A stretch of 40,742 bases of DNA from Oscillospiraceae bacterium (GTDB taxonomy: Bacteria > Bacillota > Clostridia > Oscillospirales > Oscillospiraceae). The DNA lies in assembly GCA_017938625.1 (NCBI GenBank), contig JAGBBD010000057.1, forward strand, positions 1-40,742, written 5' to 3'. This document shows positions 1 through 40,742 of this stretch, piece by piece; positions within the stretch are counted from its first letter, which is position 1, and the number at the start of each line of letters is the position of its first letter. The notes under the pieces were generated by a model, which did not search any database, was not told the DNA's origin, and saw nothing but the letters and a program-made list of their open reading frames with translations. The position numbers and the translations under genes are program-made.

Positions 1-2
1 AT

Positions 3-122
3 ACTCTCTGGTATTATCTGACCCTTCCGATTTCTTTCGCGCTGGTCTATTTCCTCGCAAAGGCCTTTCATGGTTATATTGCCTGGGTATCGAAAGGCTT
101 GTCCGGAAAACGCAGCGCATGA
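3..122 (+). CDS. C-terminal end of a membrane protein (partial)
   Basis: An open frame enters from the left edge and ends at a TGA at 120-122, giving about 39 residues. They contain one hydrophobic stretch (LTLPISFALVYFLAKAF) followed by a short basic tail ending KGLSGKRSA, which looks like a last transmembrane helix with a cytoplasmic tail. It is followed at once by a strong terminator, which supports this being a true gene end. The family cannot be recognised from so short a piece. Confidence 0.5.
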   Translation, partial: TLWYYLTLPISFALVYFLAKAFHGYIAWVSKGLSGKRSA

Positions 123-158
123 AAAAACTCCCGAAACATAATGTTTCGGGAGTTTTTT
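122..158. terminator. Bidirectional rho-independent terminator
   Basis: A 10-bp perfect stem (CTCCCGAAAC / GTTTCGGGAG) with loop ATAAT has six A's before it and six T's after it, so it can stop transcription from both sides. It overlaps the stop of the upstream membrane gene and lies just beyond the fakA stop at 167. Confidence 0.9.
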
Positions 159-166
159 ACGTTTTG

Positions 167-1819
167 TTATTCAGCGGAGATCAGATAGTAGTAAACAGGC
201 TGACCGCCGGGCAGCAGATTGATCTCTGCGCCGGGGCAGTGCTCTTCGAAGACGGTCTGAGCCTGCTGTGCCTGCTCTTCAGTGATGTCCTCGCCGTAGA
301 AAATGTTGAGGAATTCCTTGCCCTCTTCTGCAGTTTTCTTTGCCATCTCGGCAAGGAGCGCGGCAATATCGGGGGTGGTGTCCAGCAGAGCGCCGTTGTA
401 CAGACCCAGATAATCGCCTTCGCGAATGTCACGGCCGTCAAAGTCGGAGTTTCTGGCAGCGTAGGTGATCTGCATGGTGGTGACACCTGCCAAAGACTCA
501 GTCATGGCGGCAGTATTGGCTTCGTCATCCTGCTCGGGATCAAAGTTCAGCATGGCGGTGATGCCCTGGGGAACGGTCTTGGAGGGAATGACGATGACCT
601 TCTTGCTGCTCAGACGGATGGTCTGCTCTGCAGCCATAATGATGTTCTTGTTGTTGGGCAGGACGAACACGACCTCGGAGGGTGTGCGTTCGATCTGCTT
701 GAGAATGTCCTCTGTGGAGGGGTTCATGGTCTGACCGCCCTCGATGATGCCGTCCACACCAAGATCGCGGAACACAGTGGCAAGACCGCTGCCTGCACAG
801 ACAGACACAACACCGTATTTCTTTTCCGGTGCTGCGGCGGCAGGCTCTTCCTCGGCATCCAGATCATCGGTGCTCTGAGGAGCGCGGCCTGCTGCCATAT
901 CCTCATACTGGGTGCGCATATTTTCGATCTTTGCCAGCTCCAGTGTGCCGTATTTCTGGGCTTCTGTCAGGGCCTCACCGGGAATATCGGTGTGTACGTG
1001 GACCTTGAATGCGTCATCATCTTCGCCGATGACAAGGCTGTCGCCAATGGAGTTGAGATATTCACGGAAAGGTTCGATGGACTTGTCGGTAGTCTTACGG
1101 ACGATAAACACCGTATCAAAGGTGAAGGTGATGTCTTCATCGGTCAGAGCGGCAAAGTCGGCAGATTCCTTTACTTCGCCTCCACCAACGGGAGCTTCAA
1201 TATCCTTGCCCTGCAGGGAAGAGAGCATGCCTTCCAGAATGCACACAAAGCCCATGCCGCCTGCATCCACCACGCCTGCCTTCTTCAGAACAGGGTTCTG
1301 GTTGACGGTATTTTCCAGCGCCTTCTTGGCAACACTGATGGCGGTGGTCAGGGTGCTTTCCGCACAGGGATCCTGCTGCGCTGCCTTCACAGCGCCTGCG
1401 GCTGCCAGACGGGAAACCGTCAAAATAGTACCTTCTGCAGGCTTCATGACCGCCTTGTAGGCAGCTTCCACACCTGCGGTCAGAGCAGCGGCAAAACCTT
1501 CACCATCGGTCTCTTCCATGCCCTTGAGGGATTTGGAGAAACCACGGAAAAGCAAAGAAAGGATAACACCGGAGTTGCCTCTTGCACCACGCAGCAGGGC
1601 AGAAGCAGTCACATCAGCTGCCTTGGTCAGGGTCAGCTCGCCTGCCTTACGCAGCTCTGTGGCAGCGGTGTTCAAAGTCATGGACATATTGGTGCCGGTG
1701 TCACCATCGGGAACGGGGAACACGTTCAGATCATTGATCTGCTGTTTGTTCAGTTCAATAGAGGCAGCGGCGGAAAGGACCATCTTCCGATACGCTGCAC
1801 CGTCAATTGTCTGTCTCAA
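167..1819 (-). CDS. fakA: Fatty acid kinase catalytic subunit FakA (YloV, DAK2/DhaL domain)
   Basis: A 550-residue protein of the YloV/FakA family. FakA uses ATP to phosphorylate fatty acids presented by a DegV/FakB carrier, feeding acyl-phosphate into phospholipid synthesis. The N-terminal DhaL/DAK2 nucleotide domain shows FPVPDGDTGTNM, with the Mg-binding Asp38 and Asp40 positions. A middle domain and a DegV-like C-terminal half follow, and the length is normal for the family. The start is a TTG at 1819, chosen because GGAGGT lies 8 nt upstream (1828-1833) and the sequence begins as in relatives. It lies 28 bp downstream of yloU and is read from the same promoter. A FakB-type DegV protein is encoded at 33859-34683. 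Confidence 0.93.
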   Translation of the reverse strand: MRQTIDGAAYRKMVLSAAASIELNKQQINDLNVFPVPDGDTGTNMSMTLNTAATELRKAGELTLTKAADVTASALLRGARGNSGVILSLLFRGFSKSLKGMEETDGEGFAAALTAGVEAAYKAVMKPAEGTILTVSRLAAAGAVKAAQQDPCAESTLTTAISVAKKALENTVNQNPVLKKAGVVDAGGMGFVCILEGMLSSLQGKDIEAPVGGGEVKESADFAALTDEDITFTFDTVFIVRKTTDKSIEPFREYLNSIGDSLVIGEDDDAFKVHVHTDIPGEALTEAQKYGTLELAKIENMRTQYEDMAAGRAPQSTDDLDAEEEPAAAAPEKKYGVVSVCAGSGLATVFRDLGVDGIIEGGQTMNPSTEDILKQIERTPSEVVFVLPNNKNIIMAAEQTIRLSSKKVIVIPSKTVPQGITAMLNFDPEQDDEANTAAMTESLAGVTTMQITYAARNSDFDGRDIREGDYLGLYNGALLDTTPDIAALLAEMAKKTAEEGKEFLNIFYGEDITEEQAQQAQTVFEEHCPGAEINLLPGGQPVYYYLISAE

Positions 1820-1847
1820 TGTAGGTTACCTCCGAAATGTTGGCAGA

Positions 1848-2201
1848 TCAGTCTGCACAGATGGAATCCACATACACATTGACGGCCTTGACGGTCGTGC
1901 CGGTGGATTTTTCAACGTTGTATTTGACTTCGCTGACGATGGAAGCGCCGATGGCAGCAATGTTGACACCGCGGTCAACGATGATGTGCAGATCCACAAT
2001 GATGGAGCCATCATCACAGAATTGGACCTTGACACCCTTGCTCATGGCCTCTCTGCGCAGCAGGTGCACCAGACCATCGGTCATGGAACGGACAGCCATG
2101 CCCTTGACACCAAAGCAATTGGTGGCAGCGCGGCCGGCGATATTGGTATAGACATCGGTGTCTACGGCGATCAGTCCATGTTCGGTAGAAAGACGGATCA
2201 T
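1848..2201 (-). CDS. yloU: Asp23/Gls24 family protein (YloU-like)
   Basis: This 117-residue protein of the Asp23/Gls24 envelope-stress family shows the typical pattern of an N-terminal IAGRAATNCFGVKGM segment followed by alternating beta/alpha residues ending in VKAVNVYVDSI. The exact biochemical role is not established; members associate with the membrane or cell envelope. A yloU-fakA (yloV) pair is the standard Firmicutes arrangement. The ATG at 2201 has AAGGAGGT just upstream (about 2208-2215), and a near-consensus promoter lies at 2242-2270. Confidence 0.92.
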   Translation of the reverse strand: MIRLSTEHGLIAVDTDVYTNIAGRAATNCFGVKGMAVRSMTDGLVHLLRREAMSKGVKVQFCDDGSIIVDLHIIVDRGVNIAAIGASIVSEVKYNVEKSTGTTVKAVNVYVDSICAD

Positions 2202-2241
2202 AGAGATACCTCCTTATGATTGCGCATAATTTCGTTTCTAT

Positions 2242-2270
2242 ATTGTAACCTATTTTAAATAAAAGTACAA
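2242..2270 (-). promoter_or_regulatory. SigA-type promoter for yloU-fakA
   Basis: Read on the minus strand, TTGTAC (-35, 2265-2270) and TACAAT (-10, 2242-2247) are separated by exactly 17 bp. The site lies about 40 bp upstream of the yloU start and beyond the terminator of the exonuclease gene. Confidence 0.8.
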
Positions 2271-2297
2271 GAGGGAAAATGAAAGATAAACGTAAAG

Positions 2298-2343
2298 AAA
2301 ACAATGAGCCGTCCGAACGCTTCGGATGGCTCATTGTTTTGTG
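2298..2343. terminator. Terminator at the end of the exonuclease gene
   Basis: A long hairpin has arms AAAACAATGAGCC.TCCGAA (2298-2317) and TTCGGA.GGCTCATTGTTTT (2321-2340) with a 3-nt loop and one mismatch. It includes the TGA stop of the exonuclease gene (2331-2333). The flanking A and T runs make it potentially bidirectional. Confidence 0.8.
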
Positions 2344-3284
2344 CTGCTGTGAGGGCGGCGCGTACGCTTTCTGACGGTGGCCTTAGTGGTGCGGAAAGTA
2401 TTTGCTGCATCGGAAGTACCTTCATAGATCATGCGGATGGCTTTTGTGGTGCCGTCTTCCTCAGCCACCAGACGCACACGCAGCAAAAACTGCCCATGGT
2501 TGGGGCACGATGCCATGGCTGTATATCGGCGGTTCTGGCTGCTGACCCATTTGCCGTGATTCATCAGACTCTGACACTTGGGGCAAAGGTTTTCTTCTCC
2601 ACCCAGAAGCTCCAGTGCATCGTCCCTGCCTGCAAGACCATGGAAGACTTTCCTGTCGAGGCAGCCGGGGATCTGGGCACCATGGAAACCGTTTTCATGC
2701 TCCTCCATGGATCTGCCGTATTCCTCCATGCCTCTGGGAAGGTCCAGCCGCGTACATAAAATGGCGGTGTGATATGCATCGCCAAGGGCGTCGTGGGCAG
2801 GTCTTGTAGGCTCCACGCCTGCCATCTGCATGGCAGTCTTCAGCGCCTTTTGCGCTGTGGCGCCGTCTGTCTGGCTGTTGAAGATCATCTGAGCATTGTA
2901 CCAGCGATCCACCCAGCTGCTTTCCAGCCCGTGCAGCTCCATGTTTTCTTTGAGGATACCGATATCATCAAAGCCCCATGTGAGGAACACGCAGTCTTCG
3001 CCGCACCATTCGCGGAAGCGATCGATGGCTTCGGGGAAGGGAACACCGTGCTCTGCCAGCTGAGCGTCCTTGATGCCTGTCAGAGAGCTGACTTTTTTAT
3101 TCAGTTTTCGAAAAACCTTTGGTTTGATCAGGACTTGGAACTCATCGCCCACGATCTGCCGATCCGTGACACGAACGGCGCCGATCTGGATGATCTCGCC
3201 GCGGAACTTTATGGGCAGCCGTTTGGCGGAGTAGGAACCGGGCCAGGCCTGATTCCATTCCATGTCCAGAACGATATACTGCAT
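2331..3284 (-). CDS. DnaQ-like 3'-5' exonuclease with C-terminal zinc-ribbon-like motif
   Basis: This is a 317-residue DEDDh exonuclease domain protein. The Mg-binding residues are visible: Asp7 and Glu9 (VLDMEW), Asp106 or Asp107 (WGFDD), then His164 and Asp169 (AHDALGD). After the exonuclease fold (about 1-185) there is a CPKC...CPNHG segment (about residues 233-265) that could bind zinc, and a very basic tail. Relatives act in RNA or DNA 3'-end trimming; the substrate cannot be told here. The ATG at 3284 is preceded by AAGGAG. The gene is monocistronic between its own promoter (3316-3345) and terminator. Confidence 0.85.
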   Translation of the reverse strand: MQYIVLDMEWNQAWPGSYSAKRLPIKFRGEIIQIGAVRVTDRQIVGDEFQVLIKPKVFRKLNKKVSSLTGIKDAQLAEHGVPFPEAIDRFREWCGEDCVFLTWGFDDIGILKENMELHGLESSWVDRWYNAQMIFNSQTDGATAQKALKTAMQMAGVEPTRPAHDALGDAYHTAILCTRLDLPRGMEEYGRSMEEHENGFHGAQIPGCLDRKVFHGLAGRDDALELLGGEENLCPKCQSLMNHGKWVSSQNRRYTAMASCPNHGQFLLRVRLVAEEDGTTKAIRMIYEGTSDAANTFRTTKATVRKRTRRPHSSTKQ

Positions 3285-3315
3285 AAGACACAGCTCCTTC
3301 TACTATCCGCGCAAT

Positions 3316-3345
3316 ATCATATCACAACAGCCGTGCTGTTGTAAA
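3316..3345 (-). promoter_or_regulatory. Promoter of the exonuclease gene with internal palindrome
   Basis: On the minus strand, TTTACA (-35, 3340-3345) and TATGAT (-10, 3316-3321) are separated by 18 bp. The spacer is almost filled by a perfect palindrome, ACAACAGC CGT GCTGTTGT (3324-3342). It has no T-run, so it is better read as a possible operator than as a terminator. Confidence 0.55.
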
Positions 3346-3390
3346 CACAAACCTTTGTGCATAGATATATTGTGAAAGGCGGGGATGCAA

Positions 3391-4128
3391 ATGCCATTTT
3401 TATTTTTAAGTCCGTCGACACAGGAATTCAATCCCTATGTCACCACGGGAAATGAAGAATACTGGATGAATGCGCTGGCAGACGAGATGGAGCCGTATCT
3501 GCTGGCAAGCGGTATTGATTTTACAAGAAACGATCCGGCGCAGAATGCGGCAGCAGCCATCCGGCAGTCCAATGCCGGAGAATATGACTTTCATCTGGCG
3601 CTCCATTCCAATGCTGCGCCGCCGGGTGTGGAGGGGACATATCGGGGGATCGATATCTACTACTATCCTGGCAGCAACGATTCTCTTCGCATGGCAGAGA
3701 TTCTGGTGGATAATCTCAAACCGATCTATCCTTTGCCCGAACGAGTACGGGCGCTGCCTACCAGAAATATCGGAGAGGTCAGCCGCACGGCAGCACCTGC
3801 CGTACTGGCAGAGCTTGGCTATCACGACAATCGTGAGGATGCCCTGTGGGTGGAAAACAACCTGTCTGCCATTGCGTCTGCTCTGGTATTGGGGGTGACA
3901 GAGTATTTTGGTGTCCCGTTCCAGCGACCCCAACCGGTGCGCACCGGCACTGTGGCGGTGCAGTGGGGCAGACTCAATATTCGGGATCTGCCCAGCTTGG
4001 AATCCACGGTCATCACCCAGGCAGAAAACGGGGAACAGCTGGAGATCTATGGGGAGAACGGCAACTGGTATTCTGTGGGATTGCGCGGCATTGTGGGCTA
4101 TGCCAACACTGCCTATGTGGTCTTATAA
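3391..4128 (+). CDS. N-acetylmuramoyl-L-alanine amidase-like protein with C-terminal SH3 domain
   Basis: This is a protein of about 245 residues. Residues 1-175 resemble the Amidase_3 fold of zinc amidases that cut the sugar-peptide bond of peptidoglycan. Visible are the EEYW glutamates (22/23), the LHSNA histidine (His72) and the catalytic-type Glu141 (LAELGYHDN). The usual first zinc ligand (GHGG motif near the N-terminus) is not seen; that place reads LSPSTQ. Residues of about 182-245 form a bacterial SH3 domain (RLNIRDLPS...VGYANTAYV). No signal peptide is visible, so export is doubtful. The ATG at 3391 is preferred over one at 3385, because the GGCGGGG Shine-Dalgarno sequence directly abuts 3385. 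The stop lies 2 bp from the convergent recG stop. Confidence 0.75.
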   Translation: MPFLFLSPSTQEFNPYVTTGNEEYWMNALADEMEPYLLASGIDFTRNDPAQNAAAAIRQSNAGEYDFHLALHSNAAPPGVEGTYRGIDIYYYPGSNDSLRMAEILVDNLKPIYPLPERVRALPTRNIGEVSRTAAPAVLAELGYHDNREDALWVENNLSAIASALVLGVTEYFGVPFQRPQPVRTGTVAVQWGRLNIRDLPSLESTVITQAENGEQLEIYGENGNWYSVGLRGIVGYANTAYVVL

Positions 4129-4130
4129 GC

Positions 4131-6179
4131 TCAGTTAAAGATGTTGCTTTCGTCCCGGAACAGGTTGCCGATGCGCGCCTGCATGGCAGGGAAGGTGGGG
4201 TCATCTGCGTAGGCAGGATCGGACAGGGCCTGTTCTGCCGCCTCCTTTGCCTGAGACAACAGCGCCATGTCAAGGCTCAAATTGGCTGCTTTGAATTGGG
4301 GCAGACCGTGCTGACGGCTGCCGAAGAAATCGCCGGGGCCGCGCAGAGCGAGATCCTCCTCTGCGATCTTGAAGCCATCATTTGTCTTGCACAGGGCTTT
4401 GAGACGCGCCTGTGTCTGTTCGTTTTTGTTGCCGGAGAAGAGCACACAGTAGCTCTTATCCTTACCGCGGCCTACACGTCCGCGCAGCTGGTGCAGCTGG
4501 CTCAGACCGAAGCGGTCGGCATTTTCAATGACGATCAAGGTGGCATTGGGCACATCCACGCCCACTTCAATGACCGTGGTCGCCACAAGGATATCCAGTT
4601 CGTGCTGTGAGAACTGTCCCATGATCCGTTCTTTTTCAGCCGGTTTCAGCTTGCCGTGGAGCAGACCTACACGCAGATCGGGGAACACGATCTGCTGCAA
4701 AGACTGCGCCCATACTTCGGCAGATTTCAGACTGTCCAGTTCGCTTTCTTCTACAGCGGGGCACACCACATAGATCTGATTGCCTGCTGCCGCGTGTTTG
4801 CGGATAAAAGCATTGATTCTCGGGCGCATGCTCTCGCCCACCAGAAAGGTGTCGATCACCTGTCTGCCCGGAGGAAGCTCATCGAGAACACTCACATCCA
4901 GATCGCCGTAGACCATCAAGGCAAGCGTTCTGGGGATGGGAGTCGCAGACATGACCAAAAGATGAGGCTTGCTGCCCTTCTGGGAAAGGGTGGCTCTCTG
5001 GGCAACACCAAAGCGGTGCTGCTCGTCAGCGATCACAAGATCCAACCGGGCAAACTGCACATCTTCCGTGAGCAGCGCGTGGGTGCCCACCACAAAGGGA
5101 AGGCTGCCGTCAGCCAGCTGCTCTTTGATGCGCCGCTTTTCTGCGGCGGTTGTGGAGCCTGTGAGCAGTCCGCAAGGAATTTGAAATGCTTCAAACAGCG
5201 AAGCAAGGGATTTATGGTGCTGCTCGGCAAGGATCTCCGTCGGTGCCATCAGAGCAGCCTGCCGTCCGTTTTGAACGCACAGATAGGCAGCTGCCGCAGC
5301 CACCATGGTCTTGCCGCTGCCTACATCACCCTGCAGCAGTCTGTTCATGGGTGTGCCTTTCAGAAAGTCCTCTGCGATCTGACCGATGGCACGCTGCTGC
5401 GCACCGGTCAGAGTAAAGGGAAGTGCGTCGTAGAAGGGTGCCAGTTCGCATCGTTTATAAGGCTCGGTGCAGACCTTGGTGCGCCGATTGCGCATCAGCT
5501 GCAATCCGGCGGAGAACAGGAAGAACTCTTCAAAGATCAGTCTTTTCCGTGCCCGATCTAAAGCAGTAAAGTCCTTCGGCTCGTGGATATTGGCATAGGC
5601 ATCTTGTGCAGAGCACAGATCATAACGCTCCCGGACGCCTTGCGGCAGAAGCTCCGGCATATGCGCCAGACAGGCATCCAGCGCCTGACGGATGCACTTG
5701 CTCAGAAGGGCGTTGGTGATACCTGCCGTCAGGCTGTAGACCGGCATGATCCGTCTGGTGCGGATGCCGGGCCGGTCGGGAGATTCAAAAGCGGGATTTT
5801 GCATCTGGAAATGGGCATAATCTCCGGTGAGCATACCGTAGAAAATGTAAGTTTCGCCATACTTGAGCTGATCTGCTGCATAAGGCTGATTGAAATAAAC
5901 AAGATCCAGCTTTGCTGTATTGTCGGCAACGGTCAGCTTGGTGATGCTCAAGCCTTTCCGAATGTGGGCAGTTTTGGGTGCACGGATGACCATGGCTTCA
6001 AAGCAGGCAGGTACATCTACCTCCAGATCGCGCAGAGCCACCATTTTTGTTCTGTCTTCATAGGTTCTCGGGAAATAGGCGATCAGATCGTAAATGCTGC
6101 GGATATCCAGCTTTTCCAGCTGCTTGGCTCTGGCAGGGCCGATGCCCTGCAGGGCAGTGACAGGGGAGTAAAGATCCAT
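4131..6179 (-). CDS. recG: ATP-dependent DNA helicase RecG
   Basis: At 682 residues this is full length for RecG, the helicase that remodels stalled replication forks and recombination junctions. In order it shows an N-terminal wedge/OB-fold region (GIGPARAKQLEKL, then the SITKLTVADNTAKLDL beta domain), Walker A GDVGSGKT, the DEQH box (IADEQHRFG), SATPIPRTLAL, and C-terminal helicase motifs ending in QLRGRVGRG. The start at 6179 (MDLYSPVTALQGIGP) is chosen because AAGGAGGTG precedes it; an in-frame ATG at 6263 lies inside the upstream hairpin and has no good site. It is monocistronic or read through from the XRE regulator gene. Confidence 0.95.
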   Translation of the reverse strand: MDLYSPVTALQGIGPARAKQLEKLDIRSIYDLIAYFPRTYEDRTKMVALRDLEVDVPACFEAMVIRAPKTAHIRKGLSITKLTVADNTAKLDLVYFNQPYAADQLKYGETYIFYGMLTGDYAHFQMQNPAFESPDRPGIRTRRIMPVYSLTAGITNALLSKCIRQALDACLAHMPELLPQGVRERYDLCSAQDAYANIHEPKDFTALDRARKRLIFEEFFLFSAGLQLMRNRRTKVCTEPYKRCELAPFYDALPFTLTGAQQRAIGQIAEDFLKGTPMNRLLQGDVGSGKTMVAAAAAYLCVQNGRQAALMAPTEILAEQHHKSLASLFEAFQIPCGLLTGSTTAAEKRRIKEQLADGSLPFVVGTHALLTEDVQFARLDLVIADEQHRFGVAQRATLSQKGSKPHLLVMSATPIPRTLALMVYGDLDVSVLDELPPGRQVIDTFLVGESMRPRINAFIRKHAAAGNQIYVVCPAVEESELDSLKSAEVWAQSLQQIVFPDLRVGLLHGKLKPAEKERIMGQFSQHELDILVATTVIEVGVDVPNATLIVIENADRFGLSQLHQLRGRVGRGKDKSYCVLFSGNKNEQTQARLKALCKTNDGFKIAEEDLALRGPGDFFGSRQHGLPQFKAANLSLDMALLSQAKEAAEQALSDPAYADDPTFPAMQARIGNLFRDESNIFN

Positions 6180-6235
6180 GGTCACACCTCCTTTTTGGTT
6201 ATTATACCGTGTTTTCCTCATAAGAGCAAGCAAAT

Positions 6236-6260
6236 ACCGCCTGCCGAAACGGCAGGCGGT
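6236..6260 (-). terminator. GC-rich hairpin between the XRE regulator and recG
   Basis: An 11-bp perfect stem (ACCGCCTGCCG / CGGCAGGCGGT) with loop AAA touches the TGA stop of the regulator gene. The T-tract after it on the minus strand is poor (ATTTGCTTG), so it may be a weak terminator or attenuator ahead of recG. Confidence 0.5.
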
Positions 6261-6631
6261 CATGTCTGTTGTTTTTCCTGTTCTGCGATTTGTTTGATTT
6301 TTTGCAGATAAAGCTGCTCAGCCATGGATTGACGGGCCCTTTCGTCCAAAGAAAGCAGCGTCTGCAAAAAATCTCTTGCGGATAGACTCCTTGTGACAAA
6401 CAGGGAATCCAGTTCACCTTTTTCGTGATATTTACACCGACCAAGAAGATAATCTGCAGATACATTGTAATACTCTGCCAGGGTGGCAAAATGCCGCAAT
6501 GGGAGCTCATACTCTCCTTTTTCGTACAGGGAATAGTGTTGTTGAGATATCCCGAGAATCCCGGCGATATCCTTTTGTGAAAAGTCATGATCGGTGCGAA
6601 GATCGCGCAGGATCTCTATTGTGCTCTTCAT
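6260..6631 (-). CDS. XRE-family transcriptional regulator
   Basis: A 123-residue DNA-binding protein with an N-terminal Cro/C1-type helix-turn-helix (residues of about 8-62: DFSQKDIAGILGISQQHYSLYEKGEYELP, then LAEYYNVSADYLLG). The C-terminal half is helical, rich in Gln and Lys, and may mediate dimerisation. AAAGGAG lies 9 nt before the ATG at 6631. It is divergent from the strong promoter of the kinase/phosphatase island, so control of that island and of itself is a reasonable inference. No ligand can be guessed. Confidence 0.85.
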   Translation of the reverse strand: MKSTIEILRDLRTDHDFSQKDIAGILGISQQHYSLYEKGEYELPLRHFATLAEYYNVSADYLLGRCKYHEKGELDSLFVTRSLSARDFLQTLLSLDERARQSMAEQLYLQKIKQIAEQEKQQT

Positions 6632-6681
6632 AATAACGCTCCTTTCTTAAAGAGAGAGTAGCATACATAGAAAACTGTGTA

Positions 6682-6710
6682 TTGAAATAACATTTGTATT
6701 TATGTATAAT
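6682..6710 (+). promoter_or_regulatory. Strong SigA-type promoter for the SLH/kinase island
   Basis: TTGAAA (-35, 6682-6687) and TATAAT (-10, 6705-6710) have a 17-bp spacer. The start of transcription would be near 6717, giving a leader of about 148 nt before the gene at 6865. ACATATA-type repeats just downstream (6711-6717 and around 6741-6750) may be binding sites for the divergent XRE regulator. The leader also holds an 8-bp inverted repeat, GCCAAATT (6784-6791) / AATTTGGC (6809-6816), without a T-run. Confidence 0.75.
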
Positions 6711-6864
6711 ACATATAAATATATGTGAAAAAGAAAGAGACACACATATATGAAGAGTGAAGGTATCACGGAAGAATAAAAATGCCAAATTATGTGACGA
6801 AAACAACAAATTTGGCTCAAAATTTCTGCTTTGTGTTACCTTAACGAAAAAAGGAGGAGTCAAT

Positions 6865-8304
6865 ATGAAAAAACTTTTGAAGAAAGCATTGTCGGTACTG
6901 ATCGTAGTATTGTGTCTGATGCCTGTAGTGGCTATGGCATCCGGCGTGCAATTGAGTCCGGGTTTCTTTTTTGACAACACATGGCTCGAACGGGAAGAGA
7001 TGGAAGACCAAACCGATGATAATGTAGTGTTTGAAGAGGAGATCGAGGAAGAGGTTGAGGAAGTGGTCAGACCGATAACGGGCTCTGCGTATCTGATGAT
7101 CAACGATTCAACCGGTCATGTGACCATCGAACAGGGCGAGACTGCCAGCCTGTATATGGACTGCAGCAATCTGCTCAGTTCCATACGCGCACAAGACCGA
7201 TATGTCAATCACTGCGTTGCCAATATCAGAACGACTTCCCGCGGTGGCGGCGAGGTCGTGGTGAGTGCCAACGAGAGAGCATTGCTTGACGGCGGTGTGT
7301 TAACAGGCTCTGTTACCGCTGTTTCCGGTGGTCAGGTGGTTTTGTCTATTACCGTAACAGCAGGCTACAGCACAAACCCCAATGCAAACAGCTATTCTCC
7401 CGATCAAGTATACGGGACCGCCAGCGCTTCCATTCAGATCACCGTGCCCGGTGGCATTGTTGAGGCCCCGGAAGTCGTGATCGTGCCGGAAAAGGAAGGT
7501 TACTTTAAAAATCCTCTTGCCGGAATCGATCCCTATGCAGTGCCCAATCCGTTCTCCGATATTACGCCGGATCACTGGGCATACGAAGCTGTTATGCGCT
7601 GCTATGCCGCAGGCTTGTTGAATGGTGTAGATATCAGCCCGGCGCAGGATGGCTCTCAGGTCATTTATATGAACAAGACCTATAAGCAGGGCGGCGAAGA
7701 GAAGGTGTCCATGACCGTTGTGACTGCAGACGAGTGGATAAAGAAAATGCGGCTCAAGCTGACCGGGAGCGATGAAGGTGCACAGCTGATGAAGTTGGGC
7801 GCTATGGGTGCGACTTTGACCAATCTGAATACAACACAGTGTAGTATCGGAATAGGCAATGGGTATGCGAGAGGTAATATGGTACATGAACTGTACAATA
7901 AATACGATTCTTGTGTCACCCCGGCTTTGCCCAGCTACAATTGCTTGTTTAAGGATGTGCCCCCCAAACTGAAACAATCGGTGGGATGGGCAGCAAAAGA
8001 AGGCGTTGTAAAGGGCTTTAGTGCCGATCGATTTGAGCCTACCTGGAGCATCACCCGAGAGCAGTTCTGCACAATTATTCTCCGCTATGCCAATGAGTTT
8101 GGTATTCCGCTTCGTGCAAATAGTGCTCCCCAGTTTGTTGATAACGATCAGATTTCCGATTATGCAAAAGAGGCGGTTGCAGCTTGCCAGCAGAATGGTC
8201 TGGTTCAAGGCGTAGGTGGAGGAAGATTTGATCCTAAGGGAATAATGACTTTTGATGCGTGTCAAGAGATTATTAATAATTTCTGCAACGTCTACGGCTA
8301 CTAA
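6865..8304 (+). CDS. Secreted S-layer homology (SLH) domain protein
   Basis: A 479-residue exported protein. A clear signal peptide (KKLLKKALS, then a hydrophobic core, AMA before Ser26) is followed by a Glu-rich stretch (about 50-66), a beta-rich region of unknown fold (about 70-205), and SLH modules at about 229 (FSDITPDHWAYEAV), 361 (FKDVPPKLKQSVGWAAKEGVVKGF) and 423 (FVDNDQISDYAKEAV). SLH modules anchor proteins to secondary cell-wall polymers. The first module has an atypical, longer second half with no clear GRFDP-type motif. The start at 6865 has AAAGGAGGAG upstream; in-frame codons upstream lack a ribosome-binding site. It is the first gene after the island promoter and lies 38 bp from the kinase gene. 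Confidence 0.82.
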   Translation: MKKLLKKALSVLIVVLCLMPVVAMASGVQLSPGFFFDNTWLEREEMEDQTDDNVVFEEEIEEEVEEVVRPITGSAYLMINDSTGHVTIEQGETASLYMDCSNLLSSIRAQDRYVNHCVANIRTTSRGGGEVVVSANERALLDGGVLTGSVTAVSGGQVVLSITVTAGYSTNPNANSYSPDQVYGTASASIQITVPGGIVEAPEVVIVPEKEGYFKNPLAGIDPYAVPNPFSDITPDHWAYEAVMRCYAAGLLNGVDISPAQDGSQVIYMNKTYKQGGEEKVSMTVVTADEWIKKMRLKLTGSDEGAQLMKLGAMGATLTNLNTTQCSIGIGNGYARGNMVHELYNKYDSCVTPALPSYNCLFKDVPPKLKQSVGWAAKEGVVKGFSADRFEPTWSITREQFCTIILRYANEFGIPLRANSAPQFVDNDQISDYAKEAVAACQQNGLVQGVGGGRFDPKGIMTFDACQEIINNFCNVYGY

Positions 8305-8342
8305 AACTTAGAGCACAGGCTCTTTGAACGGGGGGAAATACT

Positions 8343-10259
8343 ATGGCAATGATCGATCCTAATCGGCTTTGTCCCAATTGTCTGCAGGAAATGCCGACCA
8401 AAGGCGGGCGGTGTCCTGTTTGCGGCTATACGGAGCAGACACAGGAGGTTAGCCCCAGATGTATGCCGCCCTATACCATTCTTGCCGGAAGATATTTTGT
8501 CGGTACTGTGCTGGGTGAAGGTGGATTTGGCATTACATACAAGGGCTGGGATCTGCAAAACAATACCAAAGTCGCCATCAAAGAATATTTCCCGGCAGGG
8601 CTTGTGACAAGAGATACTTCTCATGGTGGTGCCAATACGGTACAGTCTATCTCCGGACAGATGCGCACCCACTATCAGGCAGGGCTTCAGAAATATGAAA
8701 ATGAAGCCCGATGCCTGATGGATCTGAAGGGCACAGCAGGCATTGTCAATATCCTTGATTTTTTCCATGAAAATGCCACAGCATACATCATTATGGAATT
8801 TATCGAGGGTATGACCCTGCGCGATTATCTGTCGTTGAACGGGGGCAGCCTTTCTGAGCAGAAAGTGCTGGAGATGTTCCGACCTTTGATGTACTCTCTG
8901 GATGCTGTGCACCGTGCCGGTATCGTACATCGAGATATCAGCCCGGATAATATTCTCGTCCAGCCGGATGGGGGGTTAAAGCTGATCGACTTCGGTGCGG
9001 CGCGTCAGTCCACCGGAAGCGCGACCCAAAGCATGACTGTGATCCTGAAGCATGGTTATGCTCCGGAGGAACAATACCGCAGCCGCAGCAAGCAAGGTCC
9101 GTTTACCGATGTATATGCCATCAGTGCGACCTTGTACAAGGTCCTTACGGGAATAACACCGGTGGATTCCATGTCCCGTCTGTTCGAAGATGAACTGACG
9201 CCTTTGGAGCAATTGCCGCACCGTATTTCACCAAAGACTTGCGGCGCAGTGAAAAAAGGCATGGGGATTCGGGCGGAGGACCGTTTCCGGACCATGAGCG
9301 AATTGGCGGCGGCGTTGTATGACAAAGAAGTTACTGTGGAGCCGACTCTGGCAATGCCCGTGGTCAAAAGAAAACACTCGGGACGAATGCTGATGCTCAT
9401 TGGGGCAGCAGCGCTGCTGTGTGTGCTGATTGTAGGCAGCATCTCTCTTCTGGTTGGACCCGGTCAGAACGATTCGGAACTGCTGGCAAGTGCGGCACAA
9501 CTGAATGTGCCGGAATTGAGCGGAAAAACGGAAGAAGATGCCAGGGCATTACTGACCTCTCTCGGTGTTGCAGTGGAGGTAGAATATGCTGCGGCAGATG
9601 GTGCTCATGCAGGCAGAGTTTTGTCGTGGAGCATGACCTCTCCGGAGAGTGTCAGACTTGTTGTGGGCGAACTGACGTCATTCATCTTTGAAGAAAACGA
9701 GGATGGTCTGACGATCACCGGTTACAGCGGAGAGGACGTTGTCCTGCAGTTTCCTCAGACGATCAACGGCATACAGGTCACAGAGATCGGCGAATATGCC
9801 ATGATGGAAGACGGCATGGAGATGAACGGTATTGAGCAGATATCTCTGCCGGACGGACTTCTGCGTATAGGAGAAGGCGCGTTTTCCGGCTGCTCATATC
9901 TGAAATCCCTGAAGCTGCCGGATACGGTGCAGCAAATCGGTATGGGTGCATTCTGGGGATGCAGTGCTGTCGATACGGTGAATATGCCAAAGGATCTGAA
10001 GCGGGTGGAAAAGAGCGCCTTCCAATATTGCTATAATCTGCCGGAGATTATTCTGCCTGAAGGCTGTGAAAGTATCGGAGAAGAAGCTTTCTGCGGCTGC
10101 ACGGCTGTGAAGCGGGTCGTGATCCCTGATTCTGTTACGGATATTGGTTCCGGTGCCTTTGGCGGCTGTCCCTTTGCAGAGCTGCAGGTTGTTGCCGGAT
10201 CTGCAGGAGAAGAGCATGCAAAACAGGGAAATATCCCGTGGAAGCTACAGACGGAGTGA
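8343..10259 (+). CDS. Membrane Ser/Thr protein kinase with zinc ribbon, PASTA-like and BspA-type leucine-rich repeats
   Basis: At 638 residues, this Hanks-type kinase has in order: an N-terminal zinc ribbon (CPNC...CPVCGY, about 10-30), a kinase domain (GEGGFG loop at 58-63, Lys80 in VAIKEY, HRD at 196-198, DFG from Asp216, GYAPEEQY), one transmembrane helix (about 350-372), a single PASTA-like unit (VPELSGKTEEDARALLTSLGV) and about five LRR_5/BspA-type repeats (about 480-630; e.g. EGAFSGCSYLKSLKLPDTV). The catalytic residues are complete, so it should be active, with its outer part sensing cell-wall material or a surface ligand. The start has GGGGGAA 5 nt upstream. The LytTR gene follows after 8 bp. 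Confidence 0.9.
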   Translation: MAMIDPNRLCPNCLQEMPTKGGRCPVCGYTEQTQEVSPRCMPPYTILAGRYFVGTVLGEGGFGITYKGWDLQNNTKVAIKEYFPAGLVTRDTSHGGANTVQSISGQMRTHYQAGLQKYENEARCLMDLKGTAGIVNILDFFHENATAYIIMEFIEGMTLRDYLSLNGGSLSEQKVLEMFRPLMYSLDAVHRAGIVHRDISPDNILVQPDGGLKLIDFGAARQSTGSATQSMTVILKHGYAPEEQYRSRSKQGPFTDVYAISATLYKVLTGITPVDSMSRLFEDELTPLEQLPHRISPKTCGAVKKGMGIRAEDRFRTMSELAAALYDKEVTVEPTLAMPVVKRKHSGRMLMLIGAAALLCVLIVGSISLLVGPGQNDSELLASAAQLNVPELSGKTEEDARALLTSLGVAVEVEYAAADGAHAGRVLSWSMTSPESVRLVVGELTSFIFEENEDGLTITGYSGEDVVLQFPQTINGIQVTEIGEYAMMEDGMEMNGIEQISLPDGLLRIGEGAFSGCSYLKSLKLPDTVQQIGMGAFWGCSAVDTVNMPKDLKRVEKSAFQYCYNLPEIILPEGCESIGEEAFCGCTAVKRVVIPDSVTDIGSGAFGGCPFAELQVVAGSAGEEHAKQGNIPWKLQTE

Positions 10260-10267
10260 ACTGAGTT

Positions 10268-10975
10268 ATGCTGAATATTGGAATATGTGACAGTAATGCT
10301 GCGCAGAGAAGCCAATTGCATAAAGTCCTGGTGACACTGTTGTTTGATACTATGGATATCCGTATCTTTCATTACGAATCCGGAACGGTACTGTTGGATG
10401 CTTTGCGTTCAGAGCAGTTCTGTGTCGATCTGCTTTTTCTTGAGATTGCACTGCCGGATATGAATGGTTTGAAAGTTGCGGGGCAGCTGCGAGCTTCTGA
10501 AAAAAAGCTTGATATCATTTTTTTGACGGAGCTGGAGAGATATGTTTACGATGGCTATGTTTATCATGCCTATGATTATCTGATCAAACCCGTATCGGCA
10601 AAAAGAATCGGTCTGAGTATGCGACGTTATATTGCAGAACGCTTCGGAAACAAAGATGCATTTTTGCTGATCAAAGCAAGAGGAAATACGGAACGGATAG
10701 ATCTTAGCCGAGTGCATTATTTCGAAAGCAGACAAAGAAAAGTGGCTGCGATCATGGATGACAGGGTTGTGGAATTCTATAAGAAAATGGGAGATCTGTT
10801 TTCTGTTGTGGAGAAATCCGGTTTTTTGCGGTGTCACCAGAGCTACACCGTTAATGCTTCTTTGATCGTATCACTTCATAACCATGAGATCATACTGCAG
10901 GATGGGACACCGTTGCCTGTGAGCAAACGATATTTGCCGGATGTACGAAACCATTTGGTGCGTACATCTGTTTAG
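10268..10975 (+). CDS. LytTR-family response regulator with atypical receiver
   Basis: A 235-residue AgrA/LytR-type protein. A CheY-like receiver spans about 1-120 and a LytTR DNA-binding domain about 130-235 (FLRCHQSYTVNASLI, LPVSKRY). In the receiver, the phosphoacceptor position reads Glu59 (LLFLEIALPDMNG) instead of Asp, and the acidic pair near Asp8 is reduced to Asp-Ser, while Thr87 and Lys107 (LIKP) remain. Phosphorylation at the usual site is therefore unlikely; Glu may mimic the active state. No histidine kinase is nearby, whereas Ser/Thr kinases and PP2C phosphatases are. Its stop overlaps the ribosome-binding site of the next gene. Confidence 0.88.
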   Translation: MLNIGICDSNAAQRSQLHKVLVTLLFDTMDIRIFHYESGTVLLDALRSEQFCVDLLFLEIALPDMNGLKVAGQLRASEKKLDIIFLTELERYVYDGYVYHAYDYLIKPVSAKRIGLSMRRYIAERFGNKDAFLLIKARGNTERIDLSRVHYFESRQRKVAAIMDDRVVEFYKKMGDLFSVVEKSGFLRCHQSYTVNASLIVSLHNHEIILQDGTPLPVSKRYLPDVRNHLVRTSV

Positions 10976-10986
10976 GAGGAATGGGA

Positions 10987-11712
10987 ATGATTTCCTTTTA
11001 TGCCGTGACCAATGCCGGTGGGAGAAAATACAACGAAGATTGCGTGGAGGTCCTTGTGGAGGACACCCGCTGGTGCTGTATACTGGCAGATGGTCTTGGC
11101 GGCATGGGTGGTGGTGCAGATGCAGCGCAGATCGTGACGCAAACACTGAAGGAATGCTTTGACTCAGGTTTTATGACGTCGCAGACTTTACAGGAGTGTT
11201 GTCAGCGCGCCCATCAGGCAGTACAGCAAAAAAAGAAAACATTGGGGAAACATGGCAGCTTGTTTTCGACAGTTGTGTTGGTTTACGGAACGGAAAAGAA
11301 AATGCATTGGATCTACTGTGGAGACAGTCGTTTTTATCTGTTTTGCAATGACGCTATTTGCCATCGGACGAAAGATCATAGCGTTCCTCAGATGTTGGCA
11401 TCCTGCGGAGAAATACGCGAAGAGGAAATACGTTGCCATCCGGATAGAAACCGCCTCTTAGCTTGCCTTGGGACAGAGGATGAGCAGGCAAAATTATCTG
11501 CTGTGGGAGAAATGGATATCCAGAGCGGTTTGGTTGGTTTGCTTTGTTCCGATGGCTTTTGGGAGCCAGTTTCGGAAGTGCAGATGCTGCAGGAGCATTG
11601 CAGAGCGAAAAGTGTACAGCAGTGGATCCGTGCACTGGTAAAATTGGTGCGAAAACAGCCTAAGGATGAACACATGGACAATTTTTCTGCAATCGGAATC
11701 TGGGTGCATTGA
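10987..11712 (+). CDS. PP2C-family Ser/Thr protein phosphatase (first)
   Basis: A 241-residue cytoplasmic PPM/PP2C phosphatase that would reverse phosphorylation made by the neighbouring kinases. The metal-binding motifs are all present: NAGGRKYNED, ADGLGGMGGG, YCGDSRFYL, LLCSDGFWE and the late DNFSAIG. The start at 10987 (MISFYAV) is preferred over an ATG at 10981, because TAGGAGGA (10973-10980) directly abuts 10981 but lies 6 nt from 10987. It is tightly coupled to the LytTR gene, whose TAG stop is part of the same element. Confidence 0.92.
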   Translation: MISFYAVTNAGGRKYNEDCVEVLVEDTRWCCILADGLGGMGGGADAAQIVTQTLKECFDSGFMTSQTLQECCQRAHQAVQQKKKTLGKHGSLFSTVVLVYGTEKKMHWIYCGDSRFYLFCNDAICHRTKDHSVPQMLASCGEIREEEIRCHPDRNRLLACLGTEDEQAKLSAVGEMDIQSGLVGLLCSDGFWEPVSEVQMLQEHCRAKSVQQWIRALVKLVRKQPKDEHMDNFSAIGIWVH

Positions 11713-11734
11713 AAAAACAAATGGAGGATCAAGT

Positions 11735-12601
11735 ATGCTTCACCTGAAAAACATACTGCTCAAGAAAAGAAAACAGAAGAAAAAGGTGCAGGCATCACCG
11801 ACATTGGAAGGGAATATCCGAACGGAGATCATGAGCACACCGCAAGTCAATATGCCGCCGCATCTGACTATGTCTGCGGCAACGGACATTGGCACCAGGA
11901 CCTACCAACAGGACTACTATGCTGTCAGCACCACCAGAATGGGTGAATTTGCTGCAATTGTGTGCGATGGTATGGGCGGACTGGAGGGGAGCGAACAGGC
12001 GTCAAAGGCAGCGGCAACCGTGTGGATCGCCATGTACGAAGCCGGGTTTCAGGATTTTGGAGAGTTTGCAGATCGCACTTTTTCTGCCATGGATAGGCTG
12101 GTCCGCAAGATGGATGAGGCAGGCGGAACGACCGCCGCTGCGATTTGGATCGATGGAGATGCTCTGCACTGGATGTCTATCGGTGACAGCAAAATTTATA
12201 TTCTGCGCAATGGCAAATTAGAGCAGCTGACAAGAGAACACAATTATCAGCTGTTTCTTGATGGAAAGCTGGAAAGAGGTGAGATATCACTTCGGCAGCA
12301 CGAAAAAGAAATGGACAAGGGAGCGTCTCTTGTCAGCTATATTGGGCGTGGCCAAATGCCGTTTACCGATGTCAGTGAACGGCCGATATGTCTGATTCCC
12401 GGAGATATCGTTCTGGTGTGCAGTGATGGTCTGTATAAGTCTATCCCGGAAGAAAAACTGGAAAAAATGGTTCTGTCTTATAGCGGAGATTTTGACACCC
12501 TTGCGTCGTATCTTGTGGATTATGCAGCGGCGACTGTGGGTATTCGGGATAATACAACAGTGGTTGCTGTACGCTGCAATGAGCCTTGCTGTATCTCTTG
12601 A
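11735..12601 (+). CDS. PP2C-family Ser/Thr protein phosphatase (second)
   Basis: A 288-residue PPM/PP2C phosphatase with a very basic N-terminal stretch (KNILLKKRKQKKKVQ, about 4-20) and a linker before the catalytic domain (about 45-288). Visible motifs are TYQQDYYAV, CDGMGGLEGSEQAS, GGTTAAAIWI, SIGDSKIYIL, VCSDGLYKS and RDNTTVV, so the metal sites are intact. The basic tail could bind membrane or nucleic acid; this is inference. ATGGAGG lies 7 nt before the ATG at 11735. It is only distantly similar to the first phosphatase, so the two probably have different targets rather than arising from a fresh duplication. Confidence 0.92.
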   Translation: MLHLKNILLKKRKQKKKVQASPTLEGNIRTEIMSTPQVNMPPHLTMSAATDIGTRTYQQDYYAVSTTRMGEFAAIVCDGMGGLEGSEQASKAAATVWIAMYEAGFQDFGEFADRTFSAMDRLVRKMDEAGGTTAAAIWIDGDALHWMSIGDSKIYILRNGKLEQLTREHNYQLFLDGKLERGEISLRQHEKEMDKGASLVSYIGRGQMPFTDVSERPICLIPGDIVLVCSDGLYKSIPEEKLEKMVLSYSGDFDTLASYLVDYAAATVGIRDNTTVVAVRCNEPCCIS

Positions 12602-12660
12602 TATGTTAAAAACGGCAGAATACGGAAGAAAAACGGCAATTTATGTTCAATACTCCGAAA

Positions 12661-12671
12661 AATGCTATAAT
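12661..12671 (+). promoter_or_regulatory. Internal extended -10 promoter ahead of the FHA gene
   Basis: TGC directly before TATAAT (12666-12671) makes a TGnTATAAT extended -10 element in the 107-bp gap between the second phosphatase and the zinc-ribbon/FHA gene. The -35 region is weak (TGTTCA, 16 bp upstream). The downstream half of the island could thus be expressed separately. Confidence 0.5.
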
Positions 12672-12708
12672 CAAACTATAGAAAAATAAAGAACTTGGAG
12701 GAAACAAT

Positions 12709-13350
12709 ATGAACTTACTTAGATGTGCAAACGGACACTATTTTGATGCGGATAAGTATGCAGAGTGTCCGCACTGCTCGCAGATGATGCGGCACGACTT
12801 GACGCAGACTGAGGCTATTGAGATCGAGCAGCCGGGCAAAGACAGCGTGACAACGACGCCTCCCCCCGAGTTCCCGCCTCAGCCGCCGGTGTCACCCGTC
12901 GATCCCGGAGATGATTTTGGCCCCGGTAAGTTTGACTCCGATGCGGATGTTACAGTAGGCTACTACTCGAACCTAATCGGCAATGAGCCTGTTGTTGGTT
13001 TTCTGGTGTGCACAAAGGGTGAGTATTTCGGTGACAGCTTTTCCTTGAAGAGCGGCAGAAACTTTATTGGACGCGCCAGAAATATGGATGTTATTCTGGA
13101 TCTGGATCCTGCTGTGTCTCGAGAGCGCCATGCGATCGTTGTCTATGAGCCCAGAGCAAGAGTGTTTATTGCCCAGGCGGGCGATTCTCATGGCATGTTC
13201 TATGTCAACGACAAGGTTGTTCTGACCAACGAGCCTTTGAAGGCATATGACAAGCTTTCCATTGGCAACACAGAACTGATGTTTATCCCTTGCTGTGGTC
13301 CCGAGTTTAGCTGGGATGATGTGAAACGTGATTCCGGCATGATCTGCTGA
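12709..13350 (+). CDS. Zinc-ribbon and FHA domain protein
   Basis: At 213 residues, this protein has an N-terminal zinc-ribbon-like motif (LRCANGHYFD...CPHC, about 5-23), a Thr/Pro-rich linker (about 30-75, including TQTEAI, TTTPPP and DVTVGYYS) and an FHA domain (about 95-195) that should bind phosphothreonine peptides: GRNFIGRARNMD, VSRERHAI, YVNDK. The Thr-rich segments are plausible substrates of the local kinases, which would allow the FHA domain to switch partner; this is inferred by analogy with GarA/OdhI-type proteins. GGAGGAAACAAT precedes the start. It is followed 20 bp later by the membrane FHA gene. Confidence 0.88.
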   Translation: MNLLRCANGHYFDADKYAECPHCSQMMRHDLTQTEAIEIEQPGKDSVTTTPPPEFPPQPPVSPVDPGDDFGPGKFDSDADVTVGYYSNLIGNEPVVGFLVCTKGEYFGDSFSLKSGRNFIGRARNMDVILDLDPAVSRERHAIVVYEPRARVFIAQAGDSHGMFYVNDKVVLTNEPLKAYDKLSIGNTELMFIPCCGPEFSWDDVKRDSGMIC

Positions 13351-13370
13351 TCGAGAAAGGAGAGAGTGAT

Positions 13371-14249
13371 ATGAAATTTACGATCAAACATGGGCTGCTT
13401 ATCTTTATTGCTCTGGCAGTGGCTGCACTTCTGCTGCCATGGGGCATCTTTGGTAATGTTACCGGTCTTGCTGCAGGTGTTTTTGGAAGTGTGGGCAGTA
13501 TCCCTACGATCTCCGTCAACGGTGCGTATATCGGTGCTTCCTGTTCGGCGGCATTGGTGGAGTTCTTTGAGTATGTTGAGATTGTGTCACTGACAGGTGC
13601 GGCGCTGAATTTCTGGTGGTGGCTGCTTATTTATGTGGTCATCTGCGTGATCCTGGCAGGCTTCCTGCTCCCTGTGATCAGTCTGTTCCTCTGCCTGTTC
13701 ACCCGCAGCAAAAGAGCGACCATCGCGATTTTGTCCATGCAGTCGATCAGTGCGCTCATTGCGATCGTAGAGCTGATCCTTCTTGTTTGGGCAGAAAACT
13801 ACGTTAGTTTGACATCGGCGTTCCAGATGGGGGCAGGTCCTGTGGTGTATCTGGTGGCACTGCTTGCATCCGTTATTGTTGCTGCGATGATCGTCAAAAG
13901 ATACGTTGAAAAAGAACCCAAGGTCGTGCCGACCGGCATCGGCAGCGGTCTGATTTGTCTTGCAGGTGAGTATCGCGGCATCACGATTCCTATGATCAGC
14001 GGGGCGAAAGTGACTTTGGGCAGAGACGCTACTTTCTGTAATTTGGTGCTCTCCGGCAGCAAGATCAGCCGCAAGCACTGTGAGATTGAGTATCTTGGCG
14101 TTGGAGGCAAATACCGCGTGACGGATTATTCCACAAATGGTGTGTTTGTGAAGGGCGGATCCAAGCTTGATAGAGGTACGGCGGTAGAACTGTCTTCCGG
14201 GACGGTCATTTGTCTGGGTAACGATCTGAATATGTTCCAACTGCAGTAA
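13371..14249 (+). CDS. Polytopic membrane protein with cytoplasmic FHA domain
   Basis: A 292-residue protein. About four hydrophobic helices (residues near 7-30, 78-105, 118-140 and 148-172) are followed by a C-terminal FHA domain (about 195-292) with VTLGRDATFC, the SRKH core (GSKISRKHCEIEYLG) and DYSTNGVFVKG, all needed for phosphothreonine binding. It would place a phosphopeptide reader at the membrane, where it could recruit a phosphorylated protein from the same cluster. The membrane part is not one I recognise. AGAAAGGAGAGAG precedes the ATG. Confidence 0.88.
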   Translation: MKFTIKHGLLIFIALAVAALLLPWGIFGNVTGLAAGVFGSVGSIPTISVNGAYIGASCSAALVEFFEYVEIVSLTGAALNFWWWLLIYVVICVILAGFLLPVISLFLCLFTRSKRATIAILSMQSISALIAIVELILLVWAENYVSLTSAFQMGAGPVVYLVALLASVIVAAMIVKRYVEKEPKVVPTGIGSGLICLAGEYRGITIPMISGAKVTLGRDATFCNLVLSGSKISRKHCEIEYLGVGGKYRVTDYSTNGVFVKGGSKLDRGTAVELSSGTVICLGNDLNMFQLQ

Positions 14250-14255
14250 ATAAAT

Positions 14256-14286
14256 AAGAGACCGGTTTGCGTAAAACCGGTCTCTT
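14256..14286 (+). terminator. Hairpin between the membrane FHA gene and the second kinase
   Basis: A perfect 13-bp stem (AAGAGACCGGTTT / AAACCGGTCTCTT) with loop GCGTA is followed by TGTAAAT rather than a T-run. It may be a partial terminator, an attenuator or an mRNA-stabilising hairpin that lowers or separates expression of the last kinase gene. Confidence 0.5.
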
Positions 14287-14304
14287 GTAAATCGGGAGGT
14301 TGTT

Positions 14305-15642
14305 ATGGCTGAATTGAAACGCGTGTGCCCCAAGTGTTTTATGCCGCTGTATGGAAGGGTGTGCTCTTGCGGATTTGTTGGTGCACCCGGCAGTGACTAC
14401 GCCATGGCGCTTCCCAACTATGTTCAGCTGAATGAACGATATATTTTGCTCCAGGTCATTGGCGCAGGAGGCTTTGGTGTGACCTACAAGGCACTGGACA
14501 AGGTGAAACGAAGGATTTGTGCAGTTAAGGAGTATATGCCGGTTGGCGTGGCGCTTCGACGATACGATGGCTGGATTTATCCGGATGTGTCAGAAAAAGC
14601 CGAGATATTTGCCCATGGGAAAAACAGGTTTATGGAAGAGGCATTCTTCCTGCAGAAGCTCAATGCCATGCCTGCCACAGCGACCATAACAGATTGTTTT
14701 GAAGAAAATGGAACGGCATATTTTGTCATGGAATACGTTGAGGGTGCGACGATCAAACAGCAGGTCATGCGTCGTGGCCCGTTCTCTCTGCCGGATGCTC
14801 TGAATATTGTTATGTCGGTGGCATTGGCTCTTCATAAAATTCATACGCAGGCAGGGATGTTTCATCGGGACATCAGTCCGGAGAATATTATGCTTCAGGC
14901 AAATGGAAATGTAAAAATTCTGGATTTTGGAAGCGCCAAACTGCTGTCAAAGCAGGCGCATCAGAATTTTACTGTGGTGGTAAAGTCGGGATATGCACCC
15001 CCTGAGCAGTATTCATCTACTACACCGCAGGGGGCGTATACCGATGTGTATGCTTTAGCAAGCACGTTTTACTATATGGTCACAGGAGAAAAAATACCGC
15101 CGGCATTGGATCGCATAAACGGAAAAGAATTTGTGCCGTTAAGCCGGGCAATACAGTGTCCGGGCAGTATATCGGATACTGTGGATCGTGCATTGCGCCT
15201 GAACAGACAAGAACGTACTGCAAATTGCGGACAATTTGCCAAAGAATTGTATTTCTCTGTGGGTCAATCGCCTTCCTCTGTTGTACAGGCAAAACAGCCG
15301 GATGTCCAGAAAAAACAAAGCAAAGATGCTTCGGAAGTATATTTGCAGATCAATCTGAAAGGGAAATGGAGAAAGGAAACGCTTCAACCCAACAAAATGT
15401 ATTGTGTGGGAAGGAATCGACGTTGTGATGTTGTAATTTCGGGAGATATGATGTTGAGCAATCAGCATTTATATCTATACTATGATTCGGGAAAGAAGTA
15501 TTTCGCAATTAAAGACATTTCCAGAAATGGTGTCACCTGCAATGGGCAGAGATTGGTACGGGAGAAGTTTTATTACTTCAGACCGGGAACAGAGATCAAA
15601 CTGGCAGGTGTGTGTGAAATGACTCTGATTGCACGGTCATAA
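14305..15642 (+). CDS. Ser/Thr protein kinase with N-terminal zinc ribbon and C-terminal FHA domain
   Basis: A 445-residue soluble Hanks-type kinase. A zinc-ribbon-like start (CPKCFMPLYGRVCSCGF, about 8-24) is followed by the kinase domain: GAGGFG loop at 53-58, Lys75 in AVKEY, HRD at 187-189, DFG from Asp207, and GYAPPEQY in the activation segment. After a charged linker (about 325-345) comes an FHA domain (about 350-445) with YCVGRNRRCD, LSNQH and DISRNGV. Carrying both writer and reader domains, it may dock on proteins it or the first kinase has phosphorylated. No transmembrane segment is seen. It closes the island; a strong terminator follows. Confidence 0.92.
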   Translation: MAELKRVCPKCFMPLYGRVCSCGFVGAPGSDYAMALPNYVQLNERYILLQVIGAGGFGVTYKALDKVKRRICAVKEYMPVGVALRRYDGWIYPDVSEKAEIFAHGKNRFMEEAFFLQKLNAMPATATITDCFEENGTAYFVMEYVEGATIKQQVMRRGPFSLPDALNIVMSVALALHKIHTQAGMFHRDISPENIMLQANGNVKILDFGSAKLLSKQAHQNFTVVVKSGYAPPEQYSSTTPQGAYTDVYALASTFYYMVTGEKIPPALDRINGKEFVPLSRAIQCPGSISDTVDRALRLNRQERTANCGQFAKELYFSVGQSPSSVVQAKQPDVQKKQSKDASEVYLQINLKGKWRKETLQPNKMYCVGRNRRCDVVISGDMMLSNQHLYLYYDSGKKYFAIKDISRNGVTCNGQRLVREKFYYFRPGTEIKLAGVCEMTLIARS

Positions 15643-15670
15643 CAAAAGGAGCTGAAAACAGCTCCTTTTG
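15643..15670. terminator. Bidirectional terminator between the kinase and citrate synthase genes
   Basis: A perfect 12-bp stem (CAAAAGGAGCTG / CAGCTCCTTTTG) with loop AAAA lies directly after the kinase TAA, 5 bp from the convergent citrate synthase stop. The A/T ends of the stem let it work from both sides. Confidence 0.85.
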
Positions 15671-15674
15671 CTTA

Positions 15675-17030
15675 TTATCTCTGATCGATGGGGGTGTAGG
15701 GCACACGCAGGACTGCGGCGCGGTATGCCGGGCGATGGATACGGTTGCAGGTGAGCACCTCTTCCATGCGGTTGGCGCACCAGCCGGAGACTCTGGCGAT
15801 GGCAAACAGCGGTGTGAACAGTTCCGGAGGGATCTTGAGGAAATCGTAGATCAGACCGGAATACATATCCACGTTGGCGCAGATGGGGATGTCCAGATTT
15901 TTCAGCTTGGTGATCAGAGGCTTGCCGCACTTTTCAATGCGCATCATCAGCTCCAACTCATCCATATGACCGGACTTTTCTGCAACCTCTCTGGAATACT
16001 TCTTCAGAAGTTCACATCTGGGATCAGACTCGGTGTAGATGGCATGGCCCAGACCGTAGATCTTGCCGCTGCCGTCATTTGCCTGACCGCGGAGGATCTT
16101 GGTCAGATAGTGGGAGATCTCGTCTTCGTCCTTGTGATCCTTCACATGCTCCTGCACATTGCGGAACATCTCCATGACCTTGGCATTGGCGCCGCCGTGG
16201 AGCGGGCCTTTCAAAGAGCCTACCGCACCTGCGATGGCGCTGTAACTGTCGGTATTGGAGGAGGACATGGCGCGGCAGACGAAAGTGGAGTTGTTGCCGC
16301 CGCCGTGCTCTGCGTGGATCATCAGCATCAGATCCAGCAGATGTGCCTCTTCGGCAGTAAACTTTTTGTCTTTTCTCAGCATCCGCAGGAAATCCTCCGC
16401 CACATTGAGCTGCCGCTTGGGATTGTGGATGTAGAGACTCTTATTATCAAAATAGTGCCGCTTTGCCGCATGGGCATGGGCGACGATGGTGGGGAAGCGT
16501 GCCACCAACTCAATGGACTGACGCATGATGTTCTCCGCAGACAGATCGTCGGGACGGTCGTCGTAGGAGTACAGCGCAAGCACGCTTCTGGAAAGCTGAT
16601 TCATAATGTCACGGCTGGGGGAGCGGAGAATCATGCTCTCCATAAATCCGTCGGGCAGCTGCCGTGCTTCTGCCAGCATGGTCTCAAATTCAGACAGCTG
16701 CTGCTTGGTAGGCAGAATACCGGTCAGCAGCAGGAAGACCACTTCTGTAAAACCAAACGTACCGTTTGCGCGGTGGGATTCTACGATATCTTCCAGACTG
16801 ATGCCGCGGTAATACAGCTTGCCGGGCATGGGGACACGGGCACCGTCCTGCATATAGTAGCCCTGAACGCTGCCGATGTTGGTCACACCGATGAGTACAC
16901 CGGTGCCGTCTGCATTTCGTAAGCCACGATGCACATTGGGATCGTGCTGATCCTTGGGCAGCATGGCATACTGATTTGCCATCAGATCCTTGAGTCTGAG
17001 CATATATTCCTGCGTGTAAGATGAGATCAT
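15675..17030 (-). CDS. gltA: Citrate synthase
   Basis: This 451-residue protein condenses acetyl-CoA and oxaloacetate to citrate, the entry to the oxidative branch that leads to glutamate in many anaerobes. Family motifs are clear: KLYYRGISLEDIV, the histidine segment MIHAEHGGGNNSTF, GPLHGGANAKVMEM, YGLGHAIYTESDPR and the C-terminal VDMYSGLIYDFL. The start at 17030 is chosen because CGGGAGGTATCCTC precedes that ATG; an upstream in-frame ATG at 17075 lies in the promoter. It has its own promoter and no other TCA gene beside it. It belongs to the larger bacterial/mitochondrial-like class with an N-terminal extension. Confidence 0.94.
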   Translation of the reverse strand: MISSYTQEYMLRLKDLMANQYAMLPKDQHDPNVHRGLRNADGTGVLIGVTNIGSVQGYYMQDGARVPMPGKLYYRGISLEDIVESHRANGTFGFTEVVFLLLTGILPTKQQLSEFETMLAEARQLPDGFMESMILRSPSRDIMNQLSRSVLALYSYDDRPDDLSAENIMRQSIELVARFPTIVAHAHAAKRHYFDNKSLYIHNPKRQLNVAEDFLRMLRKDKKFTAEEAHLLDLMLMIHAEHGGGNNSTFVCRAMSSSNTDSYSAIAGAVGSLKGPLHGGANAKVMEMFRNVQEHVKDHKDEDEISHYLTKILRGQANDGSGKIYGLGHAIYTESDPRCELLKKYSREVAEKSGHMDELELMMRIEKCGKPLITKLKNLDIPICANVDMYSGLIYDFLKIPPELFTPLFAIARVSGWCANRMEEVLTCNRIHRPAYRAAVLRVPYTPIDQR

Positions 17031-17059
17031 GAGGATACCTCCCGGGAGAGATTGTGTAT

Positions 17060-17088
17060 ATCTTACAGGATACACGAGTAAAATGCAA
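17060..17088 (-). promoter_or_regulatory. Promoter of citrate synthase
   Basis: On the minus strand, TTGCAT (-35, 17083-17088) and TAAGAT (-10, 17060-17065) have a 17-bp spacer, giving a short leader before the ATG at 17030. Confidence 0.7.
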
Positions 17089-17111
17089 GAGAAAAATGAA
17101 ATAAATTCAAA

Positions 17112-17184
17112 TTTTGCAAGTTTTTGCGCATTTTATAAAAAAATATCTAAAATTATGAAAGAATTGAATGATGAACTTGCAAAA
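17112..17184. repeat. Separated 11-bp inverted repeat in the divergent intergenic region
   Basis: TTTTGCAAGTT (17112-17122) and AACTTGCAAAA (17174-17184) are exact reverse complements 51 bp apart, between citrate synthase and the first AraM-type gene. They could be paired operators for a regulator acting on both directions; no regulator can be named. Confidence 0.45.
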
Positions 17185-17255
17185 ACAGAACGCTTGCGGG
17201 AAAACGACACTTGTGATATCTTATTGTAAGAAAGAAAATGAAAGGATCTTGTAAT

Positions 17256-18503
17256 ATGATCGATTTTAAGGAACTGATCACGTCGTACCAGAATTGCCCC
17301 TGTGGTATGGAACATCGCTGTGACATTAAGGATATCCGCATTGGCAGCGGGCTTGTGACACAGGTCGGTCAGATCCTGCGTGAAAATGACTTCCCTCAAA
17401 AACTGCTGCTGGTGGCAGACCGCAATACCATCAAGGCTGCGGAGGGGATCATGGAAAGTCTGCAGGGCTTTGAGGTGGAGCAGTATATCTATGAAAAGCT
17501 GCGTGTGGCGACCATGGACGATGTGCGTCTGGTGGAAGGGTACTTTGACCGTGTGGACGCAGTCCTTGCTGTGGGCACAGGCTCGATCCATGACCCGTGT
17601 CGGATGGCATGTGCCAACGGCAAAAAGCCGCTTGCTCTCTTTGCTACAGCACCCAGCATGGACGGCTTTGCCTCTTATAATGCGCCCATTGTGGACGGCA
17701 ACTTCAAAATCACCTATGAGGCAAAGTGCCCCGAAGTCATCATTGCCGATACCAAGATTCTGGCAGCGGCACCTACGGAACTGAAGTCTGCCGGCTTTGG
17801 CGATATGATAAGCAAATATATTGCACTGATCGACTGGCAGGTATCACATCTCATTACCGGGGAACACTATTGCAGCCGCGTGGCAGCTCTGACCAGAACT
17901 GCCACAGATCGCCTGATGGAAATGGCAGATAAAGTAACGCTGTGCGATGAAGAAGCGGCAGGCGCTGTCTTTGAGTCCCTCCTTATGACAGGCATCGCCA
18001 TGGCATTTACCAGAACATCCCGTCCGGGCAGCGGTACGGAACACATTATGGCGCACTACTGGGAGTGTCTGGAGCTGCTGGAAGGGAAGATTCCCAATTA
18101 CCACGGTGAGGATGTGGGCGTGACGACCCTCATCATGCTGAAGTATTATAATGAGCTGATTCAAAAGGAGTCTGTCCGCACGCACAAAGAGCATACAGAC
18201 TGGGATGAAGTTTACGCGGTCTATGGCGCCCTTGCCGGCGATGTGAGAAAACTCAACACCCCCGATACCATCACCGATCCCATTGATCCGGAGCAGCTGG
18301 CGCAGGCATGGGATGAGATCGTGAGGATCGTCCGCTCTGTGCCTTCTTACGAAGAATGCCTTGCCGCCATGAAAAAAGCAGGCTGCAAGACTACCATTGA
18401 AGAGGTGGGCAAGAGCCGTGCATTTGTGGCAGAGAGCTTCCTGTATCATCCCTACATGAGAAGAAGATTGTCTTTGCGCAGAGTGGCGAATATGATCGAC
18501 TAA
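17256..18503 (+). CDS. AraM-type sn-glycerol-1-phosphate dehydrogenase (paralogue 1)
   Basis: A 415-residue member of the AraM/EgsA branch of iron-type dehydrogenases, which reduce dihydroxyacetone phosphate to sn-glycerol 1-phosphate with NAD(P)H. Visible are the cofactor motif VGTGSIHD, TAPSMDGFAS, and a metal set consistent with Asp183 (GFGDMISK), His263 (GSGTEHIMAHYWE) and His283 (NYHGEDVG). The N-terminus carries a conserved Cys/His cluster, CPCGMEHRC, shared with the copy at 22148. AAGGATCTTGTAAT precedes the chosen ATG at 17256; a start at 17238 is possible. The exact substrate in this organism is not shown by the sequence. Confidence 0.85.
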   Translation: MIDFKELITSYQNCPCGMEHRCDIKDIRIGSGLVTQVGQILRENDFPQKLLLVADRNTIKAAEGIMESLQGFEVEQYIYEKLRVATMDDVRLVEGYFDRVDAVLAVGTGSIHDPCRMACANGKKPLALFATAPSMDGFASYNAPIVDGNFKITYEAKCPEVIIADTKILAAAPTELKSAGFGDMISKYIALIDWQVSHLITGEHYCSRVAALTRTATDRLMEMADKVTLCDEEAAGAVFESLLMTGIAMAFTRTSRPGSGTEHIMAHYWECLELLEGKIPNYHGEDVGVTTLIMLKYYNELIQKESVRTHKEHTDWDEVYAVYGALAGDVRKLNTPDTITDPIDPEQLAQAWDEIVRIVRSVPSYEECLAAMKKAGCKTTIEEVGKSRAFVAESFLYHPYMRRRLSLRRVANMID

Positions 18504-18594
18504 TGTTAAAAAAACGTTTCATGTATCGTCACATATTTTTCACAAATATCTCCTAACATAATCATGAGATCGATAAAATAAGGAGCGATATTCC

Positions 18595-19983
18595 ATGGAA
18601 AACAATGGTTATGATTTTGGCTTTGAGCCAATGGATGAACAAGCACAGCAGTATCAGACATCCACACCGCCTCACCGTGAGCCGACATATTCTCCCTATC
18701 AGCAGCCGGAGAAGCCCAAGAAAAATCAGACGGCGAGAATCGTTGTACTGGTGGCGATCGTGGCGCTGCTGGGCAGTGTGGGCGGCGCTCTGCTGACCAA
18801 TGCCATCTCAGGTCTTGGCGGCAGACCGGAACAGGCGCAGCAGGTGGTGCAGGAAGCGCCACAGGACGGCTATGAGCTGGTTGAGCACACGCTGCCGGAA
18901 AAGCTTGCCACCAACAATACCGGCAAGACTCTCACCGCCTCACAGGTCTATGAACTGACAGTCAATTCCGTGGTCGGTATCCAGACGGAAGCGACCACCA
19001 ACATCTTTGGGCAGGAAGCTGTATCTGCTTCTGCAGGCTCCGGCTTTATCCTTTCTGAAGATGGCTATATCATCACCAATGCCCATGTGATCTCCGGTGC
19101 CGATAAGATCACCGTGGATCTGTTCAACGGCGATAGCTTCCCGGCAGAACTGGTGGGTGCGGATACGTCCTTTGATGTGGCAGTTTTGAAGATCGATGCA
19201 AAGGGTCTGCCTGCTGTCAGCGTGGGAGACTCCGATACGCTGAAGGTGGGCGAAGACGTGATCGCCATCGGCAATCCTCTCGGTGAACTGACCTTCACCA
19301 TGACCAACGGCATCTTGTCTGCCCTCGATCGCGAGATCAATACCGACGGCAACCCTCAGAATATGCTGCAGACCAACGCTGCCATCAATTCCGGCAACTC
19401 CGGCGGCCCTCTGTTTGATATGGACGGCAATGTGATCGGTGTGACCACTGCCAAGTATTCCGGTACTACCACGTCCGGCACCAATATTGAAGGTCTTGGC
19501 TTTGCCATTCCCATCAATGATGCTCTGAAGGTGGCATACGATCTGGCAGAATACGGCTATGTGAAGGGGCAGGCGTATCTTGGCGTGACCATTGCCACAC
19601 TGGAATCTTCTACCGCATCATACTATGGTCTGCCTGTTGGTCCCCGTGTGGAGACCGTCAATCCCGGCAGCTGCGCGGAAAAGGGCGGACTGCAGGTGGG
19701 CGATGTGATCGTTGCCTGTGATGGTGAAAAGGTGGAAAACACCTCCGCCATGCTGTCTATGCTCAAGCGCCGCCAGGCAGGTGACACCATTGTGCTGACC
19801 GTGTTCCGCATGGGTGCCGAGATGGATGTTACCATTGTGCTGGATGAAAAGCCCAGCCAGCAGGAGATCGATGCCGCTGCAGAAGCTGCCGCCCAGCAAC
19901 AGCAGCAGGAGCAGCAGCAAAACCGCAATGCGCAGGGTGAGTATTACTATCAGTTCCCCTATGGTTTTGACTTCTTTAACTAA
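18595..19983 (+). CDS. htrA: HtrA/DegP-like serine protease with PDZ domain
   Basis: At 462 residues, this is a membrane-anchored quality-control protease. A short cytoplasmic N-terminus rich in Gln and Pro precedes one transmembrane helix (about 48-70). A trypsin-like domain follows with the triad His164 (TNAHVISG), Asp194 (SFDVAVLKI) and Ser269 (NSGNSGGPL), then one PDZ domain (about 345-425) and a Gln/Ala-rich tail ending in aromatic residues (YYYQFPYGFDFFN). It should degrade or refold misfolded proteins outside the membrane. AAGGAGCGATATTCC precedes the ATG. It stands alone before a strong terminator. Confidence 0.95.
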   Translation: MENNGYDFGFEPMDEQAQQYQTSTPPHREPTYSPYQQPEKPKKNQTARIVVLVAIVALLGSVGGALLTNAISGLGGRPEQAQQVVQEAPQDGYELVEHTLPEKLATNNTGKTLTASQVYELTVNSVVGIQTEATTNIFGQEAVSASAGSGFILSEDGYIITNAHVISGADKITVDLFNGDSFPAELVGADTSFDVAVLKIDAKGLPAVSVGDSDTLKVGEDVIAIGNPLGELTFTMTNGILSALDREINTDGNPQNMLQTNAAINSGNSGGPLFDMDGNVIGVTTAKYSGTTTSGTNIEGLGFAIPINDALKVAYDLAEYGYVKGQAYLGVTIATLESSTASYYGLPVGPRVETVNPGSCAEKGGLQVGDVIVACDGEKVENTSAMLSMLKRRQAGDTIVLTVFRMGAEMDVTIVLDEKPSQQEIDAAAEAAAQQQQQEQQQNRNAQGEYYYQFPYGFDFFN

Positions 19984-19989
19984 GATCAT

Positions 19990-20025
19990 GCGGCAGTCTT
20001 CCCGTGAAGACTGCCGCTAATTTTT
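19990..20025 (+). terminator. Terminator of htrA
   Basis: A perfect 12-bp stem (GCGGCAGTCTTC / GAAGACTGCCGC) with loop CCGT is followed by TAATTTTT, beginning 7 bp after the htrA stop. Confidence 0.9.
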
Positions 20026-20055
20026 GAATTCTATAAAATTTTATCGATTTTACTC

Positions 20056-20083
20056 TTGCATTTTTCAAAAAATACGCTACAAT
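20056..20083 (+). promoter_or_regulatory. Promoter of the folT-folC unit
   Basis: TTGCAT (-35, 20056-20061) and TACAAT (-10, 20078-20083) have a 16-bp spacer. Transcription would begin near 20090, just ahead of the riboswitch. Confidence 0.7.
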
Positions 20084-20100
20084 AGTGCCATACGCACAGT

Positions 20101-20194
20101 AGGGAGTAGAAACCAGCGCGTCAAGTACCGGTCGGATGGGAGGTTGCCGCCGGGCGAAGGAGATTTCTCCGCGATGCTGATTTCGCAACCGCCT
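20101..20194 (+). ncRNA. Tetrahydrofolate (THF) riboswitch
   Basis: The aptamer pattern matches the known THF riboswitch: GGGAGTAG, then GCGCGTCAAGTA, GGATGGGAGGTTGCCG, CGAAGGAG..CTCCGCG, and an end reading CGCAACCGCCT. The P2 arms CAGCGCG and CGCG..GCTG pair. The loop GGTTGC (20142-20147) can pair with GCAACC (20185-20190), reproducing the known long-range pseudoknot. It stands directly before folT and folC, the expected target genes. Ligand binding should lower folate uptake and polyglutamylation when folate is plentiful. Confidence 0.9.
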
Positions 20195-20244
20195 AAGCGA
20201 GAAGACCAGATGATCTTTGGTCTTTGTGCGTCCATATTGAACCT

Positions 20245-20273
20245 CCTCCAAAATTTTGATTGGAGGCTTTTTT
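20245..20273 (+). terminator. Riboswitch expression platform: terminator overlapping the folT Shine-Dalgarno
   Basis: A 7-bp stem, CCTCCAA (20245-20251) / TTGGAGG (20260-20266), is followed by C and six T's. The right arm contains GGAGG, the ribosome-binding site of folT 7 nt before the ATG at 20274. Forming the hairpin would both end transcription and hide the ribosome site. A second hairpin, AAGACCA / TGGTCTT (20202-20224), lies between it and the aptamer. Confidence 0.75.
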
Positions 20274-20819
20274 ATGTCCAAAAACAGTAGAATGACCACA
20301 AAAACATTGGCGTATTGTGCCCTGCTTGCAGCGTTGGGCGTCGTCATGGCGCGGCTGTTCGGGCTGATGCCAAACGAGTTCAGCCGCTTCTCCATTGAGG
20401 CGGTGCCCACAGTGATCGCCGGTATTCTGTTCGGCCCTGTGGCAGGCGGTCTGGTGGGCTTTACGGCGGATCTGGTGGGCTGCCTGTTTTCAGGCTACGG
20501 CTATAATCCGCTGTTCTGCATCCCGCCGATCCTCTATGGTGTCTGCGGCGGTCTGTTCCGCCCGATGCTTGTGAAAAAGGTCACTTTCCTGCGCGTTCTG
20601 CTGACCCTGCTGCCTGCGGTGGTTTTTGGCTCCATCCTCTGGCAGAGCTTTGCGCTGACCTATGTCTATGCCAATGACGGCGCGTTTTGGCACAATCTGA
20701 TGCTGCGCCTTGGTACCAGAAGCATCCAGTTTGCCATTACCATCGTGGTGGACGCTGTGATCATCCGCCTGCTGTTTAAGTCCAAGATATTCAGACACAT
20801 GGGTGTCTGGCATAACTGA
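20274..20819 (+). CDS. folT: Folate ECF transporter S component FolT
   Basis: A 181-residue membrane protein, mostly hydrophobic with about six helices, typical of the substrate-binding subunits of energy-coupling-factor vitamin transporters. Recognisable family sequence includes LAALGVVMARLFGLMPNEFSRFSIEAVPTVIAGILFGPVAGGLVGFTADLVGCL. It would bind folate and work with an EcfAAT module encoded elsewhere. The ATG at 20274 follows GGAGGCTTTTTT; an upstream TTG at 20256 lies within the terminator hairpin and is rejected. It is under the THF riboswitch and precedes folC by 18 bp. Confidence 0.93.
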   Translation: MSKNSRMTTKTLAYCALLAALGVVMARLFGLMPNEFSRFSIEAVPTVIAGILFGPVAGGLVGFTADLVGCLFSGYGYNPLFCIPPILYGVCGGLFRPMLVKKVTFLRVLLTLLPAVVFGSILWQSFALTYVYANDGAFWHNLMLRLGTRSIQFAITIVVDAVIIRLLFKSKIFRHMGVWHN

Positions 20820-20837
20820 GAAAAAGAAGGAACTGTT

Positions 20838-22103
20838 ATGACTGTCGAACAAGCCATTGCGTATATCCACAGCAATTACTGGAACGGCGGCACATTTGGT
20901 CTTGACCGTACCATTGAGCTGCTTGATCTTCTGGGTCACCCGGAAAAGGGACTGAAGTTCATCCACATTGGCGGCACCAACGGCAAAGGCTCCACCGCTG
21001 CCATGTCTGCCAATATTCTGCGTAAAGCAGGTTATACGGTGGGGCTTTATACCTCTCCTTATATCTTCCGCTTCCATGAGAGGATGCAGGTCAACGGTGA
21101 GTGCATTTCCGATGAAGAACTGGTGGAGATCGTGGAGAAGATCCAGCCTCTGGCACGCTCCATGAAGAGTGAGCCTTCCGAGTTTGAACTGGTCACCTGT
21201 ATCGCCTTTGAGTTCTTTAAGCGCCATAAGTGCGATATTATCTCTTTGGAAGTTGGTCTTGGCGGTGAGTTTGATGCCACCAATACCATCGAGCCTGCGG
21301 AAGTGTCCGTCATGACCAATATCGGTCTTGACCATGTGGAGCTGCTGGGCGACACCTTGGAGAAGATCGCTGAGACCAAGTCCAAGATCATCAAGACCGG
21401 CACCGATGCCGTGATCTATCGTGAGCCTGCTTCTGTGGAAGCTGTATTTGAAAACAGATGCAAAGAAGTGGGTGCCACTTTGACCAAAGCGGACTTTGAT
21501 TCTCTGGAGCTTGTGTCCGCATCTCTGGAGGGTCAGATCTTCCATTGGGGTCAGTATCGGGATCTCCGGATGCCTTTGCTTGGTCAGCATCAACTGAAGA
21601 ACGCCGCTGTGGTGCTCACCATCGTGGAAGTGCTGCGCAAGCGCGGCTGGAAGATCACGGATGAGCACGTCCGTGAGGGCATTGCCACGGTCTCCTGGCC
21701 CGGTCGTTTTGAGCTGATCGGCAGAAAACCCACCTTTATCATTGACGGCGGTCATAACCCCCAGTGCATCGAGGCTTTGGTGAAGAATGTCCGCGATTAT
21801 CTGGACGGCAGAAGACTGACCATTTTGACCGGTGTTCTTGGGGACAAGGATTATAACGAGATGTACCGGGATATGGCACCCTTTGCTTCTGAGTTTGTCA
21901 CCGTGACCCCCGATAACCCCAGAGCTATGTCTGCCGGGGATCTGAAGACCTATCTGGAGCAGTTCGGCAAGCCTGTGACCGCTTGTGATACGGTGGAAGA
22001 GGGCGTACGCCTTGCCAAGTCCCTTGCCGGGGAAGACGGTGTAGTGCTGTGCTACGGCTCCCTTTATATGCTTGGTGATATTGTAAACGCCGCAAGAGAT
22101 TGA
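20838..22103 (+). CDS. folC: Folylpolyglutamate/dihydrofolate synthase FolC
   Basis: At 421 residues, this Mur-ligase-type enzyme adds glutamate to (dihydro)pteroate or tetrahydrofolate with ATP, trapping folate in the cell. Visible are TFGLDRTIELLDLLG, the P-loop GGTNGKGST (45-53), YTSPYIFRFHERMQVNG, the Mg/glutamate region EVGLGGEFDATN, GLDHVELLGDT, and the C-terminal HNPQC and YGSLYMLGD motifs. It shares the riboswitch transcript with folT, so uptake and retention of folate are controlled together. AAGGA precedes the ATG. Confidence 0.95.
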   Translation: MTVEQAIAYIHSNYWNGGTFGLDRTIELLDLLGHPEKGLKFIHIGGTNGKGSTAAMSANILRKAGYTVGLYTSPYIFRFHERMQVNGECISDEELVEIVEKIQPLARSMKSEPSEFELVTCIAFEFFKRHKCDIISLEVGLGGEFDATNTIEPAEVSVMTNIGLDHVELLGDTLEKIAETKSKIIKTGTDAVIYREPASVEAVFENRCKEVGATLTKADFDSLELVSASLEGQIFHWGQYRDLRMPLLGQHQLKNAAVVLTIVEVLRKRGWKITDEHVREGIATVSWPGRFELIGRKPTFIIDGGHNPQCIEALVKNVRDYLDGRRLTILTGVLGDKDYNEMYRDMAPFASEFVTVTPDNPRAMSAGDLKTYLEQFGKPVTACDTVEEGVRLAKSLAGEDGVVLCYGSLYMLGDIVNAARD

Positions 22104-22109
22104 GATCAG

Positions 22110-22136
22110 GCGCACCCACTATGGGTGCGCTTTTTT
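22110..22136 (+). terminator. Terminator of folT-folC
   Basis: A 9-bp perfect stem (GCGCACCCA / TGGGTGCGC) with loop CTA and six T's lies 6 bp after the folC stop. The AGGAGG of the next gene begins directly after the T-run, so that gene depends on read-through or on a promoter inside folC. Confidence 0.92.
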
Positions 22137-22147
22137 AGGAGGAACGT

Positions 22148-23401
22148 ATGGATTTTAAAGCATTGCTCAAACCCTTTGACTGTGAGTGCGGTATGCATCA
22201 CAGCTGTGCCATCGGTCATATTTATATTGGAAAGGGTGCTCTTTCTGCTCTGCCGGAAACGGTCAGGGAATTTGACCACATTCTGTTGGTGGCAGATGAA
22301 AACACAAATGCCGTCTGCGGTGAGCAGGTGCGTGATCTTCTGGGCAGGAAGCTGACACGTTCTTTGATCCTGCATAGGGACGGTGTGGTGATCCCCAACG
22401 AGGAAGCCATTGCAGAAGTGGAGAAGGAACTGGACGGCATCGATCTGATCGTCGGTGTAGGCTCCGGTGTTATCCAGGATCTTTGTAAGTATGTCAGCTT
22501 CTATCACAAGCTGCCCTACGGCATCGTGTGCACCGCCCCCTCCATGGATGGCTACGCTTCCGTGGGCGCTGCCATGATCACCGACAATATGAAGATCACC
22601 TATTCCTGCCATGTGCCTCACATCATCATCGGTGATGTGGATGTGCTCAAAACTGCGCCTATGGATATGATCCGGGCAGGTTACGGTGATATTCTGGGCA
22701 AGTTTTCCTGCCTTAACGACTGGAAGCTCAGCGCTGTAGTTCGTGGGGAGTATTTCTGCCAAAAGGTCTATGACATGATCTTTGATATGCTGCAAAGAAC
22801 CAAGGATCTTGGCGAGAAGCTGCAGCAGAGAGATGAAGATGCCATCACCACGTTGATGGAAGCTATCATCGGGGTGGGCATCGCCATGGCCTATGTGGGT
22901 TCTTCCCGCCCTGCTTCCGGCAGTGAGCACCATCTGTCCCATTACTTTGAGATCACCGGTATCCTCAACGATGAGCCTTATTTTAACCACGGCACAGATG
23001 TGGTCTATTCCACTGTTTTCACCCAGATGCTGCGCGAAGAGCTGCTGCAGCTAAAGGTGCCTGCCGCAAAGGGCGGTCATGACCGTGCCGAGTGGGAAGA
23101 GAAGATCCGTACTGTCTATACGGCAGCTGCCCAGGGCGTCATCGACCTGCAGGACAAAATGGGCTGGTATGAGCAGGATCGTCTGAGCGTCTACCGTGAA
23201 AAGTGGCAGGAGATTCGTCAGACCCTGGCAGAAGTTCCGTCCTGCGAGGAGCTGAAAGCCTACATTGCAAGTGTGGGACTGGACTATAGCGAGTATGAAA
23301 AGCTCTACAGCGCGGAAAAGCTGGAAAACGCCAGATGGTATGCCAAGGATCTGAAGGATCGCTACAGCGTCCTGTGGCTGTATTATGATCTGATGAAATA
23401 A
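22148..23401 (+). CDS. AraM-type sn-glycerol-1-phosphate dehydrogenase (paralogue 2)
   Basis: A 417-residue paralogue of the enzyme at 17256, with the same N-terminal Cys/His cluster (CECGMHHSC), the cofactor motif VGSGVIQD, TAPSMDGYAS and likely metal ligands Asp181 (GYGDILGK), His261 (GSGSEHHLSHYFE) and His281 (FNHGTD). The copies differ widely elsewhere, so duplication is old and substrate or regulation may differ. AGGAGGAACGT precedes the ATG. No promoter is evident between the folC terminator and this gene. Possible roles are unusual glycerol phosphate (archaeal-type stereochemistry) or related sugar-phosphate reduction. Confidence 0.85.
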   Translation: MDFKALLKPFDCECGMHHSCAIGHIYIGKGALSALPETVREFDHILLVADENTNAVCGEQVRDLLGRKLTRSLILHRDGVVIPNEEAIAEVEKELDGIDLIVGVGSGVIQDLCKYVSFYHKLPYGIVCTAPSMDGYASVGAAMITDNMKITYSCHVPHIIIGDVDVLKTAPMDMIRAGYGDILGKFSCLNDWKLSAVVRGEYFCQKVYDMIFDMLQRTKDLGEKLQQRDEDAITTLMEAIIGVGIAMAYVGSSRPASGSEHHLSHYFEITGILNDEPYFNHGTDVVYSTVFTQMLREELLQLKVPAAKGGHDRAEWEEKIRTVYTAAAQGVIDLQDKMGWYEQDRLSVYREKWQEIRQTLAEVPSCEELKAYIASVGLDYSEYEKLYSAEKLENARWYAKDLKDRYSVLWLYYDLMK

Positions 23402-23406
23402 GAAGA

Positions 23407-23441
23407 GCACCTTCTCAAAAGTTTTGAGAAGGTGCTTTTTT
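23407..23441. terminator. Bidirectional terminator between the AraM-type gene and the YoaK gene
   Basis: The inverted repeat GCACCTTCTCAAAA / TTTTGAGAAGGTGC is followed by six T's on the plus strand. It contains the TGA stop (23415-23417) of the convergent membrane gene. Confidence 0.85.
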
Positions 23442-24101
23442 CATGAGTCTTATGAGCACATAGAGCAGGATCGGCAGGGCGCCGAAGATGGCTCTGACGT
23501 CAAAAAATCTGCACATGAAAGCGGAAATCAGACCGCCCAGCATAAAGAAGCCAATCATGGATGCGTGGAGCTTCCACAATACTGCAGAGCGGGCGTCTTT
23601 GTCCATTACAGACCGAACCAGATGGCTGCCTGTTTCGCGGACATGATTGGTCACAAAGGTGGTGGCCATGGGTGTGCCTTCGTTCATGCGGAAGGTGTTG
23701 AACTGCATGGAGCAGATAAAGTTCAGCATAACTTGACAGATCTGATCCGGGGCAGACTTTGGCAGAAGCCCCAGAAAGATGACCACGGCGATATCAAAGA
23801 CCATCAGCGCCACATCCCAATGCAGATACCTGTTGTGGGATAGCTTTCTGTTCAGGTATTCTGATAAAACAGTCCCGGAAAAATAGGCACTCATGGGAAT
23901 GAGCAGATACAGGGCGCGAGCCCAGTCGCCGAGACCTAAATGCATGACAAACAGGGCAATGTTGGCAGTCTGCGCATTACAGAACACACCGCCGCGGACG
24001 CTGAAGGTGTAGACACCAAAGAAGCCGCCAAGCAGGATCAGCGCCCAAAAGGTGTGATGCTGCTCCGCACGGGGGAAGGGATTTTGCGTTTGATCTTTCA
24101 T
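23415..24101 (-). CDS. YoaK family (DUF1275) membrane protein
   Basis: A 228-residue polytopic protein of the YoaK/DUF1275 family. Typical sequence includes LLGGFFGVYTFSVRGGVFCNAQTANIALFVMHLG and MNFICSMQFNTFRMNEGTPMATTFVTNHVR; about six hydrophobic segments are present. The function of the family is unknown. The start at 24101 (MKDQTQN) is chosen because CGAGGAATTCAGG precedes it; an in-frame ATG at 24152 lies in a terminator and has no ribosome site. Confidence 0.85.
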   Translation of the reverse strand: MKDQTQNPFPRAEQHHTFWALILLGGFFGVYTFSVRGGVFCNAQTANIALFVMHLGLGDWARALYLLIPMSAYFSGTVLSEYLNRKLSHNRYLHWDVALMVFDIAVVIFLGLLPKSAPDQICQVMLNFICSMQFNTFRMNEGTPMATTFVTNHVRETGSHLVRSVMDKDARSAVLWKLHASMIGFFMLGGLISAFMCRFFDVRAIFGALPILLYVLIRLMKKAPSQNF

Positions 24102-24153
24102 CCTGAATTCCTCGCTTGTGTATGTGGGGGGATATATCCGTGAAAACATCATT

Positions 24154-24194
24154 AAAAAAGCCTAACTTGTCCTGTAGACAAATTAGGCTTTTTT
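24154..24194. terminator. Terminator downstream of tRNA-Ser
   Basis: The near-perfect inverted repeat AAAAAAGCCTAAcTTGTC / GACAAaTTAGGCTTTTTT, with loop CTGTA, begins 1 bp from the tRNA CCA end. It can stop transcription from both sides. Confidence 0.88.
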
Positions 24195-24195
24195 C

Positions 24196-24287
24196 TGGCG
24201 GAGTGGGAGGGATTCGAACCCTCGGACGGCTTTTGACCGTCACACGATTTCCAGTCGTGCTCGTTATGACCTCTTCGATACCACTCC
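24196..24287 (-). tRNA. tRNA-Ser (anticodon GGA)
   Basis: On the minus strand, the acceptor arms GGAGTGG and CCACTCC pair, followed by G and an encoded CCA. The anticodon arm CACGA-CTGGAAA-TCGTG gives anticodon GGA (24250-24252), which reads UCC/UCU. A long variable arm (GACGG..CCGTC) is typical of serine tRNA. The T arm GAGGG-TTCGAAT-CCCTC is complete. It is preceded by a near-perfect promoter. Confidence 0.97.
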
Positions 24288-24316
24288 AGATATCGGCTGC
24301 GTCAAACAGCTTGCTT

Positions 24317-24345
24317 ATATTACACGATTTGCTATCGTTTGTCAA
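24317..24345 (-). promoter_or_regulatory. Consensus promoter of tRNA-Ser
   Basis: On the minus strand, TTGACA (24340-24345) and TAATAT (24317-24322) have a 17-bp spacer, about 30 bp upstream of the tRNA 5' end. Confidence 0.88.
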
Positions 24346-24365
24346 GTGGTAAATGAAAAAATATT

Positions 24366-24392
24366 CCCTCTCAAAAAATCTTTTTGAGAGGG
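24366..24392 (-). terminator. Terminator of the helicase-DprA operon
   Basis: A perfect 12-bp stem (CCCTCTCAAAAA / TTTTTGAGAGGG) with loop ATC is followed on the minus strand by AATATTTTTTC. It lies 7 bp beyond the dprA stop. Confidence 0.85.
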
Positions 24393-24399
24393 TGTGTTT

Positions 24400-25284
24400 T
24401 CAGAACAGGGAGGTCTGGTCGCAGCAAAGTGCGTGGATGCTTGATAGTGCCGAAATTCCCGTAGCACCTTGGGCGATGAGAGCCTGCATTGCCTCGGAGC
24501 CATCTTGATACACAAACAGCTCAGACCAGTGGTGCTTCAGATTTTCCGTGCAGCCCTGCCACGTGCCGCCGCGTCCGTAGGTGCACTGCACAGCAACGGT
24601 CTTGTCACCCTGCATATGGATGGCGCAGTTGCGGTGTAGTGCTCTGGCAGAGGAGAAGGGAATGTCGTATCCATCCTCACTGAGATACAGCACATTCTCA
24701 CGAGGCGAAAGCCGCTCCAGCCGATCCGGCGTAAAGACCACACAGCTGCCGCCTGCAGCAAGGCAAGCCTCCTGCGCAGTCCGATCGGCACCGACAGCAC
24801 CGCCGGATACCAGAGTCCAGCCTTCCACGGCAGCCAGCGTCCCCACTTCTTTTGCAAATGCCTCGTTGGATGGCTGCAGATGTCTGGAGCCTACCACGCT
24901 GACGCAGGGTTTTTTCAGAAGACTGCGGTCACCCATGGCAAACAAAACAGGAGTCCTGGTTCCCGGCTGCTTTTCGGTAAGCCTTGCAGGATAGTCCGAA
25001 GAAACTCTGGTCAGGGGATAGATCCCAAGGCGCTCTGCGTGGGCAAGATAACGCTCCAGCTGTGCCTGTCTGCTGAGCAGCGACAAGATGCGCTGTGCAA
25101 GCTCCGGCTGAAACCCCAGCGCGCAAAGATTCTTCTGTGTCATCTCCGCGGTAGGATCCGGATGCTCCACATGGGCGCGCACCAGCTGCCCCAGCTTGTC
25201 AAACTGGTGTGCCGTCAGCGGCTTTGCTTCCGGATCACCCAGTCTGCAGCACAGGAGCAGGACACCTTCTTCTATGGCGATCAT
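24400..25284 (-). CDS. dprA: DprA/Smf-like DNA-processing protein (divergent)
   Basis: A 294-residue protein with a Smf/DprA Rossmann-type core (about residues 110-230: SVVGSRHLQPSN, TLVSGGAVGADRTAQEACLAAGG). DprA binds single-stranded DNA and loads RecA during transformation. It is shorter than usual (about 360), and the common GIDxxAH element reads GADRTAQ, so it may be a divergent DprA-like protein with a different task. The N-terminus (about 1-100) is a weakly conserved helical region. Its ATG overlaps the helicase stop (ATGA), implying translational coupling. Confidence 0.7.
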   Translation of the reverse strand: MIAIEEGVLLLCCRLGDPEAKPLTAHQFDKLGQLVRAHVEHPDPTAEMTQKNLCALGFQPELAQRILSLLSRQAQLERYLAHAERLGIYPLTRVSSDYPARLTEKQPGTRTPVLFAMGDRSLLKKPCVSVVGSRHLQPSNEAFAKEVGTLAAVEGWTLVSGGAVGADRTAQEACLAAGGSCVVFTPDRLERLSPRENVLYLSEDGYDIPFSSARALHRNCAIHMQGDKTVAVQCTYGRGGTWQGCTENLKHHWSELFVYQDGSEAMQALIAQGATGISALSSIHALCCDQTSLF

Positions 25285-26465
25285 CTGAATTTTCTGCGGA
25301 CGACGGGCTTCTTGACCTCTTCCTCCACCAGCAGATCGCCCTCTATAAACTTCATGGGCTTGATGGTGAAGTGGGAGTATTTTGCGATCTCATCCAGCTT
25401 GGCCTTTTCGGGGAAGTTGCCGATGATCGCCCATGCTGCGCCCTTGCGCTTGGCGCGGCCGGTACGTCCGATACGGTGGATGTAATATTCATTCTCACTG
25501 GGTACATCAAAGTTGATGACACAGTCCACATCGTCTACGTCAATGCCTCTGGATGCCACGTCGGTGGCAATGAGCACAGCCAGCTTGCCGTCACGGAAAG
25601 TCTTCATGGTCTTTTCGCGGACAGACTGCTTAATGTCGCCATGGATGCAGTCGGCATCCAGCCCGGTGCGCTTGAGATCGTCAGACAGACGCTGGCACAT
25701 GACCTTTGTATTGCAGAAAATGATCACGCGTTCATACTGCATGGCGCGGATGAGCCGCAGGGTGGTCTCAGTCTTTTCCAGAGGGGACACGGTCAGGGAG
25801 AACTGGTCGATATCGGGCTTGTTGTCCTGATCGGCGGGGATGGTGATCTCCACTTCGTCGCGCTGATACATCCAGCTGACGGTCATGACCTCCTGAGAAA
25901 TGGTGGCGGAGAACAGACCCATACTCTTCTTGTTTTTCAGCTTGTCCAGAATGTGGGTCACATCTTTAAAGAAACCCATATCCAGCATACGGTCGGCTTC
26001 GTCCAGCACCACAGTGTGGACTTTGTCCAGCCGCAGATTTTTGCGGTTGTAGTGATCCATCAGTCTGCCGGGGGTGGCGACCACGATCTGAGGCTTGTTT
26101 TTCAGCGCTTTGATCTGCGGCTCCATTTTCTGACCGCCGTAGACCACAGCCACACGGATGCTTTTATAGAAACGCAGAAGTCCGCGCAGCTCCTCGCCGA
26201 TCTGAATGGCAAGCTCTCTTGTGGGAGCCAGCACCAGACCCTGCAGGTCTTCGCTTTCTGCGTTGATATGCTCGATCATGGGGATGCCGAAGGCAAAGGT
26301 CTTGCCGGTGCCGGTGGGGGCTTTGGCAATGACATCCTTCCACTGCATAAAGGGCGGAATGGCCTCCGCCTGCACTCTGGTGGGATAACCGTAACCTTTC
26401 TTTTCCAGAGCCTTGAGGATCTCTTCGGATAAGCCGAGATCCTTAAAAGTCAGTTCGTTTTCCAT
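25281..26465 (-). CDS. DEAD-box ATP-dependent RNA helicase
   Basis: A 394-residue helicase with all core motifs: the Q-motif region (FKDLGLSEEILKALEKKGYGYPTRVQ), APTGTGKT (49-56), APTRELA, ATPGRLMD, DEADRMLD, SAT, IIFCNTK, IATDVASRGID and HRIGRTGRA. A short Lys/Arg-rich tail (KKPVVRRKFR) replaces the longer RNA-binding extensions of some relatives. It probably unwinds RNA duplexes in ribosome assembly or mRNA decay. AAAAGGAT precedes the ATG; the gene shares a divergent promoter region with the LacI-type gene. Confidence 0.95.
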   Translation of the reverse strand: MENELTFKDLGLSEEILKALEKKGYGYPTRVQAEAIPPFMQWKDVIAKAPTGTGKTFAFGIPMIEHINAESEDLQGLVLAPTRELAIQIGEELRGLLRFYKSIRVAVVYGGQKMEPQIKALKNKPQIVVATPGRLMDHYNRKNLRLDKVHTVVLDEADRMLDMGFFKDVTHILDKLKNKKSMGLFSATISQEVMTVSWMYQRDEVEITIPADQDNKPDIDQFSLTVSPLEKTETTLRLIRAMQYERVIIFCNTKVMCQRLSDDLKRTGLDADCIHGDIKQSVREKTMKTFRDGKLAVLIATDVASRGIDVDDVDCVINFDVPSENEYYIHRIGRTGRAKRKGAAWAIIGNFPEKAKLDEIAKYSHFTIKPMKFIEGDLLVEEEVKKPVVRRKFR

Positions 26466-26498
26466 ACGTCAGATCCTTTTAATGTCATAGTCTCACAT

Positions 26499-26527
26499 AG
26501 TATACCAGAATAGGATAAGATTTGCAA
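26499..26527 (-). promoter_or_regulatory. Promoter of the helicase-DprA operon
   Basis: On the minus strand, TTGCAA (26522-26527) and TATACT (26499-26504) have a 17-bp spacer, with TG before the -10. Confidence 0.78.
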
Positions 26528-26531
26528 CGCA

Positions 26532-26560
26532 TTGAAACGTTTTACAAAACGCGATATAAT
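26532..26560 (+). promoter_or_regulatory. Promoter and operator-like palindrome of the LacI-type gene
   Basis: TTGAAA (26532-26537) and TATAAT (26555-26560) have a 17-bp spacer. The spacer contains AAACGTTT (26535-26542) and the palindrome CGTTTT-AC-AAAACG (26538-26551), fit for binding by the regulator it drives. Confidence 0.75.
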
Positions 26561-26587
26561 AAAAGAAAACCGCAAGGAGGGAGCAAA

Positions 26588-28816
26588 ATGGCGACCATTA
26601 AGGATGTGGCAAAAGCGGCAGGTGTGTCTATTGCGACGGTGTCCAACTATCTCAATGCCACCCGTCCTGTCAGCGGACAGACGGCGGAGCGTATCCAAAA
26701 GGCCATTGAGCAGCTGCAGTACACAGCAAATCTTTCTGCCAAAAGTCTGCGCGCCAATCGCTATACGGAAGTCGGTGTCATTCTGCCTAATCTGAATGAC
26801 CCTTATTATGTGCAGATCTTTCAGGGAATCGAGCATGCCTTCTCCGGCACGCCGTATTTTGTCAATGCTGCTTTTTCCTATGATATCCCGGAACTGGAGC
26901 GCAGTATTGCCGAGAACTTTTTGAAAAAGCAGGTCTGCGGACTGATTCTTGTTTCCTGCATTCCCGATGACGGCATGTTTTACGCAAGCCGTTTCACAGA
27001 GCAGGATAAGGTAGTGGTCGTGCTGGATCGTGAGATCCGCGGCCTGGATGCCAATTTCATCACTTTTGACTATGCCGCTGTGATGGAGAGCCTGACAGGA
27101 GAGCTTTTGACCCGCGGACACCGGGACATCGTGCTCATGGCAGGCGATCCCGCTTTCACCAGCGAGGAAAACTGCATCCGGGGTTTTTCCCGTGCTTTTG
27201 ACCAATGCGGCGTACCCTGCGGCAAAGTGCTGCAGACGGAACTGAACAGAGAAGGCGCCTTCCGTGCCACCATGTCCCTGCTGCGTACACAGGTACCGCA
27301 GGTCGTTATTGCCACCTCGGAGGCATCGGCAGGCGGCATTATGGAAGCTCTGTCTTTGTGCGGTCATGGCGACGGCTCCGTTCCCGTGGTCACCTTGGGA
27401 GAAGAGCACTGGAATAAGTTTACCCATTCCTTTGCCAATTTTTCCACAGCCAGACCTGCCATCCGTATGGGGCAGACGGCAGGAGAGCTGGTGCTGGAGC
27501 AGCTTCGTGTACCGGCATCAAGTCAGCGTATTGTCCTGCAGGACAGCAGCGTTATGGGCAAAAAAATGTTTTCTGCCATTGAAAGTCCGAAAAGCTCAAA
27601 GGAACAGGCGCCGCTGAAGCTGCTGCTTCTGCAGGCACCTGCCGTTGATACCTTCCTCAATCTTCTGCAGGACTTTACCCACAGAACAGGCATTGAAACA
27701 CAGGTCACCACGCTGCCGCACCATAAACTGTCGGAGGAGATCCTCCGACACTGTCGGGATAAACGTTACGATATCATTATGTACGACATCCCGTGGCTGC
27801 CCATGCTGGCAAGTCGCGGAGTTCTGCAGGATCTGACAGACTGGCTCAAGGGAGTGGATACGGATATTTTCTTCCCCGGTTGTCTGGATTACTACAGCCG
27901 CTTCCGCAAACGGGCTTATGGTGTGCCCTTTATTTATGCGCCCCAGATCTTCTTTTATCGCAAGGATCTGTTTGAACAGCCGCAGCTGAGGGAGCAGTTC
28001 CGAAAGCTTTACGGCACGACGCTGCGTCCGCCCAACACCTTGAAAGAGTATAACACCATGGGTGAGTTTTTCACCCGGAAGACAGATGCCATTGCCTACG
28101 GGATGTCTGTTGCCGCCGCCTATCCCGAGTGTCTTGCACCGGAGCTGTATACCAGAATGAAGGCATACGGCGGCAGTATCTTCTCCAGGGGCGGCAAGGT
28201 GGTGTTGGACAGCCCTCAGAACAAAAAGGCATATGAAAATCTGCTGCGTGCTTTGCAGGTGGCAAAGCCGGATTATCTGCAGGCGACGGATGTGAGCATC
28301 ATTGGAGATTTCCTGTGCGGCGAAACTGCCATGCTCATCGGCTATCCTGCCTATATGACAGATGTGGCGGATCTTCGCAAAAGCAGCATGATCGGCTCCA
28401 TCGGCTACAGTCTCATTCCCGGCAGAGCGCCTCTTCTCGGTGGCTGGGGCATGGGCATCGGAACAGGCTGCGGCAATGAAACAGGTGCCCTGGCGTTTTT
28501 ACGGTGGATGTGCGATGAGCAGATGGGAAACTACTTTGCTCTCCTTGGCGGTCAGACCACCATGACCAGCAGCTATACCAACGATGAATTGGTGAAGCTG
28601 TATCCGTGGCTGCCCATGTACCATTCTGCCTATGAGAGCGCCAGCCCCACTTTGATGCCGGAACTGCCCGGCGGCGGAGTCCTGTCTTCCGAGGCAGTGG
28701 ACGAGGTGGTGTGCCGCTGGCTGTATAAGGTGATCCGCGAAGATATGCCTGTGCCGGACGGCATAACAGCCACCTGTCTGGAGCTGGAAAAAATGGTTCG
28801 AGATGTGCAGCGGTAA
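26588..28816 (+). CDS. LacI-family regulator fused to a solute-binding-protein (SBP_bac) domain
   Basis: A 742-residue single open frame. Residues 2-50 form a LacI helix-turn-helix (TIKDVAKAAGVSIATVSNYLN) with a hinge; about 58-335 is a LacI-type periplasmic-binding-protein fold. About 345-742 resembles an extracellular sugar-binding protein of ABC systems (DIIMYDIPWLPMLASRGVLQDLTDWL, RAYGVPFIYAPQIFFYRKDLFEQP, GGWGMGIG). There is no signal peptide, so the whole protein is cytoplasmic and may read two ligands. It lies directly upstream of a sugar ABC transporter on the same strand. AAGGAGGGAGCAAA precedes the ATG. Confidence 0.88.
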   Translation: MATIKDVAKAAGVSIATVSNYLNATRPVSGQTAERIQKAIEQLQYTANLSAKSLRANRYTEVGVILPNLNDPYYVQIFQGIEHAFSGTPYFVNAAFSYDIPELERSIAENFLKKQVCGLILVSCIPDDGMFYASRFTEQDKVVVVLDREIRGLDANFITFDYAAVMESLTGELLTRGHRDIVLMAGDPAFTSEENCIRGFSRAFDQCGVPCGKVLQTELNREGAFRATMSLLRTQVPQVVIATSEASAGGIMEALSLCGHGDGSVPVVTLGEEHWNKFTHSFANFSTARPAIRMGQTAGELVLEQLRVPASSQRIVLQDSSVMGKKMFSAIESPKSSKEQAPLKLLLLQAPAVDTFLNLLQDFTHRTGIETQVTTLPHHKLSEEILRHCRDKRYDIIMYDIPWLPMLASRGVLQDLTDWLKGVDTDIFFPGCLDYYSRFRKRAYGVPFIYAPQIFFYRKDLFEQPQLREQFRKLYGTTLRPPNTLKEYNTMGEFFTRKTDAIAYGMSVAAAYPECLAPELYTRMKAYGGSIFSRGGKVVLDSPQNKKAYENLLRALQVAKPDYLQATDVSIIGDFLCGETAMLIGYPAYMTDVADLRKSSMIGSIGYSLIPGRAPLLGGWGMGIGTGCGNETGALAFLRWMCDEQMGNYFALLGGQTTMTSSYTNDELVKLYPWLPMYHSAYESASPTLMPELPGGGVLSSEAVDEVVCRWLYKVIREDMPVPDGITATCLELEKMVRDVQR

Positions 28817-28854
28817 TGTTGTGCAAAGAGGACAAAGAGGAAACGGAAACCTTG

Positions 28855-28910
28855 TTGAAAACGTTTAAAACACAACTAAGTGTTGACAAAGTGACGGAAG
28901 ATGATACAAT
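28855..28910 (+). promoter_or_regulatory. Promoter of the sugar ABC transporter with upstream operator or cre-like site
   Basis: TTGACA (28883-28888) and TACAAT (28905-28910) have a 16-bp spacer. Just upstream, TTGAAAACGTTTAAAA (28855-28870) carries the same AAACGTTT core as the regulator promoter. It also fits the CcpA cre pattern WTGNAANCGNWNNCW with one mismatch, so it may serve either protein. Confidence 0.7.
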
Positions 28911-28965
28911 ATACAAAATGTGTTTTGTAAATTTTACACAACTTCAAGCGGAAAGAGGGAAGACG

Positions 28966-30465
28966 ATGGCAAAAGAAGTAGTCCGTATGGAATCGATTTG
29001 CAAGGAATTCCCCGGTGTTCGTGCATTGGATCAAGTGAACTTCAGCCTGCAGGCAGGTGAAGTTCATGCCCTTGTCGGTGAAAACGGCGCAGGCAAATCC
29101 ACTTTGATGAAGGTTTTGACAGGTGTTTATAAGAAAGACAGCGGCAAGATCTTCGTGGACGGACAGGAGATGGAGTTCCCCAATGTAAAGACCGCCATGG
29201 ATCAGGGCATCATCATGATCCATCAGGAACTGAACTTGATGAACCACCTGACTGCGGCGGAGAATATTTTTATCGGCAGAGAGTTCCGCCTGCCGGGCGG
29301 CGTGGTGCTGGATCACAAAAAGCAAAATCAGAAAGCCAAGGAATTGTTTGACAAGCTCAATGTCAGCATCGATCCCACCGTCCGTGTCGGATCCTTGTCT
29401 GTTGCCCAGCAGCAGATGGTGGAGATTGCCAAGGCGCTGTCCTTTGATATCAAGGTGCTGATCATGGATGAGCCTACAGCCTCCTTGACAGACGATGAGA
29501 TCGAGGATCTGTTCCGTGTTATTCGGATGCTCAAGGCAGAAGGAACTGCTATCATCCACATCTCCCATCGTCTGGAAGAGCTGGCGCTGATCGCAGACCG
29601 CATCACGGTCATGCGCGACGGCGGCTATGTGGATACGGTGAGTGCTGCCGGAACAAGCGTGGATGATATCATTAAAATGATGGTCGGCAGAGAGATCTTC
29701 GTTACCAAGCAGCAGGCCAAAGACTTTGAAGGTCAGCCCTATACTCTGGAAGTGGAGGGACTCAACGCCGGGCCTTCCGTCAGGGATATCTCCTTCAAGG
29801 CTCATGCCGGTGAGATCCTTGGTTTTGCGGGACTTGTGGGTGCAGGACGCACAGAAACGGCAAGAGCGATTTTCGGTGCCGATCCCCATACCACCGGCAC
29901 GATCCGCGTTCATGGAAAAGAAGTGAAGATCGCAACACCCAAGGATGCGGTCAAAAACGGCATTGCCTATCTTTCAGAAGATCGCAAACGGTTCGGTTTG
30001 TCCCTGCCGCTTGATGTGGATGCCAATATTTCCATGGCTTCCATGGCATATTTCTCCGCAGGCGGTGTGATCAACTTCAAAAAGAGCCACCAAAACTCCG
30101 ACCGCATGGTGGAGCAGCTGGCGATCAAGACGCCCTCTCTGCAGCAGCTGGTCAAGTTCCTGTCCGGCGGCAACCAGCAGAAGGTGGTTCTTGCCAAGTG
30201 GCTGACCCACAATTCCGATATTCTGATCTTTGATGAACCTACAAGAGGCATCGACGTTGGTGCCAAGAGTGAGATCTACAAGCTGATGAACGATCTGGCA
30301 GACAGCGGAAAGACTATTATCGTCATTTCTTCCGAACTGCCCGAGATCATCCGCTGCTGCCACCGCGTGCTGGTCATGTGCGAGGGGCAGATCACCGGCG
30401 AGGTGGTCGGAGATGAGATCGATCAGGAAACGATCATGAAGTATGCCACACAGCGGAAAATGTAG
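28966..30465 (+). CDS. Sugar ABC transporter ATP-binding protein (RbsA/MglA type)
   Basis: A 499-residue protein with two fused ABC ATPase halves, as in ribose and galactose importers. The first half has Walker A GENGAGKST, signature LSVAQQQ and LIMDEPTASL; the second has the degenerate Walker A GLVGAGRTE and LSGGNQQKVVLAKWL with DEPTRGIDVG. It drives import with the permease and lipoprotein that follow. The start at 28966 follows AGAGGGAAGACG; in-frame upstream codons lie in the promoter. The substrate is probably a monosaccharide; identity unknown. Confidence 0.94.
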   Translation: MAKEVVRMESICKEFPGVRALDQVNFSLQAGEVHALVGENGAGKSTLMKVLTGVYKKDSGKIFVDGQEMEFPNVKTAMDQGIIMIHQELNLMNHLTAAENIFIGREFRLPGGVVLDHKKQNQKAKELFDKLNVSIDPTVRVGSLSVAQQQMVEIAKALSFDIKVLIMDEPTASLTDDEIEDLFRVIRMLKAEGTAIIHISHRLEELALIADRITVMRDGGYVDTVSAAGTSVDDIIKMMVGREIFVTKQQAKDFEGQPYTLEVEGLNAGPSVRDISFKAHAGEILGFAGLVGAGRTETARAIFGADPHTTGTIRVHGKEVKIATPKDAVKNGIAYLSEDRKRFGLSLPLDVDANISMASMAYFSAGGVINFKKSHQNSDRMVEQLAIKTPSLQQLVKFLSGGNQQKVVLAKWLTHNSDILIFDEPTRGIDVGAKSEIYKLMNDLADSGKTIIVISSELPEIIRCCHRVLVMCEGQITGEVVGDEIDQETIMKYATQRKM

Positions 30466-30476
30466 AGGTGAGAAGT

Positions 30477-31466
30477 ATGAGCAATACATTAAAAGAAAAG
30501 AAAGCCGGCCTGTTTGTCAAGCATCCGGCAGTGAAGCATAAGGCGATCATCCTTGCGGCGCTGGTGGCGATCTGGATCGCATTCCGCTGCTTGAGCCCCA
30601 ACTATCTGAGCTATACCAACATTATGACCATTCTGTTGGCAACGTCTGTCAACGGCATTCTGGCGCTTGGTGTTGCATGGACCATCATGACCGGCGGTAT
30701 CGATATTTCTATCGGTACGGTCATGACCTTCTCCTGCATCTGCTCCGGCCTGTTGTTTATCTCCGGCTTGCCCATCGTGGTAGCCATCATTGCCGGTATT
30801 CTGGTCGGTGCCCTTTGCGGCTTCTGCAACGGTGTCATGTCTGCCAAGCTGGGTCTGCCCCCTATGATCGCGACCCTTTCCATGCAGATGATCACCAAGG
30901 GTCTGTCCCTTGTGTTCTCTGAGTGCAAGCCTGTCTACTTCTCCGATTGCAGCTGGTATCAGAAGCTTGCCACCGGCAGCTTCCTGGGAATCAAGGGCTT
31001 CTACAACGCCATCATCATTCTGCTGGTATTGGCGCTGATCTCCTATTTCCTGTTTGCGAAGACCATTCTGGGCAGATATACTCTTGCCATCGGCTCCAAC
31101 CGTGAAGCGGCAAGACTGTCTGGTATCAATGTAGACCGTTGGCTCATCGCCATCTTCTCTGTCTGCGGTGCTTATGCAGGTATTGCCGGCTTGGTCATGT
31201 CTTCTCGTCTGAATTCTGCCCAGCCTGCCCTTGGCCCCGGCTACGAGATGGATGCCATTGCTGCAGCCGTCATTGGCGGCAACTCCCTGTCCGGCGGTGA
31301 GGGTACCATCGGTGGTGTTATCATCGGCGCCTTGATTATCAGTTCGATCCAGAACGGATTGCGCTTGATGCAGGTGTCCACAGAAAGCCAGTCGGCTATT
31401 ATCGGTGTCGTTTTGATCATTGCAGTTGCCTTCGACCAGATGAGCAAAAAGCGGAAGAAGAACTGA
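30477..31466 (+). CDS. Sugar ABC transporter permease (RbsC type)
   Basis: A 329-residue integral membrane protein of the BPD_transp_2 family with about 8-10 hydrophobic helices. Typical sequences are GGIDISIGTVM, GFCNGVMSAKLGLPPMIATLSM, AIGSNREAARLSGINVDRW and AAVIGGNSLSGGEGTIGGVIIGALI. The ATG at 30477 follows the GAGGTGA that overlaps the upstream stop; a GTG at 30468 is less likely. It forms the membrane channel of the transporter. Confidence 0.94.
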   Translation: MSNTLKEKKAGLFVKHPAVKHKAIILAALVAIWIAFRCLSPNYLSYTNIMTILLATSVNGILALGVAWTIMTGGIDISIGTVMTFSCICSGLLFISGLPIVVAIIAGILVGALCGFCNGVMSAKLGLPPMIATLSMQMITKGLSLVFSECKPVYFSDCSWYQKLATGSFLGIKGFYNAIIILLVLALISYFLFAKTILGRYTLAIGSNREAARLSGINVDRWLIAIFSVCGAYAGIAGLVMSSRLNSAQPALGPGYEMDAIAAAVIGGNSLSGGEGTIGGVIIGALIISSIQNGLRLMQVSTESQSAIIGVVLIIAVAFDQMSKKRKKN

Positions 31467-31506
31467 CGTGATTGAACAATAAAAAACAAAAGGAGAGTAT
31501 CAAAAA

Positions 31507-32520
31507 ATGAAGAAAATCGTAGCATTGTTGTTGGCCCTCATGATGATCCTGTCTCTGGTCGCCTGCGGCGCAAAGGAAGAGGTCGTCGAAGAAACCGAAG
31601 AAGTCGTTGAAGAAGTTGTGGAAGAAACCACCGAAGAAACTGAAGACGTTCCCTACGTGGCAATGGTCTCCCTGGGCTACAGCCATCAGTTCTGGCAGGC
31701 TGTCAAGCAGGGTGCTGAAGAAGCAGCTGCTGAGTACGGCGTCACCATCACCTTCGAAGGTCCCGAGCAGGAGACCATGGTCGATGAGCAGGTCGATATG
31801 CTGAACACCGCCATCCAGAACGGCCCCGAAGCTATCTGCATGGCTGCTATCGATGTGGCATCCGTCACCACCATTCTGGAAGAGCAGAAGGCCAATGGTA
31901 TTCCTCTGGTCGGCTTTGACGCAGGTCTGGGCGACACCCTGCCCGCTGTCAACGTTGCTTCCAACAATGCCGAAGCCGGCAAGCTGGCTGCTGTGAACGC
32001 TGCTGAGCTGCTGGGCGACGCAGGTAAGGTCGCAGTTCTGGGCCATACCGAAACTGTTCCCGATGGTGTTGCACGTGTTGACGGCTTTGTCGATGAGATG
32101 AAGGCAAACCATCCCAACATCGAGATCGTTGACATTCAGTACGCAGAAGGCGACCACATGAAGTCCGCCGAGGCTCTGAAGGGCATGCTGCTGGCTGATC
32201 CCGAGATCGATCTGGTCTACTGCACCAATGAAGGCGCTTGCGTCGGTGCTTACAACGGCATGAAGGAACTGGGCATTGTCGGCGAAGTTATGCTGGTCGG
32301 CTTTGACTCCTCCAAGGCTCTGAAGGACGGCATCCGCAGCGGTGACATCGCCGGTGCTATCACTCAGAATCCCGTTGCTATGGGCTACAAGACTGTTGAA
32401 GCTGCTGTGAAGCTGATGAACGGCGAAGACCTGGGCACCAACTTCATCGACTCCGGCTTTGCATGGTACAACGCAGAGAACATGGATTCTCCCGAGATCG
32501 CTCCCTGCCTGTACGACTAA
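31507..32520 (+). CDS. Sugar-binding lipoprotein of the ABC transporter (RbsB type)
   Basis: A 337-residue exported lipoprotein. The signal peptide ends in the lipobox LVAC (Cys20), followed by a Glu-rich tether (about 23-46) and a type I periplasmic-binding-protein fold (about 48-337: VSLGYSHQFWQAVKQGAEEAAAEYG, DVASVTTILEEQKANGIPLVGFDAGLG, GFDSSKALKDGIRSGDIAGAITQNP). It captures the sugar for the RbsA/RbsC pair. Codon use is strongly biased towards CTG, GGC and ATC, unlike the ATPase, suggesting high expression. AAAGGAGAG precedes the ATG. Confidence 0.95.
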   Translation: MKKIVALLLALMMILSLVACGAKEEVVEETEEVVEEVVEETTEETEDVPYVAMVSLGYSHQFWQAVKQGAEEAAAEYGVTITFEGPEQETMVDEQVDMLNTAIQNGPEAICMAAIDVASVTTILEEQKANGIPLVGFDAGLGDTLPAVNVASNNAEAGKLAAVNAAELLGDAGKVAVLGHTETVPDGVARVDGFVDEMKANHPNIEIVDIQYAEGDHMKSAEALKGMLLADPEIDLVYCTNEGACVGAYNGMKELGIVGEVMLVGFDSSKALKDGIRSGDIAGAITQNPVAMGYKTVEAAVKLMNGEDLGTNFIDSGFAWYNAENMDSPEIAPCLYD

Positions 32521-32555
32521 TATCCGGCTAAAGCGAACATAACAAAATACTGACC

Positions 32556-32590
32556 ACCCGGCTGCCATCCGGCAGCCGGGTTTCTTTCTT
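32556..32590 (+). terminator. Terminator of the sugar transporter operon
   Basis: A perfect 11-bp GC-rich stem (ACCCGGCTGCC / GGCAGCCGGGT) with loop ATCC is followed by TTCTTTCTT. Confidence 0.9.
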
Positions 32591-32596
32591 GCAAAA

Positions 32597-32646
32597 GAAC
32601 TTGTTGACAAATCAACAAGTTCTTTGTATAATGTTGAAAAATCAAC
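32597..32646 (+). promoter_or_regulatory. MarR-gene promoter with two inverted-repeat operators
   Basis: TTGACA (32604-32609) and TATAAT (32627-32632) have a 17-bp spacer. GAACTTGTTGA-caaa-TCAACAAGTTC (32597-32622) is a perfect 11-bp inverted repeat covering the -35. A second, shorter copy, GTTGA-aaaa-TCAAC (32633-32646), lies just after the -10. This double arrangement is typical of MarR autorepression. Confidence 0.88.
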
Positions 32647-32666
32647 AAGTGCTTGGAGGCATGATC

Positions 32667-33113
32667 ATGATCGATCGCTTTGAACGTTTTTCCTTTGCCA
32701 TTTCCGAGATCTCCCGATATTGGCACAAGATCGCTGCCGATGTTATGGAAGAGCACGGTCTGAAGGGGCCCTATGCTGTCTATTTTACCACCATGTATCA
32801 GTACCCGGCAGGTATCACTGCCGCCCGTCTGGCAGAACTGTGCAGCCGGGATAAAGCGGATGTGTCCCGCGCCGTGACGGTAATGGAGAAAAAAGGATTG
32901 GTGGAAAAAGAGCCTGTCAATCAAAATCAGTACCGCGCCCTTTTGAAGCTGACCGAAGAGGGGATGGCTCTGGCGGAACATATCAATGATAAAGCAATGA
33001 CCGCCGTGGATTTCGGCGGGCAGGGCGTGACACCAGAGCATCGGGAGATCTTCTATCGCTGTCTGGAGACCATCGCAGGCAACCTGCAGCGTTTGAGCAA
33101 AGAAGGTCTTTGA
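32667..33113 (+). CDS. MarR-family transcriptional regulator
   Basis: A 148-residue winged-helix regulator: an N-terminal helix (RFERFSFAISEISRYWHKIAADVM), the DNA-binding part (GITAARLAELCSRDKADVSRAVTVMEKKGLVEKEPV, about 48-82) and a C-terminal dimer helix. MarR proteins usually repress until a small ligand binds. The start at 32667 sits 7 nt from GGAGG; an ATG at 32661 is too close to it. It heads a probable operon with the HAD and DegV genes. A fatty-acid ligand, as for FabT, is an attractive but unproven idea given the DegV gene. Confidence 0.9.
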   Translation: MIDRFERFSFAISEISRYWHKIAADVMEEHGLKGPYAVYFTTMYQYPAGITAARLAELCSRDKADVSRAVTVMEKKGLVEKEPVNQNQYRALLKLTEEGMALAEHINDKAMTAVDFGGQGVTPEHREIFYRCLETIAGNLQRLSKEGL

Positions 33114-33142
33114 GGATAACGTGAAGCCGGAAAGGATACAGT

Positions 33143-33859
33143 ATGAATATCAAAGCGGTATTGTTTGATCTCGACGGCACGCTGCTGCCTATGGATCAGG
33201 ATGAATTTGTCAAAACCTATTTTGGCTATCTTGCAAAATTTCTTGCTCCGCATGGCTATGAGCCGGAAAAGCTGATCGATGCCATCTGGAAGGGAACGGC
33301 AGCCATGATCCGAAACACAGGAGAAATGACCAACGAACAGGCATTTTGGAAGACCTTTTGCGGTATTTTCGGAGAAGATGCCGCCAAAGATGAACCGCTG
33401 TTTGAGGGCTTTTATAAGACTGTGTTCGACAAGGTGCAGAAAGTCTGCGGCTTCACACCGGAGGCGGCACGGACAGTCTGCCGGCTCAAATCACAGGGCC
33501 TTCGTGTGGCACTGGCGACCAACCCTATTTTTCCGGCCATTGCTACAGAAAAGCGGATCCGCTGGGCAGGCTTGGAGCCGAAGGACTTTGAGCACATAAC
33601 CACCTATGAAAACTGCCGTTACAGCAAGCCCAACACAGCATATTATGAGGACATTCTCCATATCCTTGGTCTAAAGGCACAGGAGTGCCTTATGGTGGGC
33701 AACGATGTGTCAGATGATATGGTGGTACAGGCGATAGGTATGGATGTATTTTTGCTGACAGACTGTCTGATCAACAAGGAGCAGAAAAGCCTTGACAACT
33801 ATCCCCACGGCAGCTTTCAACAGCTTTTGCAATATATCGAAGAAAGGCAGAAAGCGTAA
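33143..33859 (+). CDS. HAD-family hydrolase
   Basis: A 238-residue haloacid-dehalogenase-type phosphatase. Motif I is FDLDGTLL with Asp9 and Asp11; motif II is ALATNP; motif III is the Lys in YSKPN; motif IV is MVGNDVSDDM. A helical cap lies between residues of about 18 and 95. It probably removes phosphate from a small metabolite; the substrate is unknown. It lies 29 bp after the MarR gene and overlaps the DegV start by one base (TAATG), indicating coupled translation. Confidence 0.9.
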   Translation: MNIKAVLFDLDGTLLPMDQDEFVKTYFGYLAKFLAPHGYEPEKLIDAIWKGTAAMIRNTGEMTNEQAFWKTFCGIFGEDAAKDEPLFEGFYKTVFDKVQKVCGFTPEAARTVCRLKSQGLRVALATNPIFPAIATEKRIRWAGLEPKDFEHITTYENCRYSKPNTAYYEDILHILGLKAQECLMVGNDVSDDMVVQAIGMDVFLLTDCLINKEQKSLDNYPHGSFQQLLQYIEERQKA

Positions 33860-34683
33860 TGATCAGATTTATGGTCGACTCTGCATCGGATTGTATAGCG
33901 GGATCATATGACCTGTTTGTTCCCATTGCCATCAATCTTGATGGAAAAGAATACCTGGATGGTGTAGATCTTGACAGCGATAAGTTCTATGAGCTGCTGT
34001 TGAGCAGCAAGGACTTCCCCAAAACTTCCCAGCCTGCACCACAGGTGTTTCTGGAATATTTTCAGCAGATCAAAAAGGCGGGGGATGAACTGATCTATTT
34101 TGCCGTTTCCTCCGCCCTCAGCGGCACGTATCAATGCGCAGTCATGGCAAAGGAAATGGCGGAGTATGACAAGATTTATGTGGTTGATACGCTCGGCGCT
34201 ACCCATATGATCGGCATCCTTGTGGAGCACGCTGCAAAGCTGCGGGAGAAGGGCTTTTCGGCGCAGCAGATCGTGGAAGAAATCGAGCTGCTCAAGGGCA
34301 GAGTCCATGTTCTTGCAGGACTTGACACGCTGGAGTATCTGCGCAGGGGAGGACGTTTGAGCAACGGCTCTGCGGCAGTTGGTTCTCTGGCACAGATCAA
34401 GCCTGTGCTCACAGTGACCCGTGAGGGCACGGTGGAGGCGCAGGGCAAATACATCGGCAAGAACCGCGCCATGCAGCAGATCTCGGAACGGCTTCAGACG
34501 GCGGAACTTGATCCTGCCTTTCCTGTGGTTCCTGTTTTTTCCTGCTGCGAAGAAAACTGCGAGCTGCTGGAAAACAGACTGAAAGATGCAGGCGTGACAT
34601 TGGCTTCGCGCCGTCAGATCGGTTCCACCATCGGTGCCCATACGGGACCGGGGGTCTACGGTGTGATTTTCGTAACAAAATAG
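33859..34683 (+). CDS. DegV-family fatty-acid-binding protein (FakB type)
   Basis: A 274-residue DegV protein. These proteins bind a fatty acid and present it to FakA for phosphorylation. Visible motifs are VDSASD, KTSQPAPQVF (fatty-acid carboxylate site region), SSALSGTYQ, the DTLEYLRRGGRLS signature and RQIGSTIGAHTGPG. A FakA kinase is encoded at 167-1819 of this window. It is translationally coupled to the HAD gene; a terminator follows. Confidence 0.9.
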   Translation: MIRFMVDSASDCIAGSYDLFVPIAINLDGKEYLDGVDLDSDKFYELLLSSKDFPKTSQPAPQVFLEYFQQIKKAGDELIYFAVSSALSGTYQCAVMAKEMAEYDKIYVVDTLGATHMIGILVEHAAKLREKGFSAQQIVEEIELLKGRVHVLAGLDTLEYLRRGGRLSNGSAAVGSLAQIKPVLTVTREGTVEAQGKYIGKNRAMQQISERLQTAELDPAFPVVPVFSCCEENCELLENRLKDAGVTLASRRQIGSTIGAHTGPGVYGVIFVTK

Positions 34684-34688
34684 ACAAA

Positions 34689-34727
34689 AAACTGCCGGCA
34701 TTTTTTTGCTGGCAGTTTCTTGTTTTT
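34689..34727 (+). terminator. Terminator of the MarR-HAD-DegV operon
   Basis: An 11-bp stem with one G-U pair (AAACTGCCGGC / GCTGGCAGTTT) is followed by CTTGTTTTTT, starting 5 bp after the DegV stop. Confidence 0.85.
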
Positions 34728-34760
34728 TGTCTGCAGAAGATAGATTTTGTAAGGCAAATG

Positions 34761-34769
34761 TGCTATAAT
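34761..34769 (+). promoter_or_regulatory. Possible upstream extended -10 promoter
   Basis: TGC followed by TATAAT (34764-34769) forms an extended -10 without a good -35. It would give a leader of about 210 nt containing short inverted repeats (ACAAAG..CTTTGT near 34797-34827). It may be a second promoter for the dehydrogenase operon. Confidence 0.4.
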
Positions 34770-34877
34770 CTTTCAGATAGGTCATGTCATTTTTTACAAA
34801 GAAACGGGTCAAACCGCCCTTTGTTTGTAACCAACAGCAGAAAGCTGTGAAATTGGCAAAAACCAAGTGGATTGTAG

Positions 34878-34906
34878 TTGACATTGCTGTGCTTGTGGCG
34901 TACAAT
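34878..34906 (+). promoter_or_regulatory. Consensus promoter of the dehydrogenase operon
   Basis: A perfect TTGACA (34878-34883) and TACAAT (34901-34906) have a 17-bp spacer, about 75 bp ahead of the MDR dehydrogenase start. Confidence 0.85.
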
Positions 34907-34982
34907 TACAGAAGAACAAATACAATCCCACATAAAACGAAACTCTGCTTACGGGCAGGGGAGAAAGGAAGTTTTGCGTATT

Positions 34983-36242
34983 ATGAAGACCAAAGCTGTA
35001 AGAATCCACGGTAAAATGGACCTTCGCCTGGAAGAGATCGAACTGCCCAAGGTCGGCCCGGATGATGTTCTGGTCAAGATCATCTCCGATAGCCTGTGCA
35101 TGAGCTCCTACAAGGCTGCTGTGGAGGGTCCCGACCACAAGCGTGTTCCCGATGACTGCGCTGAGAACCCCACCATTGTCGGCCACGAGTTCTGCGGTGT
35201 CATTGAAGAAGTCGGCGAAAACTGGAAGCATAAGTATAAGGCCGGCGATGGCTTCGCCATCCAGCCCGCCCATTTCTACAAGGGTTCCCAGATGGCTCCC
35301 GGCTACTCCTACAAGTACTGCGGCGGCGATGCTCAGTACGGTCTTGTTCCTTTTGAAACTCTGGTCACCGACTCTCTGCTGACCTACAATTCCGACACTT
35401 ACTTCTACGGCTCTCTGGCTGAGCCTATTTCCTGCGTCATCGGTACTTTCCATGCGATGTATCACACCGTCGCCGGCTCCTATGAGCACAAGATGGGCAT
35501 CGTGGAAGGCGGCAAGATGGCTCTGCTGGCATCCGTCGGCCCCATGGGTCTGGGCGCCATTGACTACGCTCTGCACTGCGACCGCAAACCCGGTCTGCTG
35601 GTCGTCACCGATATCGATGACGAGCGTCTGGCAAGAGCTGCCAGCATCTACACTGTGGAAGAAGCCAAGAAGAACGGCATCGAGCTGCACTATGTCAACA
35701 CTGCCAAGGTGGAAGATCCCGTGGCTTACCTGCGTGAACTGACCGGCGGCACCGGCTATGACGATGTCATCTGCTTCGCTCCCGTCAGGTCTCTGGTGGA
35801 GCAGGCCGACGGCATTCTGGGCTTCGACGGCTGCCTGAACTTCTTCGCAGGTCCCACCAACAGCCAGTTCAAGGCTGAGTTCAACTTCTACAATGTCCAC
35901 TATCTCTACACCCATCTGGTGGGCACCTCCGGCGGCAACACCGAGGACATGAAGGAAGCCATCGCCATGATGACCTCCGGCAAGATCAACCCCGCTGCTC
36001 TGGTCACCCACATCGGCGGTTTGGACTGCGTGGTCGATACCACCCTCAACCTGCCCAACATCCGCGGCGGCAAGAAGCTGATCTACACCCAGATCGAAAT
36101 GCCTCTGGCAGCCATCGACGATTTCGCCAAGCTGGGCGAGACCGATCCCATGTTTGCCAAGCTCGATGAGATCTGCAAGCGCCACAATGGTCTGTGGAGC
36201 GCAGAAGCTGAGAAGTATCTGCTCAGCTGCAAAATGAAGTAA
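34983..36242 (+). CDS. Zinc-dependent MDR alcohol/polyol dehydrogenase (SorE-like)
   Basis: A 419-residue zinc-type medium-chain dehydrogenase. Likely catalytic zinc ligands are Cys39 (SLCMSSYK), His68 and Glu69 (GHEFCG). The Rossmann region holds GPMGLGAIDYAL and VVTDIDDERLARA. It most resembles, from memory, proteins annotated as L-sorbose-1-phosphate reductase; the true substrate is unknown. No structural Cys4 zinc lobe is apparent. The ATG at 34983 lies about 12 nt from AAAGGAAG; a TTG at 34974 is an alternative. It heads the operon with E2, E3 and E1, suggesting it makes or uses a metabolite of that complex. Codon use is highly biased. Confidence 0.82.
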   Translation: MKTKAVRIHGKMDLRLEEIELPKVGPDDVLVKIISDSLCMSSYKAAVEGPDHKRVPDDCAENPTIVGHEFCGVIEEVGENWKHKYKAGDGFAIQPAHFYKGSQMAPGYSYKYCGGDAQYGLVPFETLVTDSLLTYNSDTYFYGSLAEPISCVIGTFHAMYHTVAGSYEHKMGIVEGGKMALLASVGPMGLGAIDYALHCDRKPGLLVVTDIDDERLARAASIYTVEEAKKNGIELHYVNTAKVEDPVAYLRELTGGTGYDDVICFAPVRSLVEQADGILGFDGCLNFFAGPTNSQFKAEFNFYNVHYLYTHLVGTSGGNTEDMKEAIAMMTSGKINPAALVTHIGGLDCVVDTTLNLPNIRGGKKLIYTQIEMPLAAIDDFAKLGETDPMFAKLDEICKRHNGLWSAEAEKYLLSCKMK

Positions 36243-36270
36243 TCAAATTCTGTCAAGGAGTGAAATAACT

Positions 36271-38235
36271 ATGGCACAAGGTGTTCTGATGCCCAAGGAA
36301 GGCATCACCGTAGAATCCTGCATCATGGGTGAATGGAGAGTCAATGTTGGCGATACCGTCAATGTGGGCGACGTTCTGTTCTCCTATGAGACCGACAAGG
36401 CCGAGTTCGAGTGTGTTTCCACCGCAGCCGGCACCCTGCTCGAAAAGTTCTATGAAGAAGGCGACGAAGTCCCCGTTCTGATCAATGTCTGCGCCGTGGG
36501 CAACCCCGGTGAAGACACCTCCGCTCTGAAGGGTGTGGGCGGCTCCGAAGCTCCCGCCGCGGAAGCTGCTCCCGCAGCCGCCGCTCCTGCAGCAGCTGCT
36601 GCACCTGCCGCTGTTTCTGCCAATGCCGCACAGGGCGTCATCATGCCCAAGGAAGGCATCACCGTGGAAAGCTGCATCATGGGCGAGTGGAAGGTCAATG
36701 TTGGCGATGCTGTCAACGTGGGCGATGTTCTGTTCTCCTATGAGACTGACAAGGCTGAGTTTGAGTGTACTTCCACCGCAGCCGGCACTCTGCTCGCCAA
36801 GTTCTATGAAGAAGGCGACGAAGTCCCTGTTCTGATCAACGTCTGCGCCGTCGGTACTCCCGGCCAGGATGTGGAATGCCTGAAGGGCATCGGCGGTACT
36901 CCCGCTGCTGCTGAGGCTCCCGCTGCAGCCGCTGCTCCCGCAGCAGCTGCCGCTCCTGCCGCTGTTTCCGCTGCAGGTCCCATCGCACAGGCAGTTATCA
37001 TGCCCAAGGAAGGCATCACTGTGGAAAGCTGCATCATGGGCGAGTGGCAGAAGAACGTGGGCGACGAGATCGCTGTTGGCGATATCCTGTTCTCCTACGA
37101 GACCGACAAGGCCGAATTCGAGTGCGCCTCCACCGCAGCCGGTACCCTGCTTGCCAAGTTCTACGAGGCTGGCGACGAAGTCGAGTGCCTGATCAACGTC
37201 TGCGCTGTCGGTAAGGCAGGCGACGAGTTTGAGTGCCTGAGAGGCATCAGCGGTACTCCCGCTGTGGCTCCTGCCGCTGCTGCACCCGCTGCTGCCGCTG
37301 CAGATGAAGACACCTCCAACGACGGTTCTCCCATCTCTCCCAGAGCAAGAGCACTGGCAGAGAAGTCCAATGTGGATCTGTCCGGCGCCAAGGGCACCGG
37401 CCCCAACGGCAGAATCATCGAGCGCGACGTCCGCGCCCTGCTGGAAGCAGGCTGCGTGAAGAAGGCTGCTGTGGCAGAATCTGCCGCTGCTCCTGTCGCT
37501 GCTGCTCCCGCTGCCGCAGCTGCACCTGCTGCAAGCGATGCAGAGTATGTGGATGTGAAGTTCAACGCTGTGCGTAAGGCAACTGCCAAGTCCATGATGA
37601 AGTCTTTGAGCTCCATGGCTCAGCTGACCGTGCAGTTCTCCTTTGATGCCACCCAGATTCAGAGCTATCGCAAGATGCTCAAGAACATGGAAGGCCCCAT
37701 GTCCAAGATCTCCCTCAACGACATGGTCATGTTCGCCATCACCCGTACCATTCTGGATCATCCCAACCTCAACGCCAATATGCTCGAGGAGAATGTGGTC
37801 CGTCAGTTCAAGTCCGTCAACCTGGGCTTCGCCTGCGACACCGAGAAGGGTCTGCTGGTGCCCGTGATCCACGGCGCCGACAAGATGAGCCTGCTGGAGC
37901 TGTCCGCAGCTGCCAAGGCTCTGGCTGCCGATGCTCGTGACGGCAAGCTGGGTCCCGATAAGATGGCAGGCGGTACCTTCACCGTTTCCAACATCGGCTC
38001 CTTCGGCTGCGAGGCCTTCACTCCCGTGATCAATCCTCCCCAGACCGGTATTCTGGGCGTGTGCAACATCGAGACCAAGATCAAGGGCGTCAAGGATGGC
38101 CAGATCCAGACTTACCCCGCAATGGGCCTGTCTCTGACCTTCGACCATCGTGTTGTGGACGGCGCACCCGCCGCTCGCTTCATGCAGCAGCTGTGCAACA
38201 ATCTGGAGAACTTCCTGACTCTGCTGGCAAAGTAA
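36271..38235 (+). CDS. 2-oxoacid dehydrogenase E2 (dihydrolipoamide acyltransferase) with three lipoyl domains
   Basis: At 654 residues, this is the core of a pyruvate/acetoin-type dehydrogenase complex that passes the acyl group to CoA. Three near-identical lipoyl domains (about 2-82, 120-200, 239-319) each show ETDKAEFE with the lipoyl lysine at about 43, 161 and 280, joined by Ala/Pro-rich mobile linkers. A peripheral-subunit-binding domain follows (about 355-392, ISPRARALAEKSNVDLS). The catalytic domain (about 425-654) ends with His626 and Asp630 in DHRVVDG. CAAGGAGTG precedes the ATG. The repeats are alike at the DNA level as well. Confidence 0.95.
   Translation: MAQGVLMPKEGITVESCIMGEWRVNVGDTVNVGDVLFSYETDKAEFECVSTAAGTLLEKFYEEGDEVPVLINVCAVGNPGEDTSALKGVGGSEAPAAEAAPAAAAPAAAAAPAAVSANAAQGVIMPKEGITVESCIMGEWKVNVGDAVNVGDVLFSYETDKAEFECTSTAAGTLLAKFYEEGDEVPVLINVCAVGTPGQDVECLKGIGGTPAAAEAPAAAAAPAAAAAPAAVSAAGPIAQAVIMPKEGITVESCIMGEWQKNVGDEIAVGDILFSYETDKAEFECASTAAGTLLAKFYEAGDEVECLINVCAVGKAGDEFECLRGISGTPAVAPAAAAPAAAAADEDTSNDGSPISPRARALAEKSNVDLSGAKGTGPNGRIIERDVRALLEAGCVKKAAVAESAAAPVAAAPAAAAAPAASDAEYVDVKFNAVRKATAKSMMKSLSSMAQLTVQFSFDATQIQSYRKMLKNMEGPMSKISLNDMVMFAITRTILDHPNLNANMLEENVVRQFKSVNLGFACDTEKGLLVPVIHGADKMSLLELSAAAKALAADARDGKLGPDKMAGGTFTVSNIGSFGCEAFTPVINPPQTGILGVCNIETKIKGVKDGQIQTYPAMGLSLTFDHRVVDGAPAARFMQQLCNNLENFLTLLAK
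36277..37230 (+). repeat. Three tandem lipoyl-domain coding repeats
   Basis: Units beginning at 36277, 36631 and 36988 (spacing 354 and 357 bp) share long nearly identical stretches, for example the segments coding MPKEGITVESCIMGEW and LFSYETDKAEFEC. They are internal to the E2 gene and the most repetitive sequence in the window. Confidence 0.9.
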
Positions 38236-38268
38236 GATTTTTAACCCCCCAATAGGAGGATTTTCAAA

Positions 38269-39636
38269 TTGGAGAAATATGATGTGATCGTTCTGGGCGG
38301 CGGCCCCGGCGGATATCTGTGTGCCGAGCGTGCCGCGCAGGGCGGACTGAAAGCCGCTGTGATCGAAAAGCGCTGGATGGGCGGCACCTGCCTGAATGAG
38401 GGCTGCGTGCCCACCAAGAGCCTTTTGTATTGCGCAAAGCAGTATTCCTCCGCAAAACATGGCGCGGACTACGGTGTCAGCGCACAGAATGTTACATTTG
38501 ACCACGCGAAGGTGGTCGAGCGGAAAGATAAGGTGGTCAAGACGCTGGTCTCCGGCGTCAGCGCCACTATGAGGTCCCACGGCATCAAGGTCTATATGGC
38601 CGAAGCCAGAGTGGACAGCCGTGACGCAGACGGATTTAAGGTCTGGGCAGGGGAGGAGCTCCTCTCCTGCGACCGTCTGGTCATCGCCACAGGTTCTGTG
38701 GCAGCCGTGCCTCCCATCCCCGGCGTCAAAGAGGGTCTGGCATCCGGCTTTGTTGCCACCAACCGTGAGATCCTTGACATGAAGGAACTGCCCAAGTCCA
38801 TCGTCTGTATGGGCGGCGGCGTCATCGGTCTGGAGATGGCCTGCTACTTTGCCACCGTCGGTGTCAAGGTCACGGTCGTTGAGATGATGCCCAAGATCGC
38901 AGGCCCCACGGATGAGGAGATCTGCAAGAACCTGATGAAGACCTACGAGAAGGAAGGCATGGAGTTCAAACTCTCTGCCAAGGTTCTGGAAGTGGGCACC
39001 AACAGCGTTACCTACGAAGATGCCGAAGGCACCCACACCATCGAGTGTGACAAGGTGCTGCTGTCTACAGGCCGCCGTGCCAATGTGCAGGGTCTGGATC
39101 TGGAGAACATCGGTGTGCAGACCGAGCGCGGCGCAGTCATTACTGACCGCCATATGTGCACCAATGTGGCAGGCGTCTACGCTGTGGGCGACTGCAACGG
39201 CAAGCTGATGCTGGCACATACCGCCTACCGTGAGGCTGAGGTGGCTGTGAACCATATGCTGGGCATCAAGGATGAGATGCGTTACGAGGCCATTCCCTCC
39301 GTCATCTACACCACTCCCGAAGTGGCAGCTGTGGGCGAAACGGAAGCTTCTGCCAAGGCAAAGAATCTCAACATCAAGGTTGTCAAGACTCCCATGATGG
39401 TGTCCGGCCGCTACGTTGCAGAAAATATGCGCGGCGACGGCTTCTGCAAGCTGGTCTATGATCTGGATCGCAACTGCCTGATCGGTGTGCAGATGATCGG
39501 CAGCTACGCTTCCGAGATCATCTACGGCGCAGCACTCATGCTGGAGACCGAGCTGCCTCTGAGCCAGCTGAAGAAGCTGGTCTTCCCCCATCCTTCCGTC
39601 TGCGAAGTCATTCGTGAAGGCTTGTTCATGATCTAA
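38269..39636 (+). CDS. lpdA: Dihydrolipoyl dehydrogenase (E3)
   Basis: A 455-residue FAD enzyme that reoxidises the lipoyl groups of E2 with NAD. Visible are the FAD motif LGGGPGGYLCAERA (9-22), the redox disulfide Cys41/Cys46 (GGTCLNEGCVPTKS), the NAD motif GGGVIGLEMA, AVGDCNG and the C-terminal His441/Glu446 pair (HPSVCEVIREG). The start is a TTG at 38269, placed 8 nt after AGGAGGA; no ATG fits as well. It sits 33 bp after E2. Confidence 0.95.
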   Translation: MEKYDVIVLGGGPGGYLCAERAAQGGLKAAVIEKRWMGGTCLNEGCVPTKSLLYCAKQYSSAKHGADYGVSAQNVTFDHAKVVERKDKVVKTLVSGVSATMRSHGIKVYMAEARVDSRDADGFKVWAGEELLSCDRLVIATGSVAAVPPIPGVKEGLASGFVATNREILDMKELPKSIVCMGGGVIGLEMACYFATVGVKVTVVEMMPKIAGPTDEEICKNLMKTYEKEGMEFKLSAKVLEVGTNSVTYEDAEGTHTIECDKVLLSTGRRANVQGLDLENIGVQTERGAVITDRHMCTNVAGVYAVGDCNGKLMLAHTAYREAEVAVNHMLGIKDEMRYEAIPSVIYTTPEVAAVGETEASAKAKNLNIKVVKTPMMVSGRYVAENMRGDGFCKLVYDLDRNCLIGVQMIGSYASEIIYGAALMLETELPLSQLKKLVFPHPSVCEVIREGLFMI

Positions 39637-39670
39637 CAATGTAATTTAAATTCAGAAAGGAAGTAATCAT

Positions 39671-40742
39671 ATGCCTAAGTCTTTGTACGTGGATCCCGTA
39701 TTGACCCGTGCTCCCGGTGCAATCCACTTTGAGGACATCCCTGTCTGCGCTTACAACAAGACCATCGAGGAAGAGCGCAAGAACTACTCCGATGAGGATC
39801 TGATCCGCATCTATCGCGACATCACCATCCTGCGTGAGTTCGAGCACATGCTGAACCTGATCAAGACTCAGGCCAGCTACAACGGCATCGACACCACCTA
39901 TCCCGGCCCTGCTCACCTGTCTCTGGGCCAGGAAGCTTCCTGTGTCGGTGAAGCTTATCTGATGGACAAGGATGACATCATCTTTGGTTCTCATCGTTCC
40001 CACTCCGAAATTCTGGCAAAGTCCCTCAGCTGCATCGAGAAGATGTCCGACAAGGAACTGATGGACGTCATGGAGAACTTCCTGGGCGGCCGTACTCTGC
40101 GCGCTGTTGAGAAGTTCGGCAAGACCGACAATGTGAAGGAACTGGCCATCCGCTTCGTTCTGTACGGCGCACTGGCTGAGATCTTCGCCCGTGAAAACGG
40201 CTTCCATCATGGTATGGGCGGCTCCATGCACGCATTCTTCCTGCCCTTCGGCGTGTACCCCAACAACGCTCTGGTCGGCGGCTCCGCCACCATCGCTGCC
40301 GGTGCAGCTCTGTACAAGAAGAACAACGACAAGAAGGGCCTGGTTGTCTGCAACATCGGCGACGCATCCCTGGGCTGCGGCCCCGTATGGGAAGCATTCA
40401 ACTTCGCCGCGATGGATCAGTACAAGACCCTGTGGGAAGAGGGCCGCAAGGGCGGTCTGCCTGTCATCTTCAATGTCTTTAACAACTCCTACGGCATGGG
40501 CGGCCAGACCCGTGGCGAGACCATGGCATATGATATGCTGGCTCGTCTGGGCGCCGGTGTTACTCCCTCCCAGATGCACGCAGAGCGTGTCGATGGCTGG
40601 AACCCTCTGGCTGTTATCGACGCATATCGCCGCAAGAAGGAAATCATCGCCAAGGGCGAAGGCCCCGTCCTGCTGGATGTCGTGACCTATCGTCTGGTCG
40701 GCCACTCCACCTCTGACCAGAACGCTTACCGTACCAAGGAAG
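39671..40742 (+). CDS. Thiamine-diphosphate-dependent dehydrogenase E1 component (partial, runs off the end)
   Basis: The first 357 codons are present. E1 decarboxylates the 2-oxoacid and acylates E2. The alpha-type core is visible: [35 protein letters not shown], the ThDP motif [16 protein letters not shown] with the later [10 protein letters not shown], and [14 protein letters not shown]. An insertion between the HRSH and HHGMGG motifs (about 120-178) is longer than in common alpha subunits, so this may be an alpha-beta fused E1; this cannot be settled because the gene is cut. AGAAAGGAAG precedes the ATG. Confidence 0.9.

Follow-up and report, generated by a model that had tools for sequence, protein, structure and literature searches.

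Threonine phosphorylation serves type VI secretion through the PpkA/PppA/Fha pathway, and the response regulator ComE belongs to the LytTR kind. The kinase StkP of S. pneumoniae phosphorylates ComE on Thr128, which raises its affinity for DNA, and the replacement D58E makes ComE bind its promoter 17-fold better; the cited sections also compare the DNA-binding domain of ComE with that of AgrA (PMC6010298). In the type VII subtypes T7SSc-T7SSj, as the cited parts of PMC11217815 describe them, a membrane Ser/Thr kinase, a PPM phosphatase and a separate FHA protein occur together. The window studied here, a stretch of 40,742 nucleotides from an Oscillospiraceae bacterium (contig JAGBBD010000057.1), carries a discrete, roughly 9.4-kb insert that joins an eight-gene set of this kind with a divergent XRE gene. 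Its features are:

6260..6631, minus strand: XRE-type (HTH_3) regulator, divergent from the island's promoter-like site (Pfam HTH_3, 9e-12)
6261..15676, no strand: the insert (genomic island), ends uncertain by about 10 bases (blastn against the congener stretch L158)
6682..6710, plus strand: promoter-like site TTGAAA-17-TATAAT, 11/12 consensus positions
6865..8304, plus strand: exported SLH protein (SLH 2.4e-21, three stretches; signal peptide by eye)
8343..10259, plus strand: kinase 1, with zinc ribbon, Hanks-type kinase, one TM segment, PASTA-like stretch and outer BspA-type LRR_5 part (Pfam)
10268..10975, plus strand: LytTR regulator with degenerate receiver (LytTR 2.7e-18, Response_reg 3e-13)
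10981..11712, plus strand: PP2C phosphatase a (Pfam PP2C; the start may be 10987)
11735..12601, plus strand: PP2C phosphatase b (Pfam PP2C; start by Shine-Dalgarno)
12709..13350, plus strand: zinc-ribbon (ZnR) FHA protein (FHA domain; relatives found in other genomes)
13371..14249, plus strand: membrane FHA protein, about 5 TM segments and a C-terminal FHA domain (FHA 3.5e-15; hydropathy)
14256..14286, no strand: inverted repeat of 13 pairs between the membrane FHA gene and kinase 2 (repeat search)
14305..15642, plus strand: kinase 2, with zinc ribbon, Hanks-type kinase, C-terminal FHA domain and no TM segment (Pkinase 4.5e-35, FHA 1.9e-11)
15643..15670, plus strand: terminator-like hairpin with a 12-pair stem, closing the island

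The island is a single insert at its site. Positions 3-2262 of L158 match 4003-6266 of the window and positions 2263-4500 match 15677-17909 (blastn); the matches run on contiguously across 6266/15677, so that nothing lies between them in the congener. In two congeners, including the one aligned here, recG and citrate synthase abut; their matches are separated by 24 bases in G004 and by 122 bases in G001. The insert has a GC content of 0.481 and its two flanks have 0.542 and 0.535. The insertion probably arose by gain rather than loss. The XRE gene is the ninth gene of the insert, with only its last bases outside. Almost everything else is a part for protein phosphorylation (two kinases, two phosphatases and three phospho-readers), to which a surface protein and a regulator are added. 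The preliminary description had reported eight same-strand genes forming a compact set of writers, erasers and readers with surface and transcription components. This is borne out: the eight genes all have open reading frames on the plus strand, between 6865 and 15642, and Pfam finds Pkinase twice, PP2C twice, FHA in three proteins, SLH and LytTR.

The set had further been placed behind a single strong promoter. The site at 6682-6710 is the best of the 12 promoter-like sites in the region, but their number is not in excess of that in shuffled sequence (mean 12.9, sd 4.0). A single transcript of all eight genes is less certain: a 107-bp gap lies upstream of 12709 and holds, by eye, an extended -10-like sequence TGCTATAAT at 12663-12671, and the inverted repeat at 14256-14286 precedes kinase 2. 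That repeat was rejected as a terminator, since its plus strand is without a T run. A search for LytTR-type direct repeats in the promoter region (6632-6864) returned AT-rich near-repeats only and no convincing site. The most likely start of the SLH gene is ATG 6865, preceded by AAAGGAGG, rather than GTG 6757. Similarly, 11735, with GGAGGA ahead of it, is a likelier start of PP2Cb than 11666.

The island is a member of a modular cassette family that is widespread and for which the ZnR-FHA gene serves as the marker. Such a gene was called at 63 loci; L062, L076 and L084 have no call and stand outside this number. Dozens of genomes carry the core in fixed gene orders, more than chance would give. 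We found no description of these cassettes in open-licence papers. A trypsin-like gene occurs within four genes of the ZnR-FHA gene, on the same strand, at 40 of the 63 loci, and FHA was detected on 34. The label for this trypsin type covers 41 loci and wrongly takes in L042, where the trypsin-like gene is distant and the cassette carries PrsW-FHA and vWA-FHA in its place; the FHA/PP2C tree and the AU tests are independent of that label. The only trypsin-like gene of the window is HtrA-like and lies outside the insert, which therefore is not a trypsin-FHA cassette.

The order PP2Ca-PP2Cb-ZnR-FHA is shared by the window and all nine loci that we call secretion-linked (0/53 among the others), a label given at first by architecture and partial gene content, with the EssC and T2SSE searches made later. 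When conserved synteny was checked, as the preliminary description had proposed, this core order was found to be kept, but none of the other 62 loci has the full eight-gene set. As for the combination of such a set with an SLH protein and a LytTR regulator, which had seemed undescribed, neighbours of these two kinds are not unique: three other cassettes have LytTR in or beside them, and one has a different SLH protein next to it. In a tree of FHA, PP2Ca and PP2Cb from 65 loci, the window joins the nine secretion-linked loci at 95/97 and these with two more at 100/100. The AU test rejects a place within the 43-row trypsin/PrsW group (p-AU 1.3e-5) but does not reject one immediately outside the secretion-linked loci together with L066 and L104 (p 0.169). 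The order and the tree thus connect the PP2C/FHA core, by apparent common ancestry, with modules now joined to type VII systems or Tad pili.

The kinases have other relatives. A quick tree, with long branches, puts both nearest the kinases of trypsin/PrsW cassettes, and kinase 1 is 52% identical to a kinase of a PrsW-FHA cassette (L098). Since the kinases lean towards a different cassette group, the island looks mosaic. Both are Hanks-type kinases (Pkinase 3e-33 and 4.5e-35, Pfam), and hydropathy puts the TM segment of kinase 1 at about residue 345. The fusion of kinase and FHA in kinase 2 is the only one among 101 kinase genes. Of seven congeners searched with kinase 2, G003 and G006 have cassette kinases, G004 has a lone zinc-ribbon kinase, and the others gave only weaker matches. 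PP2Ca and PP2Cb retain the conserved residues (alignment A2). The membrane FHA protein found one match only in the scan of named genomes, in Bradymonadales. As for the SLH protein, its N-terminal 252 aa had, apart from its own copy, nothing beyond weak and partial hits (E no better than 1.6e-5) in 7 of 300 family genomes, and this part was for that reason rejected as a family marker. Its single-sequence structure prediction (mean pLDDT 44.6) was set aside. Proximity alone links it to kinase 1, of which it is perhaps a partner or ligand.

The LytTR regulator carries the DNA-binding domain of its family on a receiver that is not canonical. Its phospho-acceptor Asp is replaced by Glu 59 and its acidic pair by D-S, so that the residues read D-S, E, T, K, against D/E-D, D, T, K in 20/20 controls (hand-picked, one of them from this genome, and compared by profile). 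Judged by these residues, it lacks the aspartate that histidine kinases use to switch such regulators. Pfam found no histidine kinase among the eight island proteins and ten neighbours scanned, and thus none adjoining it. LytTR genes are present in or beside the cassette at 4 of the 63 loci, the window and three more. All three readable island-linked receivers are degenerate, compared with none of the 20 hand-picked controls; L107 was left out of this count for an in-frame TAG in its gene, and L112, one of the three, keeps an Asp at the phospho-acceptor position or close to it. Such seemingly parallel degradation is a concrete sign that the input may have switched from aspartate to another one.

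On these comparisons, the locus is probably a free-standing phosphothreonine signalling island whose output regulator stands outside His-Asp control. Kinase 1, spanning the membrane, would read the surface through its PASTA-like and LRR_5 part, possibly with the SLH protein as its counterpart. Together with the soluble kinase 2, it would, to judge by the kinase family, phosphorylate threonines on island proteins. The FHA domains of the membrane FHA protein, the zinc-ribbon adaptor and kinase 2 would dock on the pThr sites and hold the complex together, and the two PP2Cs would reset it. The output would be transcription, as the LytTR protein should bind DNA. This protein may be fixed in a state resembling the phosphorylated one, with the circuit gating it, or phosphorylation on threonine or the docking of an FHA domain may switch it; a counterpart of ComE Thr128 was not identifiable in it. 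We infer from this a closed circuit from surface to transcription. That the usual on-switch of the regulator is mutated away within a phosphorylation island suggests that one kind of bacterial signalling took over part of another. More tentatively, and with the balance somewhat against so specific a history, a two-component regulator may have been captured by the phosphothreonine circuit: island LytTRs would repeatedly have lost the aspartate switch, through different residues in different lineages, and would now answer to kinases, PP2Cs and FHA domains in a one-operon pathway from surface to gene, while the closest relatives of the core otherwise accompany type VII or Tad systems.

The island could instead control a type VII secretion system or Tad pilus whose genes lie elsewhere in the genome, with the SLH and LytTR genes as passengers, and its core does group with secretion-linked loci in the tree. 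Seven of the nine genomes in the group have an EssC match above the curated cut-off. It is on the contig of the island, no more than about 10 kb away, in four (G123, G305, G509, G403) and on a contig other than the cassette's in three (G191, G171, G399), so that linkage is not needed; the other two (G331, G013) have Tad genes on the island's contig. A kinase, a PPM phosphatase and an FHA protein are encoded together here, as in type VII subtypes c-j, and the genome is just 71% complete. The preliminary remark that the window has no secretion genes is nevertheless correct for the window, even though the closest relatives of its core are in type VII genomes or beside Tad genes, and no WXG100 protein occurs among the 18 window proteins scanned. 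EssC over the cut-off is absent from this incomplete genome and from 7/7 congeners; its single EssC match, on contig C29, scores 118 bits against a cut-off of 778, short of a type VII ATPase. No CpaF-grade match, as a Tad-linked module would call for, was found in this genome, again at 71% completeness, or in the seven congeners: its best T2SSE match (E 5.5e-4) is below the cut-off, and G001 and G002 pass the Pfam cut-off barely (31.6 and 25.8 bits), whereas CpaF-type matches reach about 200 bits. The two nearest free-standing relatives (G453, G032) likewise have neither EssC nor a CpaF-grade match. Secretion control is therefore unlikely, though it is the strongest of the alternatives.

Still less likely is a variable kit for envelope homeostasis, of the type known from PrkC/StkP. 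Here kinase 1 would sense wall fragments through its PASTA-like stretch (E 7e-5) and phosphorylate wall-synthesis proteins with FHA proteins as adaptors and no dedicated transcription output. The PknB_PASTA model does hit, and trypsin, vWA and LRR outer parts recur among relatives. However, the equivalog scores of 171 and 141 bits fall below the cut-off of 450, which places the kinases outside PrkC/StkP; the solved kinase nearest to kinase 1 is PpkA (5hnv, 5.5e-49 against 1.7e-24 for PknB), as it is for kinase 2 (2.5e-37); and a LytTR gene lies within the set. An anti-phage or other conflict system using phosphorylation is very improbable. PADLOC models for kinases (PD-T4-6, mad6) and for PP2C (PDC-M21C) match, the distribution is patchy with a single insert, and actinobacterial conflict systems put a zinc-ribbon kinase beside a PP2C and a vWA gene, as the cited sections of PMC7159879 relate. 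Yet 34 PADLOC families match each island kinase, which marks the models as broad; the GTPase/NTPase cores named in those sections are absent from the island's Pfam hits; the ten neighbours scanned gave no nuclease or toxin-like hits; and the architecture is surface-anchored.

The free-standing island that we favour offers a compact test case for Ser/Thr-kinase signalling wired to transcription in anaerobic Firmicutes. Its mosaic make-up suggests that a secretion-associated phospho-control module may also exist where there is no secretion machine, a point of interest for the original role of the module. Among known systems, the PpkA/PppA/Fha pathway resembles it in writer-eraser-reader logic, in that PpkA is nearest to its kinases among solved chains and in a PP2C profile match to PppA (6jkv, 2.5e-43); the window differs by zinc-ribbon kinases, by a PP2C nearer to 5iti and 2j82, which score better, and by having no type VI genes seen. 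Trypsin-TM-FHA/ZnR-kinase/PP2C cassettes from the same taxonomic order share the ZnR-FHA, the two PP2Cs and ZnR-kinases with variable outer parts, whereas the window is without the trypsin-FHA gene and differs in gene order. The actinobacterial GAP1-N2 systems share a zinc-ribbon kinase with an adjacent PP2C, but they are GTPase-centred, and the cited sections name no FHA protein or LytTR gene (PMC7159879). The likeness to T7SSc-T7SSj lies in the joint kinase, phosphatase and FHA genes and in the apparent kinship of the PP2C/FHA core with modules beside EssC in four genomes; compared with those subtypes as the cited parts present them, the window has two kinases, two PP2Cs, a ZnR-FHA protein, a kinase-FHA fusion, SLH and LytTR, with no EssC seen in window or genome (PMC11217815). 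Finally, ComE keeps its Asp and a histidine kinase, whereas the Glu of the window is native and no histidine kinase adjoins it; nevertheless, StkP-ComE, in the sections cited, is the case in which a Hanks-type kinase acts on a LytTR-kind regulator, as proposed here, and in which an engineered Glu works as a mimic (PMC6010298).

The eight same-strand genes proposed in the preliminary description are borne out: all lie on the + strand, separated by gaps of 5 to 107 bases, and fill 6865–15642 of the window, contig C49 of a 2.25-Mb draft genome (G000) with 71% completeness. The genes, with the features around them, are:

6260–6631, − strand, XRE gene, within the insert described below except for its last bases
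6682–6710, promoter-like site at the upstream end of the island
6865–15642, + strand, the eight genes:
+ strand, exported SLH protein, first of the eight
+ strand, kinase 1, with zinc ribbon, Hanks-type kinase, one TM segment, PASTA-like stretch and BspA-type LRR_5
+ strand, LytTR protein with receiver domain
+ strand, PP2Ca
+ strand, PP2Cb
+ strand, zinc-ribbon FHA protein
+ strand, membrane FHA protein
+ strand, kinase 2, with zinc ribbon, kinase and C-terminal FHA
12663–12671, possible inner promoter, read by eye
15643–15670, terminator-like hairpin at the downstream end of the island

Direct reading of the sequence finds the catalytic Lys, HRD and DFG motifs in both kinases. The FHA core residues GR and SRxxH are conserved in the zinc-ribbon FHA protein and four aligned relatives, and both PP2Ca and PP2Cb retain the Asp and Gly residues that are invariant in the PP2C alignment. 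Because these key residues are retained, the island enzymes look active, as judged from sequence. Among 101 kinase genes from 73 loci with called genes, kinase 2 is the only one in which a kinase–FHA fusion was detected. The single strong promoter, also proposed earlier, is a putative one: a promoter-like site does lie at the upstream end, but such sites show no excess over shuffled sequence in the scan overall, and a putative inner promoter lies at 12663–12671.

The island lies in a discrete insert. In G004, a genome of the same genus, the match to recG, at 83% identity, and that to citrate synthase, at 93%, are separated by 24 bases, and in the congener G001 by 122 bases. By blastn, positions 3–2262 and 2263–4500 of the G004 stretch match window positions 4003–6266 and 15677–17909, so that the two matches adjoin in G004. 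From this spacing and the adjoining matches, an insert of about 9.4 kb is therefore deduced. It begins just beyond a hairpin at 6236–6260, a similar one being found in that congener, and its GC content is 0.481 versus 0.542 and 0.535 in the flanks. The other congeners are uninformative, with recG and citrate synthase on separate contigs (G003, G005, G007) or citrate synthase not found (G002, G006). Gain is a simpler reading of the insert than loss in two congeners; no integrase was detected among the 18 window proteins scanned.

Outside the insert, an Amidase_3 protein with SH3_3, a wall hydrolase, is encoded upstream of recG (3385–4125). Just beyond the island, two Fe-ADH_2 genes flank a Mur-ligase-like gene (17238–18503, 20838–22103, 22148–23401), and an HtrA-like trypsin and PDZ protein, with no FHA by Pfam, lies 3 kb away (18595–19983).

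Related cassettes are widespread and modular. At E 1e-20 or better, the zinc-ribbon FHA profile has matches in 36 of 300 genomes sampled from the family, 28 of 295 from the order and 8 of 299 from the phylum, samples that overlap and each include G000. Neighbourhoods were fetched and genes predicted with a purpose-made caller, giving 63 loci with a called zinc-ribbon FHA gene. A trypsin-like gene lies on the same strand within 4 genes in 40 of the 63 (FHA detected on it in 34), nine are labelled secretion-linked, and seven form a separate lineage with a DnaJ-like gene in 6, by eye. Recurrent partners are FHA domains fused to trypsin, vWA, PrsW or DUF975 parts.

The separate lineage (L079, L080, L108, L119–L122) carries the zinc-ribbon FHA gene with two PP2Cs, extends to distant families of the phylum, and includes two protein families without a Pfam match (L080:5232–6530 and 6552–7229). 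A set that recurs near some cassettes consists of a short kinase without zinc ribbon and at least one zinc-ribbon membrane protein (L042:17115–19051, L038:2605–5109, L077:14966–16938), accompanied in L042 and L038 by a divergent regulator-like gene. Genome G453 holds two cassettes of different lineages, of trypsin type on C110 (L093) and LytTR type on C85 (L104). In G000, contig C55 encodes a third zinc-ribbon kinase adjoining a 550-aa protein that looks exported by eye (L044:6393–9782); a seed scan of the 16 kb fetched found no PP2C or FHA nearby.

The core of the island is akin to the secretion-linked modules. When each locus is oriented by its zinc-ribbon FHA gene, the order PP2Ca–PP2Cb–ZnR-FHA–kinase occurs in all nine secretion-linked loci (L071 with a short call ahead of the kinase), and PP2Ca–PP2Cb–ZnR-FHA in none of the 53 remaining loci, the window excluded. 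The window reads PP2Ca–PP2Cb–ZnR-FHA–FHA–kinase. ZnR-FHA–PP2Cb is the order in 38 of the 41 loci labelled trypsin (a label that wrongly includes L042, a PrsW-FHA/vWA-FHA cassette), and ZnR-FHA–PP2Cb–PP2Ca in the seven DnaJ-lineage loci. Single-gene trees of the zinc-ribbon FHA protein and PP2Ca place the window with secretion-linked loci in small supported sets; for PP2Cb these loci are its nearest rows inside a wider supported set of 23. In the joined tree of 65 loci, the window and the nine group at 95/97, and at 100/100 with L066 and L104 added. A tree that joins the window to the 43-row trypsin/PrsW group can be rejected (p-AU 1.3e-5), but not one that sets it outside the nine, L066 and L104 (p-AU 0.169).

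EssC exceeds the curated cut-off in seven of the nine secretion-linked genomes (G123, G191, G171, G305, G399, G509, G403), and in four of these it shares a contig with the island. In the remaining two (G331, G013), Tad genes share the island's contig. Among 14 genomes whose cassettes fall outside this group, the same search finds EssC in one (G015), and it finds none over the cut-off in G000 (71% complete) or seven congeners. The genomes of the window, L066 and L104 yield neither EssC over the cut-off nor a CpaF-grade T2SSE match. Since these three loci branch outside the nine in the joined tree, free-standing modules may equal the secretion-linked ones in age.

The secretion kinship is confined to the PP2C/FHA core. 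A quick tree built from 97 kinase domains places kinase 1 closest to trypsin- and PrsW-cassette kinases (52% identity to L098); kinase 2, on a long branch, likewise falls closest to kinases of trypsin cassettes. The island is thus probably a mosaic, because the nearest relatives of its kinases differ from those of the core.

Of the 63 cassettes, 4 have a LytTR gene within or next to them: those of the window, L104, L107 and L112. At the acidic pair, phospho-acceptor, Thr and Lys positions the window receiver has D-S, E, T and K; aligned on it, L104 has E-P, S, G and K, and L112 has A-K, D, C and S. All 20 control LytTR regulators, one from G000, have D/E-D, D, T and K. Under random labels, degeneracy in 3 of 3 island-linked receivers versus 0 of 20 hand-picked controls would be a 1-in-1771 event. 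L107 was left out of this count for an in-frame TAG; read by eye, the acidic-pair position encoded ahead of the stop is A-K. The TAG lies in the receiver part of the gene (L107:1860–2576, G334), and a pseudogene, an assembly error and recoding are candidates. In Streptococcus pneumoniae, ComE binds DNA more strongly after an engineered replacement of Asp by Glu, and it is switched via Thr128 by the kinase StkP (PMC6010298). The StkP–ComE pair sets a precedent for control of this type of protein by a kinase; it is not evidence for the window LytTR.

Beyond the established parts, insert, family, core kinship and degenerate receiver, a circuit can be proposed. Kinase 1 would sense the cell surface, the kinases would mark threonines on which FHA domains would dock, the PP2Cs would reset the system and LytTR would carry the output, with the XRE gene gating the promoter between it and the island genes. 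The SLH protein may serve kinase 1 as a ligand, or else act as an effector. Next to the L094 cassette is another, different SLH protein, whose N-terminal part looks solute-binding-like by eye, and SLH genes lie at greater distance in three further loci.

No description of these cassettes was found in searches of the open-licence literature. The nearest solved kinase for both kinase 1 and kinase 2 is PpkA, the type VI secretion kinase. In actinobacterial GTPase systems, zinc-ribbon kinases are found next to genes for PP2C and vWA proteins (PMC7159879). Type VII loci also encode kinases, PPM phosphatases and FHA proteins; unlike the island, however, each type VII subtype has at most one kinase and one phosphatase, with no zinc-ribbon FHA protein named, in the sections of PMC11217815 covered here.
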